From positions 496,001 through 560,000 of the forward strand of contig NZ_CP027295.1 in the NCBI RefSeq assembly GCF_005490785.1: a stretch of DNA of 64,000 bases. Direction: 5' to 3'. A program made the translations under genes and the position numbers. The notes under the pieces were generated by a model, which searched no databases, had not been told where the DNA came from, and worked only from the letters and a program-made list of their open reading frames with translations. This DNA is from Brachybacterium sp. SGAir0954. Its GTDB lineage: Bacteria; Actinomycetota; Actinomycetes; Actinomycetales; Dermabacteraceae. Shown here piece after piece: positions 1-64,000 of the stretch; within the stretch, counting starts at the first letter, position 1, and each line of letters starts with the position of its first letter.

Positions 1-1
1 G

Positions 2-70
2 TACTGCTACCCCATGTCGTGGTCCGCCCCGGACAACGCCCAGGTCCTCAAGACCGTCACCCCCGCCTGA
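2..70 (+). CDS. ABC transporter substrate-binding protein, C-terminal end (partial)
   Basis: The first bases read as an open frame ending YCYPMSWSAPDNAQVLKTV followed by TPA and TGA at 68-70, so a gene enters from the left edge. Only 22 residues are visible, too few to identify by sequence. It sits 61 bases before two Dpp-type permeases and two ATPases, the usual place for the solute-binding protein of such an importer. Family assignment is inferred from context only. Confidence 0.55.
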   Translation, partial: YCYPMSWSAPDNAQVLKTVTPA

Positions 71-131
71 TCGCCCGCTGCCGCCGCCCCCGTGCGGGGC
101 GGCGGCGGCACCGCGGACGAAAGGACCCCCG

Positions 132-1118
132 GTGCACATCCTCCGGAAGCTCGGCTTCTACCTGGTCGCCCTCTGGGCCGCCGTCACCCTGAACTTCTTC
201 ATCCCGCGCGCGCTGCCCGGCAGCCCCGTGGACGCCGTGCTCGGCAAGCTCGCCCTGCGCGGCCCCGTCTCCCCCGAGACCCGGCAGGCCATCGAGGTCA
301 TGCTCGGCACCGACTCCCAGGGCTCGCTCCCCCAGCAGTACGTCCAGTACCTCGGGAACCTGCTGCGCGGCGACCTCGGCGTCTCCGTCACGTACTTCCC
401 GACCCCCGTCGGCCAGGTGATCGGGCAGTCGATCCCCTGGACCCTCGTGCTCGTCGGCGTCTCGACCGTGATCACCTTCCTCATCGGGATGGCGCTCGGG
501 ACGATCGCCGGCTGGAAGCGCGGGACCTGGCTGGACTCGCTCATCCCCGCGACCACGATCATGCAGTCGGTGCCCTACTTCTGGCTCGCCCTGCTGTTCA
601 TCTACATCCTCTCGGTGAACCTCCACCTGTTCCCGATCTCCGGCGGCTACGACGTGACCCTCGTGCGGCCCGCGCTGGACTACCCCTTCGTCTCCAACGC
701 GATCTACTACGCCTTCCTGCCCGCGCTGACGATCGTGCTGAGCTCGCTCGGCGGCTGGCTGCTGGGCATGCGCAACATGATGGTCTCCACGCTCAGCGAG
801 GACTACATCCTCACCGCGGAGGCCAAGGGCCTGCACCCGCGCCGGATCATGCTCACCTACGCGGCCCGCAACGCGGTGCTGCCCAGCGTCTCCGGCTTCG
901 CGATCTCGCTCGGCTTCGTCGTCTCCGGCTCGATCGTCGTGGAGTCCGTCTTCTCCTACCCGGGGATCGGCTACACGATGCTGCAGGCCGTCAACAACAA
1001 CGACTACTCGCTCATGCAGGGCCTGTTCCTCATCATCACCGTGTCCGTGCTCGCCGCGAACCTCGCGGTGGACCTCCTGTACGGCATCATCGACCCCCGC
1101 ACCCGGGCCCGTGGCTGA
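132..1118 (+). CDS. Dpp/Opp-type ABC transporter permease (DppB-like)
   Basis: This is an inner-membrane channel subunit of a peptide/oligosaccharide importer, 328 aa, the normal length for DppB. It opens with a membrane segment (FYLVALWAAVTLNFFIPRALP, residues about 9-29, shown with its charged edge) and has the long extracytoplasmic loop typical of DppB. Further segments follow, with the EAA coupling loop at AEAKGLHPRRIML. The start is GTG at 132, with AAAGGA about eight bases upstream. The next permease begins 10 bases after the stop. With the downstream beta-mannosidase, the likely cargo is a manno-oligosaccharide rather than a peptide; this is inference from context. Confidence 0.9.
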   Translation: MHILRKLGFYLVALWAAVTLNFFIPRALPGSPVDAVLGKLALRGPVSPETRQAIEVMLGTDSQGSLPQQYVQYLGNLLRGDLGVSVTYFPTPVGQVIGQSIPWTLVLVGVSTVITFLIGMALGTIAGWKRGTWLDSLIPATTIMQSVPYFWLALLFIYILSVNLHLFPISGGYDVTLVRPALDYPFVSNAIYYAFLPALTIVLSSLGGWLLGMRNMMVSTLSEDYILTAEAKGLHPRRIMLTYAARNAVLPSVSGFAISLGFVVSGSIVVESVFSYPGIGYTMLQAVNNNDYSLMQGLFLIITVSVLAANLAVDLLYGIIDPRTRARG

Positions 1119-1128
1119 GGAGGCCCCC

Positions 1129-2073
1129 ATGACCACTGAGACCACCGAGACCGCCGCTCCCCCCACCACGACCGCCGCGATCGCGACGACCCGCGCGCGC
1201 CGCCGTCGGCCCGCCCCGACCCTCGTCGTCGGCGTCGGCATCGTCCTGGTCATCGTGCTCTTCGGGCTGATCGGCCCGCTGCTCGTCCAGGACCCGCTCG
1301 CGATCGGCAACGACGGCATGCAGCCGCCGAGCGCGGCCCACCTGCTGGGCACCACGCAGACCGGACAGGACGTGCTCGCCCAGCTCGCCTACGCGACCCG
1401 CGGCTCGCTCCTCGTGGGCGTCCTCGTCGCCGTGCTCGCCCTGTTCCTCTCCGCGTTCTTCGGGATCCTCGGCGGCTACCTCGGCGGCTGGCTCGACGAG
1501 GGCTTCTCGCTCTTCACGAACGTCGTGCTGATCCTCCCCGGGCTGCCGCTGATGATCGTCATCGGCTCCTACGTCGAGCAGCGCGGACTGCTGCTGATCG
1601 CCGTGGTCCTCGCGATCACCTCGTGGGCCGCCTCGGCGCGCGTGCTGCGCTCGCAGACCCTCTCGATCCGCAACCGCGACTACGTGCAGGCCGCGAAGAT
1701 CGCCGGGGAGAAGCCCTGGCGGATCATCTCCGTGGAGATCCTGCCGAACCTGCTGCCGGTCATGTCCAGCGGCTTCGTCTTCGCGCTGATCTCCGCGATC
1801 CTCGGCGAGGCGGGCCTGAGCTTCATCGGCCTCGGCGTCGTCGGCACCCAGACCTGGGGCTCGATGCTCTTCTACGCGCAGAACGGGCAGGCGCTCACGT
1901 TGGGCGGCTGGTGGTGGTTCGTCCCGCCGGGCTTCCTCATCGCAGCCCTGGGCTGCGGGCTCTCCCTCATCAACTTCTCCATCGACGCGATCATCAACCC
2001 CCGGCTGCGCAGCGCGCCCGCCAACGCGCGGCGCGTGCGCCGGGCCGAGAAGAAGGAGGAGGCAGCGGCATGA
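1129..2073 (+). CDS. Dpp/Opp-type ABC transporter permease (DppC-like)
   Basis: Second channel subunit, 314 aa, partner of the preceding DppB-like permease. A Thr/Ala-rich cytoplasmic N-terminus is followed by a membrane segment (VVGVGIVLVIVLFGLIGPLL), the DppC-type segment around DPLAIGNDGMQPPS, five more hydrophobic spans and the coupling loop QAAKIAGEKPWRI. The ATG at 1129 is chosen over an in-frame GTG at 1111 because GAGGAGG at 1117-1123 lies at proper spacing for 1129, while 1111 lies inside the previous gene. Its stop overlaps the ATPase start (ATGA), indicating translational coupling. Confidence 0.9.
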   Translation: MTTETTETAAPPTTTAAIATTRARRRRPAPTLVVGVGIVLVIVLFGLIGPLLVQDPLAIGNDGMQPPSAAHLLGTTQTGQDVLAQLAYATRGSLLVGVLVAVLALFLSAFFGILGGYLGGWLDEGFSLFTNVVLILPGLPLMIVIGSYVEQRGLLLIAVVLAITSWAASARVLRSQTLSIRNRDYVQAAKIAGEKPWRIISVEILPNLLPVMSSGFVFALISAILGEAGLSFIGLGVVGTQTWGSMLFYAQNGQALTLGGWWWFVPPGFLIAALGCGLSLINFSIDAIINPRLRSAPANARRVRRAEKKEEAAA

Positions 2074-3014
2074 GCACCCCCACCCCCGATCCCGCGAACC
2101 CGCTCGAGGCGGAGATCGCCCCGGACATCGAGGAGGTCCGCGCCGGCGCCGACTCCCCCGTCTCCGAGGAGGCCGTGCTCACGGTCGAGGGCCTCGACGT
2201 GGTCTACGAGGTCGAGACGCCCGTGCACGCCGTCCAGGGCGCGAGCTTCACGCTGCGCCGCGGCGAGATCCTCGGCCTCGCCGGGGAGTCCGGCTGCGGC
2301 AAGACGACCCTCGCCTACGGCCTGAACCAGCTGCACCGCCCGCCCGCCCGCATCACCGGCGGCTCCGTGACCTTCCACGGCCGCGACGGCGAGGACGTCG
2401 ACGTGCTCGCCCTCGAGGGCGAGGCCCTGCGCGCCTTCCGCTGGTCCCGCATCGCCATGGTGTTCCAGGGAGCGATGAACTCCCTGAACCCCGTGATCAG
2501 CATCAAGGCGCAGCTCGAGGACGTCTTCACCACGCACCGCCCCGGCATGGACGCCGCCGCGCGCCGCGCCCGCAGCGAGGAGCTGCTGCGGCTCGTGGGC
2601 GTGGACCCCTCCCGCATCACCGCCTTCGCCCACGAGCTCTCCGGCGGCATGCGCCAGCGCGTCATGATCGCCATGGCGCTCGCCCTGGACCCGGACCTCA
2701 TGATCATGGACGAGCCGACGACGGCCCTCGACGTGGTCGTGCAGAGGGAGATCCTCCAGGAGATCCTGCGCCTGCGCAGCGAGCTCGGCTTCGCGGTCGT
2801 CTTCATCACCCACGACCTGCCGATGCTGCTGGAGATCTCCGACCGCATCGCCGTCATGCGCGCCGGACGGATCGTCGAGCTCGACACCGCGGAGAACCTC
2901 TACTTCGCCCCGCAGCACCCCTACACCCGCCGCCTGCTCGGATCCTTCCCCTCGCTCACGGGCGACGCCGGGGACTTCCTCCGCGCCGGCTACTCCACGG
3001 AGGGCACCCGATGA
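2070..3014 (+). CDS. Dpp/Opp-type ABC transporter ATP-binding protein (DppD-like)
   Basis: Cytoplasmic ATPase subunit, 314 aa. Walker A GESGCGKT is at about residues 72-79. The signature LSGGMRQR, Walker [13 protein letters not shown] and the switch His in ITHD follow. The C-terminal [12 protein letters not shown] region is the oligopeptide-transporter ATPase tail, which separates it from CUT1 sugar ATPases. It carries an acidic N-terminal extension of about 35 residues before the ABC fold. The ATG overlaps the upstream stop as ATGA, and its own stop overlaps the next ATPase in the same way. Confidence 0.92.
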
Positions 3015-3871
3015 CCACCCTCACCGCCCAGGACCTCGACAAGACCTACACCCTGCGCAGCGGCCTGCGCTTCTCGCAGCTGCGGGCCGTCAACGGCGTC
3101 TCCTTCGAGCTGCGCCCCGGCCGCACGGTCGCGCTCGTCGGCCAGTCCGGCTCCGGCAAGTCCACGATCGCGAAGCTGCTCATGCAGCTCGAGCGGCCCA
3201 CCTCCGGCAGCCTGCTGCTGGACGGGAAGCCGATCGGCCGCCGCGGGAAGGCCCTCGCGGACTACCGCCACCAGGTGCAGATGGTCTTCCAGGACCCCTT
3301 CGCCTCGCTCAACCCGTACCACTCGATCGGCCACCACCTCGTGCGGCCGCTCATCGTGCACGGGCGGGCGACCTCCCGCACCGCGCCCGGGGCGGCGAAG
3401 GAGCTGCTGGACCGCGTGAACCTCCCCGCGGACGACGCCTTCATGGCCCGCCGCCCGCACGAGCTCTCCGGCGGCCAGCGCCAGCGCGTCGCGATCGCCC
3501 GCGCCCTCGCCCCGGGGCCGACGGTCCTCGTGGCCGACGAGCCCGTCTCGATGCTCGACGTCTCCGTGCGCCTGGGCGTGCTGAACCTCCTCGCCCGCCT
3601 GCAGCGGGAGGAGGAGCTCGCGATGCTCTACATCACCCACGACCTCGCGACCGCCCGCCACTTCTCCGACGAGATCCTCGTGATGTACCGCGGGGAGGTG
3701 GTCGAGCGCGGTGACGCCGACGAGGTGATCCTCAACCCGCAGCAGGAGTTCACCCGCAAGCTCCTCGCCGCGGCCCCCGAGCCCGGCACCAACCAGCGCT
3801 TCCTCGCGGAGGCCCGTCGGCGCGGCGTGCCGATGCCCGACCACCTCGCCCCCCAGGAGGACCTCGCATGA
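3011..3871 (+). CDS. Dpp/Opp-type ABC transporter ATP-binding protein (DppF-like)
   Basis: Second ATPase of the importer, 286 aa. Walker A GQSGSGKS is at about residues 44-51, the signature is LSGGQRQR, Walker B is VLVADEPVSMLD and the switch is ITHD. The oligopeptide-type C-terminal tail (FTRKLLAAAPEP) is present. DppD and DppF form a heterodimer in this family. It overlaps both neighbours by four bases, so the importer and the following glycosidase should be translated from one message. Confidence 0.92.
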   Translation: MTTLTAQDLDKTYTLRSGLRFSQLRAVNGVSFELRPGRTVALVGQSGSGKSTIAKLLMQLERPTSGSLLLDGKPIGRRGKALADYRHQVQMVFQDPFASLNPYHSIGHHLVRPLIVHGRATSRTAPGAAKELLDRVNLPADDAFMARRPHELSGGQRQRVAIARALAPGPTVLVADEPVSMLDVSVRLGVLNLLARLQREEELAMLYITHDLATARHFSDEILVMYRGEVVERGDADEVILNPQQEFTRKLLAAAPEPGTNQRFLAEARRRGVPMPDHLAPQEDLA

Positions 3872-6411
3872 CCCGCACCGATCTCCACGACGGCTGGACC
3901 CTGACCGTCGTGGACGGCCCCGTGCCCTTCCCGGTGCAGGACCTGCCCGCGACGGTCCCCGGCACCTTCCTCACGGACCTCCTGGACGCGGGGCTCATCC
4001 CCGACCCGTACCTGGACCGCCACGAGGCGGAGCTCGCCTGGAGCGGCGAGTGCGACCTGCTCTACCGCACCGCCTTCACCCTCGACGAGGTGCCCGCGGG
4101 CCGCACGGACCTCGTCGCCGCCTCCCTCGACACCGCCGCGACGGTCGTGCTGAACGGTACCGAGGTCGCGACCGTGCAGAACCAGCACCGCTCGTGGCGC
4201 TGGGCCGTGGGGCCGCTGCTGCGCGCCGGGGAGAACGTGCTCGAGATCCGCTTCGCCTCCCCGCTGCGCACGGCCCGCGAGAACGCCGCCGCGCAGGGGG
4301 ACCTGCCGTACATCGGCAACCTGCTGCCCTACAACGCGATCCGGAAGATGGCCTGCAACCTCGGCTGGGACTGGGGGCCCGTGCTCGTCACGAGCGGGAT
4401 CGCCGGCCCGATCGGGCTGGAGAGCTGGACGGGCGCGCGACTGGACGCCGTGCGCCCGCAGGTCACCCCCGACGCGGAGGGCCCGGGCGGCACGGTCGCC
4501 CTGACCGTGCCGATCGAGCGCGAGAGCACGGACGGCGGGGCGCTCACCGCGCACCTCGAGGTCGCCGGGCCCGACGGCGCCGCGCTCGCCGCGGCGGAGA
4601 TCGCCGTCGACGCGGACGCGCAGGAGACCGCGATCGCCGTGCACCTCGACGAGGTCGAGCGCTGGTGGCCGCGCGGCCACGGCGAGCAGCCCCTGTACAC
4701 GGCGCGGCTCGTGCTCGAGGACGCCGCCGGCGCCGAGCTCGACAGCGTCGAGCACCGCGTCGCCTTCCGCACCGCAGGCTTCGTCGAGCGCACCGACGAG
4801 GTGGGCACCTCCTTCACGATGGTCGTCAACGACCGCCCCGTGCTCGTCAAGGGCGCCAACTGGATCCCCGACGACTGCTTCCCCACCCGCCTCACCGGCG
4901 ACGACTACGCGCGCGGCCTCGCCGACGCCCTCGACGCCGGCATGAACATGCTGCGGATCTGGGGCGGCGGGCTCTACGAGTCGGACCTCCTCTACGACCT
5001 GTGCGACAAGGCGGGTGTGCTCGTGTGGCAGGACTTCGCCATGGCCTGCGCCGCCTACAGCGAGGAGCAGCCGCTGCGCGGCGAGATCGAGGCGGAGGCG
5101 CGGCAGAACGTCGTGCGCCTCGCCTGGCATCCCTCGCTCGTGCACTGGAACGGCTCGAACGAGAACGTCGAGGGCTACCACCACTGGGGCTGGAAGGACA
5201 CGCTCCCCGAGACCACGGGCTGGGGGAACGCCTACTACACGGAGATCCTGCCGGCCGTGCTCGCCGAGCTCGACCCCACCCGCAGCTACACGCCCTCGAG
5301 CCCCTACTCGCGCGGCGCCCTCGACCGGCCCCGCGACCCCGACCACGGCACCGTGCACAACTGGGTCGTGTGGGCGAGCGACGAGGACAACGACTACACC
5401 CACTACCGCGACACCTCCCCCCGCTTCGCCGCCGAGTTCGGCTTCCAGGGCCCCGCCTCCTGGGCGACCGTCGAACGGGCGATCAGCGAGCGGCCGCTCG
5501 TCGCCGACTCCCCCACGATGCTCGCCCACCAGAAGGCGATCGACGGGCAGAGGAAGCTCGTCGCCGGCTACCGGCCGCACTTCCCCGACCCCGTCGACTT
5601 CGTCGACTTCCACCTCACGACCGCGCTCAACCAGGCGCGCGCGCTGCGGGTGGGGATCGGGCACTACCGGGCCCTGTGGCCGCACTGCGGGGGCACGATC
5701 ATCTGGCAGCTCAACGACTGCTGGCCGGTGACCTCGTGGGCCGCGGTGGACGGCGACGGCCGCCGCAAGCTGCTCTGGTACGCCATGCGGGACCTGTACG
5801 CGCCCGTGCTGCTCACCGTGCAGCCGCGCGAGGGCGGGCCGGTAGCGGCGATCGGCAACGACACCGAGGGGACCCTCGCGGGGACCCTGCGGCTGCGCCG
5901 GATCGACGTGGACGGCACCGTGCTCGCCTCCGCCGCGCTCGAGGCCGAGGTCGCCCCGCGCTCCACAGGCCTGCTCCCGCTGCCCGAGGCGCTCGTCTCC
6001 CCCGCGGACCCGGCGCTCGAGGCGCTCGTCCTCGAGCTCGAGGTGCCGGGCGCCGAGGTGCTGCGCGCGCTGCACTGGTTCGCGGAGGACAAGGACCTCC
6101 AGCTCGACCCGGACGCCCTCTCGGTGAGCGCCCGGCGCCGCGGTGACGGGGTCGCCCTGACCCTCAGCGCCCACTCCCTCGTGCGGGACGTCGTGATCGT
6201 CGCCGACCGCGTGCACCCGGGTGCCGTGGCCGATCGCCAGATGATCGACCTGCTCCCCGGCGAGGCCGTGACCGTGCAGGTCAGCGCGCCGGAGGGCGTG
6301 GAGCTGGACCCGGAGGCGTTCCTCGCGGAGCGCGTCGTGCGCCACGTGGGCGAGCTCGTGGCGCGCTCGCGTCGCACGGAGCCGCTCGCAGGGGCCACCA
6401 TGGCCCCATGA
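3868..6411 (+). CDS. GH2 beta-mannosidase
   Basis: Glycoside hydrolase family 2, 847 aa, the usual size for bacterial beta-mannosidases, which release mannose from the non-reducing end of beta-1,4-manno-oligosaccharides. The order is the jelly-roll sugar-binding domain (from DGWTLTVVDG), an immunoglobulin-like domain, then the TIM barrel. The acid/base Glu is E432 in WNGSNENVEG and the nucleophile Glu is about E523 in FAAEFGFQGP, where most relatives have SEFGFQ. The family motif WGGGLYESD is present. No signal peptide is visible, so it should act in the cytoplasm on imported sugar. It is the sixth visible gene of the ABC operon, with ATGA overlaps on both sides. Confidence 0.93.
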   Translation: MTRTDLHDGWTLTVVDGPVPFPVQDLPATVPGTFLTDLLDAGLIPDPYLDRHEAELAWSGECDLLYRTAFTLDEVPAGRTDLVAASLDTAATVVLNGTEVATVQNQHRSWRWAVGPLLRAGENVLEIRFASPLRTARENAAAQGDLPYIGNLLPYNAIRKMACNLGWDWGPVLVTSGIAGPIGLESWTGARLDAVRPQVTPDAEGPGGTVALTVPIERESTDGGALTAHLEVAGPDGAALAAAEIAVDADAQETAIAVHLDEVERWWPRGHGEQPLYTARLVLEDAAGAELDSVEHRVAFRTAGFVERTDEVGTSFTMVVNDRPVLVKGANWIPDDCFPTRLTGDDYARGLADALDAGMNMLRIWGGGLYESDLLYDLCDKAGVLVWQDFAMACAAYSEEQPLRGEIEAEARQNVVRLAWHPSLVHWNGSNENVEGYHHWGWKDTLPETTGWGNAYYTEILPAVLAELDPTRSYTPSSPYSRGALDRPRDPDHGTVHNWVVWASDEDNDYTHYRDTSPRFAAEFGFQGPASWATVERAISERPLVADSPTMLAHQKAIDGQRKLVAGYRPHFPDPVDFVDFHLTTALNQARALRVGIGHYRALWPHCGGTIIWQLNDCWPVTSWAAVDGDGRRKLLWYAMRDLYAPVLLTVQPREGGPVAAIGNDTEGTLAGTLRLRRIDVDGTVLASAALEAEVAPRSTGLLPLPEALVSPADPALEALVLELEVPGAEVLRALHWFAEDKDLQLDPDALSVSARRRGDGVALTLSAHSLVRDVVIVADRVHPGAVADRQMIDLLPGEAVTVQVSAPEGVELDPEAFLAERVVRHVGELVARSRRTEPLAGATMAP

Positions 6412-7238
6412 GCACCTTCGGCTTCATCGCCCCCGAGGACATCTGGTCGGCCCGCTCCGAGCAGTACTTCAACCAGGTCCTCGCGGGGATCGAGGACGCG
6501 GTCGCTGGAGCGGGCCACACGGTGCTCACCCGGGCCGTCGCCTCCCGCGAGGAGGAGATGGCCGCCTACCGCGACTGGGCGGCGCGCGGCACGGTCGCGG
6601 CCGTGGTGCTGCGGGACCTCGTGCCCGAGGACCCGCGGCCCGCGCTGCTCGCCGAGCTGGGCCTCGGCCACGTCCTCGAGGGGGACGTGGTCCAGGACGG
6701 CGAGGCGCCCTCGGTGACGGTGGACAACGCCGCCGTCATGCGGGGCGTGCTCGACGCCCTGCGCTCCCGCGGCCTCGAGCGGATCGCCCACCTGGGCGGC
6801 CCGCAGGGGCTCGTGCACTCCGCCCTGCGCCGCGGCGCCTACCTCGACTGGTGCGACACGGCCGGGGAGACCCCGCGCACCGCGGAGGGCGACTACACCG
6901 GGGACAGCGGCGCCCGCGCCCTCGACGCCCTGCTCACCGCGGCCGACGACGGGCCCGACGTGCTCCTCGCGGACAACGACGCCATGGCCCTCGGCGCGCT
7001 CGAGCGGGCGCGGCTGCGCGGCATCGCCGTGCCCGGCACGCTCTCGATCGTCTCCTGGGACGACTCGATGGCCTGCCAGCTCCACGAGCCGCCGCTCGCC
7101 GCCCTCGGCGCCGCCCCCCGCGCGACGGGCGCCGCCGTGGGCCGCGCCCTCAGCGCCCTCGTCGAGCAGCCGCCGCGCGTGCTCCACGAGCGCCGCCCCC
7201 AGCCCGTGCTGCTGGACCGGGGGACGCTGCGGGGCTGA
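6408..7238 (+). CDS. LacI-family sugar-sensing domain without a DNA-binding domain
   Basis: The 276-aa product matches only the periplasmic-binding-protein-like core of LacI regulators: the dimer/ligand regions around VTVDNAAVMRGVLDAL, HLGGPQG, the LLADNDAMALGALE stretch and LSIVSWDDSMACQLHEPPLAAL. The protein begins directly at the first core strand (STFGFIAPED), so the roughly 60-residue HTH and hinge are absent. The ATG overlaps the beta-mannosidase stop (ATGA) and I see no HTH-encoding sequence upstream, where the beta-mannosidase occupies the DNA. It may be a sugar-binding cytoplasmic protein or a heterodimer partner that modulates a full-length LacI protein; its role is not known from sequence. 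Confidence 0.85.
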   Translation: MSTFGFIAPEDIWSARSEQYFNQVLAGIEDAVAGAGHTVLTRAVASREEEMAAYRDWAARGTVAAVVLRDLVPEDPRPALLAELGLGHVLEGDVVQDGEAPSVTVDNAAVMRGVLDALRSRGLERIAHLGGPQGLVHSALRRGAYLDWCDTAGETPRTAEGDYTGDSGARALDALLTAADDGPDVLLADNDAMALGALERARLRGIAVPGTLSIVSWDDSMACQLHEPPLAALGAAPRATGAAVGRALSALVEQPPRVLHERRPQPVLLDRGTLRG

Positions 7239-8282
7239 TCACGCGCGCCGCGGCGCCGTCGACTCCCGCTGGACCAGCTGGGTCTCGAGCTTGAACGGAT
7301 GGGCGAACAGCCCGGGATCCGCGGAGAGCGCGAGCAGACGCTCCACCGCGACCTGCCCCATCTGGAACAGGGGCTGGCGCACGGCGGTGAGCTGGGGGTG
7401 CGTCCACTGGGCGATCATCGTGTCGTCGAAGCCGACGACGCTGAGGTCCTCGGGGACGGAGAGCCCGCGCTGGCGTGCGGCGCGCATGACGCCGACGCCG
7501 AGGGTGTCCGCGACGGCGAAGATCGCGGTGGGCGGCTCGGCGAGCGCGAGCAGCCGGTCGGCGCCGTCCTGCCCGGCTCGGTAGCCGAAGTCGCCGTGCT
7601 CGATGAGCTCCTGGTCCACGGCGATCCCGGCCTGGGCGAGGGCGCTGAGGTACCCCTGGACGCGCTGACGCGCGGGGACGGAGTCCTCCGGCCCGCCGAC
7701 GATCCCGATGCGGCGGTGGCCGAGCTCGAGGAGGTGCTGGACGGCGCTGCTGCCGCCCTCCCAGTTCGTCGCCGAGATCGCGACGACGCCGCGGGTGTCC
7801 GGCTCGATGGTCACGGGGTCGATCGCGATCAGCGGGAGGGAGAGGTCCTTGCTCCAGCGGGCGTGCTTCGGCCCGATCGGCGAGGTCACGGCGATGAGCC
7901 CCTCGACGCCGCGGGAGGCGAGGTCGGCCATCATGGCGCGGGTGGGCCCCGCGGGGACCGCACCGTCGCCGCCGTCGGCGCTCGAGACCATGATGTCGAC
8001 CTCGGCCCGGCGGGCGGCCTGCTCCGCCCCTTCGAGCACCTGCAGCGCGTAGGGGCTCGTGAGCGTGTCGAAGTGGATCATCACGGCGCGCCGCCGCTCG
8101 ACCTCGCGGCGGCGGGGGCGGTAGCCGAGGGCCTCGGCGGTCGCGGCGACCTCCTGGCGGGTCGAGTCGCGCACGTCGGAGCGGCCGTTCATCACCTTGG
8201 AGGCGGTGGCGAGGGAGACCCCCGCCCGCTCCGCGACGTCCTTGAGCGTCACCTTGTCCTGACGCGCTGCGCTGTGCGCCAT
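7239..8282 (-). CDS. LacI-family transcriptional regulator (copy 1)
   Basis: Full-length LacI repressor, 347 aa. The N-terminal HTH is VTLKDVAERAGVSLATASKV with hinge NGRSDVRDSTRQEV, followed by the sugar-binding core ending HPQLTAVRQPLFQMGQ. ATG 8282 is preferred over GTG 8306 because GAGGGGAG precedes it at good spacing. It lies 58 bases downstream of the xylanase gene on the same strand, so it is probably the last gene of the importer-xylanase operon. Its stop abuts the stop of the convergent gene with no gap. It is strongly similar to the LacI protein at 16637-17680, especially in the HTH and the last 60 residues, suggesting related operators and ligands. Confidence 0.93.
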   Translation of the reverse strand: MAHSAARQDKVTLKDVAERAGVSLATASKVMNGRSDVRDSTRQEVAATAEALGYRPRRREVERRRAVMIHFDTLTSPYALQVLEGAEQAARRAEVDIMVSSADGGDGAVPAGPTRAMMADLASRGVEGLIAVTSPIGPKHARWSKDLSLPLIAIDPVTIEPDTRGVVAISATNWEGGSSAVQHLLELGHRRIGIVGGPEDSVPARQRVQGYLSALAQAGIAVDQELIEHGDFGYRAGQDGADRLLALAEPPTAIFAVADTLGVGVMRAARQRGLSVPEDLSVVGFDDTMIAQWTHPQLTAVRQPLFQMGQVAVERLLALSADPGLFAHPFKLETQLVQRESTAPRRA

Positions 8283-8340
8283 CAGCACTCCCCTCTCGTG
8301 GCTCACCGACGGCTCAGGCTACTAGGAGAAGCGGGGCGTC

Positions 8341-9486
8341 CTAGTCCCTCAGCGCGGGGTGCCCCGCTCGTCCGCTCGCCGCAGCGAGCGCGTGCTGGAC
8401 GGCGTCGTAGGCGGGCTTGCGTGTGAGGTCGTCCCGCAGGACGGTCGCCGCCCCCTGCCCCGGGAAGGTCACGGGGACCCACGAGTACCGGTCCACGACG
8501 CCCCACAGGGTGAGCGAGCCGCAGCCCTCGACGGCCAGCACCGCCTCGGTCGTGCGGCGGTAGTACTCGGCCTGGGTCGCCAGCTGCTCCGCCGTCGGCT
8601 CGCCGCCCTCGGGCAGGTCGATCCGCACGTCGAGCTCGGTGATCGCGGTCCGCAGGCCGAGGTCCGCGAAGCGGCGGAGGTTCGCGGCGAGGTCGTCCGG
8701 GAAGCCGTAGCGGGTCGAGAGGTGCCCCTGGGTGGAGAACCCGTGCACGGGCACGCCGTCGGCGAGGAGCTCCTGGACGAGCGCGTGGTACGCGTCGGAC
8801 TTGGGGTTGATCCCCTCGACGTTGTAGTCGTTGAGGAACAGCTGCGCCTCGGGGTCGGCCTCGTGGGCCCACCGGAAGGCGTCGGCGATGATCCCCGGCC
8901 CCAGCTCGCGGATCCAGATGTTGGCCTCGGTGCGCAGCGCGGCGGAGTCGTCGAAGATCTCGTTGGCGACGTCCCACTGCTGCATGCGACCGGCGTAGCG
9001 GCCGACGACGGTCTGGATGTGGTCCCGGAGGATCTCCCGCAGCTGCGCGGGCGTGTGGTCGCCCTCCTCGAGCCAGGCCGGGTTCTGGTTGTGCCAGAGC
9101 AGCGTGTGCCCGCGCATGACCTGGCCGTTCTGGGCGGCGAAGTCCGCGATGGCGTCCGCATCGGTGAAGTCGTAGACGCCCTCCGCCGGGCGGAGATGGT
9201 CCCACTTCATCTGGTTCTCCGCCGAGAGCGAGGTGAACTCGGCGGCGAGCACCTTCCGGTAGGGCTCGTCGTGGGTGAAGGGGTCGGGGTAGGGCTGCGA
9301 GAGGTGGTGCCCGCCGCCGGCGACGGCGCAGCCGATCTCGAGGACGTCCCCCGCGGCGAACGCGAGGGTGTCCTTCTTCGCGAGGCCCGGAGGCGTGGGC
9401 TTCCGCTCCGCGTGCGCCGCGGCGGCGGTCGCGGCGGCGAGCGTCGTGGCGACGGCTCCGGCGGTGAGGATCTGACGGCGTCTCAT
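8341..9486 (-). CDS. GH10 endo-1,4-beta-xylanase, exported
   Basis: Family 10 xylanase, 381 aa, cutting internal beta-1,4 bonds of xylan. The acid/base Glu is E176 in WDVANE and the nucleophile is E284 in ITELDVR; the substrate motifs ENQMKWDHLRP and GHTLLWHNQNP are intact. The N-terminus MRRRQILTAGAVATTLAAAT has arginines followed by a hydrophobic stretch ending AHA-E, consistent with a Tat-like or Sec signal peptide, so the enzyme should be secreted. No carbohydrate-binding module follows the barrel. AAGGAG precedes the ATG. It lies downstream of the importer genes, so secreted xylanase and uptake of its products are likely co-expressed. Confidence 0.95.
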   Translation of the reverse strand: MRRRQILTAGAVATTLAAATAAAAHAERKPTPPGLAKKDTLAFAAGDVLEIGCAVAGGGHHLSQPYPDPFTHDEPYRKVLAAEFTSLSAENQMKWDHLRPAEGVYDFTDADAIADFAAQNGQVMRGHTLLWHNQNPAWLEEGDHTPAQLREILRDHIQTVVGRYAGRMQQWDVANEIFDDSAALRTEANIWIRELGPGIIADAFRWAHEADPEAQLFLNDYNVEGINPKSDAYHALVQELLADGVPVHGFSTQGHLSTRYGFPDDLAANLRRFADLGLRTAITELDVRIDLPEGGEPTAEQLATQAEYYRRTTEAVLAVEGCGSLTLWGVVDRYSWVPVTFPGQGAATVLRDDLTRKPAYDAVQHALAAASGRAGHPALRD

Positions 9487-9544
9487 GGTGTCTCCTTCGA
9501 CGGTGATGAGGGTGCTGCAGAGGGGGTGCCGCGTGGTGGGCCGC

Positions 9545-10483
9545 TCAGCCCTTGACCGAGCCGAGCATGACGCCCGAGACGAAGTACCGCTGCACGAAGG
9601 GGTACACGCACAGGATCGGGACGAGGATGAGGATCATCGTCACGGACTGGATGTTGGCGTTGATGTCCGCGACCGCGGAGCCGGAGGCCGCGGCCCCCTC
9701 GGAGGCCGCCGTGGAGGCGCCCGCGATGAGGTTCCTCAGGTACAGCGTCACGGGGAAGAGGTCCGTCCGGTCGAGGTACAGGAACGCGGCGAACCAGTCG
9801 TTCCAGTACTGCACCGAGTAGAAGAGCACCATCGTCGCGATGACGGCCTTCGACAGCGGCAGCACGATCCGGAAGAAGATCCCGAACCAGCCGAGGCCGT
9901 CGATGTGCGCGGCCTCCTCGAGCTCGGTGGGCAGGTTCTCGAAGAACGCCTTCATGACGAGCAGGTTGAACACCGAGAGCGCCGGCGGCAGGATCACCGC
10001 CCACATCGTGTTCTTCATGCCGAGCGAGGAGATGAGCACGTAGTTCGGCACGATGCCGCCGTTGAAGAACATCGTGAACACCGCGATGCCGATCAGCAGG
10101 CCGCGCCCCCGCAGGTGCTTCTTGGAGAGCACGTAGGCGTAGGTCGTGGTCAGCACCATCGCGATCGAGGTGCCGATCAGCGTGTACAGCACGGTGTTGC
10201 CGTAGCTGCGCCAGAACGTGTCGTTGTTCGCGACCGCCCGGTACGTGTCCAGGTTCGGGTCCACGGGCAGGAGGTTCACCTTGCCCGCGCTGATCGCGCC
10301 CGCCGAGCTGAAGGACTGCGCCAGCAGCATGACGAACGGATAGAGCATCACCGCGCACAGCAGGAGGAGCGCGGTCGTGTTGACCACGGTGAAGATCCGG
10401 TAGGACCGGGAGTCCCGGATCCGGGTCGTCGTGCTGCGCGGGCTCGTCGTGGGCGCCGCCTCGGGCGCCATCGCCTCGATCAC
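9545..10483 (-). CDS. CUT1-family carbohydrate ABC permease (YtcP/MalG-like)
   Basis: Membrane subunit of a sugar importer, 312 aa, with six predicted membrane spans (first TALLLLCAVMLYPFVMLLAQ) and the coupling loop EEAAHIDGLGWFGIF. The pattern SFSSAGAISAGKVNLLP after the first span is typical of the YtcP group that works with LplB-type partners on polysaccharide fragments. The start is taken as GTG 10483, which overlaps the upstream stop as GTGA; ATG 10471 is the alternative. No ATPase gene accompanies the system, so a shared CUT1 ATPase elsewhere is expected. Confidence 0.9.
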   Translation of the reverse strand: MIEAMAPEAAPTTSPRSTTTRIRDSRSYRIFTVVNTTALLLLCAVMLYPFVMLLAQSFSSAGAISAGKVNLLPVDPNLDTYRAVANNDTFWRSYGNTVLYTLIGTSIAMVLTTTYAYVLSKKHLRGRGLLIGIAVFTMFFNGGIVPNYVLISSLGMKNTMWAVILPPALSVFNLLVMKAFFENLPTELEEAAHIDGLGWFGIFFRIVLPLSKAVIATMVLFYSVQYWNDWFAAFLYLDRTDLFPVTLYLRNLIAGASTAASEGAAASGSAVADINANIQSVTMILILVPILCVYPFVQRYFVSGVMLGSVKG

Positions 10484-11424
10484 CACAGGCTCGTCCCCAC
10501 CAATCGTCTCGAGATGAAGTTCGCGGCCATGACCATGACGAAGCCGATGACCGCCTGGAACAGGCCGATGGCCGCCGCGTAGCTGAGGTTGTTGGACACC
10601 AGGCCCACCCGGTACAGGTAGGTGGAGATGACGTCCGCGGTCGAGTAGGTCATGGGGTTGTAGAGCAGCAGGACCTTCTCGAACCCGACGTTGAGGAAGG
10701 AACCGATGTTGAGGATCAGCAGCGTCACCATCGTCGGCCGGATGCCCGGCAGGGTCACGTGCCAGGTCTGCTGCCAGCGGTTCGCGCCGTCGATCCGTGC
10801 GGCCTCGTAGAGGGCGTCGTCGACGGCGGTGAGGGCCGCGAGGTAGAGGATCGTCCCCCAGCCCACCGTCTGCCACGCCTCGGAGACCACGTAGATCACG
10901 CGGAACCACTCGGGTCGCTGCAGGAAGGTGATCGGGTCCCCGCCGAGGGCCTCGACGATCTGGTTCGCAGTGCCCTGCAGCGAGAGCAGCTGGTAGACCA
11001 TGCCGACCACGATGACGACGGAGAGGAAGTGCGGCAGGTAGCTGATCGACTGCACGATCTTCTTGAAGTGCCGGCGCCGCACCTCGTTGAGCATGAGCGC
11101 CAGGATGATCGGCAGCGGGAAGCAGACCAGGAGGGTGGTCCCGCCGATGATCGCGGTGTTCGCGAAGACCTTCCAGAAGGCGGGGTCCTGGATGAACATG
11201 CCGACGTAGCGCATGCCGACCCACTCGTCGCCGAAGATGCTGCCGCCGGGACGGAAGCGTCGGAAGGCGATGACGTTCCCGGCCATGGGCAGGTAGCGGA
11301 AGATCAGCAGGAACAGCAGCGGGAGCGCCGCCATCACGTAGAGCGGCCAGTCGCGTCGCAGCGCCCGCCTCCACGCGCCGCTGCGCCGTCGGGGCGCCGC
11401 GGTGCGCGGCTCGGCGACGGTCAT
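10480..11424 (-). CDS. CUT1-family carbohydrate ABC permease (LplB/MalF-like)
   Basis: Partner permease, 314 aa. It has an Arg-rich cytoplasmic N-terminus, a first span WPLYVMAALPLLFLLIFRYL, the LplB-type stretch PMAGNVIAFRRFRPGGSIFG and the coupling loop EAARIDGANRWQQTW. ATG 11424 overlaps the stop of the solute-binding-protein gene (ATGA), which settles the start over an upstream in-frame codon at 11520 that lies inside that gene. Together with the YtcP-like permease it should form a heterodimeric channel for xylo-oligosaccharides, judged by the adjacent xylanase. Confidence 0.9.
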   Translation of the reverse strand: MTVAEPRTAAPRRRSGAWRRALRRDWPLYVMAALPLLFLLIFRYLPMAGNVIAFRRFRPGGSIFGDEWVGMRYVGMFIQDPAFWKVFANTAIIGGTTLLVCFPLPIILALMLNEVRRRHFKKIVQSISYLPHFLSVVIVVGMVYQLLSLQGTANQIVEALGGDPITFLQRPEWFRVIYVVSEAWQTVGWGTILYLAALTAVDDALYEAARIDGANRWQQTWHVTLPGIRPTMVTLLILNIGSFLNVGFEKVLLLYNPMTYSTADVISTYLYRVGLVSNNLSYAAAIGLFQAVIGFVMVMAANFISRRLVGTSLW

Positions 11425-13100
11425 CCGTTCGCCTCGACGAATCGGGCCCGCGCGCCGTTGAGCAGCTCCATGTACTGCGGGAGCCCCGCGGCCTCGAGCT
11501 CGGCGACGTAGGCGTCCCACTCGTCCATCGGCCGCTCCCCCATGATGAAGCGGAGCGTCGCGGTGTCCACGGCGTCCTTGATCGGGGTGGCGAGCAGGGA
11601 GGCTTGCTCGAGCTCGGCCTCGTCGAGCGGCGCGGGCGGGAACGGATCGCGCGGGGTGCGCGTGGTGAGCACGTCGTCGACGTACTGGACGAACTCGGGG
11701 GTGCTGTAGGACTCCTTGAGGGCCCGGGACTCGGTGGACTCCGCGGGGAAGGTCGAGTAGCCGAGGTCGATCTTGATGTCCTCGCCGGCATCCTTGTTCA
11801 TGCCGAAGTCGTTCAGCGAGTAGCCCTCCTCGAGCGTGATCGTGCCGTCGCCGGACTTGGAGTAGGTGGTGCCCTCCTCGCCCCAGCGCAGCATCTCGCG
11901 CGCCTGGGGGCTGTAGTAGAGCCAGTCCACGAACTGCAGCGTCGCGAGGAAGTTCTCCGACTCGGTGACCGCGGAGCTGAGCATGAACCCGTGCCAGAAG
12001 TTGCGGGGCTCGACGTGGTCGCCGGCCGGGCCGCCGGGCGGCGGGACGAGGGTGATCTCGAAGTTGCCCTTGCCGACGGTCTCCTCGAGCGCCTGGGCGA
12101 ACTCGATCGCGGTGCCGGAGGAGCCGGAGGCGGCGAAGCAGGTCTCGGCGGCGAACTTCTCGCTCACGCTCGCCGCGCCGCTGCCGTCGTTCGAGGCGGT
12201 GAAGGACTCCTTGTCGAGCAGGCCGTCGGCGACGAGGCCGCGGAAGAAGTCGACGAGCTGGCGGTACTGCTCGGTGGTCGCGGCGTAGACGAGGTCGTCC
12301 CCGTCACCGTCGATCGCCCCGTCGCCGAAGCCCCACCCGGCCTTCGTGCCGAAGGCGTGGGCGGCGTAGTTGAGCATCGACTGCCCCTCGAAGCCGTCCG
12401 CGAGCGGGACGGCGTCGGGGTGCTTCTCCTTGATGAGCACGAGCGCCTCGCGCACCTCTTCCCAGGTCTGCGGCACGGAGCCGGCGACCTCCTCGAAGAC
12501 GTCCTTGCGCAGCACGAGGCTGAACACGGGGACCGAGACCTCCTGGAGGCCGGGGGTCATGTAGTACTTGCCGTCCGCCTGGCGGAGGTTCTCGACCATC
12601 TCCGCGAGGTCCCACTCCTTCACGTACTTCTGGAAGTTCGGCATCCTGTCCACGTAGTCGCTCATCGGCACCACGGCGCCGGAGGAGACGAAGGCGGCCT
12701 CCTCGCCGGTGTAGACGAGCGGGATCAGGGTCGGTGCGTCGCCCGCGCTGATCAGCAGGCTGCGCTTCTCGATCGCGTCGCTGAAGGGGATGTGGGTGAG
12801 GGTCAGCTCGACGTTCGTGAGCTCCTTGATGTGCTCGAAGATCCGCCAGGTCTTCTCGACGGGGACGTCGGGCCAGTCGGTCCAGAGCATGCTGATCTGG
12901 ATCGGCTCGGTGGCCGTGAACTGCATGTCCGCGGCGTACTCGTCCATGGCGCCCACGTTCTGCGTGCTCACGTCGACCTTCTCCTCGGAGCCGGAGCCGG
13001 TGCCGCAGGAGGCGAGGGTCAGCGCGCCGAGGCCGGCCGCCGTGAGGCCGACGAAGCCTCGCCGGGTGGGACCGAGGGGGAAGGGATGTGCCGTTGCCAT
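11421..13100 (-). CDS. Extracellular solute-binding lipoprotein of the xylan-linked importer
   Basis: Binding protein of 559 aa, in the size range of LplA/LipO-type partners of LplB/YtcP permeases (longer than ordinary CUT1 binding proteins). The N-terminus has a twin-arginine-like motif TRRGFVGL, a hydrophobic stretch and the lipobox LASC, so it should be a lipid-anchored surface protein, possibly Tat-exported. ATG 13100 is chosen because GAGGAG precedes it; an in-frame ATG at 13205 would put 35 non-signal residues before the export signal. It is the first gene of the leftward operon binding protein, permease, permease, xylanase and probably LacI. A GAAA/TTTC operator lies about 120 bases upstream. 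Confidence 0.92.
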   Translation of the reverse strand: MATAHPFPLGPTRRGFVGLTAAGLGALTLASCGTGSGSEEKVDVSTQNVGAMDEYAADMQFTATEPIQISMLWTDWPDVPVEKTWRIFEHIKELTNVELTLTHIPFSDAIEKRSLLISAGDAPTLIPLVYTGEEAAFVSSGAVVPMSDYVDRMPNFQKYVKEWDLAEMVENLRQADGKYYMTPGLQEVSVPVFSLVLRKDVFEEVAGSVPQTWEEVREALVLIKEKHPDAVPLADGFEGQSMLNYAAHAFGTKAGWGFGDGAIDGDGDDLVYAATTEQYRQLVDFFRGLVADGLLDKESFTASNDGSGAASVSEKFAAETCFAASGSSGTAIEFAQALEETVGKGNFEITLVPPPGGPAGDHVEPRNFWHGFMLSSAVTESENFLATLQFVDWLYYSPQAREMLRWGEEGTTYSKSGDGTITLEEGYSLNDFGMNKDAGEDIKIDLGYSTFPAESTESRALKESYSTPEFVQYVDDVLTTRTPRDPFPPAPLDEAELEQASLLATPIKDAVDTATLRFIMGERPMDEWDAYVAELEAAGLPQYMELLNGARARFVEANG

Positions 13101-13221
13101 GGTGTCTCCTCGTCGAGAGCGGAGCCGCACGGGATGTGACGGCCGATGGTGGTCCACTGCCGCGAAGTGCCCCGATGCCGACGACCCGCTGCTCTGCGGG
13201 AGCATCGCGCTTTGATGCTTT

Positions 13222-13233
13222 CGAGAAGTTTCG
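13222..13233. promoter_or_regulatory. LacI-type operator candidate upstream of the xylanase operon
   Basis: CGAGAAGTTTCG is an imperfect palindrome with the same GAAA-N-TTTC core as sites in front of the GH3 gene and of the second LacI gene. It lies 121 bases upstream of the solute-binding-protein start and is the only such core in front of that operon. Binding is inferred from the recurrence of the motif. Confidence 0.55.
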
Positions 13234-13393
13234 CGCTGCCGTCACGCTAGTGCGCCCCTGCCGCGTGGTCAAGACCTCACACTCCTCGACCTGCATCGAT
13301 CCTCGGCGCGCTCGACAGGCCCGCGACCAGCGAGGATCGCGACCCGACATGCCATGAAGGCGCGGAACGTCCCGTCCGACAATGTCACGATCC

Positions 13394-13428
13394 CGCAACA
13401 TTGCGACCGTCACGGTCGAAACTTTTCG
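13394..13428. promoter_or_regulatory. Three adjoining palindromes upstream of the YesL-like gene
   Basis: Three inverted repeats follow one another and share edge bases: CGCAACATTGCG (13394-13405), GACCGTCACGGTC (13405-13417) and CGAAACTTTTCG (13417-13428). The first two are perfect; the third matches the GAAA-N-TTTC operator form of the locus. They lie 50 to 85 bases before the ATG at 13479, where a promoter is expected. The rest of 13101-13393 holds the upstream leader of the leftward operon and no gene that I can support. Confidence 0.5.
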
Positions 13429-13478
13429 CCCCCGGGTGCCAGACTGTCGCCGCCAGCAGGCCCGACCCAGGAGCAGCG

Positions 13479-14153
13479 ATGACGCATCCGGACGCATCCC
13501 CCAGCCCGCGGCGGCCGCTCGCCGCCGTCACCGTGATCACGGAGGGCGTCTACCGGGCGCTCGTCATCGAGGTGCTCCTGGTCCTCGCCGCGGTGCCGGC
13601 GCTCCTCGCCTCGTCGCTGCTGCCCGCCGGCCCGCTCGGCACGACCCTGCTCGTCCTCGCCGCGCTGCCGCTGCTGCCCGCGCACGCCGCGGCCCTCCAC
13701 GCCTGGAGTCGGCGCAGCACCGGCGGGGACCTCGCCCCTGCCGCCGATCTCCTGCGGGGCCTCCGCCTGAGCACGGCGGACAGCCTCCGCCTCGGCCTCC
13801 CCGCCCTGGTCCTGCTCGCAGCGCTCACGACCGTCGCCTCCACCGCGACGTCCGTGCAGCGCGGGGTGCTCCTCGCGGCGGCGGGCGTCCTCGCCCTGCT
13901 GCTCGCTCGCGGCCTGACGATCCTCGCGCGGTTCCGCTTCCGCACGGTCGACGTGCTGCGCCTCGCGGTGCACACCCTGCTCGCACGGCCGCTCGCGACC
14001 CTCGCCCTGCTCTCGCTCGGGATCCTCACGGCCGGCTCGGCGGTGCTCGTGGGCGCCTTCGTGCCGCTCCTGTGCGGGAGCCTGCTCCTGCTCGCGCTCT
14101 CCCGCTCCGAGGCGCCCGTCGTGGCGCTGATCGAGGAGCGCTTCGTCGCCTGA
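13479..14153 (+). CDS. Multi-span membrane protein, YesL/DUF624-like
   Basis: The 224-aa product has five or six hydrophobic spans, including VLLVLAAVPALLASSLLPAG, GVLLAAAGVLALLLARGL and a last span before RSEAPVVALIEERFV. The layout (short N-terminus, early span, then PAHAAALHAWSRRSTGGDL before an amphipathic LLRGLRLSTADSLRLG stretch) resembles the YesL/DUF624 family found next to LplB/YtcP-type polysaccharide importers. Its function in that family is unknown. The ATG at 13479 has AGGAG upstream, and an earlier in-frame start would run through the palindromes. It converges with the GH3 gene with a three-base gap. Confidence 0.6.
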   Translation: MTHPDASPSPRRPLAAVTVITEGVYRALVIEVLLVLAAVPALLASSLLPAGPLGTTLLVLAALPLLPAHAAALHAWSRRSTGGDLAPAADLLRGLRLSTADSLRLGLPALVLLAALTTVASTATSVQRGVLLAAAGVLALLLARGLTILARFRFRTVDVLRLAVHTLLARPLATLALLSLGILTAGSAVLVGAFVPLLCGSLLLLALSRSEAPVVALIEERFVA

Positions 14154-14156
14154 GCC

Positions 14157-16484
14157 TCAGGCCCCCGCCGGCACGACCCGCTCCACGCCCACGGGCGTGA
14201 CGAGCTCGCGGGGACCATCACCCACCTCGCGCACGGGGCCGACGATGCGGAAGGAGCCCTCGAGGGTCGCGTCCTCGCTCGAGGCGCCCACGCGCACGCG
14301 CAGCTCCCCGGGCTCGACGATCCGCCGATAGCCCTCGTCGAGGAAGGAGGTGCAGTCCGCGTGGAGCGTGAAGGTCACGCGGGCGCTCTCGCCGGCGGCG
14401 AGGCCGATCTTCGTGAAGCCGACGAGCCGCTTGAGCGGGCGCACCACGCTCGCGACGGGGTCGGAGAGGTAGAGCTGGACGACCTCGCGGCCCTCGCGGT
14501 CCCCCGTGTTGGTGACCGTCGCGGAGATCTCGACGGCGCCGTCGGCCGCGATCTCCTCGGCGGAGAGCGTGAGGTCGGAGTAGGCGAAGCGGGTGTAGCC
14601 GAGGCCGAAGCCGAAGGGGTACAGCGGCTGCGGGTCGATGTTGGAGATCCCCTCGCTGACCCAGGCGAGCACGGGGGCGAGGTAGGTGCCGGGCTGGCCG
14701 CCCATGCCGCGGGGGATCCCGAGGGGGAGGCGACCGGAGGGGTTCACGCGCCCGGAGAGCACGCCGGCGATCGCACCGCCGCCCTCCTCGCCGGGCATGA
14801 AGGCCTGCACGATCGCGGCGCAGCGGTCGGCGTACTCGCCGAGCGCGTAGGGGCGTCCGGTGACGAGCACGAGGACGACGGAGGTGCCGGTCGCGAGGAC
14901 CGCCTCGACGAGCGCGTGCTGCGACCCGGGCAGGCGGAGGTCCGCGACGTCGCAGCCCTCGCCGGAGGTGCCGGCGCCGAAGAGGCCGGCGAGATCACCG
15001 ACGGCGAGCACGGCGACGTCGGCCGCCTCCGCCGCGGCGACGGCGGCCGGGATGCCGCTCGTGTCCTCGTCGTTGATCGCGACGCCGGGCAGGGCGGTGA
15101 CCTGGGCGCCCGGGAGCTCGGCGGCGAGGGCCTCGGCGAGGGTGGGCACGGGGACGGAGGTGCCGTGGTCCTCGAGCCGGGAGAGGACGTGGTTGGTGAA
15201 GCTGTAGCAGCCCAGGAAGCTGCGCGCCTCGAGTCCGGTGGGGCCGAGCAGGGCGATCCGGGCGCCGGGGGCGAGCGGGAGCGCGCCCTCGTTGCGCAGC
15301 AGCACGACCGACTCCTCGGCCATGCGGCGGGCGAGGGCCCGGCTCTGCGGCGGGTCGAGGTCGATCGCCTCGCCGGCGGTGGTCGGGTCGTGGCCCGGGT
15401 CCAGGAGGCCGAGCGCGATCTTCTGGCGCAGCACGCGCCGCACGGCGGTGTCGAGCACTTCCTGCTCGAGCTCGCCCGCGGCGATCGCGTCGAGCAGTTC
15501 GGGGAAGGTGCTGGTCTCCGGCAGCTCGACGTCCATGCCGGCGCGGAGCGTCGCGACGGCGGCGTCACGGGTGGTCCCGGCGACCCGGTGCATGGACTGC
15601 AGGAAGTTCACGGCCCAGTAGTCGGAGACGACGGTCCCCTCGAAGCCCCAGGTGTCGCGGAGCAGCTCGGTGAGCAGCCAGCGGCTCGCGGCGGGCGCGA
15701 TGCCGTCGAGGTCCGCGTAGGAGTTCATGACGGCGCCCGCGCCGCCGAGGCGCACGGCCATCTCGAAGGGGACGAGGTCGATCTCGTGCAGCTCACGGCG
15801 GCCGATCGAGACGGGGGCGTGGTTGCGGCCGGCGCGGGAGGCGGCGTGGCCGGCGAAGTGCTTGAGGGTCGCGACGACGCCCTCGCCCTGGAGGCCGCGC
15901 ACGTAGGCGGTCGCGAGCATGCCGGCGAGGTAGGGGTCCTCGCCGAGGGTCTCCTCGATGCGGCCCCAGCGGTAGTCGCGGACGACGTCGAGCACCGGGG
16001 AGAGGCCCATGTGGGTGCCGAGGGTGCGCATGTCGGCGCCGATGCGCGCGGCCATCTCGCCGATCAGCTCGGGGTCGAAGCTCGCGCCCCAGGCGATCGC
16101 GGCGGGGTAGGTGGTCGCGCCGTGGGCCATGAGCCCGGTGAGGCACTCCTCGTGGGCGATCGCGGGGATGCCCTGGCGGGATCCGGCGATGACGACGGCC
16201 TGGAGTGCGCGGAGCTGCTCGACCCCGGCCCGCGCGTCGAGCGGGGCGCTGCCGAGGGCGCGGGTGAGGTGGCCGAGCCCGTGCTGTGCGGCGGCCTCGA
16301 AGGGGTCGCGGCCCTCGTCGAAGGTGGACTGCATCGGCGCGAAACCCTCGGCGTCCCCCATCTCGGGGCGCTTCCAGTAGCTGCCGAGCTGGGCGATCTT
16401 CTCCTCCGGCGTGAGGTCCGCGAGCAGCGCCTCCGCGCGCTCGGCGGTGCTCAGCGAGGGGTCCCTCCAGGGGGCAGCGATCAC
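14157..16484 (-). CDS. GH3 beta-glucosidase/beta-xylosidase
   Basis: Family 3 glycosidase, 775 aa. The N-terminal TIM barrel contains KHFAGH (about 208-213) and the nucleophile D288 in VVSDYWAV, where many relatives have SDW. The alpha/beta sandwich domain (from SVVLLRNEGALPLAPG) and a C-terminal fibronectin-III-like domain (GREVVQLYLSDP) follow. No signal peptide is visible, so it should act in the cytoplasm on imported oligosaccharides. The start is GTG 16484 with AAGGAG six bases upstream. It has its own upstream region with two GAAA/TTTC palindromes and lies downstream of a LacI gene. Family members cannot be split into glucosidase or xylosidase by sequence alone; the neighbouring xylanase favours xylosides. 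Confidence 0.92.
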   Translation of the reverse strand: MIAAPWRDPSLSTAERAEALLADLTPEEKIAQLGSYWKRPEMGDAEGFAPMQSTFDEGRDPFEAAAQHGLGHLTRALGSAPLDARAGVEQLRALQAVVIAGSRQGIPAIAHEECLTGLMAHGATTYPAAIAWGASFDPELIGEMAARIGADMRTLGTHMGLSPVLDVVRDYRWGRIEETLGEDPYLAGMLATAYVRGLQGEGVVATLKHFAGHAASRAGRNHAPVSIGRRELHEIDLVPFEMAVRLGGAGAVMNSYADLDGIAPAASRWLLTELLRDTWGFEGTVVSDYWAVNFLQSMHRVAGTTRDAAVATLRAGMDVELPETSTFPELLDAIAAGELEQEVLDTAVRRVLRQKIALGLLDPGHDPTTAGEAIDLDPPQSRALARRMAEESVVLLRNEGALPLAPGARIALLGPTGLEARSFLGCYSFTNHVLSRLEDHGTSVPVPTLAEALAAELPGAQVTALPGVAINDEDTSGIPAAVAAAEAADVAVLAVGDLAGLFGAGTSGEGCDVADLRLPGSQHALVEAVLATGTSVVLVLVTGRPYALGEYADRCAAIVQAFMPGEEGGGAIAGVLSGRVNPSGRLPLGIPRGMGGQPGTYLAPVLAWVSEGISNIDPQPLYPFGFGLGYTRFAYSDLTLSAEEIAADGAVEISATVTNTGDREGREVVQLYLSDPVASVVRPLKRLVGFTKIGLAAGESARVTFTLHADCTSFLDEGYRRIVEPGELRVRVGASSEDATLEGSFRIVGPVREVGDGPRELVTPVGVERVVPAGA

Positions 16485-16515
16485 GGGGTGCTCCTTCGCA
16501 CGGATCTGAACCAGC

Positions 16516-16527
16516 AGAAAGGTTTCT
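16516..16527. promoter_or_regulatory. Operator candidate in the GH3 promoter region (proximal)
   Basis: AGAAAGGTTTCT is a perfect inverted repeat (five-base arms, two-base centre) 32 bases upstream of the GH3 GTG start. It shares the GAAA/TTTC half-sites with the other palindromes of this locus. The position near the start suits a repressor roadblock or a site overlapping the promoter. Confidence 0.6.
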
Positions 16528-16621
16528 CTCTACTTTCGATGCGATTCACCCTAGGGCCGCCGCTACCCGTCGTCAACATCTCACGACCTGCACCAGCACG
16601 ATGTCACGATACAGAGCCGCC

Positions 16622-16635
16622 CCGAAACCTTTCGG
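16622..16635. promoter_or_regulatory. Operator candidate in the GH3 promoter region (distal)
   Basis: CCGAAACCTTTCGG is a perfect inverted repeat (six-base arms, two-base centre) directly after the stop of the LacI gene and 138 bases before the GH3 start. Two matching sites about 106 bases apart would allow looping by a tetrameric or paired LacI repressor; that is inference. Confidence 0.6.
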
Positions 16636-16636
16636 C

Positions 16637-17680
16637 CTATCGTGGCGCCGGACCCGTCGACTCGCGCGCCACGAGCTGCGTCTCGAGCTTGAAGGGGTGC
16701 GAGAACACGCCCGGATCCGCGGCGAGGGCGAGCAGCCGCTCCACGGCGACCTGCCCCATGGCGAACAGCGGCTGGCGCACGGCGGTGAGCTGCGGGCTCG
16801 TCCACCCGGTGATCATCGTGTCGTCGAAGCCGACGACGCTCAGCCCCTCGGGCACGCCGATCCCGCGCGCGCGGGCCTCGCGCAGCGCGCCGACGGCGAG
16901 GGCGTCCGAGGCCCCGAAGACCGCGGTGGGCGGTTCCGCGAGATCCAGCAGCGTCGCCGTGCCGCGCCGCCCGTCGGCCTCGCGGAACGGACTGTGGATG
17001 ACGAGCCCCTCGTCGACCGGCAGCCCCGCCTTCGCGAGCGCGCTCACGTAGCCCTCGAGCCGCTGCTGGGCGGGGACCGAGTCGCGGGGCCCGGCGAGCA
17101 TGCCGATCCGGCGGTGCCCGAGCTCCAGCAGGTGGTGCACGGCGGAGGCGCCGCCCTCCCAGTTCGTCGAGGTCACGGAGACGACGCCCGGCGCGAGCTC
17201 CCCCTCGACGATCGGGTCGACCGCGACGAGCGGGAGCGAGAGGCTCCGGCTCCAGCGCGCGTGCTGCGGCGCGATCGGGGTGACGAGGGCGACGAGACCG
17301 GCGGCGCCGCGCGCGGCGACCTCGGTCATCCAGGCCCGGTCGAGCCCCTCCCCCTCGGAGCTGCTGAGCAGCAGCTCGACGCCCGCCCGCCGCGTGGCAT
17401 GGGTGATGCCGGCGAGCACGCCCATCACGTAGGGGCTGTCCACGGACTGCAGGTGCACGGCGACCGAGCGCGGCGCCTCCGGTGCGGCCCGGCGGCGCGG
17501 CGTGTAGCCGAGCTCCTGCGCGGCCTCGGCGACCGCCTCGCGCGTCGCGGCGCTCACCGCGGCGCGCCCGTTCATGACCTTCGAGGCGGTCGCGAGGGAC
17601 ACCCCCGCGCGCCGCGCGACCTCCTCGAGCCGCACGCGCCTCCGCGGTGCCGGCTCCGTCCCTGCGGTGCGCTGTCCCAT
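16637..17680 (-). CDS. LacI-family transcriptional regulator (copy 2)
   Basis: Full-length LacI repressor, 347 aa. The HTH is VRLEEVARRAGVSLATASKV, the hinge is NGRAAVSAATREAV, and the core ends SPQLTAVRQPLFAMGQVAVE. It shares long identical stretches with the regulator at 7239-8282, including the recognition helix region GVSLATASKVMNGR. The ATG at 17680 has GAGGGG upstream. It is divergent from the CUT1 importer operon starting at 17972 and lies upstream of the GH3 gene on the same strand. A perfect 19-base palindrome 34 bases before its start suggests autoregulation. Confidence 0.93.
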   Translation of the reverse strand: MGQRTAGTEPAPRRRVRLEEVARRAGVSLATASKVMNGRAAVSAATREAVAEAAQELGYTPRRRAAPEAPRSVAVHLQSVDSPYVMGVLAGITHATRRAGVELLLSSSEGEGLDRAWMTEVAARGAAGLVALVTPIAPQHARWSRSLSLPLVAVDPIVEGELAPGVVSVTSTNWEGGASAVHHLLELGHRRIGMLAGPRDSVPAQQRLEGYVSALAKAGLPVDEGLVIHSPFREADGRRGTATLLDLAEPPTAVFGASDALAVGALREARARGIGVPEGLSVVGFDDTMITGWTSPQLTAVRQPLFAMGQVAVERLLALAADPGVFSHPFKLETQLVARESTGPAPR

Positions 17681-17713
17681 CACCCCTCCGTCCGTGGTCC
17701 TGCCCGAAGCATA

Positions 17714-17732
17714 CGAGAGAAAGTTTCTCTCG
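17714..17732. promoter_or_regulatory. 19-bp perfect palindromic operator of the LacI/CUT1 divergent region
   Basis: CGAGAGAAAGTTTCTCTCG has nine-base arms around one central G and is fully symmetric. It lies 34 bases upstream of the LacI gene (copy 2) and contains the GAAA-N-TTTC core seen at the other sites, so it is the strongest operator of the set. It probably controls the LacI gene and may act on the divergent importer. Confidence 0.75.
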
Positions 17733-17842
17733 GGGCCACCAGGCCCGCCAGACTCCGCCGCCGAACGCCACGGGAAAGCGCTAGCCCACCGGGCGGCCTC
17801 GGCGGCGTCCACCCCATCCCCGCATCACCCCAGGCCACAACC

Positions 17843-17852
17843 GTATCGATAC
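17843..17852. promoter_or_regulatory. Operator candidate next to the importer promoter
   Basis: GTATCGATAC is a perfect ten-base palindrome 13 bases upstream of the predicted -35 box. A central CG with flanking AT is a common LacI-family operator form. A weaker half-palindrome, GGGAAAGCGCTAGCCC, lies further upstream near 17772-17787. Which regulator binds is unknown; this site differs from the GAAA/TTTC group. Confidence 0.45.
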
Positions 17853-17865
17853 ACGGACCACGCGG

Positions 17866-17894
17866 TTGACGGCACTGCGGATCGTTGGTAATTT
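17866..17894 (+). promoter_or_regulatory. Sigma-70-type promoter of the CUT1 importer operon
   Basis: TTGACG (17866-17871) and TAATTT (17889-17894) are separated by exactly 17 bases and lie 78 bases before the binding-protein ATG. This is one of the better promoter matches in the window. Confidence 0.6.
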
Positions 17895-17971
17895 TCCCTT
17901 ACTTACCGCTGTTCCCCCGCGTGCACCGCCACGCTCGACCACCCGTCAACGATGACATCCAGGAGCAGGTC

Positions 17972-19294
17972 ATGAGAAACTTTTCCTTCACCCGACGTTC
18001 CCTCCTCGGCGGCACCGCCGGCGCCGCCGCCCTGACCCTCGCGGCGTGCGGCACCTCCGGCCCCGGCGGCTCCGCGGGCGGCGGCGACTCCGCCTCGATC
18101 TGGCAGCTCTCCGGCCAGCCGAACGAGACGATCTACCAGGACTCGATCGACGCCTTCAACGAGCTCGGCAAGGGCAGCCTCGAGGTCACGTTCTTCCAGA
18201 ACGACGCCTACAAGCAGAAGATCCGCACGGCCATCGGCGCGGGCGAGGCGCCCACGATCATCTACGGCTGGGGCGGCGGCGGCCTGCGCACCTACGCCCA
18301 GGAGGAGCAGGTCGACGACCTCACCCCCTGGCTCGAGGAGAACGCCGACTTCCAGAAGCGCTTCATCGACTCCGTGTGGGGCGCCGCGACCGTCGACGAC
18401 AAGATCTATGCGCTCCCCATCGGCGCGACGCAGCCGATCATCATGTTCCACAACAAGACGGTGCTCGAGTCGATCGGCGCGGAGGCGCCGGAGACTTGGG
18501 ACGCCCTGCTCGACGTGATCGACAAGGCGAACACGAAGGGCGTCGCCCCGATCTCGCTCGCCGGCCAGTCCCGCTGGACCTCGATGATGTGGCTCGAGTA
18601 CCTCCTGGACCGCATCGGCGGCCCCGAGGTCTTCGCGCGCATCGCCGCCGGCGAGAAGGACGCCTGGCTCGACCCGGCCGTCATCGAGATGGGGAACAAG
18701 GTCACCGAGCTGCTCGAGGTCAAGGCCTTCGCCGAGGGCTTCGAGTCCATGGCCGCGGACTCCAACACCGACCAGGCGCTGCTGTGGTCGGACAAGGCCG
18801 CGCTCATGCTCCACGGCGGCTGGACCTTCGGCGGCATGAAGTCCGGCGGCGGCAGCTTCGTCCAGGACGGCCGTCTCGGCTTCGGCCCCTTCCCCACGAT
18901 CGACGGCGGCAAGGGCGAGCTCGCGAACCTCGTGGGCAACCCCTGCAACTACGTCTCGCTCTCCGCGGTCGCCTCCGAGGAGGAGAAGACCGTCGCGAAG
19001 GCCTACTTCCTCGAGGGGATGATGACGGACGACGTCGCCGCCGACTTCGTGGCCTCCGGCTCCGCCCCCGTCGTCACCGGGCAGGAGGACGCCCTCGCCG
19101 CGAGCGACGACGCCGAGTACCTGCAGTGGGTCTACACCTCGCTGCAGGATGCCCCCTCCTTCACGCAGTCCTGGGACCAGGCGCTGCAGCCCACCGCGGC
19201 GGAGCAGCTGCTGGTCAACACCGAGCAGCTGTTCCTCGGCAAGGCCACGCCGGAGCAGTTCGCCGAGGCGATGAACGCGACCCTGGAGGGCTGA
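17972..19294 (+). CDS. CUT1-type sugar-binding lipoprotein
   Basis: Extracellular solute-binding protein family 1, 440 aa. The N-terminus MRNFSFTRRSLLGG carries a twin-arginine motif and is followed by a hydrophobic stretch and lipobox LAAC, so it should be a Tat-exported lipoprotein. Typical binding-protein features follow, such as GWGGGGLRTYAQEEQVDDLTP and the late LMLHGGWTFGG. The ATG at 17972 has AGGAG upstream; an in-frame codon at 17885 overlaps the promoter and is rejected. It heads a three-gene operon with two permeases. The substrate may be a beta-glucoside or xylo-oligosaccharide, given the adjacent GH3 enzyme and LacI regulator. Confidence 0.92.
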   Translation: MRNFSFTRRSLLGGTAGAAALTLAACGTSGPGGSAGGGDSASIWQLSGQPNETIYQDSIDAFNELGKGSLEVTFFQNDAYKQKIRTAIGAGEAPTIIYGWGGGGLRTYAQEEQVDDLTPWLEENADFQKRFIDSVWGAATVDDKIYALPIGATQPIIMFHNKTVLESIGAEAPETWDALLDVIDKANTKGVAPISLAGQSRWTSMMWLEYLLDRIGGPEVFARIAAGEKDAWLDPAVIEMGNKVTELLEVKAFAEGFESMAADSNTDQALLWSDKAALMLHGGWTFGGMKSGGGSFVQDGRLGFGPFPTIDGGKGELANLVGNPCNYVSLSAVASEEEKTVAKAYFLEGMMTDDVAADFVASGSAPVVTGQEDALAASDDAEYLQWVYTSLQDAPSFTQSWDQALQPTAAEQLLVNTEQLFLGKATPEQFAEAMNATLEG

Positions 19295-19295
19295 G

Positions 19296-20198
19296 GTGAC
19301 GACGACCCCCGCCGCCCCGCACCGCGAGCGCCTGCAGCTCTCGCACCTGCTCTTCGCCGCCCCGGCGCTGCTCTTCTTCCTCATCTTCGCGATCCTGCCG
19401 CTGCTCGGCGTCGTCGCCCTGTCCTTCACCTCGTGGAACGGGATCGGCGCGATCGAGTTCACGGGCCTGACGAGCTGGACCGAGGCGCTCTCCCGCGAGA
19501 CCACCTGGCGCGGGCTGCTGCTGGTGCTGCTCATGATCGTCGCGACCTGGGTCCTGCAGACCCCGCTCAGCATCCTGCTGGGGACCTTCCTGGCGGGGCA
19601 GCAGCGGTACCGCGGCGTGCTCGCGGTGCTCTACTTCCTGCCGCTGCTGCTTTCCTCCTCGGCGATCGCGATCACCTTCAAGTCCCTCATGGACCCGAAC
19701 TTCGGGCTCGCGAGCGGGCTGGGCCTTCCCTTCCTCAAGCAGAACTGGCTGGGCGACTCGACCCTCGTGTGGATCGTGCTGCTCGTGATCATCGCGTGGC
19801 AGTTCATCCCCTTCCACACGCTCATCTACCAGGGCGCCGTGCGGCAGATCCCGCAGAGCATGTACGAGGCGGCGCAGATCGACGGCGCGGGCCGCGTGCG
19901 CCAGTTCTTCTCGATCACGCTGCCGCAGCTGAAGTACACGCTCATCACGAGCTCGACGCTCATGGTCGTGGGCGCCCTGACCTACTTCGACATCATCTTC
20001 GTGCTCACCCAGGGCGGTCCCGGCGTCTCCACCCGGATCCTGCCGCTGGACATGTACCTCACGGGCTTCCGCGGGAACGAGATGGGCGTCGCGAGCGCCC
20101 TCGCGGTGATCCTCGTGGTGCTCGGCCTGGGGCTCGCCCTCGGGGTGCAGCGGCTCGGCGGCAAGGACGCCTCCGCGAGCCAGACGGAAGGAGCCTGA
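19296..20198 (+). CDS. CUT1-family sugar ABC permease (MalF-like)
   Basis: Membrane subunit of 300 aa with six spans, the first being LLFAAPALLFFLIFAILPLL, and the coupling loop EAAQIDGAGRVRQFF. The segment LTYFDIIFVLTQGGPG is the conserved late region of MalF-type permeases. GTG 19296 follows the binding-protein stop by one base, with GGAGGG at 19285-19290. No ATPase gene follows the operon. Confidence 0.92.
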   Translation: MTTTPAAPHRERLQLSHLLFAAPALLFFLIFAILPLLGVVALSFTSWNGIGAIEFTGLTSWTEALSRETTWRGLLLVLLMIVATWVLQTPLSILLGTFLAGQQRYRGVLAVLYFLPLLLSSSAIAITFKSLMDPNFGLASGLGLPFLKQNWLGDSTLVWIVLLVIIAWQFIPFHTLIYQGAVRQIPQSMYEAAQIDGAGRVRQFFSITLPQLKYTLITSSTLMVVGALTYFDIIFVLTQGGPGVSTRILPLDMYLTGFRGNEMGVASALAVILVVLGLGLALGVQRLGGKDASASQTEGA

Positions 20199-20199
20199 C

Positions 20200-21012
20200 A
20201 TGAAGCGCAACTGGATCGGCGGCACCTTCGGGTGGCTGTGGCTGCTGGCCGTGCTCCTGCCCCTCTACTTCGTGGCGATCACGAGCCTGAAGTCGATCAG
20301 CACGTACTTCGGCTCGAACCCGGTGCTGCCCTCCCCGCAGCTCGCGTTCGAGAACTTCACCGCCGTGCTCGAGGCGGACTTCACGACCTACCTGCTCAAC
20401 AGCGTGCTCGTCGCGCTCGGGACCGTGGTGCCGCTCGTGCTCATGGCCTTCATGGCCTCGTACGCGACGGTGCGCAGCCGGCACCGGCTGTTCCGCCCGG
20501 TGCGGAGCCTGTTCCTGCTGGGCCTCGCGATCCCCGTGCAGGCCACGATCGTGCCGATCTACCTGCTGATCATCCGCATGCACATGTACGACTCGCTCGC
20601 GGCGCTCATGCTGCCGGGCATCGCGTTCGGCCTGCCGCTGAGCATCCTCATCATCTCCAACGCCCTGCGGGACGTACCCGGGGAGCTGTTCGAGGCGATG
20701 GACATCGACGGCTGCACCGAGTGGCAGAAGATGTGGCGCCTGGCCTTCCCGATCGTGCGCCCCGCGCTCGTCACGGTCGCCGTCTACCAGGCGCTCATGT
20801 CGTGGAACGGCTTCCTGTTCCCGCTGATCCTCACGCAGAGCCCGGACATGCGCACGCTGCCGCTCGCGCTGTGGAGCTTCCAGGGCGAGTACGCGACGAA
20901 CGTCCCGGTCGTCATGGCCGCGGTGGTGCTCTCCTCGATCCCGATCGTGCTGCTCTACATCGTGGGCCGGCGCTATCTGGTGAGCGGCATGACCGCCGGG
21001 TCCGGCAAGTGA
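20200..21012 (+). CDS. CUT1-family sugar ABC permease (MalG-like)
   Basis: Partner permease, 270 aa, with a first span FGWLWLLAVLLPLYFVAITS, coupling loop EAMDIDGCTEWQKMW and the MalG-type end GRRYLVSGMTAGSGK. The ATG follows the upstream stop by one base with GGAAGGAG before it. It ends the operon; a palindromic array and a terminator hairpin follow. An ATPase of the MsiK type is expected elsewhere in the genome. Confidence 0.92.
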   Translation: MKRNWIGGTFGWLWLLAVLLPLYFVAITSLKSISTYFGSNPVLPSPQLAFENFTAVLEADFTTYLLNSVLVALGTVVPLVLMAFMASYATVRSRHRLFRPVRSLFLLGLAIPVQATIVPIYLLIIRMHMYDSLAALMLPGIAFGLPLSILIISNALRDVPGELFEAMDIDGCTEWQKMWRLAFPIVRPALVTVAVYQALMSWNGFLFPLILTQSPDMRTLPLALWSFQGEYATNVPVVMAAVVLSSIPIVLLYIVGRRYLVSGMTAGSGK

Positions 21013-21061
21013 TCGGCGGGGTCAACGGTCACCCGGCCGACGGTCGAGGTGGTCACGAAGG

Positions 21062-21108
21062 GGTCACGGCCGGTGACCGGCGGGTCACCGTCGGCCGGCC
21101 GACGGTGA
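21062..21108. repeat. Clustered GTCAC/GTGAC inverted repeats downstream of the importer operon
   Basis: A stem GGTCAC...GTGACC (21062-21078) is followed at once by a perfect 24-base palindrome at 21085-21108 whose centre is GGCCGGCC and whose arms begin TCACCGTC. A related half-repeat, GGCCGACGGT, occurs just upstream near 21035-21045. This could be an intergenic palindromic element or a mRNA-protecting hairpin array. The remainder of 21013-21348 holds a terminator and no gene that I can see. Confidence 0.6.
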
Positions 21109-21204
21109 GGGTGGTGGCGAGCGACGGAACCCCTCCGTCCCTGCGTCACCGGCCTCGTCGGCGGTCTCCTCGGCGGCATCCTCTGACCTCATCCCCACCC
21201 GGGG

Positions 21205-21241
21205 GACGGGGGGATCCGCGACGACGGCTCCCCCCGTCTTT
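21205..21241 (+). terminator. Intrinsic terminator-like hairpin
   Basis: GACGGGGGG (21205-21213) pairs with CCCCCCGTC (21230-21238), giving a nine-base-pair stem with a 16-base loop, followed by TTT-C-T. It closes the importer operon ahead of the next transcription unit. Confidence 0.6.
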
Positions 21242-21348
21242 CTGTTCCCTGACCTGCGCGACCATGATAAGTTCGAGATGTTAACCAGTGGTCGGCGCCC
21301 CGCGCGGCCGCACTCCCCTCACCGCCACCGTCCGCTCACCGAGGAGCC

Positions 21349-22569
21349 GTGACCCCTGCCGTGACCACTCAGACACCCCGCCCGCTGCGCGTCGGCCTCA
21401 TCGGCCACGGCTTCATGGGCGCCGCCCACTCCCACGCCTGGCGCACCGCGCACCGCTTCTTCGACCTCCCGCTCACGCCGGAGCTGCGCACCCTCGCCGG
21501 CCGCAACCTCGAGACCCTCGCCGCGGCCGCCGAGCGCTACGGCTTCGCCGGCACCACGACCCGCTGGCAGGACGTGGTCGAGGACCCGGAGATCGACGTC
21601 GTCGACATCTGCACCCCCGGTGACACGCACCGCGAGATCACCCTCGCGGCGCTGGCCGCCGGCAAGCACGTGCTGTGCGAGAAGCCGCTCGCGAACTCCG
21701 TCGCCGAGGCGGAGGAGATGGCCGCCGCGGCCCGCGAGGCCGCGGCCCGCGGGATCCGCTCGATCTGCGGCTTCAGCTACCGCCGCACCCCGGCCCTCGC
21801 CTACGCCCGCCGGCTCGTCGAGGAGGGCTTCGTGGGCGAGATCCGGCAGGTCCGCGCGCAGTACCTGCAGGACTGGCTCGCGGACGCCGACGCCCCCATG
21901 ACCTGGCGCCTGGACAGGGAGAAGGCCGGCTCCGGCGCGCTCGGCGACATCGGCGCGCACGTCGTCGACCTCGTCCAGTGGATCACCGGCACCGACATCG
22001 AGGCCGTCTCCGGCACCCTCGCCACCGTCGTCCCCACGCGGCCCGCGGCCGGGGACATGCAGGGCCTCGGCGGCAAGGGCGACGTCTCCGGCGAGCGCCA
22101 GCAGGTCACGGTCGACGACACCGCGCTGTTCTCCGCGCGCCTCGCCGGCGGCGTGCTCGGCTCCTTCGAGGCGACCCGCATGGCGCAGGGCCGCAAGAAC
22201 GCGATGCGCGTCGAGATCAACGGGTCCTCGGGCTCCGTCGCCTTCGACTTCGAGCGCATGAACGAGCTCGAGATCTACGACGCGACCGCCCCCGCGGGCC
22301 GCCAGGGCTTCACCCGGGTGCTCACCACGGAGCCCGAGCACCCCTACGCCGCGGCCTGGTGGCCCACCGGTCACGGCCTGGGCTACGAGCACACCTTCAC
22401 CCACGAGGTCGTGGACCTCGTGCGCGCGATCGGCGAGGGCACGGACCCCTCCCCCACCTTCGACGAGGCCCTGCACGTCCAGCGCGTGCTCGCCGCCGTC
22501 GAGGCCAGCCATGACGACGGCTCCCGCTGGACCGCCGTCACCCCCACCGAGCAGGAGCAGGACCGATGA
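21349..22569 (+). CDS. Gfo/Idh/MocA-family oxidoreductase
   Basis: NAD(P)-dependent sugar or polyol dehydrogenase-type protein, 406 aa. The Rossmann motif is VGLIGHGFMGAAHSHAW, the conserved catalytic-lysine motif is HVLCEKPLA, and GDIGAHVVDLVQWITG is the family's conserved metal-free GD.GSH-like loop. Two in-frame GTG codons (21349 and 21361) compete: GAGGAG at 21341-21346 is too close to the first and rather far from the second, so the start is uncertain. Its stop overlaps the ThuA-like gene (ATGA). The substrate is unknown. Confidence 0.9.
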   Translation: MTPAVTTQTPRPLRVGLIGHGFMGAAHSHAWRTAHRFFDLPLTPELRTLAGRNLETLAAAAERYGFAGTTTRWQDVVEDPEIDVVDICTPGDTHREITLAALAAGKHVLCEKPLANSVAEAEEMAAAAREAAARGIRSICGFSYRRTPALAYARRLVEEGFVGEIRQVRAQYLQDWLADADAPMTWRLDREKAGSGALGDIGAHVVDLVQWITGTDIEAVSGTLATVVPTRPAAGDMQGLGGKGDVSGERQQVTVDDTALFSARLAGGVLGSFEATRMAQGRKNAMRVEINGSSGSVAFDFERMNELEIYDATAPAGRQGFTRVLTTEPEHPYAAAWWPTGHGLGYEHTFTHEVVDLVRAIGEGTDPSPTFDEALHVQRVLAAVEASHDDGSRWTAVTPTEQEQDR

Positions 22570-23294
22570 CCACCACCCCCACCCGCGAGGCCCTCGTCGT
22601 GCGCGGCGGCTGGGACGGGCACCAGCCCGTCGAGGCGACGGACCTCTTCATCCCCTTCCTCGAGGAGCACGGCTTCCACGTGCGGATCGAGGAGTCCCCC
22701 GCGGTCTACGCGGACGCCGCGTACATGGCGACCGTGGACCTCGTGGTCCAGTGCATGACCATGTCCACGATTGAGCGTCCCCAGTTCGAGGGGCTGCGCG
22801 CCGCCGTCGAGGCGGGCACCGGCCTCGCCGGCTGGCACGGCGGCATCGCGGACTCCTACCGCAACGAGTCGGACTACCTCACGCTCATCGGCGGCCAGTT
22901 CGGCTGCCACCCGGGCAAGCACCCGGACGAGCGCCGGGGCGAGCAGGCGGACAACTACGTCCCCTACACGGTGACCATGCTCCCCGAGGCCGCCGATCAC
23001 CCCATCACCCAGGGCATCTCCGACTTCGACCTCGTCACCGAGCAGTACTGGGTGCTCGCGGACTCCTACATCGACGTGCTCGCGACGACCACGCAGAAGG
23101 TGCGCGAGTGGGACCCGTGGCACCGCGAGGTGACCTCCCCCGCGATCTGGACGCGGCAGTGGGGCGAGGGCCGCATCTTCGTCTCGACGCCCGGCCACCG
23201 GGTCGAGGTGCTCGAGGACCCGAACGTCCGCACGATCATCGAGCGGGGCCTGCTCTGGGCCGCCCGCACCACCGAGAAGGAGACCACCCGATGA
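22566..23294 (+). CDS. ThuA-like domain protein
   Basis: A 242-aa member of the ThuA (trehalose utilisation) family, which has a class-I glutamine-amidotransferase-like fold. Family hallmarks visible are the early LVVRGGWDGHQP, GLAGWHGGIADSYRNESDY and the late HPITQGISDFDLVTEQYW plus GRIFVSTPGHR. ThuA-like proteins sit beside Gfo/Idh/MocA enzymes in many sugar loci and have been linked to 3-keto-sugar metabolism; the reaction is not settled by sequence. It overlaps both neighbours by four bases, so the three proteins are probably made together. Confidence 0.88.
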   Translation: MTTTPTREALVVRGGWDGHQPVEATDLFIPFLEEHGFHVRIEESPAVYADAAYMATVDLVVQCMTMSTIERPQFEGLRAAVEAGTGLAGWHGGIADSYRNESDYLTLIGGQFGCHPGKHPDERRGEQADNYVPYTVTMLPEAADHPITQGISDFDLVTEQYWVLADSYIDVLATTTQKVREWDPWHREVTSPAIWTRQWGEGRIFVSTPGHRVEVLEDPNVRTIIERGLLWAARTTEKETTR

Positions 23295-24382
23295 AGGTCG
23301 GCATGATCGGCTGCGGGAACATCTCCGCGCAGTACCTCGCCACGTTCCCCTCCCTGCCCGACGTCGAGCTCGTCGCCGTCGCGGACATCGACCTCGAGCG
23401 GGCCCGCACGGTCGCCGCCGCCCACGAGGGCGTGCGCGCCCTGAGCGTGGACGAGCTGCTCGCCGACCCGGAGGTCGAGACGGTCCTGAACCTCACGATC
23501 CCCGCCGCCCATGCGGAGATCGACCGGCGCGCGATCGCGGCCGGCAAGAACGTCTACTCGGAGAAGCCCTTCGCGGTCGCCACGGCCGACGGCGCCGCCG
23601 TGCTCGAGGCCGCCGCGGTGGCCGGCGTGCTCACGGGCTCCGCCCCGGACACGGTGCTCGGCACGGGCACGCAGACGGCGCGCGCCGCGATCGACGAGGG
23701 CCTCATCGGCACCCCCATCGCGGCGACCGCGACGATGCTGACCCCGGGCCACGAGCGCTGGCACCCGGCGCCGGACTTCTACTACGTGCCCGGCGGCGGC
23801 CCGCTGCTGGACATGGGCCCGTACTACATCCATGCCCTCGTGACCCTCCTGGGCCCGGTCGCCTCGGTGATCGGGGCGAGCAGCCGCACCCGCTCCGAGC
23901 GCACGATCGGCTCCGGCCCCCGTGCCGGGGAGTCGATCCCCGTCACCATGGACACGCACGTCACCGGGGTGCTCGTGCACGAGTCCGGGGCGCTGTCCAC
24001 GCTCGTCATGAGCTTCGACGCGGTCGCGACGACGATCCACCCGATCGAGGTGCACGGCAGCGAGGGCACGCTCGCGGTGCCGGACCCCAACCGCTTCGAC
24101 GGGGACGTCGAGCTGCACCGCCTGGGCGGCGAGGGCTGGGAGACGCTGCCCGTCAGCGCCGGCTACCCGGAGGCATCCCGCGGCATAGGCCTGCAGGACA
24201 TGGCCGAGCGCGGCGCGGGGCTGCGGGCCTCCGGTGCGCTCGGGCAGCACGTGCTCGAGGTGATGAACGGGGTGCTCGAGGCGGCCGCGTCGGGCTCCCG
24301 CGTCGAGATCGTGAGCACCGTGGAGCGCCCGGCGGCGGTGCCGCTGGCAACCCGCGGCACCCCTGCCCCGGCCTCTTCCTGA
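23291..24382 (+). CDS. Gfo/Idh/MocA-family oxidoreductase
   Basis: Dehydrogenase-type protein of 363 aa. The Rossmann motif MKVGMIGCGNISAQYL starts immediately at the Met, and NVYSEKPFAV carries the conserved EKP lysine. PGGGPLLDMGPYYIHALVTLLGP is the conserved substrate-loop region with the His. The ATG at 23291 overlaps the ThuA-like stop, which decides the start over upstream in-frame codons. It is only distantly similar to the first enzyme of the operon, so the two likely act on different substrates or steps. Confidence 0.9.
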   Translation: MKVGMIGCGNISAQYLATFPSLPDVELVAVADIDLERARTVAAAHEGVRALSVDELLADPEVETVLNLTIPAAHAEIDRRAIAAGKNVYSEKPFAVATADGAAVLEAAAVAGVLTGSAPDTVLGTGTQTARAAIDEGLIGTPIAATATMLTPGHERWHPAPDFYYVPGGGPLLDMGPYYIHALVTLLGPVASVIGASSRTRSERTIGSGPRAGESIPVTMDTHVTGVLVHESGALSTLVMSFDAVATTIHPIEVHGSEGTLAVPDPNRFDGDVELHRLGGEGWETLPVSAGYPEASRGIGLQDMAERGAGLRASGALGQHVLEVMNGVLEAAASGSRVEIVSTVERPAAVPLATRGTPAPASS

Positions 24383-24428
24383 GCCCACAGACTGTCCCTG
24401 CCCCCCATCTCGACCGAAAGGACTGTCG

Positions 24429-25517
24429 ATGCCTGCCTCCGAAGGCGCCAACTACGCCCCCGCCGCGATGCCGAAGCCGGTCGTGGAGCCCGGGGAGTTC
24501 GTGTTCGCCGCGATGCACCTGGACCACGGCCACATCGGCGGCATGACGCAGGGCCTGATCGGCGCCGGCGGCACGCTGAAGTGGGTGTACGACCCACAGC
24601 CGGAGCGCCTCGCGGCCTTCGCCGAGCAGTTCCCGGGCGTGAGGGTCGCCCGCAGCGAGGAGGAGGTCCTCGAGGATCCCGCGGTGCGCCTGGTCGCGGC
24701 CGCGGCGGTCCCCGGTGACCGCGCCGCGCTCGGCATCCGCGTCATGGAGGCCGGCAAGGACTACTTCACGGACAAGACGCCGCTGATCAGCCTCGAGCAG
24801 CTCGCCGAGGCGAAGGCGGCCGTGGAGCGCACGGGCCGCAAGTACGCCGTGTACTACTCCGAGCGGATCCACGTGGAGTCCGCGGTGCTCGCCACGCAGC
24901 TGATCCAGCAGGGCGCCCTCGGCGAGGTCGTGCAGGTGCAGGGCATGGGCCCGCACCGCCTGGGCGATCCGGCGAGCCGCCCCGACTGGTTCTACGAGCG
25001 GGCGCGCTACGGCGGCATCCTCACGGACATCGGCTCGCACAACTTCGAGCAGATGCTCACCTTCACCGGGTCCGACGACGCCGAGGTGCTCTCGAGCGCG
25101 ATCGGCAACTTCGCGCATCCCGAGCACCCCGAGCTCGACGACTTCGGCGAGGCGCACATCGCGCTCTCCTCCGGCGCCTCGGGCGCGGTGCGGGTGGACT
25201 GGTTCACGCCGGACGGCCTGCGCACCTGGGGCGACGGCCGCACCTTCGTGGTGGGCACCGAGGGCTACCTCGAGCTGCGCAAGTACATCGACGTGACGAC
25301 GGACAACGGCCCGGACCAGGTCATCCTCGTGAACGGCGAGGGCGAGCAGCGGATCGAGGCGCACGGGAAGGTGGGCTACCCCTTCTTCGGGGAGCTCGTG
25401 CTCGACGTGCTGAACGGGACGGAGAAGGCCATGACCCAGGCGCACGCCTTCAAGGCGGTCGAGCTCGCGCTCATCGCCCAGCGCGACGCCCGGGTGCTGC
25501 GGGCCGCCGGCCAGTGA
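24429..25517 (+). CDS. Gfo/Idh/MocA-family oxidoreductase
   Basis: A third member of the family in this operon, 362 aa. It has an N-terminal extension (to about residue 28) before AAMHLDHGHIGGMTQGLIGAG, so the usual glycine motif is altered. The EKP motif is replaced by YFTDKTPLIS, which retains the lysine in a DKTP context. GGILTDIGSHNFEQMLTFTG is the conserved loop. AAAGGA precedes the ATG. A strong hairpin follows, making this the last gene of the unit. Confidence 0.88.
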   Translation: MPASEGANYAPAAMPKPVVEPGEFVFAAMHLDHGHIGGMTQGLIGAGGTLKWVYDPQPERLAAFAEQFPGVRVARSEEEVLEDPAVRLVAAAAVPGDRAALGIRVMEAGKDYFTDKTPLISLEQLAEAKAAVERTGRKYAVYYSERIHVESAVLATQLIQQGALGEVVQVQGMGPHRLGDPASRPDWFYERARYGGILTDIGSHNFEQMLTFTGSDDAEVLSSAIGNFAHPEHPELDDFGEAHIALSSGASGAVRVDWFTPDGLRTWGDGRTFVVGTEGYLELRKYIDVTTDNGPDQVILVNGEGEQRIEAHGKVGYPFFGELVLDVLNGTEKAMTQAHAFKAVELALIAQRDARVLRAAGQ

Positions 25518-25537
25518 CCCCCTGACCCGACCGACCC

Positions 25538-25570
25538 GAGCCCCGTCCTCCCCCACGGAGGGCGGGGCTC
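25538..25570 (+). terminator. Strong GC-rich terminator hairpin
   Basis: GAGCCCCG at 25538-25545 pairs with CGGGGCTC at 25563-25570, and the inner bases extend the stem to 14 pairs with one G-T wobble and a five-base loop. There is no long T-tract, as is common for actinobacterial terminators. It separates the oxidoreductase operon from the MarR gene. Confidence 0.7.
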
Positions 25571-25586
25571 GGTCGTGTGCGGTCGG

Positions 25587-25634
25587 CGATAGTTCGTGAT
25601 CCGAACTTGTTTTGATTCGCATTGCGAACTATCG
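25587..25634. promoter_or_regulatory. Nested MarR operator sites
   Basis: Two inverted repeats share one half-site. CGATAGTTCG (25587-25596) pairs with CGAACTATCG (25625-25634) at a 28-base distance, and AGTTCG (25591-25596) pairs with CGAACT (25602-25607) across five bases. All half-sites contain GTTCG/CGAAC. The region ends ten bases before the MarR start, so the sites should cover its promoter and give autorepression. Confidence 0.7.
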
Positions 25635-25643
25635 TGGCTGCTC

Positions 25644-26087
25644 GTGAGCCCCTCCACCCCGATCCCCCGCGACGACCTCCCCCAGCAGCTGACGCTCCTG
25701 TGCAGCCAGTTCGCCCGGATGGCCGCCCGCTCGGCGAAGGTGGGCGTCTCCTCCGTCTCCTGGCGCGTGCTCGCGACGATCCAGCGCCGCGGCCCGCTGC
25801 GGCTCAGCGAGATCGCCGAGCGCGAGAACGTCTCGCGCTCCACCGCGACCGCCGTGATCCAGCGGCTCGAGGACGAGGGGTTCGTGGACCGCGCGACGGA
25901 CCCCACCGACTCCCGCTCCTGGCTGGTGAGCCTCACCGCGGCCGGGGACGAGCAGCTCGCCGTCTGGCGCGGCCAGATGGCCGAGCACGTCGGCCCGCTC
26001 CTGGACGCGCTCCCCGAGGCCGACCTCGACGCCCTCTCCCGCGCCGCCGGCGTGCTCGCCGCCCTCGTGGAGACGCACGACTCCTGA
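25644..26087 (+). CDS. MarR-family transcriptional regulator
   Basis: Winged-helix repressor of 147 aa, normal for MarR. The core runs SSVSWRVLATIQRRGPLRLSEIAERE, the recognition helix is NVSRSTATAVIQRLEDEGF, and the wing is VDRATDPTDSRSWLVSLT. GTG 25644 is chosen; an in-frame codon at 25596 would place the operators inside the coding region. It lies 43 bases before an MFS exporter gene and probably represses both until a small-molecule ligand binds. Confidence 0.92.
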   Translation: MSPSTPIPRDDLPQQLTLLCSQFARMAARSAKVGVSSVSWRVLATIQRRGPLRLSEIAERENVSRSTATAVIQRLEDEGFVDRATDPTDSRSWLVSLTAAGDEQLAVWRGQMAEHVGPLLDALPEADLDALSRAAGVLAALVETHDS

Positions 26088-26130
26088 CCCCCTCCTCCCA
26101 CCACCCGCACCGCGAAAGAAGACCCCCTGC

Positions 26131-27426
26131 ATGAGTGCGACCACCGCCGCCCCCGCGGCATCCACCACGAGCACCGCGCCGACCCTGCGCGACGCCTTCC
26201 ACCAGCCCCGCGCGGTCTGGGCGATCGCCTTCGCCGCGACCGTCTCCTTCATGGGGATCGGCCTCGTCGACCCGATCCTCCCCGCCATCAGCGCCCAGCT
26301 CGACGCGACGCCCTCGCAGGCGATGCTGCTGTTCACGAGTTACCTGTTCATCACCGCGATCGCCATGTTCTTCACGAGCTGGTTCGCCTCCCGGGTCGGC
26401 GTGCGGACCACGCTGCTGATCGGGCTCGCCCTCGTCGTCGTCTTCGCGGCCCTCGCCTCGACCTCCGGCTCGGTCAACGAGATCATCGGCCTGCGCGCCG
26501 GCTGGGGCCTCGGCAACGCCCTGTTCATCTCCACCGCGCTCGCGGCGATCGTCGGCGCGACCGCGGGACCCTCGGGCGGCGCGATCATCCTCTACGAGAC
26601 CGCCCTCGGGATCGGCATGGCGCTCGGCCCCCTGCTGGGCGGTCTGCTCGGCTCGATCTCCTGGCGCGCCCCGTTCATCGGCACCGCCGTGCTCATGGCG
26701 ATCGGCCTCGTCGCGATCCTCGTGCTGCTGCGCCGTGAGCCGCGGCCGTCGCACGTCTCCCCGCTCGCCGCGCTGCGCGCCCTGCGCCACCCCGCGCTGC
26801 GCACCCTCGCCCTGACGGCGGTGTTCTACAACTTCGCCTTCTTCACCCTGCTCGCCTACTCGCCCTTCCCGCTCGAGGCCGCGGCGGCCGCGCGGGGCAC
26901 GGAGTTCGGGGCCATGGGGATCGGCGGCGTGTTCTTCGGCTGGGGCGTGTGCCTCGCGATCACCTCGGTGTTCGTCGCGCCGGTGCTGACCCGGAGGATC
27001 GGTCTCATCCCGACCCTGCTGACCACCCTCGCGCTGCTCGCGGTGCTCATGGTGGGCCTGTTCTTCCTGCACACCTCGATGACCGGGATCGTCGTGCTCA
27101 TCATCGTGGGCGGGCTGCTGCTGGGCATCATGAACACCGCCCTCACCGAGACGGTCATGGAGGCGACCGACCTGCCGCGCGGCGTCGCGAGCTCCGCGTA
27201 CTCGGGTGTGCGCTTCCTGGGCGGTGCGATCGCGCCGGCCGTGGCCGGTCCGCTCGCCGCCGCGACCTCCGCCGGCATGCCCTACCTGCTGGCCGCACTG
27301 ACCCTCGTGCTCTCGATCGCGATGCTCGTCATCGGTCGACGTCACCTCGCTGCGGTGGGCCACGAGCCCCTGCACCTCGAGGCCGAGGAGGAGGCCGAGG
27401 CGATCGCCGTGGGCGACGGCGCCTGA
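26131..27426 (+). CDS. MFS transporter (DHA1-type drug exporter)
   Basis: Membrane transporter of 431 aa with about 12 spans. The loop between spans 2 and 3 (SWFASRVGVRTTLLIG) is the MFS motif-A position, and the early DPILPAISAQL is typical of multidrug exporters. The second half opens with HPALRTLALTAVFYNFAFFTLL. The C-terminal tail is acidic (LEAEEEAEAIAVGDG). Its position behind a MarR gene suggests ligand-induced efflux of a toxic compound. No substrate can be named. Confidence 0.88.
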   Translation: MSATTAAPAASTTSTAPTLRDAFHQPRAVWAIAFAATVSFMGIGLVDPILPAISAQLDATPSQAMLLFTSYLFITAIAMFFTSWFASRVGVRTTLLIGLALVVVFAALASTSGSVNEIIGLRAGWGLGNALFISTALAAIVGATAGPSGGAIILYETALGIGMALGPLLGGLLGSISWRAPFIGTAVLMAIGLVAILVLLRREPRPSHVSPLAALRALRHPALRTLALTAVFYNFAFFTLLAYSPFPLEAAAAARGTEFGAMGIGGVFFGWGVCLAITSVFVAPVLTRRIGLIPTLLTTLALLAVLMVGLFFLHTSMTGIVVLIIVGGLLLGIMNTALTETVMEATDLPRGVASSAYSGVRFLGGAIAPAVAGPLAAATSAGMPYLLAALTLVLSIAMLVIGRRHLAAVGHEPLHLEAEEEAEAIAVGDGA

Positions 27427-27442
27427 GCCCCACACATTTCCC

Positions 27443-27484
27443 GACGGGACGGCCGTCGCGCCCCGGCGCGGCGACCGTCCCGTC
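27443..27484 (+). terminator. Terminator hairpin after the MFS gene
   Basis: GACGGGACGG (27443-27452) pairs with CCGTCCCGTC (27475-27484) as a perfect ten-base-pair stem; the GC-rich interior can extend the fold. It starts 17 bases after the MFS stop and lacks a T-tract. Confidence 0.65.
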
Positions 27485-27503
27485 GTCGTGACCCACGGAG
27501 CCC

Positions 27504-27533
27504 TTGACTCTCTCCTCGTGAACGATATATCGT
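27504..27533 (+). promoter_or_regulatory. PadR promoter with palindromic operator over the -10
   Basis: TTGACT (27504-27509) and TATATC (27526-27531), 16 bases apart, form the promoter. The perfect palindrome ACGATATATCGT (27522-27533) covers the -10. An operator at this place would let a dimeric PadR protein block RNA polymerase, so autorepression is likely. Confidence 0.75.
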
Positions 27534-27591
27534 GATGCTGTCGCGACACACACGGTGTGCGGCACCCCGGACCCGACAGAGGAGTTCCCCC

Positions 27592-28269
27592 ATGCGACAG
27601 CATCATCACGATCATCACCACCACCATTCCCCCGACGACCTCCGCGAGGGCTTCCGCGGCGAGCGCCGCTACCGACCCGAGGACGGCGACCCGCGCGGTC
27701 GTCGCGGCGGCGGGCCCGGCCGCGAGGGTCGCGGGGAGTTCGGCCCCGGCGAGGGCTTCGACCCCCGTGGCCCGCGCGGTCCCCACGGCCGCGGCCGGCG
27801 CCCCCGCGGCGACGTCCGCACCGCCGTCCTGCTGCTCCTCGCCGAGGAGCCGATGCACGGCTACCAGCTGATGCAGACCATCTCCGATCGCACCAGCGGC
27901 CGGTGGACCCCGAGCCCCGGCGCGATCTACCCGACCCTCTCCCAGCTCGAGGACGAGGGGCTGGTCGAGACCGCGAAGGAGTCCGGCCGCAAGCTCGCGA
28001 GCCTCACCGAGGCGGGCGCCGCGCACGTCGCGGAGCAGCGCGAGGGCTGGAGCGACCCCTTCGCCTCGCCCGACGGCGATGCCGACCAGCAGATCCCCGA
28101 CGTTCGCATGGCGCTGCACGACCTCGCGGGCGCCGTCCGCGAGGCGGGCCGCTCCGCGGACGCCGTGCAGCTGACCCGCGTGGCCGCGCTGCTCGCGACC
28201 GCCAAGCGGGACGTGTACGGGATCCTCGCCGCTCCCGGTTCGCAGCAGGACCCGGACGCCGAGGCATGA
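27592..28269 (+). CDS. PadR-family regulator with histidine- and glycine/arginine-rich N-terminus
   Basis: The protein has 225 aa. The first 75 residues are low complexity: MRQHHHDHHHHHSPDD, then Arg/Gly/Glu repeats. The winged helix begins at DVRTAVLLLLAEEPMHGYQLMQ and continues through SPGAIYPTLSQLEDEGLV, the PadR signature. A C-terminal helical dimerisation part follows. ATG 27592 has GAGGAG upstream. Such His-rich leaders occur in actinobacterial PadR proteins, and eight histidines in the first 12 residues could bind Ni, Zn or Cu; metal sensing is inference. No obvious target gene lies directly downstream. Confidence 0.9.
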   Translation: MRQHHHDHHHHHSPDDLREGFRGERRYRPEDGDPRGRRGGGPGREGRGEFGPGEGFDPRGPRGPHGRGRRPRGDVRTAVLLLLAEEPMHGYQLMQTISDRTSGRWTPSPGAIYPTLSQLEDEGLVETAKESGRKLASLTEAGAAHVAEQREGWSDPFASPDGDADQQIPDVRMALHDLAGAVREAGRSADAVQLTRVAALLATAKRDVYGILAAPGSQQDPDAEA

Positions 28270-28291
28270 GTCGTCGGCCCCTCGCAGAACA

Positions 28292-28328
28292 CCGCGCCCG
28301 CATCCCCTCCCCGGGGGTGCGGGCGCGG
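28292..28328 (+). terminator. Terminator hairpin after the PadR gene
   Basis: An 11-base-pair perfect outer stem (CCGCGCCCGCA with its complement ending at 28328) continues into four more G-C pairs, giving about 16 pairs around a five-base loop. It lies 22 bases after the PadR stop. Confidence 0.7.
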
Positions 28329-28522
28329 CGCATGTGAGGGCTCGGGCGCGGTGGATGTGCGCGTCGGCGTCCCCGCCACGTTGGTTCGCGCTGCGGTCGG
28401 CGAGGATGCCGACGATCACGTGCCCGAGCCGCCAGGCGATCGTGGTGACGGGGGCGGGGCCCGGCTCGGGCGAGGGTCCGCACCGCGGGTCTCGGTGGTC
28501 GTGCCGTCGTCGACGCCTCGGA

Positions 28523-28537
28523 GGACAGTTCCTGTCC
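28523..28537. promoter_or_regulatory. Operator candidate of the WYL regulator
   Basis: GGACAGTTCCTGTCC is a perfect inverted repeat (six-base arms, three-base spacer) 23 bases upstream of the WYL gene. A further half-site CTGTCC stands at 28553-28558, directly before the ATG. Repeated half-sites suggest autoregulation. Confidence 0.55.
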
Positions 28538-28560
28538 GCAGAGCGGGGCACACTGTCCCC

Positions 28561-29532
28561 ATGAGCGAGGTGACGCGGCGTGCCCTGCGGCTGCTGGCGC
28601 TGCTGCAGTCCCGGACGGTGTGGACCGGGCCCGAGCTCGCCGACGAGCTCGCGGTCACCGTGCGCACCGTGCGGCGGGACGTGGACCGGCTGCGCGAGCT
28701 GGGCTATCCCGTGCTGACCTCCGCGGGGCACGGCGGCGGCTACCAGCTGGGTGCGGGCCAGGCGCTGCCGCCGCTGCTGCTGGGGCCGGACGAGGCGGTC
28801 GCCGTGGCGGTGGGGCTGCGGCTCACGGCGAGCTCCGGGATCGACGGCCTCGACGAGGACGCCCTGCGCGCCCTCACCTCGCTGGACCGGATCCTTCCGC
28901 CGCAGGTCCGCTCCCAGATCTCGGCGCTCACCGCCGCCATGCAGGTCCTCACGGGACCCAGCCCGTCGGCCCGACCGGAGGTGCTCATGACCCTCGCCGG
29001 CGCGGTGCGCGACGGGGTGCGGGTGCGCGTGGACCACGAGCGGGCGGACGGCTACCGCGCCGAGCGCCGCCTCGAGCCGTACCGGATCCTCTCCTTCGAG
29101 CGCCGCTGGTACCTCTTCGCGTGGGACCTCGAGCGGGAGGACTGGCGCACCTTCCGGCTGGACCGGATGCACGCCGTGCACGCCTCCACGCTGACCTTCG
29201 CGCGACGCGAGACCCCGGACATCGAGGCGACCGTGCGCGGCGCCGTCACCCACGGCCCGTACCCGACGGGCGCCGTCGTCCGGATCCTCTGCCCGCTCGC
29301 CCAAGTCGCCGAGCGGATCCCCGGCCGGACCGCGACCCTCGAGGCCGACGGGCCGGACGCCTGCATCCTCCGCGCCGGGGCCGACGACATGCAGTGGGTC
29401 GCCATGCGCCTCGCCGTGCTCGGGGAGCCGATCGAGGTCATCGACCCGCCCGAGCTGCTCGACGTCATCCGCGGGATCGGGGACTGGGCGAGCGCCGTCG
29501 GCCGGTCAGAGGATCAGCAGGGCGAGCGCTGA
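28561..29532 (+). CDS. WYL-domain transcriptional regulator (YafY/DeoR type)
   Basis: DNA-binding regulator of 323 aa. The N-terminal HTH is LLALLQSRTVWTGPELADELAVTVRTVRRDVDRLRELGYPV, here described by residues about 10-50. HGGGYQLG and the WYL domain follow, with the diagnostic stretch RRWYLFAWDLEREDWRTFRLDRM. The last 80 residues form the WYL C-terminal extension. ATG 28561 is chosen because the operator lies just upstream. WYL domains bind nucleic acid or small ligands. Its last 27 bases overlap the convergent TSUP gene. Confidence 0.92.
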   Translation: MSEVTRRALRLLALLQSRTVWTGPELADELAVTVRTVRRDVDRLRELGYPVLTSAGHGGGYQLGAGQALPPLLLGPDEAVAVAVGLRLTASSGIDGLDEDALRALTSLDRILPPQVRSQISALTAAMQVLTGPSPSARPEVLMTLAGAVRDGVRVRVDHERADGYRAERRLEPYRILSFERRWYLFAWDLEREDWRTFRLDRMHAVHASTLTFARRETPDIEATVRGAVTHGPYPTGAVVRILCPLAQVAERIPGRTATLEADGPDACILRAGADDMQWVAMRLAVLGEPIEVIDPPELLDVIRGIGDWASAVGRSEDQQGER

Positions 29533-30285
29533 GACGACCGTCAGGACCAGGACGACCGACTCGAAGGCCTTCTGCGGGATGCGCCGCGCGATCCGGGTGC
29601 CAAGGAAGGCGCCGATCAGCACGACCGGCACCAGCATCAGGTCCATGACGAGCGTCGAGGAGGAGAGCAGGCCGAGGCTCGCGGAGAACGGCAGCTTGAG
29701 GATGTTGACGACCGCGAAGAACCAGGCGGAGGTGCCGAGGAAGGTCAGCACCGGCATCCGCATCGCGTAGAAGTACATCGACATGACCGGGCCGCCCGCG
29801 TTCGCGACCATCGTCGTGAACCCGCCGAGCAGGCCGTAGCCGGCACGGGCCGCGGTGACGCCGGCGCCGACGTGCTCCTCCCCCTCGGGCCGCTCGGGGG
29901 CGGGGCGGCGGCGTCGGATCACCGTCACCGCGACGAGGGCCAGCAGGATCACGCCGATGGTCGTGCGGACCACGTCCCCGCCGGCCAGCCAGAAGAAGAT
30001 CGTGCCGACCACGAGGCCCACGAGCACGCTCGGGATGAGCCGCAGCAGCGTGCGGACGTCCGGCTCGCGGCGGTAGGCGTACAGCGCCGTCCAGTCGCCG
30101 ACGATCAGCAGGAGCAGCAGCGCCGCCGTCGACTCCTTCGCAGGCAGGGCCAGGGCGAACAGCCCCACGGCGATCGTGCCGCCGCCGGGCAGCGCGGTCT
30201 TGGACAGCCCGACGACGAGCGCGCCGAGGACCACGAGGAGCCACGAGGCGACAGACAGGGCGGGGAGCAGGGAGACGAGGTCCAT
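29506..30285 (-). CDS. TSUP-family (TauE/SafE) membrane permease
   Basis: Putative anion/sulfite-type exporter of 259 aa with about eight spans. The family signature VVGLSKTALPGGGTIAVGLFAL is near the N-terminus, and its repeat GYGLLGGFTTMVANAGGPVMSMYF follows the cytoplasmic Arg/Glu-rich loop (RRRRPAPERPEGEEH). TSUP proteins move small organic or sulfur anions; the substrate here is unknown. The gene ends inside the last 27 bases of the WYL regulator on the other strand, so both proteins use the same DNA for their C-termini. Confidence 0.9.
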   Translation of the reverse strand: MDLVSLLPALSVASWLLVVLGALVVGLSKTALPGGGTIAVGLFALALPAKESTAALLLLLIVGDWTALYAYRREPDVRTLLRLIPSVLVGLVVGTIFFWLAGGDVVRTTIGVILLALVAVTVIRRRRPAPERPEGEEHVGAGVTAARAGYGLLGGFTTMVANAGGPVMSMYFYAMRMPVLTFLGTSAWFFAVVNILKLPFSASLGLLSSSTLVMDLMLVPVVLIGAFLGTRIARRIPQKAFESVVLVLTVVSALALLIL

Positions 30286-30378
30286 CGGGGGACGGGATCC
30301 TTGGTCGAGCAGGGCGACGCCGGGCGGGCGCGGGGACGACCGATCCTCTCACCGGGCGGGGGTCGCGTGCAGGACGGG

Positions 30379-31674
30379 TCAGCTCCGGCGCAGCCGCACC
30401 ACGCCGAGCAGCACCATCCCCGCGACGGGCAGCAGCGGCCAGGCGGTCACGCCGCCCTCCCCCACGACTCCCACCGAGGCGACGACGCCGAGGCCCGCGG
30501 TGACGGTGACGGCGGCGAGGACGGGACGCCACGGGGCCGGAGCGGGGCGGGGATCCTCCCGGGGGTCCTCGAAGCGACCCATGACCAGCACCACGAGTCC
30601 GGTGAGGACGAGCAGCGCCGCGGCCCACAGCGGTCTCGTCGCCCACCAGGCGCCGCTCGCCGGCTCGGGCAGCAGCACCCTCGCGTCGAGGGCGAGCAGC
30701 AGCTGGGCGAGGGCGACCATGGCGGTGAGATGCCACAGGAACCAGGTCATGATCCGACGGTTGACGAGCACGGTGACGAACCACAGGCGCGGCCGGCGCA
30801 GCAGCGCCTCGAGGGGCTTCTCGAGGCTCAGCACGAGTCCGGCCTGCAGCATCCCGAGGAATGCCATGGTCACGCGGGTGGGGCTCGAGTTGGAGAGGTC
30901 GTCGGCCGCGGACGTGATCATCGAGACGGGGTACGGCCCCGCGAGCACGAGCAGCAGCAGCCCCGCGAGCCCGATGGCCGCGAGCAGGAGCCGCCGTCGG
31001 AGGCCGTCGAGCCGACCGTCGAGCCAGGCGTAGCCGAACTGGTGGAACGCCGCCCACACCAGCAGGTAGTTCGGGAAGCCGAGCAGAGGCTGGTCGGCGG
31101 CGATGCTGATCGCGTCGACCGCCCCGGCAAGCGCGATGCCGCCGACGATCGACCACCAGCCCCACCGCTCCCACAGCAGCAGGCACGGCGGCGCGACGAG
31201 GATGACCATGACGTACGCGGCGAGGAACCAGGTGGGGATCAGCGCCATCTGCGAGGCGAGCTGCACGACTGCATATGGCGCATCGGCGGCGACCGCCACG
31301 ATCCCGATCACCTGCCATGCGAGGAGCAGCGGGATCAGCGGGATCCCGAGCCGGCGCAAGCGCGTGCGCAGCCACTGACCGTAGCCGACGCCCTTCCGGC
31401 GGGCCGATCGCCAGGACAGGGCGTTGGAGTAGCCGCCTACCAGGAAGAAGATAGGCATCACCTGGAACACCCAGGTCAGCGGGTGGGTCCAGGTCGCGAT
31501 GTCGAGCACGCCGTGGGGAAGGATGCCGCCGTCGGCATCCACCGCGATGATCGTCCAGTGCCCGAGCACCACCACGGTGATCGCGGCGGCCCGCAGCAGG
31601 TCCACGACCCGGTTGCGGCTCGCCGGGGTCGCGGCGTCGACCTGCTCGGCACGGCTCGGTCGCGGGGTCGTCAT
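30379..31674 (-). CDS. Acyltransferase family 3 membrane protein
   Basis: A 431-aa multi-span protein of the acyltransferase-3 family, which adds acetyl or other acyl groups to cell-surface sugars. Near the N-terminus are RNRVVDLLRAAAITVVVLGHW with the catalytic His and VFQVMPIFFLVGGYSNALSW, the second family hallmark. About ten spans follow, with a Pro-rich C-terminal loop (DPREDPRPAPAP) before the last two. The ATG at 31674 fits the family N-terminus; the frame stays open upstream without a plausible start. It lies 17 bases after the SDR gene on the same strand. Confidence 0.88.
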   Translation of the reverse strand: MTTPRPSRAEQVDAATPASRNRVVDLLRAAAITVVVLGHWTIIAVDADGGILPHGVLDIATWTHPLTWVFQVMPIFFLVGGYSNALSWRSARRKGVGYGQWLRTRLRRLGIPLIPLLLAWQVIGIVAVAADAPYAVVQLASQMALIPTWFLAAYVMVILVAPPCLLLWERWGWWSIVGGIALAGAVDAISIAADQPLLGFPNYLLVWAAFHQFGYAWLDGRLDGLRRRLLLAAIGLAGLLLLVLAGPYPVSMITSAADDLSNSSPTRVTMAFLGMLQAGLVLSLEKPLEALLRRPRLWFVTVLVNRRIMTWFLWHLTAMVALAQLLLALDARVLLPEPASGAWWATRPLWAAALLVLTGLVVLVMGRFEDPREDPRPAPAPWRPVLAAVTVTAGLGVVASVGVVGEGGVTAWPLLPVAGMVLLGVVRLRRS

Positions 31675-31691
31675 CGGCCGAGCGTAGCCGC

Positions 31692-32441
31692 TCAGGGCAG
31701 GATCGCGTCCGTGTACCCGCCGTCGACGCGCAGCGCCCCGCCGGTCGTCGCCGAGGCGAGCGGGAAGCTGAGGTAGACGACCATGTTCGCGATCTCCTCG
31801 GGGCGGATCAGGCGCTGCACGAGGGACTGCGGGCGGTGCAGCCGCATGAACTCGGCCTCCGCCTCCTCCCACGGCAGGGACGTGTCGACGAGCTGGTAGA
31901 CGAAGTCCTGCACGCCCTCGGTGTAGGTGGGGCCGGCGATCACGGAGTTCACGGTGACACCGGTGCCGGCGGCGTCCTTCGCGAAGCCGCGGGAGACGGC
32001 CAGCAGCGCCGTCTTGGAGACGCCGTGGTGGATCATCTCCGCCGGGGTGACGATCGCGGAGTCGCTCGCGATGTTCAGGACCCGGCCCCAGCCCGCCTCC
32101 TTCATGCGCGGCAGCGTCGCCCGGATCAGGCGCACCGCGGCGAGGACGTTGACCTCCCAGTACCGCTGCCACTCCGCGTCGGTGATCTCGAGCGCGGGCG
32201 TCGCACCGAACACCCCGAGGTTGTTGACCAGGATGTCGACGTCGCCCACCTCCGCGAGCGCGGCGGCGAGGCCGTCCTCGGTGGTGACGTCCCCGGGTGC
32301 GGCGACCAGGAGCTCGCGCGGGACACCATCGCCGACGAGCGCGTCGACCGCCTCGGCGAGCCGCTGGACGATCGCGATGCCGATGCCCTGCGTGGATCCG
32401 CTGACGAAGGCGGTGCGATCGGTGAGGTCGAGGGTGAGCAT
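31692..32441 (-). pseudogene. SDR-family oxidoreductase, probably inactive (catalytic Tyr lost, cofactor region shortened)
   Basis: The 249-aa frame is a clear short-chain dehydrogenase: GSTQGIG (15-21), DILVNNLG (69-76), the active-site Ser region IASDSAI (124-130) and a C-terminal GGALRVDGGYTDAILP. The YxxxK motif reads H139-G-V-S-K143, so the catalytic Tyr is His (codon CAC). The stretch expected between GIGIAIVQRLAE and VDALVGDGV (second beta strand and NAD(P)-specificity loop, usually about 15-20 residues more) is missing in frame. Both changes should abolish normal dehydrogenase activity. GAGGAGG precedes the ATG. There is no frameshift or stop, so it may still be expressed; a non-catalytic role cannot be excluded. 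Confidence 0.7.
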
Positions 32442-32480
32442 GCGGTCCTCCTCGATGGGTGCCGGCGATCTGCCGCGACC

Positions 32481-33812
32481 CTACTCGCAGCCCACCCCGT
32501 CACCGTCGCGGTCGAGGTGCTTCGCGTAGCCGGGCTCGCCGCGGTGGATCGGGTCCGCGCCGGCCTCTCGGACCTCGGTGCAGTTCTTGTAGTACACCGA
32601 GCCACCGGAGGAGCTCTGCTGCTTCTCGGGCGCCTCCGTCGTCGGTTCCGGCTCGGCCTCCTCGGGGGCGGTCGTCACCACGTCGCCGTCGCCGCGGTCC
32701 GGCGTCGGGTCGTCGTCCTCGACCGCGGCGAAGCCGTCGCAGGTCCCGAGCACGCGCTCCATGGCGTCGCCCTCGGCGGGCTTCACCCACAGCTCGTACT
32801 TGGCCTTCACGGCGATCTGCCGTGCCACGTACTCGCAGCGGAAGTCCTTCGCGGGCGGCAGCCAGGTCGCTGCGTCACCGTCGCTCTTCTGCCGGTTGAG
32901 GCCCGAGTCCACTGCGAGGACGTTCAGCGGGTCGTTCGCGAAGGCCCGGCGGGTGTCGTCGTCCCAGCTCGAGGCGCCGGTCTGCCAGGCGTCGGAGAGG
33001 GCGACGACGTGGTCGATGTCGACCTCGGAGTCGCTGCGGTCGAAGTCGATCTCCTCGCCGCCGTAGGGGTCGTCGAGGGTGCCGGTGAGCACGACGCAGC
33101 CGTCGGTCCCGGCCTTGAGGGTGATCGCGGTGAGGTCGCGCCGCAGCACGTCGTTGCGGGTGTCGCAGCCGTTGCGGTCCACGTCGTCGCGCCAGTGGAA
33201 CAGCTCCCGGTCGTAGCCGGTCTTCGGTGCACGTCCCTTCTCCTCGAGCCCCGCGAGCACGGCGAGCGCCGTGCCGGCCCCCGGGGACTCCGTCGTGGGA
33301 GCCGCGGTGGTCGGGGCAGCCGTCGTCGGCGCGGCAGTCGTGGGCGCTTCAGTCGTCGGAGCGGCCGTGGTCGGCGCCTCGGTCGTGGGGGCCTCCGTCG
33401 TCGGCGCTGCCGTCGTCGGATCCGGCTCCTCGATCTGCTGCACGGCGATCGTCGGTGCCCCATCGGCGGGGGCCGGCGGCTCCACGGCGGACCCCAGCGC
33501 GATCAGGCCGACGAAGCCCGCGACGAGCGCGGAGCTGATGATGCGGCTCGCCCATCGGGTGGGGGTGTCGGAGACGAGCGGCCGGCCATGCGCATCGCGA
33601 GTCCGACCGACGAGCAGGAGCACGAGGTCCACGAGCCACCACAAATAGAGCCCGCCGAAGGTGAGGAGCTTCAGCGCCCCTGTCCTCCACCGGCCCAGGT
33701 AGAAGCGGTCCGCTCCCAGCGCCCCGAGGAACAGGGAGAGCACCCAGGTGATCGCGTAGCTCTTCTGCCCGCGTCGCTGCGGCGATCGCCCGCTCCGACC
33801 GTCGTCCTGCAC
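32481..33812 (-). CDS. TM2-domain protein with HNH (DUF1524-type) nuclease and Excalibur domains
   Basis: About 443 aa. The order is a TM2 domain (YAITWVLSLFLGALGADRFY then WWLVDLVLLLVGRTRDAHG), another span (VAGFVGLIALG), a Thr/Pro/Ala repeat linker, a DUF1524-type HNH region with DSEVDIDHVVALSDAWQTGA and NDPLNVLAVDSGLNRQKSD, a second low-complexity linker, and a C-terminal Excalibur domain (DRDGDGVGCE). The topology puts the nuclease and Excalibur parts on one side of the membrane, probably outside. GTG 33812 is preferred because AGGGGGA lies at proper spacing; ATG 33875 is an alternative with a poor site. It could degrade extracellular DNA; its role is inferred. Confidence 0.85.
   Translation of the reverse strand: MQDDGRSGRSPQRRGQKSYAITWVLSLFLGALGADRFYLGRWRTGALKLLTFGGLYLWWLVDLVLLLVGRTRDAHGRPLVSDTPTRWASRIISSALVAGFVGLIALGSAVEPPAPADGAPTIAVQQIEEPDPTTAAPTTEAPTTEAPTTAAPTTEAPTTAAPTTAAPTTAAPTTESPGAGTALAVLAGLEEKGRAPKTGYDRELFHWRDDVDRNGCDTRNDVLRRDLTAITLKAGTDGCVVLTGTLDDPYGGEEIDFDRSDSEVDIDHVVALSDAWQTGASSWDDDTRRAFANDPLNVLAVDSGLNRQKSDGDAATWLPPAKDFRCEYVARQIAVKAKYELWVKPAEGDAMERVLGTCDGFAAVEDDDPTPDRGDGDVVTTAPEEAEPEPTTEAPEKQQSSSGGSVYYKNCTEVREAGADPIHRGEPGYAKHLDRDGDGVGCE
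33288..33424. repeat. Coding tandem repeat (Ala-Pro-Thr-Thr linker)
   Basis: A run of roughly nine units, each 12-15 bases, encodes APTTE/APTTA repeats between the membrane part and the HNH domain of the overlapping gene. The length probably varies between strains. It resembles glycosylatable wall-spanning linkers. Confidence 0.8.
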
Positions 33813-33996
33813 CTGTCCGTCCCCCTTGCGACACTCCTTGTGTCCACCTGACAAGAGTACGGAGGAGTCCGACATCCGAGTCCCTGCTCCCGCGTGCTCC
33901 CCGAGGTCTGGCCGCAGGGACCGACCTCTGCGCAGCGGCTCGATTCACCGGACGTCGCCACGTTCTGCGGGCCGAACGGCTGAGCGGTCCTCCGGC

Positions 33997-35481
33997 TCAG
34001 AAGGGCGGCGGCTCGGACTCGGCGATCTCCTCGTCGAGCGGGGCGAGCGAGGCGATGAGGCGCTCCGCCTCGTGCTCCGCCCAGGCGTCCTCGAGCAGCT
34101 CCACCATGGCAGGGGTGAGCAGGTCCGTGTTCTGGCGGGTGTCAAGGGTGAGCAGCTGACCGATCTCCCAATGGGTCGTCGTGCCATCCGGCGCCTTCTC
34201 GGGATCGATGAGGCGTTCCGTCTTCAACCGGTGGTGCCACCAGCACAGTCGGTGGAGGTTCCGGATCTCCGTCGCTCCCCCGCTCCCCGGATCCTCGTGG
34301 CTGAACTCCTCGATGTGGTCGATCTCCGCCGGGGTGAGCCGGCCGCGGATGCAGCCGGGCACCGCACACACCGGGTCCCGCAACCGCAGGTGCTCGGCCA
34401 TCGCGGTCGTGGGCCGGTACTGAGCGGCAGGGACGGGGAGGAAGGCGCCGTCAGCCGGGTCGGTAAGGATCCGGTGCCAGGTGCGGGACCCTGCGGCGAG
34501 CCGGCGCGCGAGCGGCGCCGGCAGCGGGATGACGCCGTCGAGCGTGCCGGGGGCATCGGCGAGCCCCAGGAGGGTCAGCGCGGGGACCACGACGTTGACA
34601 CGGGCATCCACACCCCGGCGCTCGACGCCGGGCGTCTCCAGCTGGCTGCGGGTGAGGATCGCATAGCGCAGCGCGGCGAGCGGGAGCGGGTGACCGCTCG
34701 CGACGACGTCGCCGTCGAGGTCGAAGGGCACCGGCTCCCCGGCCTCGAGCGCGTGGCGCTGGGCGCGCTGGACGGACCGGGCAGTGCCGTCCACCTGCTT
34801 CATGAGCGCATAGATCTCGGGGATCGGGCCGAGGACCGAGAGGCAGGCGAGTCCCGAGCCCTCCGCCAGGATCTCGCATCGCACGTCCCGCATCGCCGCG
34901 GGGCCGGGGCGCGCAGCATCCGTGTCCCACCAGGTCACGAGCAGGGACAGCTCGCGACGGTAGCGATCCGCCGGGATGTTCTCGAGGTCCCATTCCGCGA
35001 CATAGGAGTCCACCACGCGGCGCTGCTGCGGCGCGAGCGGGCGGACCTTGCGCACGAGGTGCTCGAAGGCGGGGACGGAGATCTCCCCCGCGGCGAGGCG
35101 CCGGAGGACGAGCGGCAAGTCGGTCACGGCGAGGCGTGCGTCGCGCAGCAGGCGCTCCGCGGTGGGGAGGTCCGTGCGCAGCGTGTTCGCGATGACGACG
35201 GCGTTGACGTCCGCCTGGTCGTCGGCGTCCTCGACCCACAGCAGGTGGATCTCGCCGATCTCCTCGGCGAGCTCGCGGGACTTGCGGCGCTGGCGCACGA
35301 GGAGACGCTCCGCGATCGGGACCTCGACGCCGTCCATGCGGACGTCCGACTCCGCGGCGATGCGCTCGAGGGTGAGCGGCCTGCGCGCGCGGATGATCCG
35401 TCGCGGCGGGAAGGACGGCGGCGCGGCGACGGCGAGCGGTGCCCCGATGGGCGCCTCGGCGCCTGCCGTCCCCTCACGCAT
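33997..35481 (-). CDS. DUF222 / HNH endonuclease domain protein
   Basis: A 494-aa protein of the actinobacterial DUF222 (13E12-repeat) group. The helical DUF222 region spans residues about 50-330 (ERLLVRQRRKSRELAEEIGE, LVRKVRPLAPQQRRVVD). The C-terminal HNH motif reads DPVCAVPGCIRGRLTPAEID-H-IEEF, then TEIRNLHRLCWWHHRLKT, with the zinc-site Cys, Asp-His and His residues present. ATG 35481 is preferred to GTG 35490, whose ribosome site would abut it. Family members are often numerous in actinobacterial genomes; their biological role is unclear. Its promoter carries a LexA-like box, suggesting induction by DNA damage. Confidence 0.9.
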   Translation of the reverse strand: MREGTAGAEAPIGAPLAVAAPPSFPPRRIIRARRPLTLERIAAESDVRMDGVEVPIAERLLVRQRRKSRELAEEIGEIHLLWVEDADDQADVNAVVIANTLRTDLPTAERLLRDARLAVTDLPLVLRRLAAGEISVPAFEHLVRKVRPLAPQQRRVVDSYVAEWDLENIPADRYRRELSLLVTWWDTDAARPGPAAMRDVRCEILAEGSGLACLSVLGPIPEIYALMKQVDGTARSVQRAQRHALEAGEPVPFDLDGDVVASGHPLPLAALRYAILTRSQLETPGVERRGVDARVNVVVPALTLLGLADAPGTLDGVIPLPAPLARRLAAGSRTWHRILTDPADGAFLPVPAAQYRPTTAMAEHLRLRDPVCAVPGCIRGRLTPAEIDHIEEFSHEDPGSGGATEIRNLHRLCWWHHRLKTERLIDPEKAPDGTTTHWEIGQLLTLDTRQNTDLLTPAMVELLEDAWAEHEAERLIASLAPLDEEIAESEPPPF

Positions 35482-35537
35482 CTCCCCCACCCCTCCCGTG
35501 CCGCCGACGGGCCATCAACCCCGTCGCCTGTCATCCC

Positions 35538-35566
35538 AGTTTAGAACACGCGTTCGCCCACGGCAA
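35538..35566 (-). promoter_or_regulatory. HNH endonuclease promoter with LexA/SOS-box-like operator
   Basis: On the minus strand, TTGCCG (35561-35566) and TAAACT (35538-35543) are separated by exactly 17 bases, and the ATG is 57 bases further on. Between them and over the -10 edge, the plus strand at 35542-35557 reads TAGAACACGCGTTCGC, matching 10 of 12 fixed positions of the actinobacterial SOS box TCGAAC-N4-GTTCGA. This is a good place for LexA repression. Confidence 0.65.
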
Positions 35567-35591
35567 GTGATTCGATGCGGAAACCTGAAAT

Positions 35592-35712
35592 TGTGGACAA
35601 CAGGGCGGTGGGGAGGAACGACTGGGCACCGACCTGTACCGATTCCCTGTGGCGTCGCCGGCGGGACTCGCGCCGGTTATCCACCACCCCGTCCACCAAT
35701 GTGGATAACCGG
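35592..35712. other. Cluster of DnaA-box-like sequences with a 12-bp inverted repeat
   Basis: The minus strand carries TTGTCCACA (35592-35600) and TTATCCACA (35700-35708), both exact DnaA-box matches; the plus strand carries TTATCCACC (35677-35685), one base off. The last two lie in a perfect inverted repeat, CCGGTTATCCAC (35673-35684) and GTGGATAACCGG (35701-35712), with a 16-base loop. No dnaA or dnaN gene is near, so this is not a standard oriC. The rest of the gene-free stretch to 36076 is GC-rich and I see no convincing gene in it. Confidence 0.5.
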
Positions 35713-36076
35713 GCGATGTGGAGGAAACGCTCGAGCCTCGTCCGCCGCAGCGCGACGGTGCCCCGCGCCCGCCGCCTCCCCTGCACGGGGCAATCGGGGA
35801 CGATGCCCTCGAGGAAGCGGTGGGGATACCGGGGGTGGGCGGCGCGGCGGCGCCCCGATGCCCAGCGGGGTGAGCTCGGGGGCGCGGGTGACCCGAGCGC
35901 GGCCCCCTCCGCCGCGACGGGCGCGGTGAGCGGCGAGCGGGTCCCGGTCCGCACCGGGGCCGGCGGCTCTCGCGGGACCGCAGGCGCAGGCCGAGTGCAC
36001 GAGGGGATGCGCGTGAACGACCGGTCAGCGGCCCGCGATCGACGGCGGCACGATCACCCTGCGCACGCGGCGCTGA

Positions 36077-36832
36077 TCAGGAGTCGACGAGCGTCACCGA
36101 GAAGGAGTAGCGGCTCGCGCGGTACACGTGGAAGCCGTACTCGACGACGCTGCCGTCGTTCGCGAAGGACTTCCGCTCCATCGTCAGCAGGGCCGCGCCG
36201 ATCTCCTCGTCGAGCAGCTCCGCATGCTCCTCGTCCGCCACGGTCGCCCCGATCCGCTCCTGCGCGAGCACCGAGACGATGCCCCGCTCCCGCAGGCACG
36301 CGTACAGGCCGTTCGCGGCGAGCTCCGCGCGCGAGGGGGCGATCCGCTCGGGGACCACGTTGCGCATGACCGCGAGCGGCTCGTCGTCCGCGTAGCGCAC
36401 GCGCAGGAGGTCGAGCACCTGGTCGCCCGGGGAGAGCTGGAGCCGGTCCACGGCCTCCGGGGAGGGACGCCCCACCCGGTACTCGACGATCTCCGTGCGC
36501 GGCGACTTCCCCGCCGTGCGCAGGTCGTCGTAGAGGGAGGTCAGCGCCACCTGCCGGCTCACCGGGGCCTGCACCACCTGGGTGCCCACGCCGCGCTTGC
36601 GCACGAGCATGCCCTTGTCCACGAGGTCCTGGATGCCCTGGCGCACCGTGGGCCGGGACAGACCCAGCCGCTTCGCGAGCGCGAGCTCGTTCTCGAGGCG
36701 GCTGCCCGGGGGCAGGGCCCCCGAGCGCACGGCCTCCTCGATGGCGCCCGCGAGCTGCAGGTAGAGCGGCGTCGAGGAGGACCGGTCGACCTGCACCTCC
36801 ACGAGGGTCCCCTCGGGCGGGATCGTGGTCAT
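36077..36832 (-). CDS. GntR-family regulator with UTRA domain (candidate inositol regulator)
   Basis: Regulator of 251 aa. The N-terminal winged helix spans TPLYLQLAGAIEEAVRSGAL to the recognition helix GLSRPTVRQGIQDLVDKGM and wing LVRKRGVGTQVV (residues about 20-90). The UTRA ligand domain follows from ALTSLYDDLRTAGKSPRTEI to EYGFHVYRASRYSFSVTLVD. It belongs to the HutC subfamily, which senses small metabolites. AAGGAG precedes the ATG. It is the last gene of the leftward inositol operon behind the sugar porter, so it is the best candidate for the regulator of the cluster. Confidence 0.9.
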   Translation of the reverse strand: MTTIPPEGTLVEVQVDRSSSTPLYLQLAGAIEEAVRSGALPPGSRLENELALAKRLGLSRPTVRQGIQDLVDKGMLVRKRGVGTQVVQAPVSRQVALTSLYDDLRTAGKSPRTEIVEYRVGRPSPEAVDRLQLSPGDQVLDLLRVRYADDEPLAVMRNVVPERIAPSRAELAANGLYACLRERGIVSVLAQERIGATVADEEHAELLDEEIGAALLTMERKSFANDGSVVEYGFHVYRASRYSFSVTLVDS

Positions 36833-36859
36833 CGCGGGCTCCTTCGTCGCCGGATGCTG

Positions 36860-36874
36860 GTCCGGACAAATATA
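36860..36874 (-). promoter_or_regulatory. Possible internal promoter/operator of the GntR gene
   Basis: On the minus strand TATATT (36869-36874) is a near-consensus -10, followed by the palindrome GTCCGGAC (36860-36867). No good -35 is visible. The site lies in the 51-base gap between the porter stop and the GntR start, where autoregulation would act. Confidence 0.35.
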
Positions 36875-36883
36875 CGGGCGCTG

Positions 36884-38344
36884 TCAGCTGTCCTGCTTGA
36901 GCTTCGGGAGGTAGATCTCGCCGGTCGTGACGTCCTCCTCGAGCTGCTCGAGGGTGCGGCCGCGGGTCTCCGGCACCCACCTCAGGACGAAGAGGAAGGC
37001 GACGACGTTGAGCACGGCGAACACGAAGAACGTCGAGGAGAGCCCGAGCCCCGCGATGATCGAGGGGAAGAACAGGCCCAGGATCGAGTTCGTCATCCAC
37101 AGCACGAACACGCTCACGCCCATGCCGAAGGCGCGCATCTTCTGCGGGAAGATCTCCGAGAGCGTCACCCAGGTCGCCACGTTCAGGCACAGCTGCATCG
37201 AGCCGACGAAGGCGGTGATGAGCGCGAGCAGCACGAAGGGCTTCGCGGTCCCCTCCGGCATGACCGAGGCGGTCGTGCCGATGAGCACGTGGAACAGGGC
37301 GACCAGGCCGTAGCCCCACAAGAAGGTCTTGCGGCGGCTGAAGCGGTCCATCATCTGCAGCGCGACCACCGCGGCGACCACGGAGATCGTGGCGGGGGCG
37401 ATGCTCGCGATGAGCGCGCCACCGCGGCCGAATCCCGCGACCTCGAGCACCCGCTCGCCGTAGTACTGGATCGCGTTGATGCCCGTGGTCTGCTGGAAGA
37501 AGCCGAGACCGCAGCCGATCAGCACGATCTTCACGAGATTCTTGTTCCTCAGGATCCCGTCGACGCCCATCGAGGTGCGCTGGGACTCCGCGTGGCGGGC
37601 GAGCGCGATGTCCTCGAGCTCGGGCTCGGCGCGGCCCGTGGGGCGCAGCCGGTCGAGGATCTCGAGGGCCTCCTGCTGGCGACCCTTGTCGACGAGCCAG
37701 CGCGGCGACTCCGGCATGCGCACCATGCCGATGAGCAGCAGCACCGCGGGGATCGCCGCGAGCAGGAACATGACCCGCCAGATGCCGGGGAACTGCTCGC
37801 CCCAGACGTTGCCGATGATCGCGTTCATGACGATCGCGAGCAGCTGGCCCAGCACGATCATGAACTCGTTGCGGCCCGCGAGGGAGCCGCGGATCTCGTA
37901 GGGGGCGAGCTCCGCGAGGAACACGGGGACCACCACGGAGGCGGCGCCGACGGCGAGACCGAGGACGATCCGACCCGTGACCACGAGCGCGAGGCCCGGC
38001 GCGGTCACCACGAGCAGGACGCCCACGATGAACAGCACGGCCATGACGAGGATGGTGGTGCGTCGGCCGATCGCGTCGGAGACCCGGCCGCCCGTGAGGG
38101 CGCCGACGGCGCTCGCGAAGAGCAGGGAGCTCACGGCGACGCCGAGGCCGATCTCGGAGAGCCCGAGATCCTCGGTCATGAAGCCGCCGGCGCCGTTGAT
38201 GACGCTCGTGTCGTAGCCGAAGAGCAGGCCGCCGAGCGTCGCGACGAGGGCGACGAGGCCCAGCCGGCGCTTGTAGGGGCCGGGGGTCAGCGGCGGGAGC
38301 TGCGTGGTGCCCTGGGAGACCGGGGGGACAGGACTGTGGGACAT
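36884..38344 (-). CDS. MFS sugar porter (probable myo-inositol transporter, IolT-like)
   Basis: A 486-aa member of the sugar porter family with 12 spans. Hallmarks are GGLLFGYDTSVINGA in span 1, the RVSDAIGRRTT loop, PESPRWLVDKGRQQEALEIL before the central loop, QQTTGINAIQYYGERV in span 7 and the C-terminal VPETRGRTLEQLEE. The same signatures occur in inositol and xylose symporters. Its place between iolG and the GntR gene in the inositol operon makes myo-inositol the most likely substrate. Confidence 0.9.
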   Translation of the reverse strand: MSHSPVPPVSQGTTQLPPLTPGPYKRRLGLVALVATLGGLLFGYDTSVINGAGGFMTEDLGLSEIGLGVAVSSLLFASAVGALTGGRVSDAIGRRTTILVMAVLFIVGVLLVVTAPGLALVVTGRIVLGLAVGAASVVVPVFLAELAPYEIRGSLAGRNEFMIVLGQLLAIVMNAIIGNVWGEQFPGIWRVMFLLAAIPAVLLLIGMVRMPESPRWLVDKGRQQEALEILDRLRPTGRAEPELEDIALARHAESQRTSMGVDGILRNKNLVKIVLIGCGLGFFQQTTGINAIQYYGERVLEVAGFGRGGALIASIAPATISVVAAVVALQMMDRFSRRKTFLWGYGLVALFHVLIGTTASVMPEGTAKPFVLLALITAFVGSMQLCLNVATWVTLSEIFPQKMRAFGMGVSVFVLWMTNSILGLFFPSIIAGLGLSSTFFVFAVLNVVAFLFVLRWVPETRGRTLEQLEEDVTTGEIYLPKLKQDS

Positions 38345-38370
38345 GTCGAGACTCCGTTGTCGTCGAGGGG

Positions 38371-39414
38371 TCAGGGACGGGGACGGGCGGTGACCGCGAC
38401 GAAGCCCTCGGCGGTGAGGGCCTGCTCCGCGGCGCGGCAGGTGGCGGCGGCGAGGTAGCCGTCCCAGGAGGTCGCGGAGCGCTCGGCGACATTCGAGCCG
38501 TCGGCGATCGCGGCGATCCAGGCCTGCACCTCGGCGTCGTAGGCGTCGACGAAGCGGGGGCGGAAGTCCGCCGGGATCGCCCCGCCCCAGGTGCCGCCCT
38601 CCTGGTGGGTGGTGACGCGGCCGTGCTCGAGGCCGATGGTCGCGATGCCCGCGGAGCCCACCGCCTCGGTGCGCACCTCGTAGCCGGACGCCGTGTTGAC
38701 GTACAGCTCGTCGGTGACGATGCGGCCGGCGTCGGTGCGGAAGAGCAGCAGCATCGGGTCGTGCTGGCCCTCGGCGGCGCGCGGGCCGGGGACGGGCAGG
38801 ATCACCTGCACGCCGGTGACCTGCTCGCCGAGGAAGTAGTGGATCGCGTCGACCTCGTGGACCGCGGAGTCGTAGACCATCATCGTGTCCGTGAAGCCGG
38901 GCAGGGTGTGGGCGTTGCGGTGCTTGAGGTTCAGCAGGCTGATCTCGCCCAGCGCGCCCGCGGCGATCGCGTCCCGCAGCTCCGCGTACTCGCGGTCGAA
39001 GCGGCGCATGAAGCCGAGGGACACGTAGGGGACGCCGGTCTCCGCGCGGGCAGCGGCCTCCGCCTCGACGACCTCGTAGGCGTCCTCGGGGTTCATGGCG
39101 AGCGGCTTCTCGCAGAGCACGGGCTTGCGGGCGTCGATGCAGGCCACGGCCTGGTCGCGGTGGAAGCTGCCAGGGCTCGCGATGAGCACTGCGTCGACGT
39201 CCTCGGCGGCGATGAGCTCCTCGGGGGTGCCGACGACGCGGCAGCCGGGGACCGACGCGGCGATCTCCTCCGCCTTGTCGCGGAAGTAGTCGGTGACGAC
39301 GGCGACGCGGGCGCCCTTGATACGGCGGGCGATGCGGGCGACGTGGTCGGCGCCCATCTGGCCCACGCCGATCACGCCCACGCGGATGTCGCTGGCAGGG
39401 GCTGTGGTGGTCAT
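38371..39414 (-). CDS. iolG: Inositol 2-dehydrogenase (Gfo/Idh/MocA family)
   Basis: A 347-aa dehydrogenase oxidising myo-inositol to scyllo-inosose with NAD+, the first step of the pathway. The Rossmann motif is VGVIGVGQMGADHVARI and the catalytic lysine is in PVLCEKPLAMNPEDA. The substrate loop is FMRRFDREYAELRDAI followed by MMVYDSAVHEVDAIHYFLG, containing the conserved D...H pair. Its ATG overlaps the iolB stop (ATGA). Several Gfo/Idh/MocA proteins occur in this window; this one is called iolG because of its position in the iolC-iolB operon and its inositol-dehydrogenase-like motifs. Confidence 0.87.
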   Translation of the reverse strand: MTTTAPASDIRVGVIGVGQMGADHVARIARRIKGARVAVVTDYFRDKAEEIAASVPGCRVVGTPEELIAAEDVDAVLIASPGSFHRDQAVACIDARKPVLCEKPLAMNPEDAYEVVEAEAAARAETGVPYVSLGFMRRFDREYAELRDAIAAGALGEISLLNLKHRNAHTLPGFTDTMMVYDSAVHEVDAIHYFLGEQVTGVQVILPVPGPRAAEGQHDPMLLLFRTDAGRIVTDELYVNTASGYEVRTEAVGSAGIATIGLEHGRVTTHQEGGTWGGAIPADFRPRFVDAYDAEVQAWIAAIADGSNVAERSATSWDGYLAAATCRAAEQALTAEGFVAVTARPRP

Positions 39415-40274
39415 CGGGTCTCCTCCCAGGTGCCGCGCACCCAGGTCTGGTCGGGGTGGTCGGTGATGTCCCAGGCGCGCTCCGGGGCGGGGCCCGCCAT
39501 GACGTTGAGGTAGTACATGTCGTGGCCGGGGGCGGCCGCGCAGGGGCCGTGCCAGCCGTGGGGCACGAGGACGGTGTCCCCCGAGCGCACCTCGACGAGC
39601 AGGTCCAGCGGCTCGGCCTCGCGGCTCGAGGTGGTCCGGTGGAAGCCGAAGCCGGGCGTGCCGGCGGGGGCGTCCTGGATCTCGTAGTAGTAGATCTCCT
39701 CGAGCTCCGATTCGGAATCCGTGGTCTCGTCGTGCTTGTGCGCGGGGTAGCTGGACCAGTTCCCGCCGGGGGTGATGACCTCGCAGGCGATGAGGCTATC
39801 GCAGTCGTCGAAGGAGCCGACGGTGCCGAAGTTGCGCACCTGGCGGGTCATGGTGCCGCCGCCGCGGGTCTCGACGGGGACGTCCTCGGCGCGGATCACC
39901 GCGGCCGGGAAGGGCCGGGTCGCGACGGCGGCGGCGAGCGCGAAGCGGCCCCCGTCGTCGCTCGCGACGACGAGGTGGGAGTCGATGCCGACGTAGGCGA
40001 CGTCGGTCGCCCCCGCGAAGACGCTCTCGCGGCCGCGCAGCACGAGCTCCTGCATGCCGCGGGCGTCGCTCACGGTCACGGTGCAGGCGCCGCTGAGCGG
40101 GACGACCATGAGCTCGGTGCGGGCGGTGCCGATCTCGGCGCGGCCGCCCGGCTCGAGGGCGAGGACGCGCAGGCCGGTGTGCTCCCAGCCGTCCCGCTCC
40201 CCCGGGTCCACGACGGTGTCGTAGGGGCCCTGGGCGGTCGAGCCGGCGGGGAGGTGCAGCTGTGTCCCGGTCAT
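39411..40274 (-). CDS. iolB: 5-deoxy-glucuronate isomerase
   Basis: A 287-aa cupin-fold isomerase converting 5-deoxy-glucuronate to 2-deoxy-5-keto-gluconate. The conserved core is GNWSSYPAHKHDETTDSESE followed by LEEIYYYEI, where His, His and Glu bind the metal, and the second cupin motif is DTVLVPHGWHGPCAAAPGHDMYYLNVMAGP. The ATG at 40274 has GGAG upstream; the frame is open further upstream but belongs to another gene. It lies between iolG and the Cgl0159-type aldolase in the leftward operon. Confidence 0.93.
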   Translation of the reverse strand: MTGTQLHLPAGSTAQGPYDTVVDPGERDGWEHTGLRVLALEPGGRAEIGTARTELMVVPLSGACTVTVSDARGMQELVLRGRESVFAGATDVAYVGIDSHLVVASDDGGRFALAAAVATRPFPAAVIRAEDVPVETRGGGTMTRQVRNFGTVGSFDDCDSLIACEVITPGGNWSSYPAHKHDETTDSESELEEIYYYEIQDAPAGTPGFGFHRTTSSREAEPLDLLVEVRSGDTVLVPHGWHGPCAAAPGHDMYYLNVMAGPAPERAWDITDHPDQTWVRGTWEETR

Positions 40275-40294
40275 GGGGTTCTCCTTCCGGTGGG

Positions 40295-41188
40295 TCAGCG
40301 GATCATGGCGACGGAGGCGGCCACGGCCGCGTTGACGTCGTCGTCCGCCGGGTAGAGGAGGGTGCGGCCCACCACGAGGCCGCGCACGTTGGGGCGGTCC
40401 AGCGCGCGCTTCCAGGTCGCGCGGAGGGTCGCGGGGTCGTCCTGCGCGGGGTCGCCGCCCAGGATGAGGGTGGGCAGCGTGGTCGCGTCCATGACGCGCT
40501 CCATGTCGTCCACCGCGGGCAGCTTGAGCCACGTGTAGGCGCTCGTCGCGCCGAGGCCCTGGGCCACGTGGATCGAGCGGATCACGGCCTCCGGGGAGAG
40601 GTCGTTGACGACCTTCGTGCCGGGGCCGCCGGGCCGTGAGGACCAGAACGGCTCGACCATGGCGATGAGCTCGTGGCGGGCGAGGTCGGTGACGCCCTGC
40701 GCGGTCGCCTCGAGGATGAAGGAGGTGCGGTCGTCCTGCAGGTCGATGCGGGTGAGCATCTTGCCGCCGTCGAAGCCGGAGGCCTTGATCGACGCCGCGT
40801 CGTAGGCGGTGAAGCGGTCCTCGATCTCCCACGAGCCGCCCTGGAGGCCGCCGCGGTTCATCGAGGCGAAGACGATCTTGTCCTCGAGGGCGCCGAGCAG
40901 CAGGAGGTCCTCGAGGACGTCGGCCGTGCCGAGCACGCCGTCCACGCCGGGCACGGCGAGCGCCTCCCGCATGCGGTCGAGCATCTCGGTGCGCGAGGCC
41001 ATGGCGGTGGGCCGCGAGCCGACGCCGAGGGCGCCGCGGGCGGGGTGGTCGGCCGCGATGATCATCATCGTGCCGTCCGTGTCCGCGACGGTGCGGCGGG
41101 AGCGGGAGGCGGCGAGCCGCGCGATCCGCGCCGGGTCTTCGATGCGGATGCGGGTGACGTCCTCGTAGGAGGTCGCGAACTCGCTCAT
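40295..41188 (-). CDS. Cgl0159-family TIM-barrel aldolase (candidate DKGP aldolase)
   Basis: A 297-aa (beta/alpha)8 protein of the Cgl0159 family found in actinobacterial inositol operons. Visible features are GTMMIIAADHPARGALGVG, FASMNRGGLQGGSWEIEDRF, ASGFDGGKMLTRIDLQDDRT (Lys of the aldolase-like barrel) and LPTLILGGDPAQDDPATLRA. No separate iolJ is present, so this protein is the best candidate to split 2-deoxy-5-keto-gluconate 6-phosphate into DHAP and malonate semialdehyde. The ATG overlaps the iolC stop. The family is established; the exact reaction is inferred from gap filling. Confidence 0.8.
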   Translation of the reverse strand: MSEFATSYEDVTRIRIEDPARIARLAASRSRRTVADTDGTMMIIAADHPARGALGVGSRPTAMASRTEMLDRMREALAVPGVDGVLGTADVLEDLLLLGALEDKIVFASMNRGGLQGGSWEIEDRFTAYDAASIKASGFDGGKMLTRIDLQDDRTSFILEATAQGVTDLARHELIAMVEPFWSSRPGGPGTKVVNDLSPEAVIRSIHVAQGLGATSAYTWLKLPAVDDMERVMDATTLPTLILGGDPAQDDPATLRATWKRALDRPNVRGLVVGRTLLYPADDDVNAAVAASVAMIR

Positions 41189-42204
41189 GCGCGGGCCTCC
41201 TGGCCGGTGCCGCGGGAGCGCAGCGCGGAGAGCATCTGCTCGACCGTCTGCCCCTGGTTGGGGTCGCCGCCCGCGAGGAGCGTGTCGATCTCCTCGGTGG
41301 TGGGCATGGCGGTCGAGCACTCGAGGCGGCTCGTGACGATCGCCCCGGCCGCGTTGCAGCGGGTGAGGGTCTCCTCGAGGGACTGCCCGGTGAGCAGCCC
41401 GTGGCAGAGGGAGCCGCCGAAGCTGTCCCCCGCGCCGAGGCCGTTGATGACCTGGATGAGGTTGGGGGCGACCTCGACGCGCTCGTCACGGGTCTTGCCG
41501 AGCACGCCGCGCGGGCCCTGCTTGACGATCGCGATCTCGACGCCGGCCTCGAGCAGGGCATCGGCCGCGCGCTCGGGCTCGGTCTCGCCGACGGCGACCT
41601 CGCACTCCTCCTTGTTGCCGACGGCGACGGTCGCGTGCTGGAGGGCCTCGCGGTACTGCTCACGGGCCTCCCGGACCGAGTCCCAGAACATGGGGCGGTA
41701 GTCGAGGTCGAAGACGGTGTGGGTGGTGCGGCCGCGGGCCTGCAGGGCCGCGTGATGGGCGCTGCGGCTGGGCTCCTCGGAGAGGCCGGTGCCGGAGAAC
41801 CAGAACAGGGGGACCTCGCGGATCGCCTCGAGGTCGAGGTGCTCGGGGGCGATCTGCAGGTCCGGGGCGCTGGGCCTGCGGTAGAAGTACAGCGGGAAGT
41901 CGTCCGGCGGGAAGATCTCGCACAGGGTGATGGGGGTGTTCAGCTCCCCGTTCGGGACGACGAAGCGGCCGGAGACGCCGAGGCGCTCCATCTCCTGGAC
42001 CACGTAGCGGCCGAAGGGGTCCTCCCCCACGCCGGTGATGACGGCGGGGCGGTGGCCCAGGCGCGCGGCGGCGACGGCGACGTTCGTGGGGCTGCCGCCC
42101 AGGAACTTGCCGAAGCTGCTGATGTCCTCGAGTCCCTTGTCGATCTCGAGCGGGTAGAGGTCCACGCCGCTGCGACCGACGGTGATGATGTCGAGCTCTG
42201 CCAT
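41185..42204 (-). CDS. iolC: 5-dehydro-2-deoxygluconokinase
   Basis: A 339-aa PfkB-family sugar kinase phosphorylating 2-deoxy-5-keto-gluconate at C6. Motifs are DIITVGRSGVDLYPLE at the start, the PfkB signature around FLGGSPTNVAVAAARLG (residues 34-50) and NGLGAGDSFGGSLCHGLL with the catalytic Asp about D260. ATG 42204 is preferred to 42231 because GGAGGA lies eight bases upstream. It is the first gene of the leftward inositol operon and ends in an ATGA overlap with the aldolase gene. Confidence 0.93.
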   Translation of the reverse strand: MAELDIITVGRSGVDLYPLEIDKGLEDISSFGKFLGGSPTNVAVAAARLGHRPAVITGVGEDPFGRYVVQEMERLGVSGRFVVPNGELNTPITLCEIFPPDDFPLYFYRRPSAPDLQIAPEHLDLEAIREVPLFWFSGTGLSEEPSRSAHHAALQARGRTTHTVFDLDYRPMFWDSVREAREQYREALQHATVAVGNKEECEVAVGETEPERAADALLEAGVEIAIVKQGPRGVLGKTRDERVEVAPNLIQVINGLGAGDSFGGSLCHGLLTGQSLEETLTRCNAAGAIVTSRLECSTAMPTTEEIDTLLAGGDPNQGQTVEQMLSALRSRGTGQEARA

Positions 42205-42299
42205 GGGGATCTGTTCCTCCAGGTCCTGCATCGTTGCGGGCGGGGCGCCGGCGGCTCGGCCGACGTCCCTGTCGGATCATCCTCGCACCGCCGCTGCCA

Positions 42300-42313
42300 T
42301 TTGTACATACAAA
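42300..42313. promoter_or_regulatory. Operator candidate upstream of the iolC operon
   Basis: TTTGTACATACAAA is an inverted repeat with perfect six-base arms and a two-base centre, 96 bases upstream of the iolC ATG and 22 bases before the end of the tautomerase gene. On the minus strand a TAGACA -35-like element lies upstream of it. The AT-rich palindrome stands out from its GC-rich surroundings and is a plausible GntR site. Confidence 0.6.
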
Positions 42314-42335
42314 GTCGGAGATTGTTCGGCGGTGT

Positions 42336-42728
42336 CTAGGTAAGCTCGCCGGTGAGGAACTGCGCGCGGCCGTGGCCGAAGGACCAGTCCTCCCGCGCGT
42401 TCTCCACGACGGAGACCACGAGGTCCTCGGGACGCACGAGCCCCGCGCCGCCGAGCCGCTCCGCGAGGGCCGCGTAGACCGCCTGCTTCTGCGCGGCCGA
42501 GCGCCCCTGATGGGTGATCTGCACGATCACGACGCCCTCGCCGCGGTCGATGCCGAGCCCCGTGTCCTCCGCGATGATCGCGCCCACGGGCAGCGTCTCG
42601 AGGATCTGGTAGCGGTCCCCGGGCGGGGCCGCGAAGTGCTCGAGCATGACCTCCTGAACGAGATCGGCCAGGCGGCGGGACTGCTCGGGCGTGCGCACGG
42701 CCTGCTGCGTGATCCGGACGAGCGGCAT
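42336..42728 (-). CDS. Tautomerase family protein
   Basis: A 130-aa protein starting MPLVRI, so Pro2 becomes the N-terminal catalytic base after Met removal. The pattern RQQAV-like QQAVRTPEQSRRLADLVQEV, DRYQILETLPVGAI, GVVIVQITHQGRSAAQKQAVY and the end ENAREDWSFGHGRAQF match the Tautomerase_2 family. The first base of its ATG is the last base of the upstream stop (TGATG), a one-base overlap that indicates translational coupling with the TIM-barrel gene. It may interconvert keto/enol forms of an inosose-derived acid. Confidence 0.88.
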   Translation of the reverse strand: MPLVRITQQAVRTPEQSRRLADLVQEVMLEHFAAPPGDRYQILETLPVGAIIAEDTGLGIDRGEGVVIVQITHQGRSAAQKQAVYAALAERLGGAGLVRPEDLVVSVVENAREDWSFGHGRAQFLTGELT

Positions 42729-43732
42729 CACAGCCCCGCTTCCCGGGCCGCGGCGAGCAGGGCGCCGGCGCCGCGCTCGAGACCCTCGACGCGGTCGAAC
42801 GCCGCGTCCTCGTGCTCGATGTTGATCGCGAGGTCCGGGTCCACCGCGGCGAGCGTCCGGAGGACGCCGGCCCAGTAGTCCACGTCGTGGCCCTCGCCGA
42901 TCGCGACGAAGCGCCACGCCGGATCCTCGGGCCAGGTCGAGCAGAAATGGCCCACGCCCGTGGGCGTGCGCGCCGCCGGGTCCTCCGGCACCGGGCCGAA
43001 GGCCGGGTCGAGCACGCCGCGCACGGCCGCCCCGGGCAGCACCGCCGTGTCCTTCGCGTGCACGTGCGTGATGTGCGAGCCCAGGCGCTCGATGCAGGCC
43101 ACGGGGTCCATCTGCTGCCAGAAGAGGTGGCTGGGGTCGAGGTTCACGCCGAGGTGCGTGGGCTCCACGCGGTCCAGCAGCTGCTCGAAGCTCAGCGGCG
43201 TGAACACGAGGTTCCGCGGGTGCATCTCGAGGGCCACGCGCACGTCCCGCTCCCGGGCCAGCGCGTCGATCTCCTTCCAGAAGGGCACGGCGACCGACCA
43301 CTGGTACTCGAGCACCTCGAGGTCGATCCCGTTCCACGGGTTCACGACCCAGCTGGGGTAGCGGGCGCCCGGGTCCGAGCCCGGGGTGCCGGACATGGCG
43401 ACCACGTCCCGCACCCCCAGCTCCCCCGCGAGCTCGATCGTGCGCCGCAGGTCGTGGGCGTGGGGCACGCCCTCGGTGGGCAGCGGGGAGAGCGGGTTGC
43501 CGGAGACGGTGAGCCCGTTCAGCGTCATGCCGCGGCCCTCGAACTGGGCGAGCAGCTCGCGCCGGGCGCGGTCGCTCGCGAGCAGCGCGTCCACGTGCGC
43601 GTGCGGCGAGGGGATGAAGCCGCCGGTGTTGATCTCCGCGCCGGTGAGGCCCGCGCCCGCGAGCACGTCGAGGGCCTCGGGGAGGGTGCGGTCCTGCAGG
43701 CAGGCGGTGTAGGCGCCGAAGGTGAAGCTCAT
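42728..43732 (-). CDS. Sugar phosphate isomerase/epimerase (AP-endonuclease-2-like TIM barrel)
   Basis: A 334-aa Xyl-isomerase-like TIM barrel. The start is FGAYTACLQDRTLPEALDVL; metal-binding stretches are VALEMHPRNLVFTP (Glu), LGVNLDPSHLFWQQ (Asp/His) and THVHAKDT (His), with INIEHEDAAFD (Glu) near the end, all intact. Family members isomerise or epimerise keto-sugars, including inososes (IolI, IolE). GAGAGGAG precedes the ATG. It lies between a Gfo/Idh/MocA enzyme and a tautomerase, so the three genes may form a side branch for another inositol isomer. Confidence 0.88.
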   Translation of the reverse strand: MSFTFGAYTACLQDRTLPEALDVLAGAGLTGAEINTGGFIPSPHAHVDALLASDRARRELLAQFEGRGMTLNGLTVSGNPLSPLPTEGVPHAHDLRRTIELAGELGVRDVVAMSGTPGSDPGARYPSWVVNPWNGIDLEVLEYQWSVAVPFWKEIDALARERDVRVALEMHPRNLVFTPLSFEQLLDRVEPTHLGVNLDPSHLFWQQMDPVACIERLGSHITHVHAKDTAVLPGAAVRGVLDPAFGPVPEDPAARTPTGVGHFCSTWPEDPAWRFVAIGEGHDVDYWAGVLRTLAAVDPDLAINIEHEDAAFDRVEGLERGAGALLAAAREAGL

Positions 43733-43757
43733 GATGCTCTCCTCTCGGGGGGACGGG

Positions 43758-44951
43758 TCAGTCGATCGCGACGGCCGCGCCGCCGGCCGCGGCGGAGTCC
43801 GCGACCGCGCCGAGGATCCGCATCTGGCGGTAGCCGTGCTCGAAGCTCGCGCAGGGCGGCAGCGCCCCGTCGGTGATGCCCGCGACCTGCTGCAGGAAGG
43901 CGTGCGCCTGGTAGGTGAACTGCTCGATCTGGTTCAGGCCCACGCCGCCGAAGGCCATCGAGGAGCCGTTCGCGAAGTAGGGGAAGGAGGGGTTCACGAG
44001 CACCTGGCGCAGCCCGCCGAGGCCCTCCGGGGAGGAGGAGTCCGCGAGCTGGATCTCGCCCGTGCGGTCGAGCGACCAGGTGGCCGTGCCGCCCGTGCCG
44101 AGCACCGCGAGGTTCTTGTAGTTGGGCAGGCCGTGGGCCACGCGGGAGAGGGAGAAGGTGCCGGCGGCGCCGGAGGCGAAGCGCGCGGTGAAGGTCGCCA
44201 TGTCGTCGTTCTCGACCTCCTCCTTGGGGGCGTCGGCCGCCGCGGCGACCCCGCGGCCGCCCGCGACGGCGCCGCCCGCGACGGGGCGCTCGGCGATCGT
44301 GCGCACGAGCTGCGCGCCGGAGACCTCGACGACGGGGCCCATGATGAGCTCGGCCGAGTCCACGAGGTGGGAGCCGACGTCGCCGAGGGCGCCGGTGCCC
44401 ATGGGGCCCTTGTAGCGCCAGGCCATGGGCACGTTCGGATCCGCGCCGTAGTCGCACCAGTAACGGGCGTCGAGGTGGGAGAGCTCGCCGAGCGCGCCCT
44501 CCTGGGCGAGCTGCGCGAGCTTCGCGATCCCGGCGTTGCGGCGGAAGGTGTAGCCCGTCGCGAGCACGAGCTCGGGGTGCGCCCGCTGGAGGGCGGCCAT
44601 GGCGGCGGCGTCCTCGAGGGTCCCGGCGAGCGGCTTCTCGCACAGCACGTGCTTGCCGGCCGCGGCCATGGCCTCGGCGATCTCGCGGTGCAGGGCGTTG
44701 CCGACGACGATCGAGACCACGTCGATCGAGTCGTCCTCGGCGACGGCGCGCCAGTCGCCCACGGCGTTCTCGTAGCCGTAGCGGGCGGCGGCGTCCTCGG
44801 CGAAGGGCAGGTGGGCGTCCGCGATGGTCGCGAGGCGCACGGGCGGCAGGCCCAGGTCGTAGACGGTGCCGGCCTGGCGCCAGGCGTTGGCGTGGGTGCG
44901 GCCGGCCATGCCGGCCCCGATCACGGCGACGGAGAGGGGTGCGGTCGTCAT
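43758..44951 (-). CDS. Gfo/Idh/MocA-family oxidoreductase in the inositol cluster
   Basis: A 397-aa dehydrogenase-type protein. It has VAVIGAGMAGRTHANAWRQAG, HVLCEKPLAGTLEDA and the substrate loop TGALGDVGSHLVDSAELIMGP with the conserved DxGSH. An Ala/Gly-rich insert (AGGAVAGGRGVAAAADAPK) lies between residues about 240 and 260. ATG 44951 has AGGAG upstream and is chosen over a codon at 44996. It is divergent from iolD. It is closer in layout to the enzyme at 21349 (long form, about 400 aa) than to iolG, so it may use a substituted or different inositol. Confidence 0.88.
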   Translation of the reverse strand: MTTAPLSVAVIGAGMAGRTHANAWRQAGTVYDLGLPPVRLATIADAHLPFAEDAAARYGYENAVGDWRAVAEDDSIDVVSIVVGNALHREIAEAMAAAGKHVLCEKPLAGTLEDAAAMAALQRAHPELVLATGYTFRRNAGIAKLAQLAQEGALGELSHLDARYWCDYGADPNVPMAWRYKGPMGTGALGDVGSHLVDSAELIMGPVVEVSGAQLVRTIAERPVAGGAVAGGRGVAAAADAPKEEVENDDMATFTARFASGAAGTFSLSRVAHGLPNYKNLAVLGTGGTATWSLDRTGEIQLADSSSPEGLGGLRQVLVNPSFPYFANGSSMAFGGVGLNQIEQFTYQAHAFLQQVAGITDGALPPCASFEHGYRQMRILGAVADSAAAGGAAVAID

Positions 44952-44976
44952 CGAGAGCTCCTGTCGGAGGGGGGAA

Positions 44977-45121
44977 TTTGTCAGCACAGTGCGCAAGCGT
45001 CATTGCTGGTTTGTTCTGTCGATACGGCGGATCGACCCTGACGAACGGGGACGCTAGCACGCGGTCCACGGCCCGTGGAAGGCCTTGGACACCCCCGTTT
45101 GGTGCCGCATGTTCTGACAAA
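44977..45121. promoter_or_regulatory. Widely spaced operator half-sites in the divergent iolD region
   Basis: TTTGTCAG (44977-44984) and CTGACAAA (45114-45121) are exact reverse complements 129 bases apart, each near the start of one divergent gene unit. A perfect palindrome CCACGGCCCGTGG (45066-45078) lies between them. The arrangement suits one regulator acting on both promoters, possibly by looping. Confidence 0.45.
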
Positions 45122-45124
45122 GTG

Positions 45125-45153
45125 TTGACAGCGGGGAGCGTGCTCGTCATGCT
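45125..45153 (+). promoter_or_regulatory. iolD operon promoter candidate
   Basis: TTGACA (45125-45130) is a consensus -35. CATGCT (45148-45153) follows after 17 bases as a weak -10. The start codon is 95 bases downstream. The -35 begins four bases after the CTGACAAA half-site, so a bound regulator would cover it. Confidence 0.5.
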
Positions 45154-45247
45154 GGTCCCCGTACGAACTCACCGTCGAGTCGCCCTGCCCGACGGTGCCA
45201 TCCCGAGGCCCGCTCCCCCGGAGCGCGGCCGGTCACCCGGAGGCAGC

Positions 45248-47167
45248 ATGAGCGTCCCCCGTCCTGCAGAGACCGCAGGCAGCGACACGATCCGGCTCAC
45301 CGTCGGCCAGGCCGTCGTCCGCTTCCTCGCCGCCCAGCACACCGAGCGCGACGGCATCCGGCAGCGCCTGATCCCCGGCACCTTCGGCATCTTCGGCCAC
45401 GGCAACGTCGCGGGCCTGGGCCAGGCGCTGCTGCAGAACGCCGTCGACCCCGCCGAGGGCGAGGCGGACATGCCCTACTACCAGGCCCGCAACGAGCAGA
45501 ACATGGTGCACACGGCCGTCGCCTACGCCCGCACCCGCAACCGCCAGCAGACCCTCGCCTGCACCGCCTCGATCGGCCCCGGCTCCACGAACATGGTCAC
45601 CGGCGCCGCGCTCGCCACGATCGACCGCATCCCCGTGCTGCTCCTGCCCAGCGACGTCTTCGCCAATCGCGCCGTGGACCCCGTGCTCCAGCAGCTCGAG
45701 GACGAGCGCGCCATGGACGTGACCGTCAACGACGCCTTCCGTCCCGTCTCGCGTTACTTCGACCGCATCTGGCGGCCCGAGCAGCTCATCCCCTCCCTGC
45801 TCGCCGCGATGCGCGTGCTCACCGACCCCGCCGAGACCGGCGCGGTGACGATCTGCCTCCCGCAGGACGTGCAGGCCGAGGCCCACGACTTCCCCGCCGC
45901 CCTGTTCCGCGAGCGCACCTGGCACGTGGGCCGTCCCGTCCCGGAGACCGCCGCCCTGCAGCGGGCGGCGGAGGCGATCCGCTCCGCCGAGCGCCCCGTC
46001 GTCATCGCCGGCGGCGGCGCGATCTACTCCGAGGCCTCCGCCGCCCTCGAGGCCTTCGCGGACGCCACCGGGATCCCGGTGCTCGACACCCAGGCCGGCA
46101 AGGGCGCGCTGAGCGCGGACCACCCGCTGTGCATCGGCGGCGTCGGCGCGACCGGCAACGACGCCGCCAACACGCTCGCCGCCGAGGCGGACCTCGTGAT
46201 CGGCGTCGGCACCCGCTACACCGACTTCACGACCGCCTCCCACACCGCCTTCCGGAACCCGGACGTGCGCTTCGTGAACCTCAACGTCAAGGCCTTCGAC
46301 GCCGCCAAGCACTCCGCCGAGATGGTCGTGGCCGACGCCCGCGCCGGGCTCGACGCGCTGCGCGAGGCGCTCCTGGGCTGGCAGGCCCCCGCCGAGCACG
46401 GCGAGCGCGCCCGCGCCCTGCGCGGCGAGTGGGAGGAGCTCGTCGCCCCCTGCTTCGCCCCGCACGACCAGGAGCTGCCCGCCCAGACCGAGATCTTCGG
46501 CGCGCTCAACGAGCTCATGGGCGACGAGGACGTGGTCATCAACGCGGCCGGCTCCATGCCCGGCGACCTGCAGGCCCTGTGGAAGGCCCGCTCCCCGAGG
46601 CAGTACCACCTCGAGTACGGCTACTCCTGCATGGGCTACGAGCTGCCCGCCTCCCTCGGCGTCAAGATGGCCGCGCCGGAGGCCGAGGTCGTCGCGATCA
46701 TCGGCGACGGCACCTTCCAGATGGCGCCGCAGGAGATCGCGACCATCGTCGCGGAGGATCTCAAGGTCATCCTCGTGATCCTCCAGAACCACGGCTGGTC
46801 CTCGATCGGCGCTCTCTCGGAGTCCCACGGCTCCCAGCGCTTCGGCACGAAGTACCGCATGCGCAGCGGCGAGAGCGGCCTGCTCGACGGGGACAAGCTC
46901 CCCTTCGACATCCCCGCGAACATCAGCTCCTACGGCCTCGAGGTCGCCGAGGTCAGCTCCACCGCCGACTTCCGCGACGCCTACCGCCGCGCCGAGGCCT
47001 CCGAGCACGCCACCGCGATCGTCGTCAACACCGACCTGTACGGCCCGCACCCGCCGGGCAGCGGGTGGTGGGACGTGCCCGTCTCCGCGACGAGCCGGCT
47101 CGAGTCCACCCAGGCGGCCCGCACCGAGTACGAGGCGGCCCTCGCGCCGCAGCGCCACTACCTCTGA
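45248..47167 (+). CDS. iolD: 3D-(3,5/4)-trihydroxycyclohexane-1,2-dione acylhydrolase
   Basis: A 639-aa thiamin-diphosphate enzyme that hydrolyses the diketone ring to 5-deoxy-glucuronate, the ring-opening step. The ThDP-activating Glu is E83 in QARNEQNMVHTA, and the Mg-ThDP motif starts GDGTFQM at G486 and ends near NHGWSSIG. IolD-specific stretches PGTFGIFGHGNVAGLGQAL and SAGSMPGDL-like NAAGSMPGDLQALWKARSP are present. ATG 45248 has GGAGG upstream; the frame is open upstream to 44939 but covers the promoter. It is the first gene of the rightward inositol operon. Confidence 0.95.
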   Translation: MSVPRPAETAGSDTIRLTVGQAVVRFLAAQHTERDGIRQRLIPGTFGIFGHGNVAGLGQALLQNAVDPAEGEADMPYYQARNEQNMVHTAVAYARTRNRQQTLACTASIGPGSTNMVTGAALATIDRIPVLLLPSDVFANRAVDPVLQQLEDERAMDVTVNDAFRPVSRYFDRIWRPEQLIPSLLAAMRVLTDPAETGAVTICLPQDVQAEAHDFPAALFRERTWHVGRPVPETAALQRAAEAIRSAERPVVIAGGGAIYSEASAALEAFADATGIPVLDTQAGKGALSADHPLCIGGVGATGNDAANTLAAEADLVIGVGTRYTDFTTASHTAFRNPDVRFVNLNVKAFDAAKHSAEMVVADARAGLDALREALLGWQAPAEHGERARALRGEWEELVAPCFAPHDQELPAQTEIFGALNELMGDEDVVINAAGSMPGDLQALWKARSPRQYHLEYGYSCMGYELPASLGVKMAAPEAEVVAIIGDGTFQMAPQEIATIVAEDLKVILVILQNHGWSSIGALSESHGSQRFGTKYRMRSGESGLLDGDKLPFDIPANISSYGLEVAEVSSTADFRDAYRRAEASEHATAIVVNTDLYGPHPPGSGWWDVPVSATSRLESTQAARTEYEAALAPQRHYL

Positions 47168-47181
47168 GGAGAGACAGAAGA

Positions 47182-48678
47182 ATGACCTACGACGTCCAGC
47201 ACTGGATCGCCGGCGCCGAGACGCCCGGCAGCGGCTCCACCCAGCCCATCCTGAACCCCGCGACCGGCGAGCAGGTGGGCACCCTCCACCTCGGCGACGC
47301 CTCCACCGTCGACCGCGCCGTCGAGGTCGCCGCCGCGTCCCAGCGGGAGTGGGCCCAGGTGTCGCTGTCCAAGCGCACCCAGATCCTCTACCGCATGCGC
47401 CAGCTCATGATCGAGCACACCGACGAGATCGCCGAGGTCATCACCCGCGAGCACGGCAAGACCGTCGCCGACGCGAAGGGCGAGATCGCCCGCGGCCTCG
47501 AGACCCTCGAGTTCGCCACCTCCATCACCCAGGACCTCAAGGGCGGCTTCTCCGAGAACGTCTCGAGCGGCGTGGACGCGCACACCATGCGCCAGCCGCT
47601 CGGCGTCGTCGCCGGCATCACGCCCTTCAACTTCCCCGCGATGGTGCCCTTCTGGATGCACCCCGTCGCGATCGCCACCGGCAACGCCTTCATCATCAAG
47701 CCCTCCGAGCGGGACCCCTCCGCCTCGGGCATCGTCGCCCGCCTCTACCAGGAGGCCGGCCTGCCCGACGGCGTCTTCCAGGTGGTCCAGGGCGGCAAGG
47801 AGGTCGTCGACGCGCTGTGCGCCCACGACGGCATCGCCGCCGTGAGCTTCGTCGGCTCCACCCCGATCGCCAGGCACGTCCACCAGGCCGCCTCGGCGAC
47901 CGGCAAGCGGGTCCAGGCCCTGGGCGGCGCGAACAACCACGCCGTCGTCATGCCGGACGCGAACATCGAGTTCGCCGCCGCGCAGATCGCCTCGGGCGCC
48001 TTCGGCTCCGCGGGCGAGCGCTGCATGGCCGTGCCGGTCGCCGTGACCGTCGGCGACGTCCACGAGCGGTTCCTCGAGGCGATCGCGGCCGAGGCGAGGA
48101 AGCTCCGCGTCGGCCCCGGCTCCGACCCCGAGACCGACATGCCGCCCGTCATCACCGCCGACGCGAAGGCCCGCGTGCTCCGCATGACCGACGAGGCCGA
48201 GCAGGCCGGTGGGCGGGTCGTCGTCGACGGCCGCGGCCTCGTCGTCGAGGGCTTCGAGAACGGCAACTTCGTGGGGCCGACGGTCATCACTGACCTCGAC
48301 GCCACGCACCCGACCTACACCGACGAGGTGTTCGGGCCGCTGCTCGTGGTCATGCACGTCGACAACTTCGACGAGGCGGTCGCGCTCGTGAACTCCTCGC
48401 CCTTCGGCAACGGCACCGCGATCTTCACCGACTCCGGCCACTACGCGCGCCGCTACCAGGAGGAGGTCCAGGTGGGCATGATCGGCGTGAACGTGCCGAT
48501 CCCGACCCCGGTGGGCTACTACTCCTTCGGCGGTTGGAAGGACTCGCTGTTCGGCGAGCACCACGCGCACGGCCCCGAGGCCGTCGGCTTCTACACCCGC
48601 CAGAAGGCGATCACGACGCGCTGGCCCGCGCAGAACGAGACCGTCGAGAGCTCCATGAGCTTCCCGACCCACGACTGA
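47182..48678 (+). CDS. iolA: Methylmalonate/malonate-semialdehyde dehydrogenase (acylating)
   Basis: A 498-aa CoA-acylating aldehyde dehydrogenase converting malonate semialdehyde to acetyl-CoA and CO2, the last step of the inositol pathway; relatives also act in valine breakdown (mmsA). Motifs are GITPFNFPAMVPFWMHPVAI, KPSERDPSAS, FVGSTPIARHV and the catalytic Cys C281 in SAGERCMAV. The C-terminal FGGWKDSLFGEHHAHGPEAV is specific for this subgroup. GAGGAG precedes the ATG, 14 bases after the iolD stop. Confidence 0.94.
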   Translation: MTYDVQHWIAGAETPGSGSTQPILNPATGEQVGTLHLGDASTVDRAVEVAAASQREWAQVSLSKRTQILYRMRQLMIEHTDEIAEVITREHGKTVADAKGEIARGLETLEFATSITQDLKGGFSENVSSGVDAHTMRQPLGVVAGITPFNFPAMVPFWMHPVAIATGNAFIIKPSERDPSASGIVARLYQEAGLPDGVFQVVQGGKEVVDALCAHDGIAAVSFVGSTPIARHVHQAASATGKRVQALGGANNHAVVMPDANIEFAAAQIASGAFGSAGERCMAVPVAVTVGDVHERFLEAIAAEARKLRVGPGSDPETDMPPVITADAKARVLRMTDEAEQAGGRVVVDGRGLVVEGFENGNFVGPTVITDLDATHPTYTDEVFGPLLVVMHVDNFDEAVALVNSSPFGNGTAIFTDSGHYARRYQEEVQVGMIGVNVPIPTPVGYYSFGGWKDSLFGEHHAHGPEAVGFYTRQKAITTRWPAQNETVESSMSFPTHD

Positions 48679-48743
48679 GCCGGGCGGGCGGCGCGCGCTC
48701 CGTGCCGCCCGTCGGCCCCGGCCCGCTCCCCGCTCCCCGCGAA

Positions 48744-48792
48744 GGTCCGATTCCGTTCCAGATCCCGCCCCGGAGTGGAACGGAATCGGACC
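48744..48792. repeat. 17-bp perfect inverted repeat between iolA and iolE
   Basis: GGTCCGATTCCGTTCCA (48744-48760) and its exact complement (48776-48792) flank a 15-base loop. The resulting RNA hairpin would be very stable. There is no T-tract. It sits inside the rightward inositol operon, 66 bases after iolA and 67 bases before iolE, so it could partly terminate, protect the upstream message or be a protein-binding site. Confidence 0.75.
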
Positions 48793-48859
48793 ATCCGCGA
48801 GGGGCGGGCCGGGACCGCCAGCAGCAGCCACGACCTCCGCATCGAAGGAGATGCCCCAG

Positions 48860-49804
48860 ATGACCAGCACTTTCCCCGACGTCGCCGTCGACCGCTCGCG
48901 GAATCCCGAGAACCGCCTCACCATCGGCGTGTGCCCCGACCAGTGGGGCGTGTGGTTCCCGCAGGACGAGAAGCAGATCCCCTGGCGCACCGCGCTCGGC
49001 GAGATGGCGGAGGCCGGCTTCTCCGTCATGGAGACCGGGCCGTGGGGCTACTTCCCCCAGGGCGCGACGGAGCTGCGCTCCGTGATGGACGAGCACGGCT
49101 TCCGGGTCGTCGCCGGCACCGGCTGGGGCGTGCTCCACCAGGAGGAGGCGTGGGCGGAGACCGAGCGCACCTTCCGCGCGATCGCGCAGACCCATGCCGA
49201 GGTGGGCGCGGAGTACATGGTGCACCTGCCGCCGCTGTACCGCGACGACAAGACCTGGGAGTTCACCGACGAGCGGCACCTCACCGGGGACGCCTGGCGG
49301 CTGTACGTCCAGAACGCGAACCGGCTCGGGAAGCTCCTCAAGGAGGACTACGGGCTCACGATGGTGCTGCACCCCCACGGCGACAGCCACATCGAGACGC
49401 CCGAGGAGATCTCCCGGATCTTCGAGGCGACGGACCCGGAGCTCGTCTCCTTCTGCCTGGACACCGGCCACGTCGTCTACGGCGGCGGCGACCCCGTGCA
49501 GATGATCGAGGACTACCCCGAGCGGATCGGCTACGTGCACATCAAGGCCTTCGACCCGGACCTCACCCGGCAGGCCCACGAGAACGACTGGCCCTTCGGC
49601 GAGGCCGTCGCCAAGGGCGCCTCGGTGCGCCCGCCCGCCGGCCTGCCGGACATGAAGGAGCTCGTCGCGAAGCTGACGACGCTCGACCGGGACCTGTACG
49701 TCATCTGCGAGCAGGACCTCTACCCGTGCGATCCGGGGCTGCCGCTGCCCAACGCGATCGCGACCCGCGAGTACCTGGCCGAGTGCGGCCTGGGCGCGAA
49801 GTGA
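48860..49804 (+). CDS. iolE: Inosose dehydratase-like TIM-barrel protein
   Basis: A 314-aa Xyl-isomerase-like barrel. The N-terminal GVCPDQWGVWFPQDEKQIPW is characteristic of inosose dehydratases, which remove water from scyllo-inosose to give the trihydroxycyclohexanedione used by IolD. Metal ligands are in VLHPHGDSHIET, FCLDTGHVVYGGGD and YVHIKAFDPD, with ICEQDLYP at the end. ATG 48860 is chosen because AAGGAG touches the alternative ATG at 48851. Its place after iolD-iolA supports the name. Confidence 0.88.
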   Translation: MTSTFPDVAVDRSRNPENRLTIGVCPDQWGVWFPQDEKQIPWRTALGEMAEAGFSVMETGPWGYFPQGATELRSVMDEHGFRVVAGTGWGVLHQEEAWAETERTFRAIAQTHAEVGAEYMVHLPPLYRDDKTWEFTDERHLTGDAWRLYVQNANRLGKLLKEDYGLTMVLHPHGDSHIETPEEISRIFEATDPELVSFCLDTGHVVYGGGDPVQMIEDYPERIGYVHIKAFDPDLTRQAHENDWPFGEAVAKGASVRPPAGLPDMKELVAKLTTLDRDLYVICEQDLYPCDPGLPLPNAIATREYLAECGLGAK

Positions 49805-49817
49805 CGGAGGCGCACCC

Positions 49818-50687
49818 ATGGTGAAGGTCCTGCTGGATCCGAGCATGTACCACCCGCACCTCAGCGTCGCAGACGAGGTGCGCAAGGCCGCGGAGCTCGG
49901 CTACCGCTTCCTCGAGCTGTCGCCGCGCGCGGACTTCCACGAGTGGCACCACCGCCCCAAGGTGGACCGCCACCAGATCGCCGAGGTCAAGGCCGCGATC
50001 AAGGAGACCGGGGTGCGGATCCACTCCTTCAACCCCGTCTTCGACTGGTCGAGCCCCGACGAGGAGGAGCGGCAGGCGCAGGTGCGGAACTGGCGGCGCC
50101 TGCTCGAGATCGCCGACGCCCTCGAGGTGCCGCTCATCGCGACCGAGTTCTCCGGCGACCCGACCGACCCGCGGCGCAGCGAGTCGCAGTTCTACCGCTC
50201 GATCGAGGAGCTGATCCCCGGCTTCGAGCGCTACGGGCTCGAGTGCACGATCGAGGCGCACCCCTACGACTTCGTCGAGGACAACGACCGGGCCGTGCAG
50301 ATCGTGCGCGGAGTGGACCGCGACTGGCTGAACTACGAGTTCTGCTTCCCGCACGCCTTCCACCTGGGGCAGGGCCGCAGGACGCCTCGCCAGATGATGG
50401 AGTACGCCGGGGACCGCCTGCGCCACCTGCACATCGCGGACGTCTTCGACCACACGGCGAACGTCGGCAACCGCTACATCGTGAACCCGCCCGGGGTGGA
50501 CGCCCGCGTGCACCAGCACAACGAGATCGGCAACGGCGAGATCGACTGGGACGACGCCTTCGCGCACCTCCGCGAGCGCGGCTACGACGGCACCGTCTCC
50601 GTGTGCGTCTTCGGCTGGGAGGAGGACGCCGACGCGATCCACCGCCGGATGCGCGAGCGGATCCTCACCGAGCTGGGCGGGGAGTGA
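49818..50687 (+). CDS. IolH-like TIM-barrel isomerase/epimerase
   Basis: A 289-aa sugar phosphate isomerase/epimerase family protein. KVLLDPSMYHPHLSVADEVRK followed by YRFLELSPRADFHEWH resembles IolH of enterobacterial inositol clusters. Metal ligands are visible in CTIEAHPYDFVED (Glu), NYEFCFPHAFHLGQG (His) and RHLHIADVFDH (His). GGAGG precedes the ATG, 13 bases after the iolE stop. The role of IolH is not well defined; it may act on inosose isomers or on later intermediates. Confidence 0.82.
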   Translation: MVKVLLDPSMYHPHLSVADEVRKAAELGYRFLELSPRADFHEWHHRPKVDRHQIAEVKAAIKETGVRIHSFNPVFDWSSPDEEERQAQVRNWRRLLEIADALEVPLIATEFSGDPTDPRRSESQFYRSIEELIPGFERYGLECTIEAHPYDFVEDNDRAVQIVRGVDRDWLNYEFCFPHAFHLGQGRRTPRQMMEYAGDRLRHLHIADVFDHTANVGNRYIVNPPGVDARVHQHNEIGNGEIDWDDAFAHLRERGYDGTVSVCVFGWEEDADAIHRRMRERILTELGGE

Positions 50688-50689
50688 GC

Positions 50690-51853
50690 ATGCGGGAGAT
50701 CGGCGTCGCCGTCGTCGGGCTCGGCTGGATGGGGCGCCTGCACGCCGCCTCCCACCAGCGGCTGCCCTCGCGCTACCCCGAGCTGGGCGTGCGGCCGCGG
50801 CTCGTCGTCGCGGCGGATCCCGTGGAGGCGAACCAGCGGGCGGCCGTGGAGCAGTTCGGCTTCGAGCGGGCGGTGTCGAGCCTCGAGGAGGCCCTCGCCG
50901 ATCCGGCCGTGGACGTCGTCTCGATCTGCTCCCCGAACTTCCTGCACCGCGAGCTCGCCCTGCACGCCGCGCGGGCCGGGAAGCCGTTCTGGATCGAGAA
51001 GCCGATGGGCGTCTCCGCCGCGCAGTCCCGGGAGATCCGCGACGCCGCGCGCGAGGCCGGGATCGCCACGGCGGTGGGCTTCAACTACCGCCACGCCCCC
51101 GCGATCGCGCACCTGCGCGCGCTCATCGCGGAGGGTCGCCTGGGCCGCGTGACGAACGTGCGCTGCCACCTCGACGCCGACTACGCCTCCGCGCCCGACG
51201 GGCCCCTCACCTGGCGCTACGACCGCCAGAAGGCGGGCAGCGGCGTGATCGGGGACCTGCTCTCCCACGGCGTGGACCTCGTATCCCACGTCACCGGGCA
51301 GGCGATCACCGAGGTCAGCGCCATGACCGACGTGTTCATCCGCGAGCGGCCGATCCCGCTCGGCGCGGGCGTGGGCCACGGCGGCATGGAGCTGAGCGGC
51401 GAGCACGGTCCCGTCGGCAACGAGGACTGGGCCGCCGCGCTCGCCCACCTCGACGGCGGCGCCCACGCGACGCTCGAGACCAGCCGCGTCGCCCGCGGCC
51501 ACCGCTCCGACTACGCCCTCGAGGTGTTCGGCACGGAAGGCTCCGCCCGCTGGTCCTTCACCCGCATGAACGAGTTCGAGGTGATGATCGGCGACGGCGG
51601 CACCGAGCACGGCTACACGACCGTGCTCGCGGGCGCCGGCCACGGCGACTACGCGCGCTTCCAGCCCGGCCCCGGCATCCCGCTCAGCTTCGACGACCTC
51701 AAGACCATCGAGGGCGCGGCCTTCCTCTCCGACGTCACGGCCGGCACCGCGCTCGCGCCGAACGCCGAGGACGGGCTGCGCGCGGCCGAGGCGTGCGAGG
51801 CGATCGTCCGCTCCGCCGCGAGCCGGGCGTGGGAGGCGGTCAGCGCGGGCTGA
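50690..51853 (+). CDS. Gfo/Idh/MocA-family oxidoreductase in the inositol cluster
   Basis: A 387-aa dehydrogenase-type protein with VAVVGLGWMGRLHAASHQRL, PFWIEKPMGVSAAQ (EKP lysine) and SGVIGDLLSHGVDLVSHVTG, where the usual GSH reads LSH but keeps the His. ATG 50690 has GGGGAG upstream; GTG 50684 overlapping the previous stop is the alternative. It ends the rightward operon, and its last 14 bases overlap the convergent ABC ATPase gene. With iolG and the gene at 43758 it is the third such enzyme in the cluster, possibly for scyllo- or D-chiro-inositol. Confidence 0.88.
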   Translation: MREIGVAVVGLGWMGRLHAASHQRLPSRYPELGVRPRLVVAADPVEANQRAAVEQFGFERAVSSLEEALADPAVDVVSICSPNFLHRELALHAARAGKPFWIEKPMGVSAAQSREIRDAAREAGIATAVGFNYRHAPAIAHLRALIAEGRLGRVTNVRCHLDADYASAPDGPLTWRYDRQKAGSGVIGDLLSHGVDLVSHVTGQAITEVSAMTDVFIRERPIPLGAGVGHGGMELSGEHGPVGNEDWAAALAHLDGGAHATLETSRVARGHRSDYALEVFGTEGSARWSFTRMNEFEVMIGDGGTEHGYTTVLAGAGHGDYARFQPGPGIPLSFDDLKTIEGAAFLSDVTAGTALAPNAEDGLRAAEACEAIVRSAASRAWEAVSAG

Positions 51854-53453
51854 GGCGGCGCTCGGGGTCGGGGATGCTCGCGAGCAGGGCGCGGGTGTAC
51901 TCGTGCTGCGGGGAGCCCAGCACCTCGCGCGCGGTGCCCTGCTCCACGGCCCGCCCGGCGCGGAGCACGGTGACGTGGTCCGCGAGGGAGCCGACGACGG
52001 CGAGGTCGTGGCTGATGAAGACGCACGCGAAGCGCGCCTCCTCGATCGCCTCGCGCAGCACCTCGATGACGTGCGCCTGGATGGTGACGTCGAGGGCGCT
52101 CGTGGGCTCGTCGGCGACGAGCAGGGAGGGCCTGCGGATCAGCGCACGGGCGATCGAGACCCGCTGGCGCTGCCCGCCGGAGAGCTCGTGCGGGAGCCGG
52201 CGCGTATAGGAGGCGGGCAGGCGCACCTGCTCGAGCGCCGCCGCCACCCGCCGGGCGGCATCGGCGCGGCTCGTGGTCCCCTCGAGCTGCAGCGGCTCCG
52301 CCACGCTCCAGCCCACGGTGCGCCGTGGGTTGAGCGAGGAGGCAGGGTTCTGGAACACCATGCCCACCTGGGCGTACGCCGCGCGTCGGGCGGCACGGCC
52401 CAGGGTGCGCGGGTCCACGCCGCCGAGCTCGAGGGTGCTGGCCTCGACGGGGACGAGGCCCGCGAGCGCCTTGCCCCAGGTGGACTTGCCGGAGCCGGAC
52501 TCGCCCACGAGACCGTGGATCTGCCCGGGCCGGATCTCCATGCCGACCCCGTCGAGCGCCCGGTGCGCGCCGCCGCGACGGCGGTACTCGACCGAGAGCC
52601 CCTCGACGCGCACGACGGGCTCCCCCTCCTCGGCGGCGCCGTCGGCCGCGGAGGCGTGCTCGAGGGCCTCGGCGAGCCGGGGCACGGCGGTGAGCAGCTC
52701 GCGGGTGTACGGCGCCGAGGCGTTCCCGAGCACCTCGCGCACGCTCCCCGTCTCGACGACGGCGCCGTCCTTGAGGACGACGACCTCGTCCGCGATCTCG
52801 CCCACCACGCCCATGTCGTGCGTGATGAGCAGGACCCCCACCGCGCGCTCCTCGACGATGCGGCGCAGCAGCTCGAGGATGCCGCGCTGCACGGTGACGT
52901 CGAGGGCGGTGGTGGGCTCGTCGGCGATGAGCAGGTCCGGGTCGCCGCTCAGGGCGAGGGCGATGACGACGCGCTGCATCTCGCCGCCGGAGAGCTCGTG
53001 CGGGTACGAGGCGGCCGTGCGGTCCGGGTCCGGGAGGCCGACGGAGGCGAGCAGCTCCCGCGTCCGCTCCCGCACGCGGGCCGCACCGCGGAGGTCCTCG
53101 CGCACCGCGAGCACGTCCCGGAAGGCCGCGGAGACCTTCATGACCGGGGACAGCGACTGCCCCGGCTCCTGGAAGACGGTGCCCACGCGGTGCGCGCGCA
53201 CCTGCCGCAGCGGCCCCGGCGCGAGGCCCACGAGCTCCTCTCCGTCCAGCCGCGCGCTGCCCCGGACCTCGGCGCCGGCGGGCTGGAGTCCGATCGTGGA
53301 CAGGGCGCTGATGCTCTTGCCCGAGCCGGACTCGCCCACGAGGGCGGTGATCCGGCCGCGGCGCACGGTGAGGTCCAGGCCGGACACGATGGTCCGGCCC
53401 GCGATCGCCACGTGCAGGGCGTCGAGGACGAGGAGGTCGCTCGCGGTGGTCAT
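51840..53453 (-). CDS. Fused double ATPase of a Dpp-type ABC transporter
   Basis: A 537-aa protein holding two complete ABC domains in one chain, equivalent to DppD plus DppF. The first has Walker A GESGSGKS (40-47) and signature LSGGE (154-158); the second has Walker A GESGSGKS (317-324) and LSGGQ (424-428), each with Walker B and ITHD/ISHD. An Ala/Glu-rich linker (about 262-278) joins them. It is the last gene of the leftward operon permease, permease, binding protein, ATPase. The ATG shares its first base with the upstream stop (TGATG). Confidence 0.93.
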   Translation of the reverse strand: MTTASDLLVLDALHVAIAGRTIVSGLDLTVRRGRITALVGESGSGKSISALSTIGLQPAGAEVRGSARLDGEELVGLAPGPLRQVRAHRVGTVFQEPGQSLSPVMKVSAAFRDVLAVREDLRGAARVRERTRELLASVGLPDPDRTAASYPHELSGGEMQRVVIALALSGDPDLLIADEPTTALDVTVQRGILELLRRIVEERAVGVLLITHDMGVVGEIADEVVVLKDGAVVETGSVREVLGNASAPYTRELLTAVPRLAEALEHASAADGAAEEGEPVVRVEGLSVEYRRRGGAHRALDGVGMEIRPGQIHGLVGESGSGKSTWGKALAGLVPVEASTLELGGVDPRTLGRAARRAAYAQVGMVFQNPASSLNPRRTVGWSVAEPLQLEGTTSRADAARRVAAALEQVRLPASYTRRLPHELSGGQRQRVSIARALIRRPSLLVADEPTSALDVTIQAHVIEVLREAIEEARFACVFISHDLAVVGSLADHVTVLRAGRAVEQGTAREVLGSPQHEYTRALLASIPDPERRLSPR

Positions 53454-55123
53454 CAGCCCAGCGTCACCGTGAGGTAGTTCGGGTAGGCCGGGAACTCGCC
53501 GATGACGAAGTCCTTCACGCCGGAACCGTGGAGGAAGGAGTTCTTCGAGTAGATGAGCGGCACCAGCGGGGAGTCCTGCAGGATCTGCTTGTCCACGGCG
53601 GCCCACTTCGCGGCGGCCTCGTCGGCGTCGACCGTCGAGGAGGCGTCCAGCAGGGCCTTGTCCACCTCGGGGTTCGAGTAGCGGGCGAGGTTGTAGTTGC
53701 CGCCGCCGATCTGGCTCGAGTCGAACAGCGGGGTGAGGTTCGCGTCCGGGGAGGGGACGTCGGGCTGCCAGGAGCCGAGCACCAGGTCGTAGCCGGAGCC
53801 GTCGCCCGCCGGGACCTCGGAGGTGTAGGCGTTCTCGTCGAGCGGCTGGATCGTCACGGTGATGCCGGCGCGGGCGAGACCCTGCTGGATCGCCTCCGCG
53901 GCGGCGGTGTCGTCCTCGGTGATGACCAGGCGCAGGCTGAGGTCCTTCACGCCGGCCTCGGCGAGCAGGGACTTCGCCTTCTCGGCGTCGCCCGCGGGCG
54001 CGTCGCCGTACAGCGAGTACTCCTCGCGGCCCTCGATGCCGGGGGTGATGAGGGTCGTCGCGTAGTCGCCGGAGATCTCGCCGCCCTTGGCGGTGCGGTA
54101 GGCCTCCTTGTCCACGGCGTACTGGATCGCGGTGCGGACCTTGACGTCCTTGAGCGCCTCGGACTGCGTGTTCATGGCGAGGTACTCGAGCGCGCCGGGG
54201 CCGGAGGTGACGAGGCGGTCGCCCACCTTGGGGTCGTTCTGCGCCTGGACGAGCTGGGCGGCCGGCACGAAGCTCGCGAGGAAGGCGTCCTGCGCGTCGG
54301 AGCGGTCGGCGATGAGCGACTGGGCGACGACGCTGGAGTCCTGGGCGAGGGCGAACTCGATGCTGTCGGGGCCGCCGGTGCGGGCCTGGTCCGTCGAGGA
54401 GTCCCACTTCTCGTTGCGCTCGAGGACGACCTGGCTGCCGGCCTTGTACGAGGCCACGCGGTAGGGGCCGCTCGCGACCGGCTTGGTCGCGTAGCTCTCG
54501 GGCTCGCCGGAGTCCTCGGGGACGGGCGCGAAGGCGGGCGTCGAGGCGATCCAGCCGAAGGCGCCGTAGGGGCGGTTGAGGTGAAAGACGAGGGTCGTCT
54601 CGTCCTTCGCCTCGATCGAGTCGAGGTGCTTCCCGGAGAAGGGGCCCTCGTAGTCCTCGCCGCCCTCGAGCAGCACCTTGTGGTAGGTCAGGCCGCCCGT
54701 GAGCTCCTTCGCGAAGGAGCGCTCGAGGCCGTACTTCACGGTCGCGGCGGTGATCGCCGTGCCGTCCTCGAAGGTGAGTCCGTCCTGGAGGGTGAAGGTC
54801 CAGGTCCTGCCGTCGTCCGACGGGGTCCCGGTGTCCGTGGCGAGGTCGGGGATGAGCTCGGTGGGGGCGTCGGCCGAGGTCTTCCAGGCGGTGAGGCGGC
54901 GCGCCGTGAGGCCCAGCGAGGTGATCGCGAGGCTCTGGCTCGTCGCGGGGTCGAAGCTCATGTCCTCGCTGGTGGAGAAGATCGTGAGGGTGCCGCCCTG
55001 GGCGCCGCCGGCGTCGGACGAGGAGGAGGAGCCGCCGTCGGTGCACGCGGCGAGCGCGCCGAGTCCGAGGACGACGGGGCCGGCGGCGAGGAGGCCGCGA
55101 CGGGGGAGGCGGGGGCTGGTCAT
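53453..55123 (-). CDS. Dpp-type substrate-binding lipoprotein (SBP family 5)
   Basis: A 556-aa binding protein of the peptide/nickel/oligosaccharide family. The N-terminus RLPRRGLLAAGPVVLGLGAL plus AACTDGG gives a twin-arginine-like signal and a lipobox, followed by a Ser/Gly linker. Family hallmarks are SFDPATSQSLA, the DGLTFEDGTAITAATVKYGLE region, and ALKDVKVRTAIQYAVDKEAY. The start is ATG 55123, overlapping the permease stop (ATGA), with AGGAG upstream. The ligand is unknown; peptide, metal complex or oligosaccharide are all possible. Confidence 0.92.
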   Translation of the reverse strand: MTSPRLPRRGLLAAGPVVLGLGALAACTDGGSSSSSDAGGAQGGTLTIFSTSEDMSFDPATSQSLAITSLGLTARRLTAWKTSADAPTELIPDLATDTGTPSDDGRTWTFTLQDGLTFEDGTAITAATVKYGLERSFAKELTGGLTYHKVLLEGGEDYEGPFSGKHLDSIEAKDETTLVFHLNRPYGAFGWIASTPAFAPVPEDSGEPESYATKPVASGPYRVASYKAGSQVVLERNEKWDSSTDQARTGGPDSIEFALAQDSSVVAQSLIADRSDAQDAFLASFVPAAQLVQAQNDPKVGDRLVTSGPGALEYLAMNTQSEALKDVKVRTAIQYAVDKEAYRTAKGGEISGDYATTLITPGIEGREEYSLYGDAPAGDAEKAKSLLAEAGVKDLSLRLVITEDDTAAAEAIQQGLARAGITVTIQPLDENAYTSEVPAGDGSGYDLVLGSWQPDVPSPDANLTPLFDSSQIGGGNYNLARYSNPEVDKALLDASSTVDADEAAAKWAAVDKQILQDSPLVPLIYSKNSFLHGSGVKDFVIGEFPAYPNYLTVTLG

Positions 55124-56145
55124 GAGGATGTCTCCTGGGTGGTGGGGGTGGCGGGGCGGCGGCCGCCGACGGCCAGACGGCGGTCGAGCAGGGGCCGGGC
55201 GAGGTCCGCGGCGAGGTTCGCGAGGACGATGAGCAGGGATCCGACGAACGTGGTCCCGACGATGACGGGGAGGTCCGCGGTGGAGGTCGCGTCGAGCAGC
55301 AGCGCGCCGAGGCCCGGCAGGCCGAAGATCCGCTCCGTGATGACGGTGCCGCCGAGCAGGGCGCCGAGGTCGAGGGCGACGAGGGTCGTGAGCGGCAGGG
55401 CGAGGTTGCGCAGGGCGTAGCGGTCGATGCGGCGCTCGGGGAGGCCGGCGGCGCGGGCGGTGCGCGCGTAGTCCAGGCCCAGCTGCTCGATCATCGAGGA
55501 GCGGACGAGCCGGGCGTAGACGGCGCCGTTGAGGAAGGCGAGCGTGGCCCACGGCAGGATCAGGTGCAGCGCCCACGGGCCGGGGCCGTCGGCCAGGTTC
55601 TCGTAGCCGCCGCTGGGCAGCAGGCCCAGGCGCAGGGCGACGACGACCACGGCGAGCAGGCCGACGACGAAGGCGGGGGCGGAGGCCGAGATCACCGAGA
55701 CCGCGGTGACGACCCGGTCGAGGATCCCGCCCTGGCGACGGGCGGCGAGGGCGCCCGCGGCGATGCCGAGGGCGGACTGCAGCACGACGGCGCCGATCGC
55801 GACCGAGACGGTGACCGGGAACCGCTCACCGATGAGGGTCGTGACGTCCTGGTGGTACTGGAAGGAGTAGCCCAGGCACGGGGCGGCGCAGTGCACGAGC
55901 ACGTCGCCGGAGCCGTAGGTGCGGCCCACGACGAGCGCGGCGAGGAAGCTGCCGAGCTGCGCCCACCAGGGGCGGTCGAAGCCCATGAAGCCGCGCGCGG
56001 CCTCGAGGTCCTCCGGGGAGCAGGGCTTGCCGCACATGCGCAGGGCGGGGTCGATCGGGGCGAGGTAGAAGATCGCGTAGGTGAGCGCGAGGACGACGAG
56101 CAGCACGCCGAGGCTGCGGGCCACGCGCTGGAGGGCGGGGATCAC
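55120..56145 (-). CDS. Dpp-type ABC permease (DppB-like)
   Basis: A 341-aa permease with a first span LGVLLVVLALTYAIFYLAPI, a long extracytoplasmic loop containing two Cys pairs (MCGKPCSPED and VHCAAPCLGY), five more spans and the coupling loop ARAAGLPERRIDRYAL. The paired cysteines could form disulfides outside the cell. GTG 56145 overlaps the stop of the preceding permease (GTGA). The frame stays open upstream into the other permease gene, which is rejected as coding. Confidence 0.9.
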   Translation of the reverse strand: MIPALQRVARSLGVLLVVLALTYAIFYLAPIDPALRMCGKPCSPEDLEAARGFMGFDRPWWAQLGSFLAALVVGRTYGSGDVLVHCAAPCLGYSFQYHQDVTTLIGERFPVTVSVAIGAVVLQSALGIAAGALAARRQGGILDRVVTAVSVISASAPAFVVGLLAVVVVALRLGLLPSGGYENLADGPGPWALHLILPWATLAFLNGAVYARLVRSSMIEQLGLDYARTARAAGLPERRIDRYALRNLALPLTTLVALDLGALLGGTVITERIFGLPGLGALLLDATSTADLPVIVGTTFVGSLLIVLANLAADLARPLLDRRLAVGGRRPATPTTQETSS

Positions 56146-57083
56146 GGGCGGCCTCCCCGCGGGTCGAGGGCGTCCCGGAGGGTGTCGCCGAGGATGGTGA
56201 AGGAGAAGGTCACGAGGAACAGGGCCGCCGCGGGGAAGAGCAGGAAGGCGGGGTCCACGAGCAGCCAGTTGATCGCGTCGCCGATCGAGCGGCCCCAGGA
56301 CGGGGTGGGCGGGAGCATGCCGACGCCGAGGAAGGACAGCGTGGCCTCCGCGGCGATGCGCCCGGGCAGCGAGATGCAGGAGAAGACGATGACGGTCGAG
56401 GCGACGTTCGGCAGCACCTGATGGCGGAAGACGTGCCCGAAGCGGGCGCCCATGACGCGGGAGGCGACGACGTAGGGCTGGCGGACGATGACCCGGGTCT
56501 CCGCCGCGACGACGCGCGCGATCGAGGGCCAGCCGAACATGCCGATGACGAGGGTGAGCAGCAGGGCGCGGGGCGCCTCGAGCGGGAACAGCGCGCTGAG
56601 CGCGATCGCGAAGATGAGGAAGGGGAAGCCGAGGGTCACGTCGGTCGCGAAGTCCACGAGCTTCTCGACGACGCCGCCGACGGCGCCCGCGACGATCCCG
56701 AGCACCACGCCGATCACGGTCGCGAGCAGGGTCGAGGCGAGGCCCACGAGCAGGGACACGCGCGCCCCGTAGACGACGAGGGAGAAGAGGTCGCGCCCGG
56801 TGCCGGGCTCGACGCCGAACCAGTGGTCGCCGCTCACGCCGCCCAGCGCGCCGGCGGGCGCGGTGTCGGGGCCCAGGGCGTCCGCGTGGTACGTGAACGG
56901 GTCGTTGCCGCTGAACGCGGCGAGCTGCGGGGCGAACAGGGCGGCGAGCACGCTCACCAGCACGACGACCGCGGCCGCGAGGGGCAGCGGGCGCAGGAAG
57001 GCGCGGCCCACCCAGCGGCGGGCGGGGCGCTCGTCGAGCGAGGCGGCCGCCTCCGCCGGCAGGGCATCGCTGGTCGTCATCAT
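56142..57083 (-). CDS. Dpp-type ABC permease (DppC-like)
   Basis: A 313-aa permease, first gene of the operon. The first span is LAAAVVVLVSVLAALFAP; DHWFGVEPGTGRDLFSLVVYGARVS is the conserved DppC region before span 2, and the coupling loop is ASRVMGARFGHVF. Start candidates are ATG 57083 and ATG 57080; a TTG at 57104 would lie inside the palindromic operator and is rejected. The ribosome-binding site (GAAAG) is weak. Confidence 0.88.
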   Translation of the reverse strand: MMTTSDALPAEAAASLDERPARRWVGRAFLRPLPLAAAVVVLVSVLAALFAPQLAAFSGNDPFTYHADALGPDTAPAGALGGVSGDHWFGVEPGTGRDLFSLVVYGARVSLLVGLASTLLATVIGVVLGIVAGAVGGVVEKLVDFATDVTLGFPFLIFAIALSALFPLEAPRALLLTLVIGMFGWPSIARVVAAETRVIVRQPYVVASRVMGARFGHVFRHQVLPNVASTVIVFSCISLPGRIAAEATLSFLGVGMLPPTPSWGRSIGDAINWLLVDPAFLLFPAAALFLVTFSFTILGDTLRDALDPRGGRP

Positions 57084-57100
57084 CAAGGCTTTCGATTGTC

Positions 57101-57116
57101 CCAACGTGAACGTTGG
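57101..57116. promoter_or_regulatory. 16-bp palindromic operator of the Dpp-type operon
   Basis: CCAACGTGAACGTTGG has perfect seven-base arms and a two-base centre, 18 bases before the first permease start. The form (CCAACGT/ACGTTGG) fits a LacI- or TetR-type repressor, none of which is encoded nearby. It differs from all other palindromes in the window. Confidence 0.7.
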
Positions 57117-57183
57117 TCAGTATCCCACCGCCCACCCGCCGCGGTCGCCCCGGAGGACACATGCGGTCAAGGCCACAGGCGGA

Positions 57184-58818
57184 TCAGTCGGTGCGGGCGA
57201 GGTGCTCGTGGATGCGGGAGACGACCCCGGCCCCCTCCCCCGTCGCCGAGGCCACACGCTTCATCGAGCCGGAGCGCACGTCCCCCGCGCAGAAGACGCC
57301 CGGCACGGAGGTCTCGAGCTCCGCGGGCGGCAGCCCGCCGCGCCAGTCCTCCCCCGGCACGTCACGACCGGTGAGCACGTAGCCCTTCGCGTCGCGACGC
57401 ACCGCGTCGGGCAGCCACTCGCAGTGGGGCTCCGCGCCGAGCAGCAGGAACAGGCCCTGGACGGGGCGGCGCTCGCGGGAGCCGTCGCGCTCGAGCTCGA
57501 GCCAGGCGACGTCGCCGTCCTCCGCGCCGCCGTCGACCACCCGTGTGGAGCCCTCGACGGTGATCCGCTGGTTCGCCGCGATCTCGGTGATGAGGTAGGC
57601 GCTCATCGTGGAGCGGAGGTCCGGGCGGCGCACCGCGATCGTCACCGAGCGGGCGAAGCGGGCGAGGTGCACGGCCGCCTGACCGGCGCTGTTGCCGCCG
57701 CCGACGACGACCACGTCCTGCCCCTCCATCTCGCGGGCGGCGGTCATCGCGGCGCCGTAGTGCACGCCGCGGCCCACGAGCTCCTCGAGCGCGGGCACCC
57801 CGAGCCGGCGGTAGGCCACGCCCGTCGCGACGACGACCGTGCGGGCGAGCAGCTCCCCCGCCTCGGTGCGCACCCGGTGCGGGGCGCCGTCCTCGCCGGG
57901 CACGAGCTCCTCCGCCTCCCAGCCGGGGAAGAAGCGGGCGCCGAAGCGGATCGCCTGGCTGCGGGCGCGGGTGGACAGGCGCATGCCGGAGATGCCGCGC
58001 GGGAAGCCGAGGTAGTTGCGGATCATCGAGCTGCTCCCGGCCTGCCCGCCGACGGCGCCCGCCTCGAGCGCGAGCGTCGTGAGCCCCTCGCTCGCCGCGT
58101 AGACGCAGGCGGCGAGGCCCGCGGGCCCCGCGCCGACGACGACCACGTCGAGCACCTCGTCGACGTCCGCGAGGGAGGCGGCGTCGGACCGGCCGAACAG
58201 CTCACGGGCGAGGGTGCGCACGTCCGGCACGTGGCGGGGCGGGCGGTCCTGCGTGACGACCTGCGGGTACGGGCCCACGTCGCCCGGGCCGGGCGGGTGC
58301 ACGCCGTGCGGGGTGCCGCCGCGGAAGAGGTAGTCGTGCAGCTCCCGCGCGACCGGGTCCCCGGGCGGCGCGATGATCCGCACGGTCTCCACCTGGGGCG
58401 CGGCGATCGTCGCGGTCCACTCGTTCAGCAGCTCGACGACGGCGGAGTGGAACTCCTCGTCCCGCACGCCGCGCGGCATGAGCAGGTGCGCGTCGAAGGC
58501 GCCCATGGCGACCTTGTGGCGCAGCGCCTGCGCGTGCTCGAGGAACCGCGGCCAGGGGGTCACGGCGAGCCGGCGCGCGGTGGGGACGAGCGCCCGCTGC
58601 TCGTGCAGGGCGTGCTTGAGGGAGGGCGTGGGCAGGGTCGTGTCCAGCACCATGAGGGCGAGCGGGGCGCCCTCCTCCTCAGCGCGGCGGATCAGGGCGA
58701 CGCCCTCCTCGAGGGACGGCGCGACGGTCACCGCGTACTCCGCGGCGTAGCGGCCGAACTGGGCCCGCAGCACCTCCTCGTTCTCGGCGGTGACCAGCAG
58801 GATCATCGGATCGCTCAT
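57184..58818 (-). CDS. Receiver-like/thioredoxin-reductase-like flavoprotein fusion
   Basis: A 544-aa protein. Residues 1-135 resemble a response-regulator receiver: a strand MILLVTAENEE, Asp59 in LMVLDTT, but the conserved Lys position reads LLMP. Residues about 223-544 are a thioredoxin-reductase-like flavoprotein with FAD motif GAGPAG (229-234), NADPH motif GGGNSA (373-378) and the C-terminal GVFCAGDVRSGSMKRVASA FAD site, here with a G-D-V pattern. The redox CxxC expected near residue 355 is absent (HYGAAMTA). It should be an NAD(P)H oxidoreductase acting on something other than thioredoxin. GAGGAG precedes the ATG; it follows the antiporter gene by 17 bases. Confidence 0.88.
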   Translation of the reverse strand: MSDPMILLVTAENEEVLRAQFGRYAAEYAVTVAPSLEEGVALIRRAEEEGAPLALMVLDTTLPTPSLKHALHEQRALVPTARRLAVTPWPRFLEHAQALRHKVAMGAFDAHLLMPRGVRDEEFHSAVVELLNEWTATIAAPQVETVRIIAPPGDPVARELHDYLFRGGTPHGVHPPGPGDVGPYPQVVTQDRPPRHVPDVRTLARELFGRSDAASLADVDEVLDVVVVGAGPAGLAACVYAASEGLTTLALEAGAVGGQAGSSSMIRNYLGFPRGISGMRLSTRARSQAIRFGARFFPGWEAEELVPGEDGAPHRVRTEAGELLARTVVVATGVAYRRLGVPALEELVGRGVHYGAAMTAAREMEGQDVVVVGGGNSAGQAAVHLARFARSVTIAVRRPDLRSTMSAYLITEIAANQRITVEGSTRVVDGGAEDGDVAWLELERDGSRERRPVQGLFLLLGAEPHCEWLPDAVRRDAKGYVLTGRDVPGEDWRGGLPPAELETSVPGVFCAGDVRSGSMKRVASATGEGAGVVSRIHEHLARTD

Positions 58819-58835
58819 GAGAACTCCTCGCGTCG

Positions 58836-60692
58836 TCAGGCGGTCGCGTGGTGGATGTAGCACCAGCGCCAGGTCTCGCCCGCCTCCGCGGACTGCATGA
58901 CCGGGTGGCCGGTGTCGTGGAAGTGGTTCGTCGCGTGCTGTGCCGGGGAGCTGTCGCAGCAGCCCACGTGCCCGCACTCGAGGCACTGGCGCAGGGCGAC
59001 CCAGCGGGCACCCTCGGCCACGCAGCTCGCGCACACGGGGTCCTCGGGCGTCTCCGCGATGGGGAAGGCCTGCAGCTCCTCGCACCAGCCGCCCTCGCCG
59101 GCGCCGGTCGCGACCATGTCGCCGTGCGCGCCCTCCGCCTCGTCGAGCATCGACTCCTCGAGGTCGAGCATGCCGAGCACCTCGCGGATCACGTGGGACG
59201 GCGTGCTGCCCTTGCTGCGGATCTCGAGCACCTTCGTGCGCTCGGCGCGCAGCATCCTCCGCCGCACGCGGGTGTACGCCTGGCTGGGCGTCTCGTCGTC
59301 CGAGGAGGTGGACAGCCGCTCCCAGGCGGCGAAGCTGCGCTGGTCCACGCGGGCACGGACCCCGGCGATCACGTCCTCCGGGGTCTCCCCCGCGCAGGTC
59401 TCGAGCTCGGCGAGGCCGGCCTCCCCCGCCTTGTGCAGCACGGTCGCGCGGGCGAGGGCCTCGACGGCCGGGTCCTCGGGGCGCACCCGCAGCAGCCGGG
59501 TGAGCCAGGGCAGGCTCAGGCCCTGGAGGTAGAGCGTGCCGAGCACGACCGTGAGCGAGGCGAGCACGAGCAGGTCGTGGTGCGGCACGGAGGCGGGGAT
59601 GACGAAGACCGCCGCGATCGTCACGACGCCGCGCATGCCGGCCCAGGAGACGACGAGCGCATGGGACCACGGCTCCCGGTCCCGGTCCTTCCGGGTGAGG
59701 TTCTGGATCCCGTGGACGAGGCTCACCCACAGCACGCGCAGCACGATCACCGCGGCGAGCACGGCGAGGCAGAAGCCGATCGCCCGGAGCGCGGAGACGC
59801 TGCCGTCGAGGCCCGCGACGATGCTCGCCGCCTGCAGTCCGATCAGCAGGAAGACGGCGTGCTCGAGCAGGTAGGCGATGCTCGTCCAGGTCACCCGCTC
59901 GGTGATGCGGGAGGCGGAGGTCTGCACGATCGGTGCCTTGTGGCCGATCAGCAGGCCCGCGACGACCACCGCGATGACGCCCGAGGCCTCGATCTCCTCC
60001 GCGACCAGGTAGGCGGCGAAGGGGATGACGAAGGAGATGCCGGTGTCGATGAGCGGATCGTGGACGAGCCGGCGCACCTGCACGACGACGAGCGCGACGA
60101 GCAGGCCGATGATCAGCCCGCCGCCCGCGGCGACGACGAAGTCCTCCGCGATGGTGGCGACGGCGACCGTGCCGGAGATCGCGGCGATCGCGGTGCGCAG
60201 GGAGACCAGGGCCGTCGCATCGTTGAGCAGCGACTCGCCCTCGAGGACGGTGACGATCTGCCGGGGCAGACCGATCCGTCGGGCCACCGCGCTCGCGGAG
60301 ACCGCGTCCGGCGGGGCGACGACGGCGCCGAGCGCGATCGCGACCGGCCAGCCGACGTCGGGCATGATCGCCATGACCACGGCGGCGACGCCGAGCGTCG
60401 TGAGGACGACGAGCGCGACGGAGAGCAGCAGGACGGGGACGATGTTCGCCTTGATGTCCTGGATCGAGGTCTGCAGCGAGGTCGAGTAGAGCAGCGGCGG
60501 CAGCAGGCCGAACAGCACGAGCTCCGGGGAGAGCTCGACCGCGGGGATCATCGGCAGGAACGAGCCGACGAGGCCGACGGCGAGCAGCACCATCGGCGGC
60601 GGAAGGCGCAGGCGCTCGGCGAGCGCGGTGCCCACGAGGGTGGCGACCGCGAGGCCCACGACGAGAAGGAGGATGTCCACTCCAGGGATCAT
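58836..60692 (-). CDS. Na+/H+ antiporter (CPA1) fused to a UBP-type zinc finger
   Basis: A 618-aa fusion. Residues about 1-400 form a CPA1 antiporter with some 12 spans, including VVAPPDAVSASAVARRIGLP, the ESLLNDATALV motif with the ion-binding Asp, and WAGMRGVVTIAAV. A cytoplasmic helical tail follows. The last 80 residues are a UBP-type zinc finger: CASC, LRQCLECGHVGCCDSSPAQH, NHFHDTGHPVMQSAEAGETW, WCYIHH. Eukaryotic UBP fingers bind ubiquitin; the role of bacterial ones is unknown. The start ATG 60692 precedes VDILLLVVGLAVATLVGT; upstream open frame is unsupported. It is co-oriented with the flavoprotein gene. Confidence 0.9.
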   Translation of the reverse strand: MIPGVDILLLVVGLAVATLVGTALAERLRLPPPMVLLAVGLVGSFLPMIPAVELSPELVLFGLLPPLLYSTSLQTSIQDIKANIVPVLLLSVALVVLTTLGVAAVVMAIMPDVGWPVAIALGAVVAPPDAVSASAVARRIGLPRQIVTVLEGESLLNDATALVSLRTAIAAISGTVAVATIAEDFVVAAGGGLIIGLLVALVVVQVRRLVHDPLIDTGISFVIPFAAYLVAEEIEASGVIAVVVAGLLIGHKAPIVQTSASRITERVTWTSIAYLLEHAVFLLIGLQAASIVAGLDGSVSALRAIGFCLAVLAAVIVLRVLWVSLVHGIQNLTRKDRDREPWSHALVVSWAGMRGVVTIAAVFVIPASVPHHDLLVLASLTVVLGTLYLQGLSLPWLTRLLRVRPEDPAVEALARATVLHKAGEAGLAELETCAGETPEDVIAGVRARVDQRSFAAWERLSTSSDDETPSQAYTRVRRRMLRAERTKVLEIRSKGSTPSHVIREVLGMLDLEESMLDEAEGAHGDMVATGAGEGGWCEELQAFPIAETPEDPVCASCVAEGARWVALRQCLECGHVGCCDSSPAQHATNHFHDTGHPVMQSAEAGETWRWCYIHHATA

Positions 60693-60782
60693 GCCGCACC
60701 CGGGCCGCGTCCGGGAGGCTCCGGGCGTACCCCCAGGGGGCGGCGATAGGCTCGGGGGGTTCCGCCCTCGACCAGGACCGGG

Positions 60783-61616
60783 GTGACCGTGACCGACAGC
60801 AGCGACCGCCCGGACCCGGGGCCCACCGCGCCCGGGGAGCAGGACCTGCCCTGGAAGGCGACGGCGGAGCGCCGCGACCTGTGGGGGCCGGTCGAGAAGC
60901 CCCCCGAGGGCACCGTGCACACGCCCGGCGCCCCGCGCCGCGGGCGCCTGCTCGGCCTGGGGCTGCCGCTCCTGCTGGGCGTGCTCGCCGGCACCGCGAC
61001 CCTCCTGCTCGGCATCGGCGGGATCGGCGGGATCGCCCTCGCCGCCGGGGTCGGCGTGGTCGCCGCGGGCGGCAGCGGGGTCGGCCTGCGCGCCCTGCGC
61101 CCCGAGCCGCCGCTCCTCGAGCCCGCCGGGGCGGAGGTCGCCGACGGCACCCGCACCCTGCTCGAGGCGATCCTGCGCGACGCCGCCGCCGGCCACGAGC
61201 GGATCGCGGGGCTGCGCGCGAGCAGCCGCGACGCGGCCGTCGGCCCCGTGCTGGGCCGCGCGGAGGACCTCTACACCCGGATCGAGGCGCTCGCCCGCAC
61301 CGAGGAGGTGCAGTCGCGGCGACCGTCCGACGGCGGCCTCGCCCTGCTCGAGGGCATGGCGGACCGCTACGTGCCCGAGCTGCTCGACGCCGTCGAGGAC
61401 ACCTCCGGGTTCCTCGCGACCTTCGCGGGCACCGCCCGCGAGGAGGCCCTGACGAACCTGCGCGGCATCGACGACCAGCTCACCGTGCTCGGCGAGAGCC
61501 TCGAGGAGATCGAGAAGGACCTCGTCGCCGGCGTGACCCGCTCCCTCGACGTGCACGCCGAGTTCCTCCGCACCCGCTTCGCGGACCACCACGTCACCCC
61601 GACCATCGACCTCTGA
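60783..61616 (+). CDS. XpaC-like membrane-associated protein, partner of TelA
   Basis: A 277-aa protein with a charged N-terminus, a Gly-rich hydrophobic hairpin (GLGLPLLLGVLAGTATLLLGIGGIGGIALAAG, described by residues about 58-90) and a soluble helical C-terminal half ending LRTRFADHHVTPTIDL. The helical part resembles XpaC (5-bromo-4-chloroindolyl phosphate hydrolysis) proteins, which are regularly encoded next to TelA. The assignment rests on layout and neighbour. The start is GTG 60783; GTG 60789 is possible. It is 23 bases upstream of telA and divergent from the antiporter. Confidence 0.7.
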   Translation: MTVTDSSDRPDPGPTAPGEQDLPWKATAERRDLWGPVEKPPEGTVHTPGAPRRGRLLGLGLPLLLGVLAGTATLLLGIGGIGGIALAAGVGVVAAGGSGVGLRALRPEPPLLEPAGAEVADGTRTLLEAILRDAAAGHERIAGLRASSRDAAVGPVLGRAEDLYTRIEALARTEEVQSRRPSDGGLALLEGMADRYVPELLDAVEDTSGFLATFAGTAREEALTNLRGIDDQLTVLGESLEEIEKDLVAGVTRSLDVHAEFLRTRFADHHVTPTIDL

Positions 61617-61639
61617 CCCGCACGAGACCAGGAGAAGCC

Positions 61640-62851
61640 ATGGACAAGCTGCAGCCGCCCACCCCCGAGCCGGAGATCGTCGCCGCGGCGCCCGTCGAGG
61701 AGCTCAGCGAGGAGAAGGCCGTCTCCCTGCTGAGCGACCTGCCCGCCGATCAGGCGAAGGAGCTCGAGCAGCGGGCCGGCAGCTGGATCGACGAGGTCTC
61801 CGCGCTGAACCCGCACTCGCAGGAGTTCAGCGCGCAGGTCGCCGCGATCGGCGCGGTCGCCAAGAAGACCTTCGAGCGCACGGGCGCCTCGAGCTCCCGC
61901 TTCATGGAGCAGTCGATGCGGGACGCCCGCGACGGCGGCGCCCAGGAGAAGGTCGCCCAGAGCCTCGTCCAGCTGCGCACCCGCATGGAGGACCTCGCGC
62001 CGAAGCCGGACACCTTCGCCACCAAGGCGCTGTCGTTCCTGCCCGGCCGCGGCGCCGCGAAGCGCTACTTCCGCGGCTTCGAGTCCAACCAGAAGCAGCT
62101 CGACGAGGTGCTCCAGGCGCTGGGCCGCGGGCAGGAGATGCTGCAGCGGGACAACGCCGAGCTCGCCGTGGAGCGCCGCGCCCTGTGGGAGGACCTCCAG
62201 AACCTCCAGAAGGCCTCCCACCTGCTGGGCCAGCTCGACTCGCAGGTCGTGGACCGGGCCGCGCAGGCGCGGGCGGAGGGCCGGGCCGACGTCGCCGACG
62301 GTCTCGAGCGGGACGTGCTCTTCGCGGTGCGCCAGCGCCGCCAGGACGTCGCCACCCAGATCGCCGTGACCGTCCAGGCCTACCTCTCGATGGGCCTCAT
62401 CGAGGACAACAACACCCAGCTCGCGCGCGGCGTGGACCGGGCCCGCACCACGACCGTGACCGCGCTGCGCACCGCCGTCATCACGGCGCAGGCGCTCGAG
62501 AACCAGCAGATCGTGCTCGACCAGATCGACGCGGTCAACCGCACCACGAACGACCTCATCGACCGCACCTCCCAGATGCTCGCCCAGAACACGGCGCGCA
62601 TCCAGGAGCAGGCGGCCACCTCGGGCGTCTCCCCCGAGACGCTGCAGCGCGCCTTCGACAACCTCTTCACGACCATGGACGGGATCGACGCCTTCCGCGC
62701 GAAGGCCAACGAGAACTTCCTGACCACCGTGAACGCCCTCGAGCAGCAGGTGGGGCGTGCCCACCCGTACGTCGAGCGGCTCCAGCACGACGCCGCCGAG
62801 GGCCGCACCCTCGAGGGCGGGACCCGCACGAACCTGTCCATCGAGGACTGA
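61640..62851 (+). CDS. TelA-family toxic anion resistance protein
   Basis: A 403-aa, almost fully helical cytoplasmic protein of the TelA/KlaA family, linked to tellurite and other stress resistance. Family signatures are the PGRGAAKRYFRGFESNQKQLDEVLQ region (starting near residue 137), LERDVLFAVRQRRQDVATQIAVT and LRTAVITAQALENQQIVLDQI, then DLIDRTSQMLAQNTARIQEQA. Coiled-coil tendency is high throughout. AGGAG precedes the ATG. A hairpin terminator follows the stop by 14 bases. Confidence 0.92.
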   Translation: MDKLQPPTPEPEIVAAAPVEELSEEKAVSLLSDLPADQAKELEQRAGSWIDEVSALNPHSQEFSAQVAAIGAVAKKTFERTGASSSRFMEQSMRDARDGGAQEKVAQSLVQLRTRMEDLAPKPDTFATKALSFLPGRGAAKRYFRGFESNQKQLDEVLQALGRGQEMLQRDNAELAVERRALWEDLQNLQKASHLLGQLDSQVVDRAAQARAEGRADVADGLERDVLFAVRQRRQDVATQIAVTVQAYLSMGLIEDNNTQLARGVDRARTTTVTALRTAVITAQALENQQIVLDQIDAVNRTTNDLIDRTSQMLAQNTARIQEQAATSGVSPETLQRAFDNLFTTMDGIDAFRAKANENFLTTVNALEQQVGRAHPYVERLQHDAAEGRTLEGGTRTNLSIED

Positions 62852-62865
62852 GCCGGCGCACGTGA

Positions 62866-62902
62866 GCGGCCCCTGCCCCGGTGACTCGGGAGCAGGGGCC
62901 GC
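62866..62902. terminator. Bidirectional terminator hairpin between telA and the MFS gene
   Basis: GCGGCCCCTGC (62866-62876) pairs with GCAGGGGCCGC (62892-62902) as a perfect 11-base-pair stem. CCCG/CGGG extends it by four pairs past a bulged A. It lies between two convergent genes and can serve both. Confidence 0.75.
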
Positions 62903-62923
62903 CTGCGTGCTGCGGGAGCGACC

Positions 62924-64000
62924 TCAGACGGACGTGTCCACGCGGGTGCCGTCCGGCTGGACGCCCGGGGTGGCCTCGACCGGGTTCCGGCCGGCCCAGG
63001 CGCGCATGCCGATCGCGGCGCCGATCGCCCCGAGCACGAGGACCGCGCCCAGGAAGAACATGCCGTTGACCGGGTTGCCGGTCGCGTCCGAGACCGCGCC
63101 GACCACGTAGGGGCCGACGAAGCCGCCGATGTTGCCGAAGGAGTTCACGAACGCGATGCCGACGGCCGCGGTGGCGCCCACGAGGTAGCGGGTGGGCAGC
63201 GCCCAGAACACGCCGGCGACCGCGTAGAGGAAGAACGCCGCCATGGACATGGCCGCGATCTGCAGCGGCCCCGGCGGGGCGACGGCGGCGAGCAGGATGC
63301 CGATCGCCGCGCCCACGTAGATGACGATGAGCGGGATCCAGTTCTCGCTCATGCGGGCGGCGAGCCGCGAGGTGACGAAGATGCCGATCACGCCGAAGAC
63401 GTACGGGATCGTGGCGAGCCAGCCCGTCTCCGCGGAGGAATCGCTGAAGGCGCTGATCACGGTGGGCAGCCAGAAGCTCAGGCCGTAGATGCCGACGGTC
63501 GAGGGGAAGAAGAGCAGGGCGAACACCCACACGTACTTCGAGCGCAGGGCCCGCAGCGGGTTCGCGTGCGACTCCTGGCCGTAGAGCAGGCGGTCCTTGT
63601 CCAGCTCGGTCTCGATCCAGGTCGCCTCCGCGTCGGACATCCACGGGGCCGAGCGCGGGGTGTCCCGCAGCCACAGCAGGGTGGGGACCGCGGCGATCAT
63701 CGCGACGACGCCCGCGAGGATGAACAGCCAGTGCCATCCCTGCAGGCCGAACCAGCTCAGCTCGAGCACGACGCCGGAGAGCGGGCCCATGACGAGGAAG
63801 GCGATCGGGGCGGCGAGCACGAAGGTGCCGGTGGCCTTGGTGCGGTGGCGCTGCGGGAACCAGAAGGTCAGGTAGAACAGCACGCCCGGGTAGAAGCCGG
63901 CCTCGGCGACGCCCAGCAGGAAGCGCAGCAGGTAGAACAGGCCGGTCGAGTTCGTCAGCGCGGTGAGGGCCGTGATGAGACCCCACGTGAAGAGGATCCG
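62924..64000 (-). CDS. MFS transporter (ACS/phthalate-type), N-terminus outside the window
   Basis: The frame runs to the right edge, so the N-terminal part is missing; 358 residues are visible. Present are RFLLGVAEAGFYPGVLFYLTFWFP (span 4 region, described by residues), a loop with RHRTKATGTF, GWHWLFILAGV, the central loop DTPRSAPWMSDAEATWIETELDKDR and a second half with about six spans. This is the anion:cation symporter group, which imports organic acids such as galactonate, phthalate or tartrate. The acidic tail NPVEATPGVQPDGTRVDTSV ends the protein. Confidence 0.88.
   Translation of the reverse strand, partial: RILFTWGLITALTALTNSTGLFYLLRFLLGVAEAGFYPGVLFYLTFWFPQRHRTKATGTFVLAAPIAFLVMGPLSGVVLELSWFGLQGWHWLFILAGVVAMIAAVPTLLWLRDTPRSAPWMSDAEATWIETELDKDRLLYGQESHANPLRALRSKYVWVFALLFFPSTVGIYGLSFWLPTVISAFSDSSAETGWLATIPYVFGVIGIFVTSRLAARMSENWIPLIVIYVGAAIGILLAAVAPPGPLQIAAMSMAAFFLYAVAGVFWALPTRYLVGATAAVGIAFVNSFGNIGGFVGPYVVGAVSDATGNPVNGMFFLGAVLVLGAIGAAIGMRAWAGRNPVEATPGVQPDGTRVDTSV

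Follow-up and report, generated by a model that had tools for sequence, protein, structure and literature searches.

A UBP-type zinc finger fused to a CPA1 antiporter beside a pseudo-receiver flavoprotein: a candidate redox-linked control unit for ion exchange

In the window, by which we mean the whole 64,000-nucleotide stretch of DNA analysed, a gene for a CPA1 Na+/H+ antiporter with a UBP-type zinc finger at its C-terminus is followed by one for a thioredoxin-reductase-like flavoprotein with a degenerate receiver domain. Finger and flavoprotein occur together in actinobacterial genomes far beyond chance, which suggests an undescribed, stress-responsive unit for the control of ion exchange; a coupling of redox state to ion transport is the most economical reading. 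The two closely spaced genes are probably co-transcribed as a stress module; a promoter and terminator scan returned neither. The features are as follows:

58836..60692 (-): CPA1 Na+/H+ antiporter with C-terminal UBP-type zinc finger, 618 aa, ATG start (ORF, Pfam PF00999 and PF02148, TIGR00831, Foldseek)
59499..60647 (-): its transmembrane exchanger domain, aa 16-398 (Pfam, 30-row alignment, AF2 model)
59103..59471 (-): helical region between membrane domain and finger, aa 408-530 (AF2 model; TIGR00831 coverage to aa 516)
58854..59084 (-): UBP-type zinc finger, aa 537-613, Pfam core 554-613 (Pfam, 2ida_A match, alignments)
58819..58835 (-): 17-nt intergenic gap, with a Shine-Dalgarno-like GAGGAG run at 58829-58824
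57184..58818 (-): FAD/NAD(P)H flavoprotein with pseudo-receiver N-terminus, 544 aa (ORF, Pfam, NCBIfam, alignment, AF2, Foldseek)
58402..58818 (-): its pseudo-receiver domain, aa 1-139, five beta-alpha units (AF2 secondary structure, residue comparison with relatives)
58189..58386 (-): small alpha/beta linker domain, aa 145-210, lacking CxxC (AF2 secondary structure, alignment)
57196..58155 (-): thioredoxin-reductase-like FAD/NAD(P)H domains, aa 222-541, lacking the CxxC pair (PF07992, alignment, Foldseek)

The preliminary description had placed a CPA1 antiporter with a terminal UBP finger 17 bases from the flavoprotein gene. Pfam and NCBIfam scores above their cut-offs bear out the first point, and the ORF coordinates give a gap of exactly 17 nt. 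A conserved tie to the upstream telA and its neighbour was rejected, there being 0 homologues of these at E<=1e-8 in loci L044-L296.

The antiporter matches Pfam Na_H_Exchanger over aa 16-398 (169 bits) and exceeds the cut-off of TIGR00831, a_cpa1 (291.1 versus 279.6 bits; NCBIfam). N157, D158 and R354 are invariant in all 30 alignment rows; we take the first two to be the Asn-Asp ion-binding pair and the third to be the conserved Arg of the GMRG motif. Its transport motifs are intact and, as judged from sequence, Na+/H+ exchange is predicted. Foldseek gave SOS1, SLC9C1, NHE1 and PaNhaP as the nearest solved structures, and by family resemblance the helical region (aa 408-530) should lie on the cytosolic side. 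Pfam detected no TrkA_N domain in this protein, which therefore lacks the CPA2 plus RCK/TrkA_N arrangement of the Kef type. Plasmid relatives of the whole antiporter were also discarded, since the best 20 of 383 records match no further than aa 534 and carry no finger.

The zf-UBP match (aa 554-613) scores 36.9 bits against a curated cut-off of 22.7. C554, C557, C570, C573, C578, C579, H586, H590 and H596 (CxxC..CxxC..CC..H..H..H) are invariant in 16 fused tails (alignment A3) and reach at least 90% conservation across the 30 rows of alignment A4, three of them antiporters lacking a fused finger; score and conservation together rule out a chance or misread finger. It had been claimed that all Cys/His ligands are visible. 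This holds for the nine positions just listed, but the domain opens with C537-E-E-L, an acid replacing the His of C-x-H. The opening C-x-H followed by a hydrophobic residue was found by pattern match in 127 of 219 fingers (matches with E>1e-15 or spanning <55 residues having been dropped), and among 49 fused CPA1 fingers the position is acidic in 13 and His in 36. The finger part of the AF2 antiporter model has block pLDDT values of 37-66, so that no docking surface is readable from it.

By sequence, the solved structure nearest to the finger is 2ida_A (E 3.7e-22), and its UBP fold is homologous to the fingers of USP49 and USP16. The CGR Arg, which in USP16-type fingers binds the ubiquitin C-terminus, aligns in USP16 with the Asp of the window CCDSS; when the finger is aligned with USP49, the same Asp falls opposite a gap and the Arg opposite Ser. 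This five-residue segment held an Arg in 0/19 bacterial fingers compared, and on sequence grounds the window finger appears not to be of the ubiquitin-binding USP5/HDAC6 type, lacking the tail-binding Arg. These substitutions argue against a peptide-binding module as in eukaryotic deubiquitinases, which would recruit proteins that are damaged or tagged, or some other constituent of the cell, and would have antiporter and flavoprotein as two clients of one adaptor. The fold homology itself favours such a module, as do the cNMP-type finger/flavoprotein pairs situated directly behind clpB-trxA in six chaperone operons; on balance we consider it unlikely.

The flavoprotein reaches 187.7 bits against TIGR01292, below the 343.45-bit cut-off for thioredoxin-disulfide reductase, and none of the 18 flavoprotein rows has a redox-active CxxC in the aligned stretch. 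In the reductase that motif lies in the NADPH domain. The missing CxxC also led us to reject reduction of the finger by a genuine thioredoxin reductase. Of the earlier label, thioredoxin-reductase-like, the FAD/NAD(P)H domains remain, but absent CxxC and low score set the protein apart from the classical enzyme. The linker domain (aa 145-210) seems, by eye, to have a thioredoxin/glutaredoxin-like fold.

Its N-terminus had been called a receiver. The (beta-alpha)5 fold is there, with strands and helices alternating over residues 5-139 (AF2, block pLDDT 57-90; 7-row alignment), but Pfam gave no Response_reg match even at E<=1, and the key residues, DDDTK in intact relatives, read TADTM or LVDTM in the window according to two alignments. 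Asp and Thr are kept, the acidic pair and Lys are lost, and the domain is a pseudo-receiver rather than a working, phosphorylatable one. None of the 30 closest flavoproteins has the receiver Lys or both acidic residues. In a survey of N-termini covering 39 of 41 flavoproteins (L178 and L263 offering no usable N-terminus), a cNMP-histidine kinase was present in the locus for 19/20 intact receivers, 0/6 pseudo-receivers and 0/13 other N-termini, the labels having been assigned after the residues were seen and two pseudo-receivers (L076 and L127) retaining Asp and Lys. A working receiver served by a kinase elsewhere in genome G000 was rejected: at E<=1e-8 no full-length homologue of the L141 cNMP-histidine kinase was found there, only two separate partial matches of 66.6 bits (query 24-171) and 58.9 bits (316-495). 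In alignment A2 the L188 row lacks its first 13 residues.

The association of finger and flavoprotein was examined in 396 genomes of the phylum; the flavoprotein was present in 87, the finger in 95 and both in 68 (Fisher p 1e-36, kinship ignored), the flavoprotein counts being lower bounds with at most three candidates scored per genome. Within 6 kb of a flavoprotein lay 28 of 125 fingers, against about 0.5 expected for presumed 4.5-Mb genomes; the four weakest of 129 rows (E 1.2e-5 to 5.4e-4) were omitted from this set. The assertion that bacterial UBP fingers recur beside such flavoproteins is thus sustained. Conversely, no finger lies within 6 kb of 97 of 124 flavoproteins, in a set cut at 430 bits that omits lower-scoring fragments (e.g. 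G141) and was checked in part for CxxC. For 32 of 142 finger matches the stretch examined contains the flavoprotein and lacks a CPA1 antiporter (L084 of these being a CPA2 fusion, and L174 having NhaA), and the tie between finger and flavoprotein is therefore independent of an antiporter. Neither partner was seen in the stretch for 77 of the 142, one of the 77 (L096) being a CPA2 fusion; some contigs stop short, and the 142 include split or fragmentary matches.

In the other 33 of the 142 matches the finger is fused to CPA1 or has CPA1 in the stretch, 17 of 21 unfused neighbours lying no more than 600 nt away. Fusions to CPA2 (Kef-like) antiporters were found in L084, L096, L101, L245 and L260, and proteins combining CPA2, TrkA_N and finger exist. 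The finger is accordingly paired with or fused to cation/proton antiporters of two families, CPA1 and CPA2. The CPA1-finger fusion forms one large actinobacterial clade; it is over-represented in our 80-locus set, which consists of the loci nearest to the query. The fusion of finger and ion transporter is real but common rather than singular, and a one-off event is excluded, since 74 of 120 genomes in one family have a full-length fused tail. In that family the fused antiporter accompanies a pseudo-receiver flavoprotein in 49 of 56 genomes, versus 25 of 64 without one (p 3e-8, kinship ignored), the flavoprotein being defined by at least 400 bits to the window protein and the pseudo-receiver class by score, not residue by residue. 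Five of the seven genomes with the flavoprotein and no intact fused tail belong to one genus. Besides the genome of the window, 29 with a pseudo-receiver flavoprotein were considered, and 23 of them carry a verified CPA1-finger fusion. A long finger ORF had been mistaken for a fusion in G428 (L170; 865 aa, no antiporter domain), and hence only fusions verified by domain search or by A3 tail were counted (23, not 24 as by ORF length).

We propose, at somewhat below even probability, that a redox-responsive flavoprotein tunes the antiporter by way of the finger, which would serve as a regulatory or docking domain, an arrangement in the manner of KefC-KefF though built from unrelated parts. The finger would lie in the cytoplasm; the flavoprotein would bind FAD and NAD(P)H, its state shifting with the redox condition of the cell or with an electrophile, and by acting on the finger or the preceding helical region it would switch an autoinhibition of Na+(K+)/H+ exchange off or on. 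Flavoproteins of this kind in sister systems carry an intact receiver, with a kinase gene adjacent, or a cyclic-nucleotide domain; in the window branch the receiver input may have degenerated to a pseudo-receiver, leaving redox/NAD(P)H or protein contact as the probable signal. More tentatively, the finger and the CxxC-less flavoprotein may be the constant core of a portable redox-signalling module of bacteria, hitherto undescribed, in which the flavoprotein exchanges its input domain (kinase-driven receiver, cyclic-nucleotide domain or pseudo-receiver) and the finger its effector (a CPA1 or CPA2 antiporter to which it is fused, or a chaperone operon to which it is adjacent), the window representing the branch with the finger inside the exchanger.

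The finger might instead be the sensor, its zinc-thiolate being oxidised or its zinc lost under stress so as to gate the antiporter directly, with the flavoprotein merely co-regulated or re-reducing the finger. This is improbable in our estimation: the flavoprotein lacks the CxxC required for classical disulfide reduction, and the 32 finger matches with flavoprotein and without CPA1 also tell against it, while the many Cys residues of the finger, whose CC pair does not vary among fused tails, the 25 genomes with a fused antiporter and no pseudo-receiver flavoprotein, and fingers on CPA2 antiporters that have a TrkA_N domain of their own point the other way.

Adjacency of the two genes is not obligatory. 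The fused antiporter adjoins four of the best 30 pseudo-receiver flavoproteins, the window included, and no finger was found in flanks of 1.5 kb or less for the other 26; recurrent ORFs were noted in the flanks of isolated pseudo-receiver flavoproteins. The adjacent trio was seen again in L178, Nocardioides baculatus (L188), G572, G570 and G539 and, by coordinates, in G861 and G864. Least probable of all is a plain neighbourhood of two stress genes co-transcribed by chance, in which the finger would serve only for the stability or assembly of the antiporter and the flavoprotein would work on an unrelated substrate; adjacency in 4 of the 49 genomes of the above family with both genes (G570, G539, G861, G864) is in keeping with it, but the genome-level co-occurrence above chance (kinship ignored) and the recurrence of adjacency in several families are not.

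The window, L178 and L188 cluster in both the antiporter and the flavoprotein trees, the window lying near Nocardioides baculatus. In L178, of the same genus as the window, the flavoprotein gene is split over two frames. Within this genus G411 has the fused antiporter and no flavoprotein, and G407 combines the fused antiporter with a standalone finger, which lies on a different contig together with a cNMP-type flavoprotein; the finger is absent from 20 of 24 members sampled.

Were the proposed control by the flavoprotein correct, it would give a function to two widespread orphan bacterial families, the UBP fingers and the CxxC-less "thioredoxin reductases" with receiver or cyclic-nucleotide domain; it would place a bacterial UBP finger in a regulatory role outside ubiquitin, and it would add to Kef a second, independently built system in which a cation/proton antiporter is coupled to a soluble flavoprotein. 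The regulatory role is directly testable because antiporter, finger and flavoprotein are separable. Among the open-licence papers listed, titles and opening lines of abstracts held nothing on bacterial UBP fingers with these partners. The Aravind group's comparative genomics of prokaryotic treble-clef and ubiquitin-like systems may already list UBP-finger contexts.

Several known systems share parts with the window pair. The bacterial UBP finger 2IDA (PF02148) is the same domain, as a 102-residue chain (2ida_A) rather than a transporter tail. Thioredoxin reductase and AhpF have the FAD and NAD(P)H domains in common with the window flavoprotein, which differs in lacking CxxC and in its additional pseudo-receiver and linker domains. 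Plant SOS1, sea urchin SLC9C1 and NHE1-CHP1, the nearest solved structures, are CPA1 antiporters with regulated C-terminal tails; the C-terminal regions of SOS1, SLC9C1 and NHE1 control transport and, to our knowledge, are unrelated to the UBP finger. The tLST stress island, in the portion of its description available, brings together an H+/K+ antiporter (KefB-GI), thioredoxin and heat-shock proteins (PMC8290217). To that extent it resembles the finger/flavoprotein pairs of chaperone operons, and differs from the window pair, beside which no chaperone gene was seen.

The closest parallel is with Kef, of which KefB-KefG forms a second glutathione-gated K+/H+ efflux pair of the KefC-KefF kind. 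The soluble NADH-binding protein KefF is required for full KefC activity, according to the available part of one account (PMC11150392). KefC-KefF and the window pair share a cation/proton antiporter, a regulatory domain at its C-terminus on the cytosolic side (proposed for the window protein) and a soluble partner that binds NADH (predicted for the window flavoprotein). The window antiporter, however, is a CPA1 protein with a zinc finger where Kef is CPA2 with an RCK/TrkA_N domain, and its partner is a thioredoxin-reductase-like flavoprotein where the fold of KefF is flavodoxin-like.

The genes of the fused antiporter (a CPA1 antiporter with a C-terminal UBP-type zinc finger) and of the flavoprotein, with their flanks, are arranged in the window as follows.

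60783-61616, plus strand: 277-amino-acid protein without a Pfam match, upstream of the antiporter and divergent
61640-62851, plus strand: TelA (toxic anion resistance) protein, upstream of the antiporter and divergent
60692-58836, minus strand: ORF, CPA1 antiporter of 618 residues
58818-57184, minus strand: ORF, flavoprotein of 544 residues, 17 bases beyond the antiporter gene
51840-57104, minus strand: ABC transporter genes downstream of the flavoprotein, two permeases by Pfam

A GAGGAG run resembling a ribosome-binding site precedes the flavoprotein gene. The ABC transporter genes, whose substrate-binding and ATPase ORFs were assigned by eye, are probably a separate unit. The pair formed by the 277-residue protein and TelA was absent from the other loci searched.

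The antiporter possesses Na_H_Exchanger (residues 16-398) and zf-UBP (554-613) domains, both over the Pfam cut-off, and also scores over that of TIGR00831 (NCBIfam). Its Asn-Asp pair (157-158) and the arginine of its GMRG motif (354) are invariant in an alignment of 30 rows. The AF2 model (mean pLDDT 83) displays the exchanger helices and a helical region at 408-530, linker and finger both being of low confidence. The nearest solved structures are SOS1, SLC9C1 and NHE1, with PaNhaP further down the list; the closest solved relative of the finger by sequence is 2ida_A (E 3.7e-22). The preliminary description saw all Cys/His ligands in the finger; these positions are indeed present and invariant in 16 aligned fused tails, an indication that the finger is under selection. 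The finger opens, however, with C-x-E where many others have C-x-H. The arginine of the CGR motif takes part in ubiquitin-tail binding by fingers such as that of USP16. Since that of USP16 aligns with an Asp of the window finger, and in the USP49 alignment the arginine faces a Ser next to a gap, eukaryotic-style ubiquitin-tail binding is, on sequence grounds, unlikely.

The flavoprotein carries FAD and NAD(P)H domains of the TrxR/AhpF type and scores far under the NCBIfam TrxR cut-off. The CxxC redox pair of thioredoxin reductases is absent in all 18 aligned rows at its usual TrxR position. Residues 1-139 are predicted to form five alternating beta-alpha units in the receiver pattern (mean pLDDT 76, pTM 0.66, 7 sequences); the window protein gave no Pfam receiver match at E<=1. 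A domain scan of five relatives revealed Response_reg in that of locus L105 and cNMP_binding in that of L117, Response_reg being absent at E<=0.01 from those of L188, L127 and L248. In all 30 flavoproteins closest to that of the window, itself included, the receiver Lys is lost and the acidic pair never complete.

The window's genome contains one zf-UBP. The finger was found in 95 of the 396 genomes of a phylum sample, and in 3 of 23 other genomes of the window's genus, for which reason it is regarded as an accessory gene there. When the flavoprotein alignment was run against these 396 genomes and hits were cut at 430 bits, 124 flavoproteins were obtained in 87 genomes. Both occur in 68 (Fisher p 1e-36, genomes being treated as independent though they are not). 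A flavoprotein lies within 6 kb of 28/125 fingers, against about 0.5 expected, and a finger within 6 kb of 27/124 flavoproteins. In a class sample of 394 genomes the 30 best flavoprotein matches were inspected: a fused antiporter adjoins the flavoprotein in four, the window included, yet a finger is present in 26 of the other 29 genomes, and a verified CPA1-finger fusion in 23. Among 120 genomes of one family, a full-length fused tail is present in 74 and a window-like flavoprotein in 56 (both 49, flavoprotein only 7, fusion only 25, neither 39; p 3e-8); with three split copies added these become 50, 6, 27 and 37.

In 136 stretches, each extending at most 6 kb to either side of a match, ORFs were mapped using home-made HMMs, and 142 finger hits, the window's included, were classified. 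Twelve are fused to a CPA1 antiporter; a further 21 are unfused with such an antiporter within the stretch, at a distance of 600 nt or less in 17 cases. A TrxR-like flavoprotein accompanies 34, two of which are also fused (window and the same-genus locus L178), and 77 have neither partner within the stretch. Three hits, already counted in other classes, are fused to CPA2/Kef-like antiporters: L084 (6045-8117, minus), L096 (6054-8276, minus) and L101 (4135-6297, plus). Like fusions occur in L245, a Chloroflexi MAG (3868-6213, plus), directly downstream of a cNMP-histidine kinase homologue, and in L260 (3150-5213, plus), on a Deinococcus ficus plasmid; TrkA_N was confirmed in L084 and L245, and the five numbered loci belong to Actinomycetota, a Chloroflexi MAG and Deinococcus. 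NhaA is a third antiporter family in finger neighbourhoods (L116, 8255-10144, plus; L174, 10365-12200, minus; L248, 8950-10953, plus); Pfam shows that of L116 to carry a fused thioredoxin/DsbA domain; the other two match it over a similar length.

Finger and flavoprotein are met in three settings. The first combines a receiver flavoprotein, a cNMP-binding histidine kinase (cNMP_binding and HATPase_c by Pfam in L141) and the finger. The N-terminus could be assessed in 39 flavoproteins: 20 retain all five receiver key residues, and the kinase is present in 19 of these 20 loci; it was not found in the loci of six pseudo-receiver flavoproteins (key residues lost), the window's among them, nor in those of the remaining 13. 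A search of the window's genome found no full-length homologue of the L141-type kinase. Kinase and receiver flavoprotein would constitute a two-component system with the flavoprotein as output domain. In L141 (4496-6013, plus), L105 (6315-8258, minus) and similar loci the kinase gene lies between those of flavoprotein and finger. The second setting is a chaperone operon, grpE-dnaJ-cbpM-clpB-trxA-finger-flavoprotein (cNMP type), whose gene order and common strand are shared by four fetched genomes (L106, L117, L125 and L175, the last a member of the window's own genus). It is also plasmid-borne in Rhodococcus (dnaK annotated) and Streptomyces (L261 and L265, the latter stretch beginning inside dnaJ), and a Paraburkholderia plasmid has flavoprotein and finger with a Clp ATPase and Hsp20 on the opposite strand. 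In the third, the finger is fused to or adjoins CPA1, with the flavoprotein next door or not. Finger plus flavoprotein is interpreted as the constant element; what varies is the input domain of the flavoprotein and the effector of the finger.

In the flavoprotein tree (41 rows) the seven pseudo-receiver proteins are united in a clade (99/94) that lies within the receiver types, and the window, L178 and Nocardioides baculatus L188, the sole Nocardioidaceae row, group at 100/99. In the antiporter tree (92 rows) 48 fused antiporters and one row scored as neighbour form one clade (100/99); four antiporters of the window's genus fall inside a mostly Nocardioidaceae clade (100/100), with L188 as their sister at 92/90, under the tool's star mark. 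The trees agree and therefore indicate the same donor side for both genes, as would be expected if they had moved together. In two of the four genus members with a fused antiporter the window-type flavoprotein does not adjoin it. Finger, CPA1 antiporter and flavoprotein are adjacent in the window, L178, L188, three sampled genomes (G572, G570, G539) and, by coordinates, two more (G861, G864). L188 may be conspecific with one of the sampled genomes. The L178 flavoprotein is split over two minus-strand frames (4419-5309 and 5282-7963), part of the FAD-binding region being seen in neither; this is either a decayed gene or an assembly error.

In the simplest mechanism the finger would lie in the cytosol and serve for docking or regulation, with the flavoprotein as a partner responsive to redox or NAD(P)H. 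According to PMC11150392, the transporter KefC is inhibited by its own RCK domains and requires KefF, a soluble NADH-binding partner, for maximal activity, the purified parts forming a weak complex or none. PMC8290217 describes tLST stress islands which combine antiport, thioredoxin and chaperones. Judged by its parts, the window system is neither Kef nor tLST; KefC-KefF is the nearest working precedent for the proposed mechanism.
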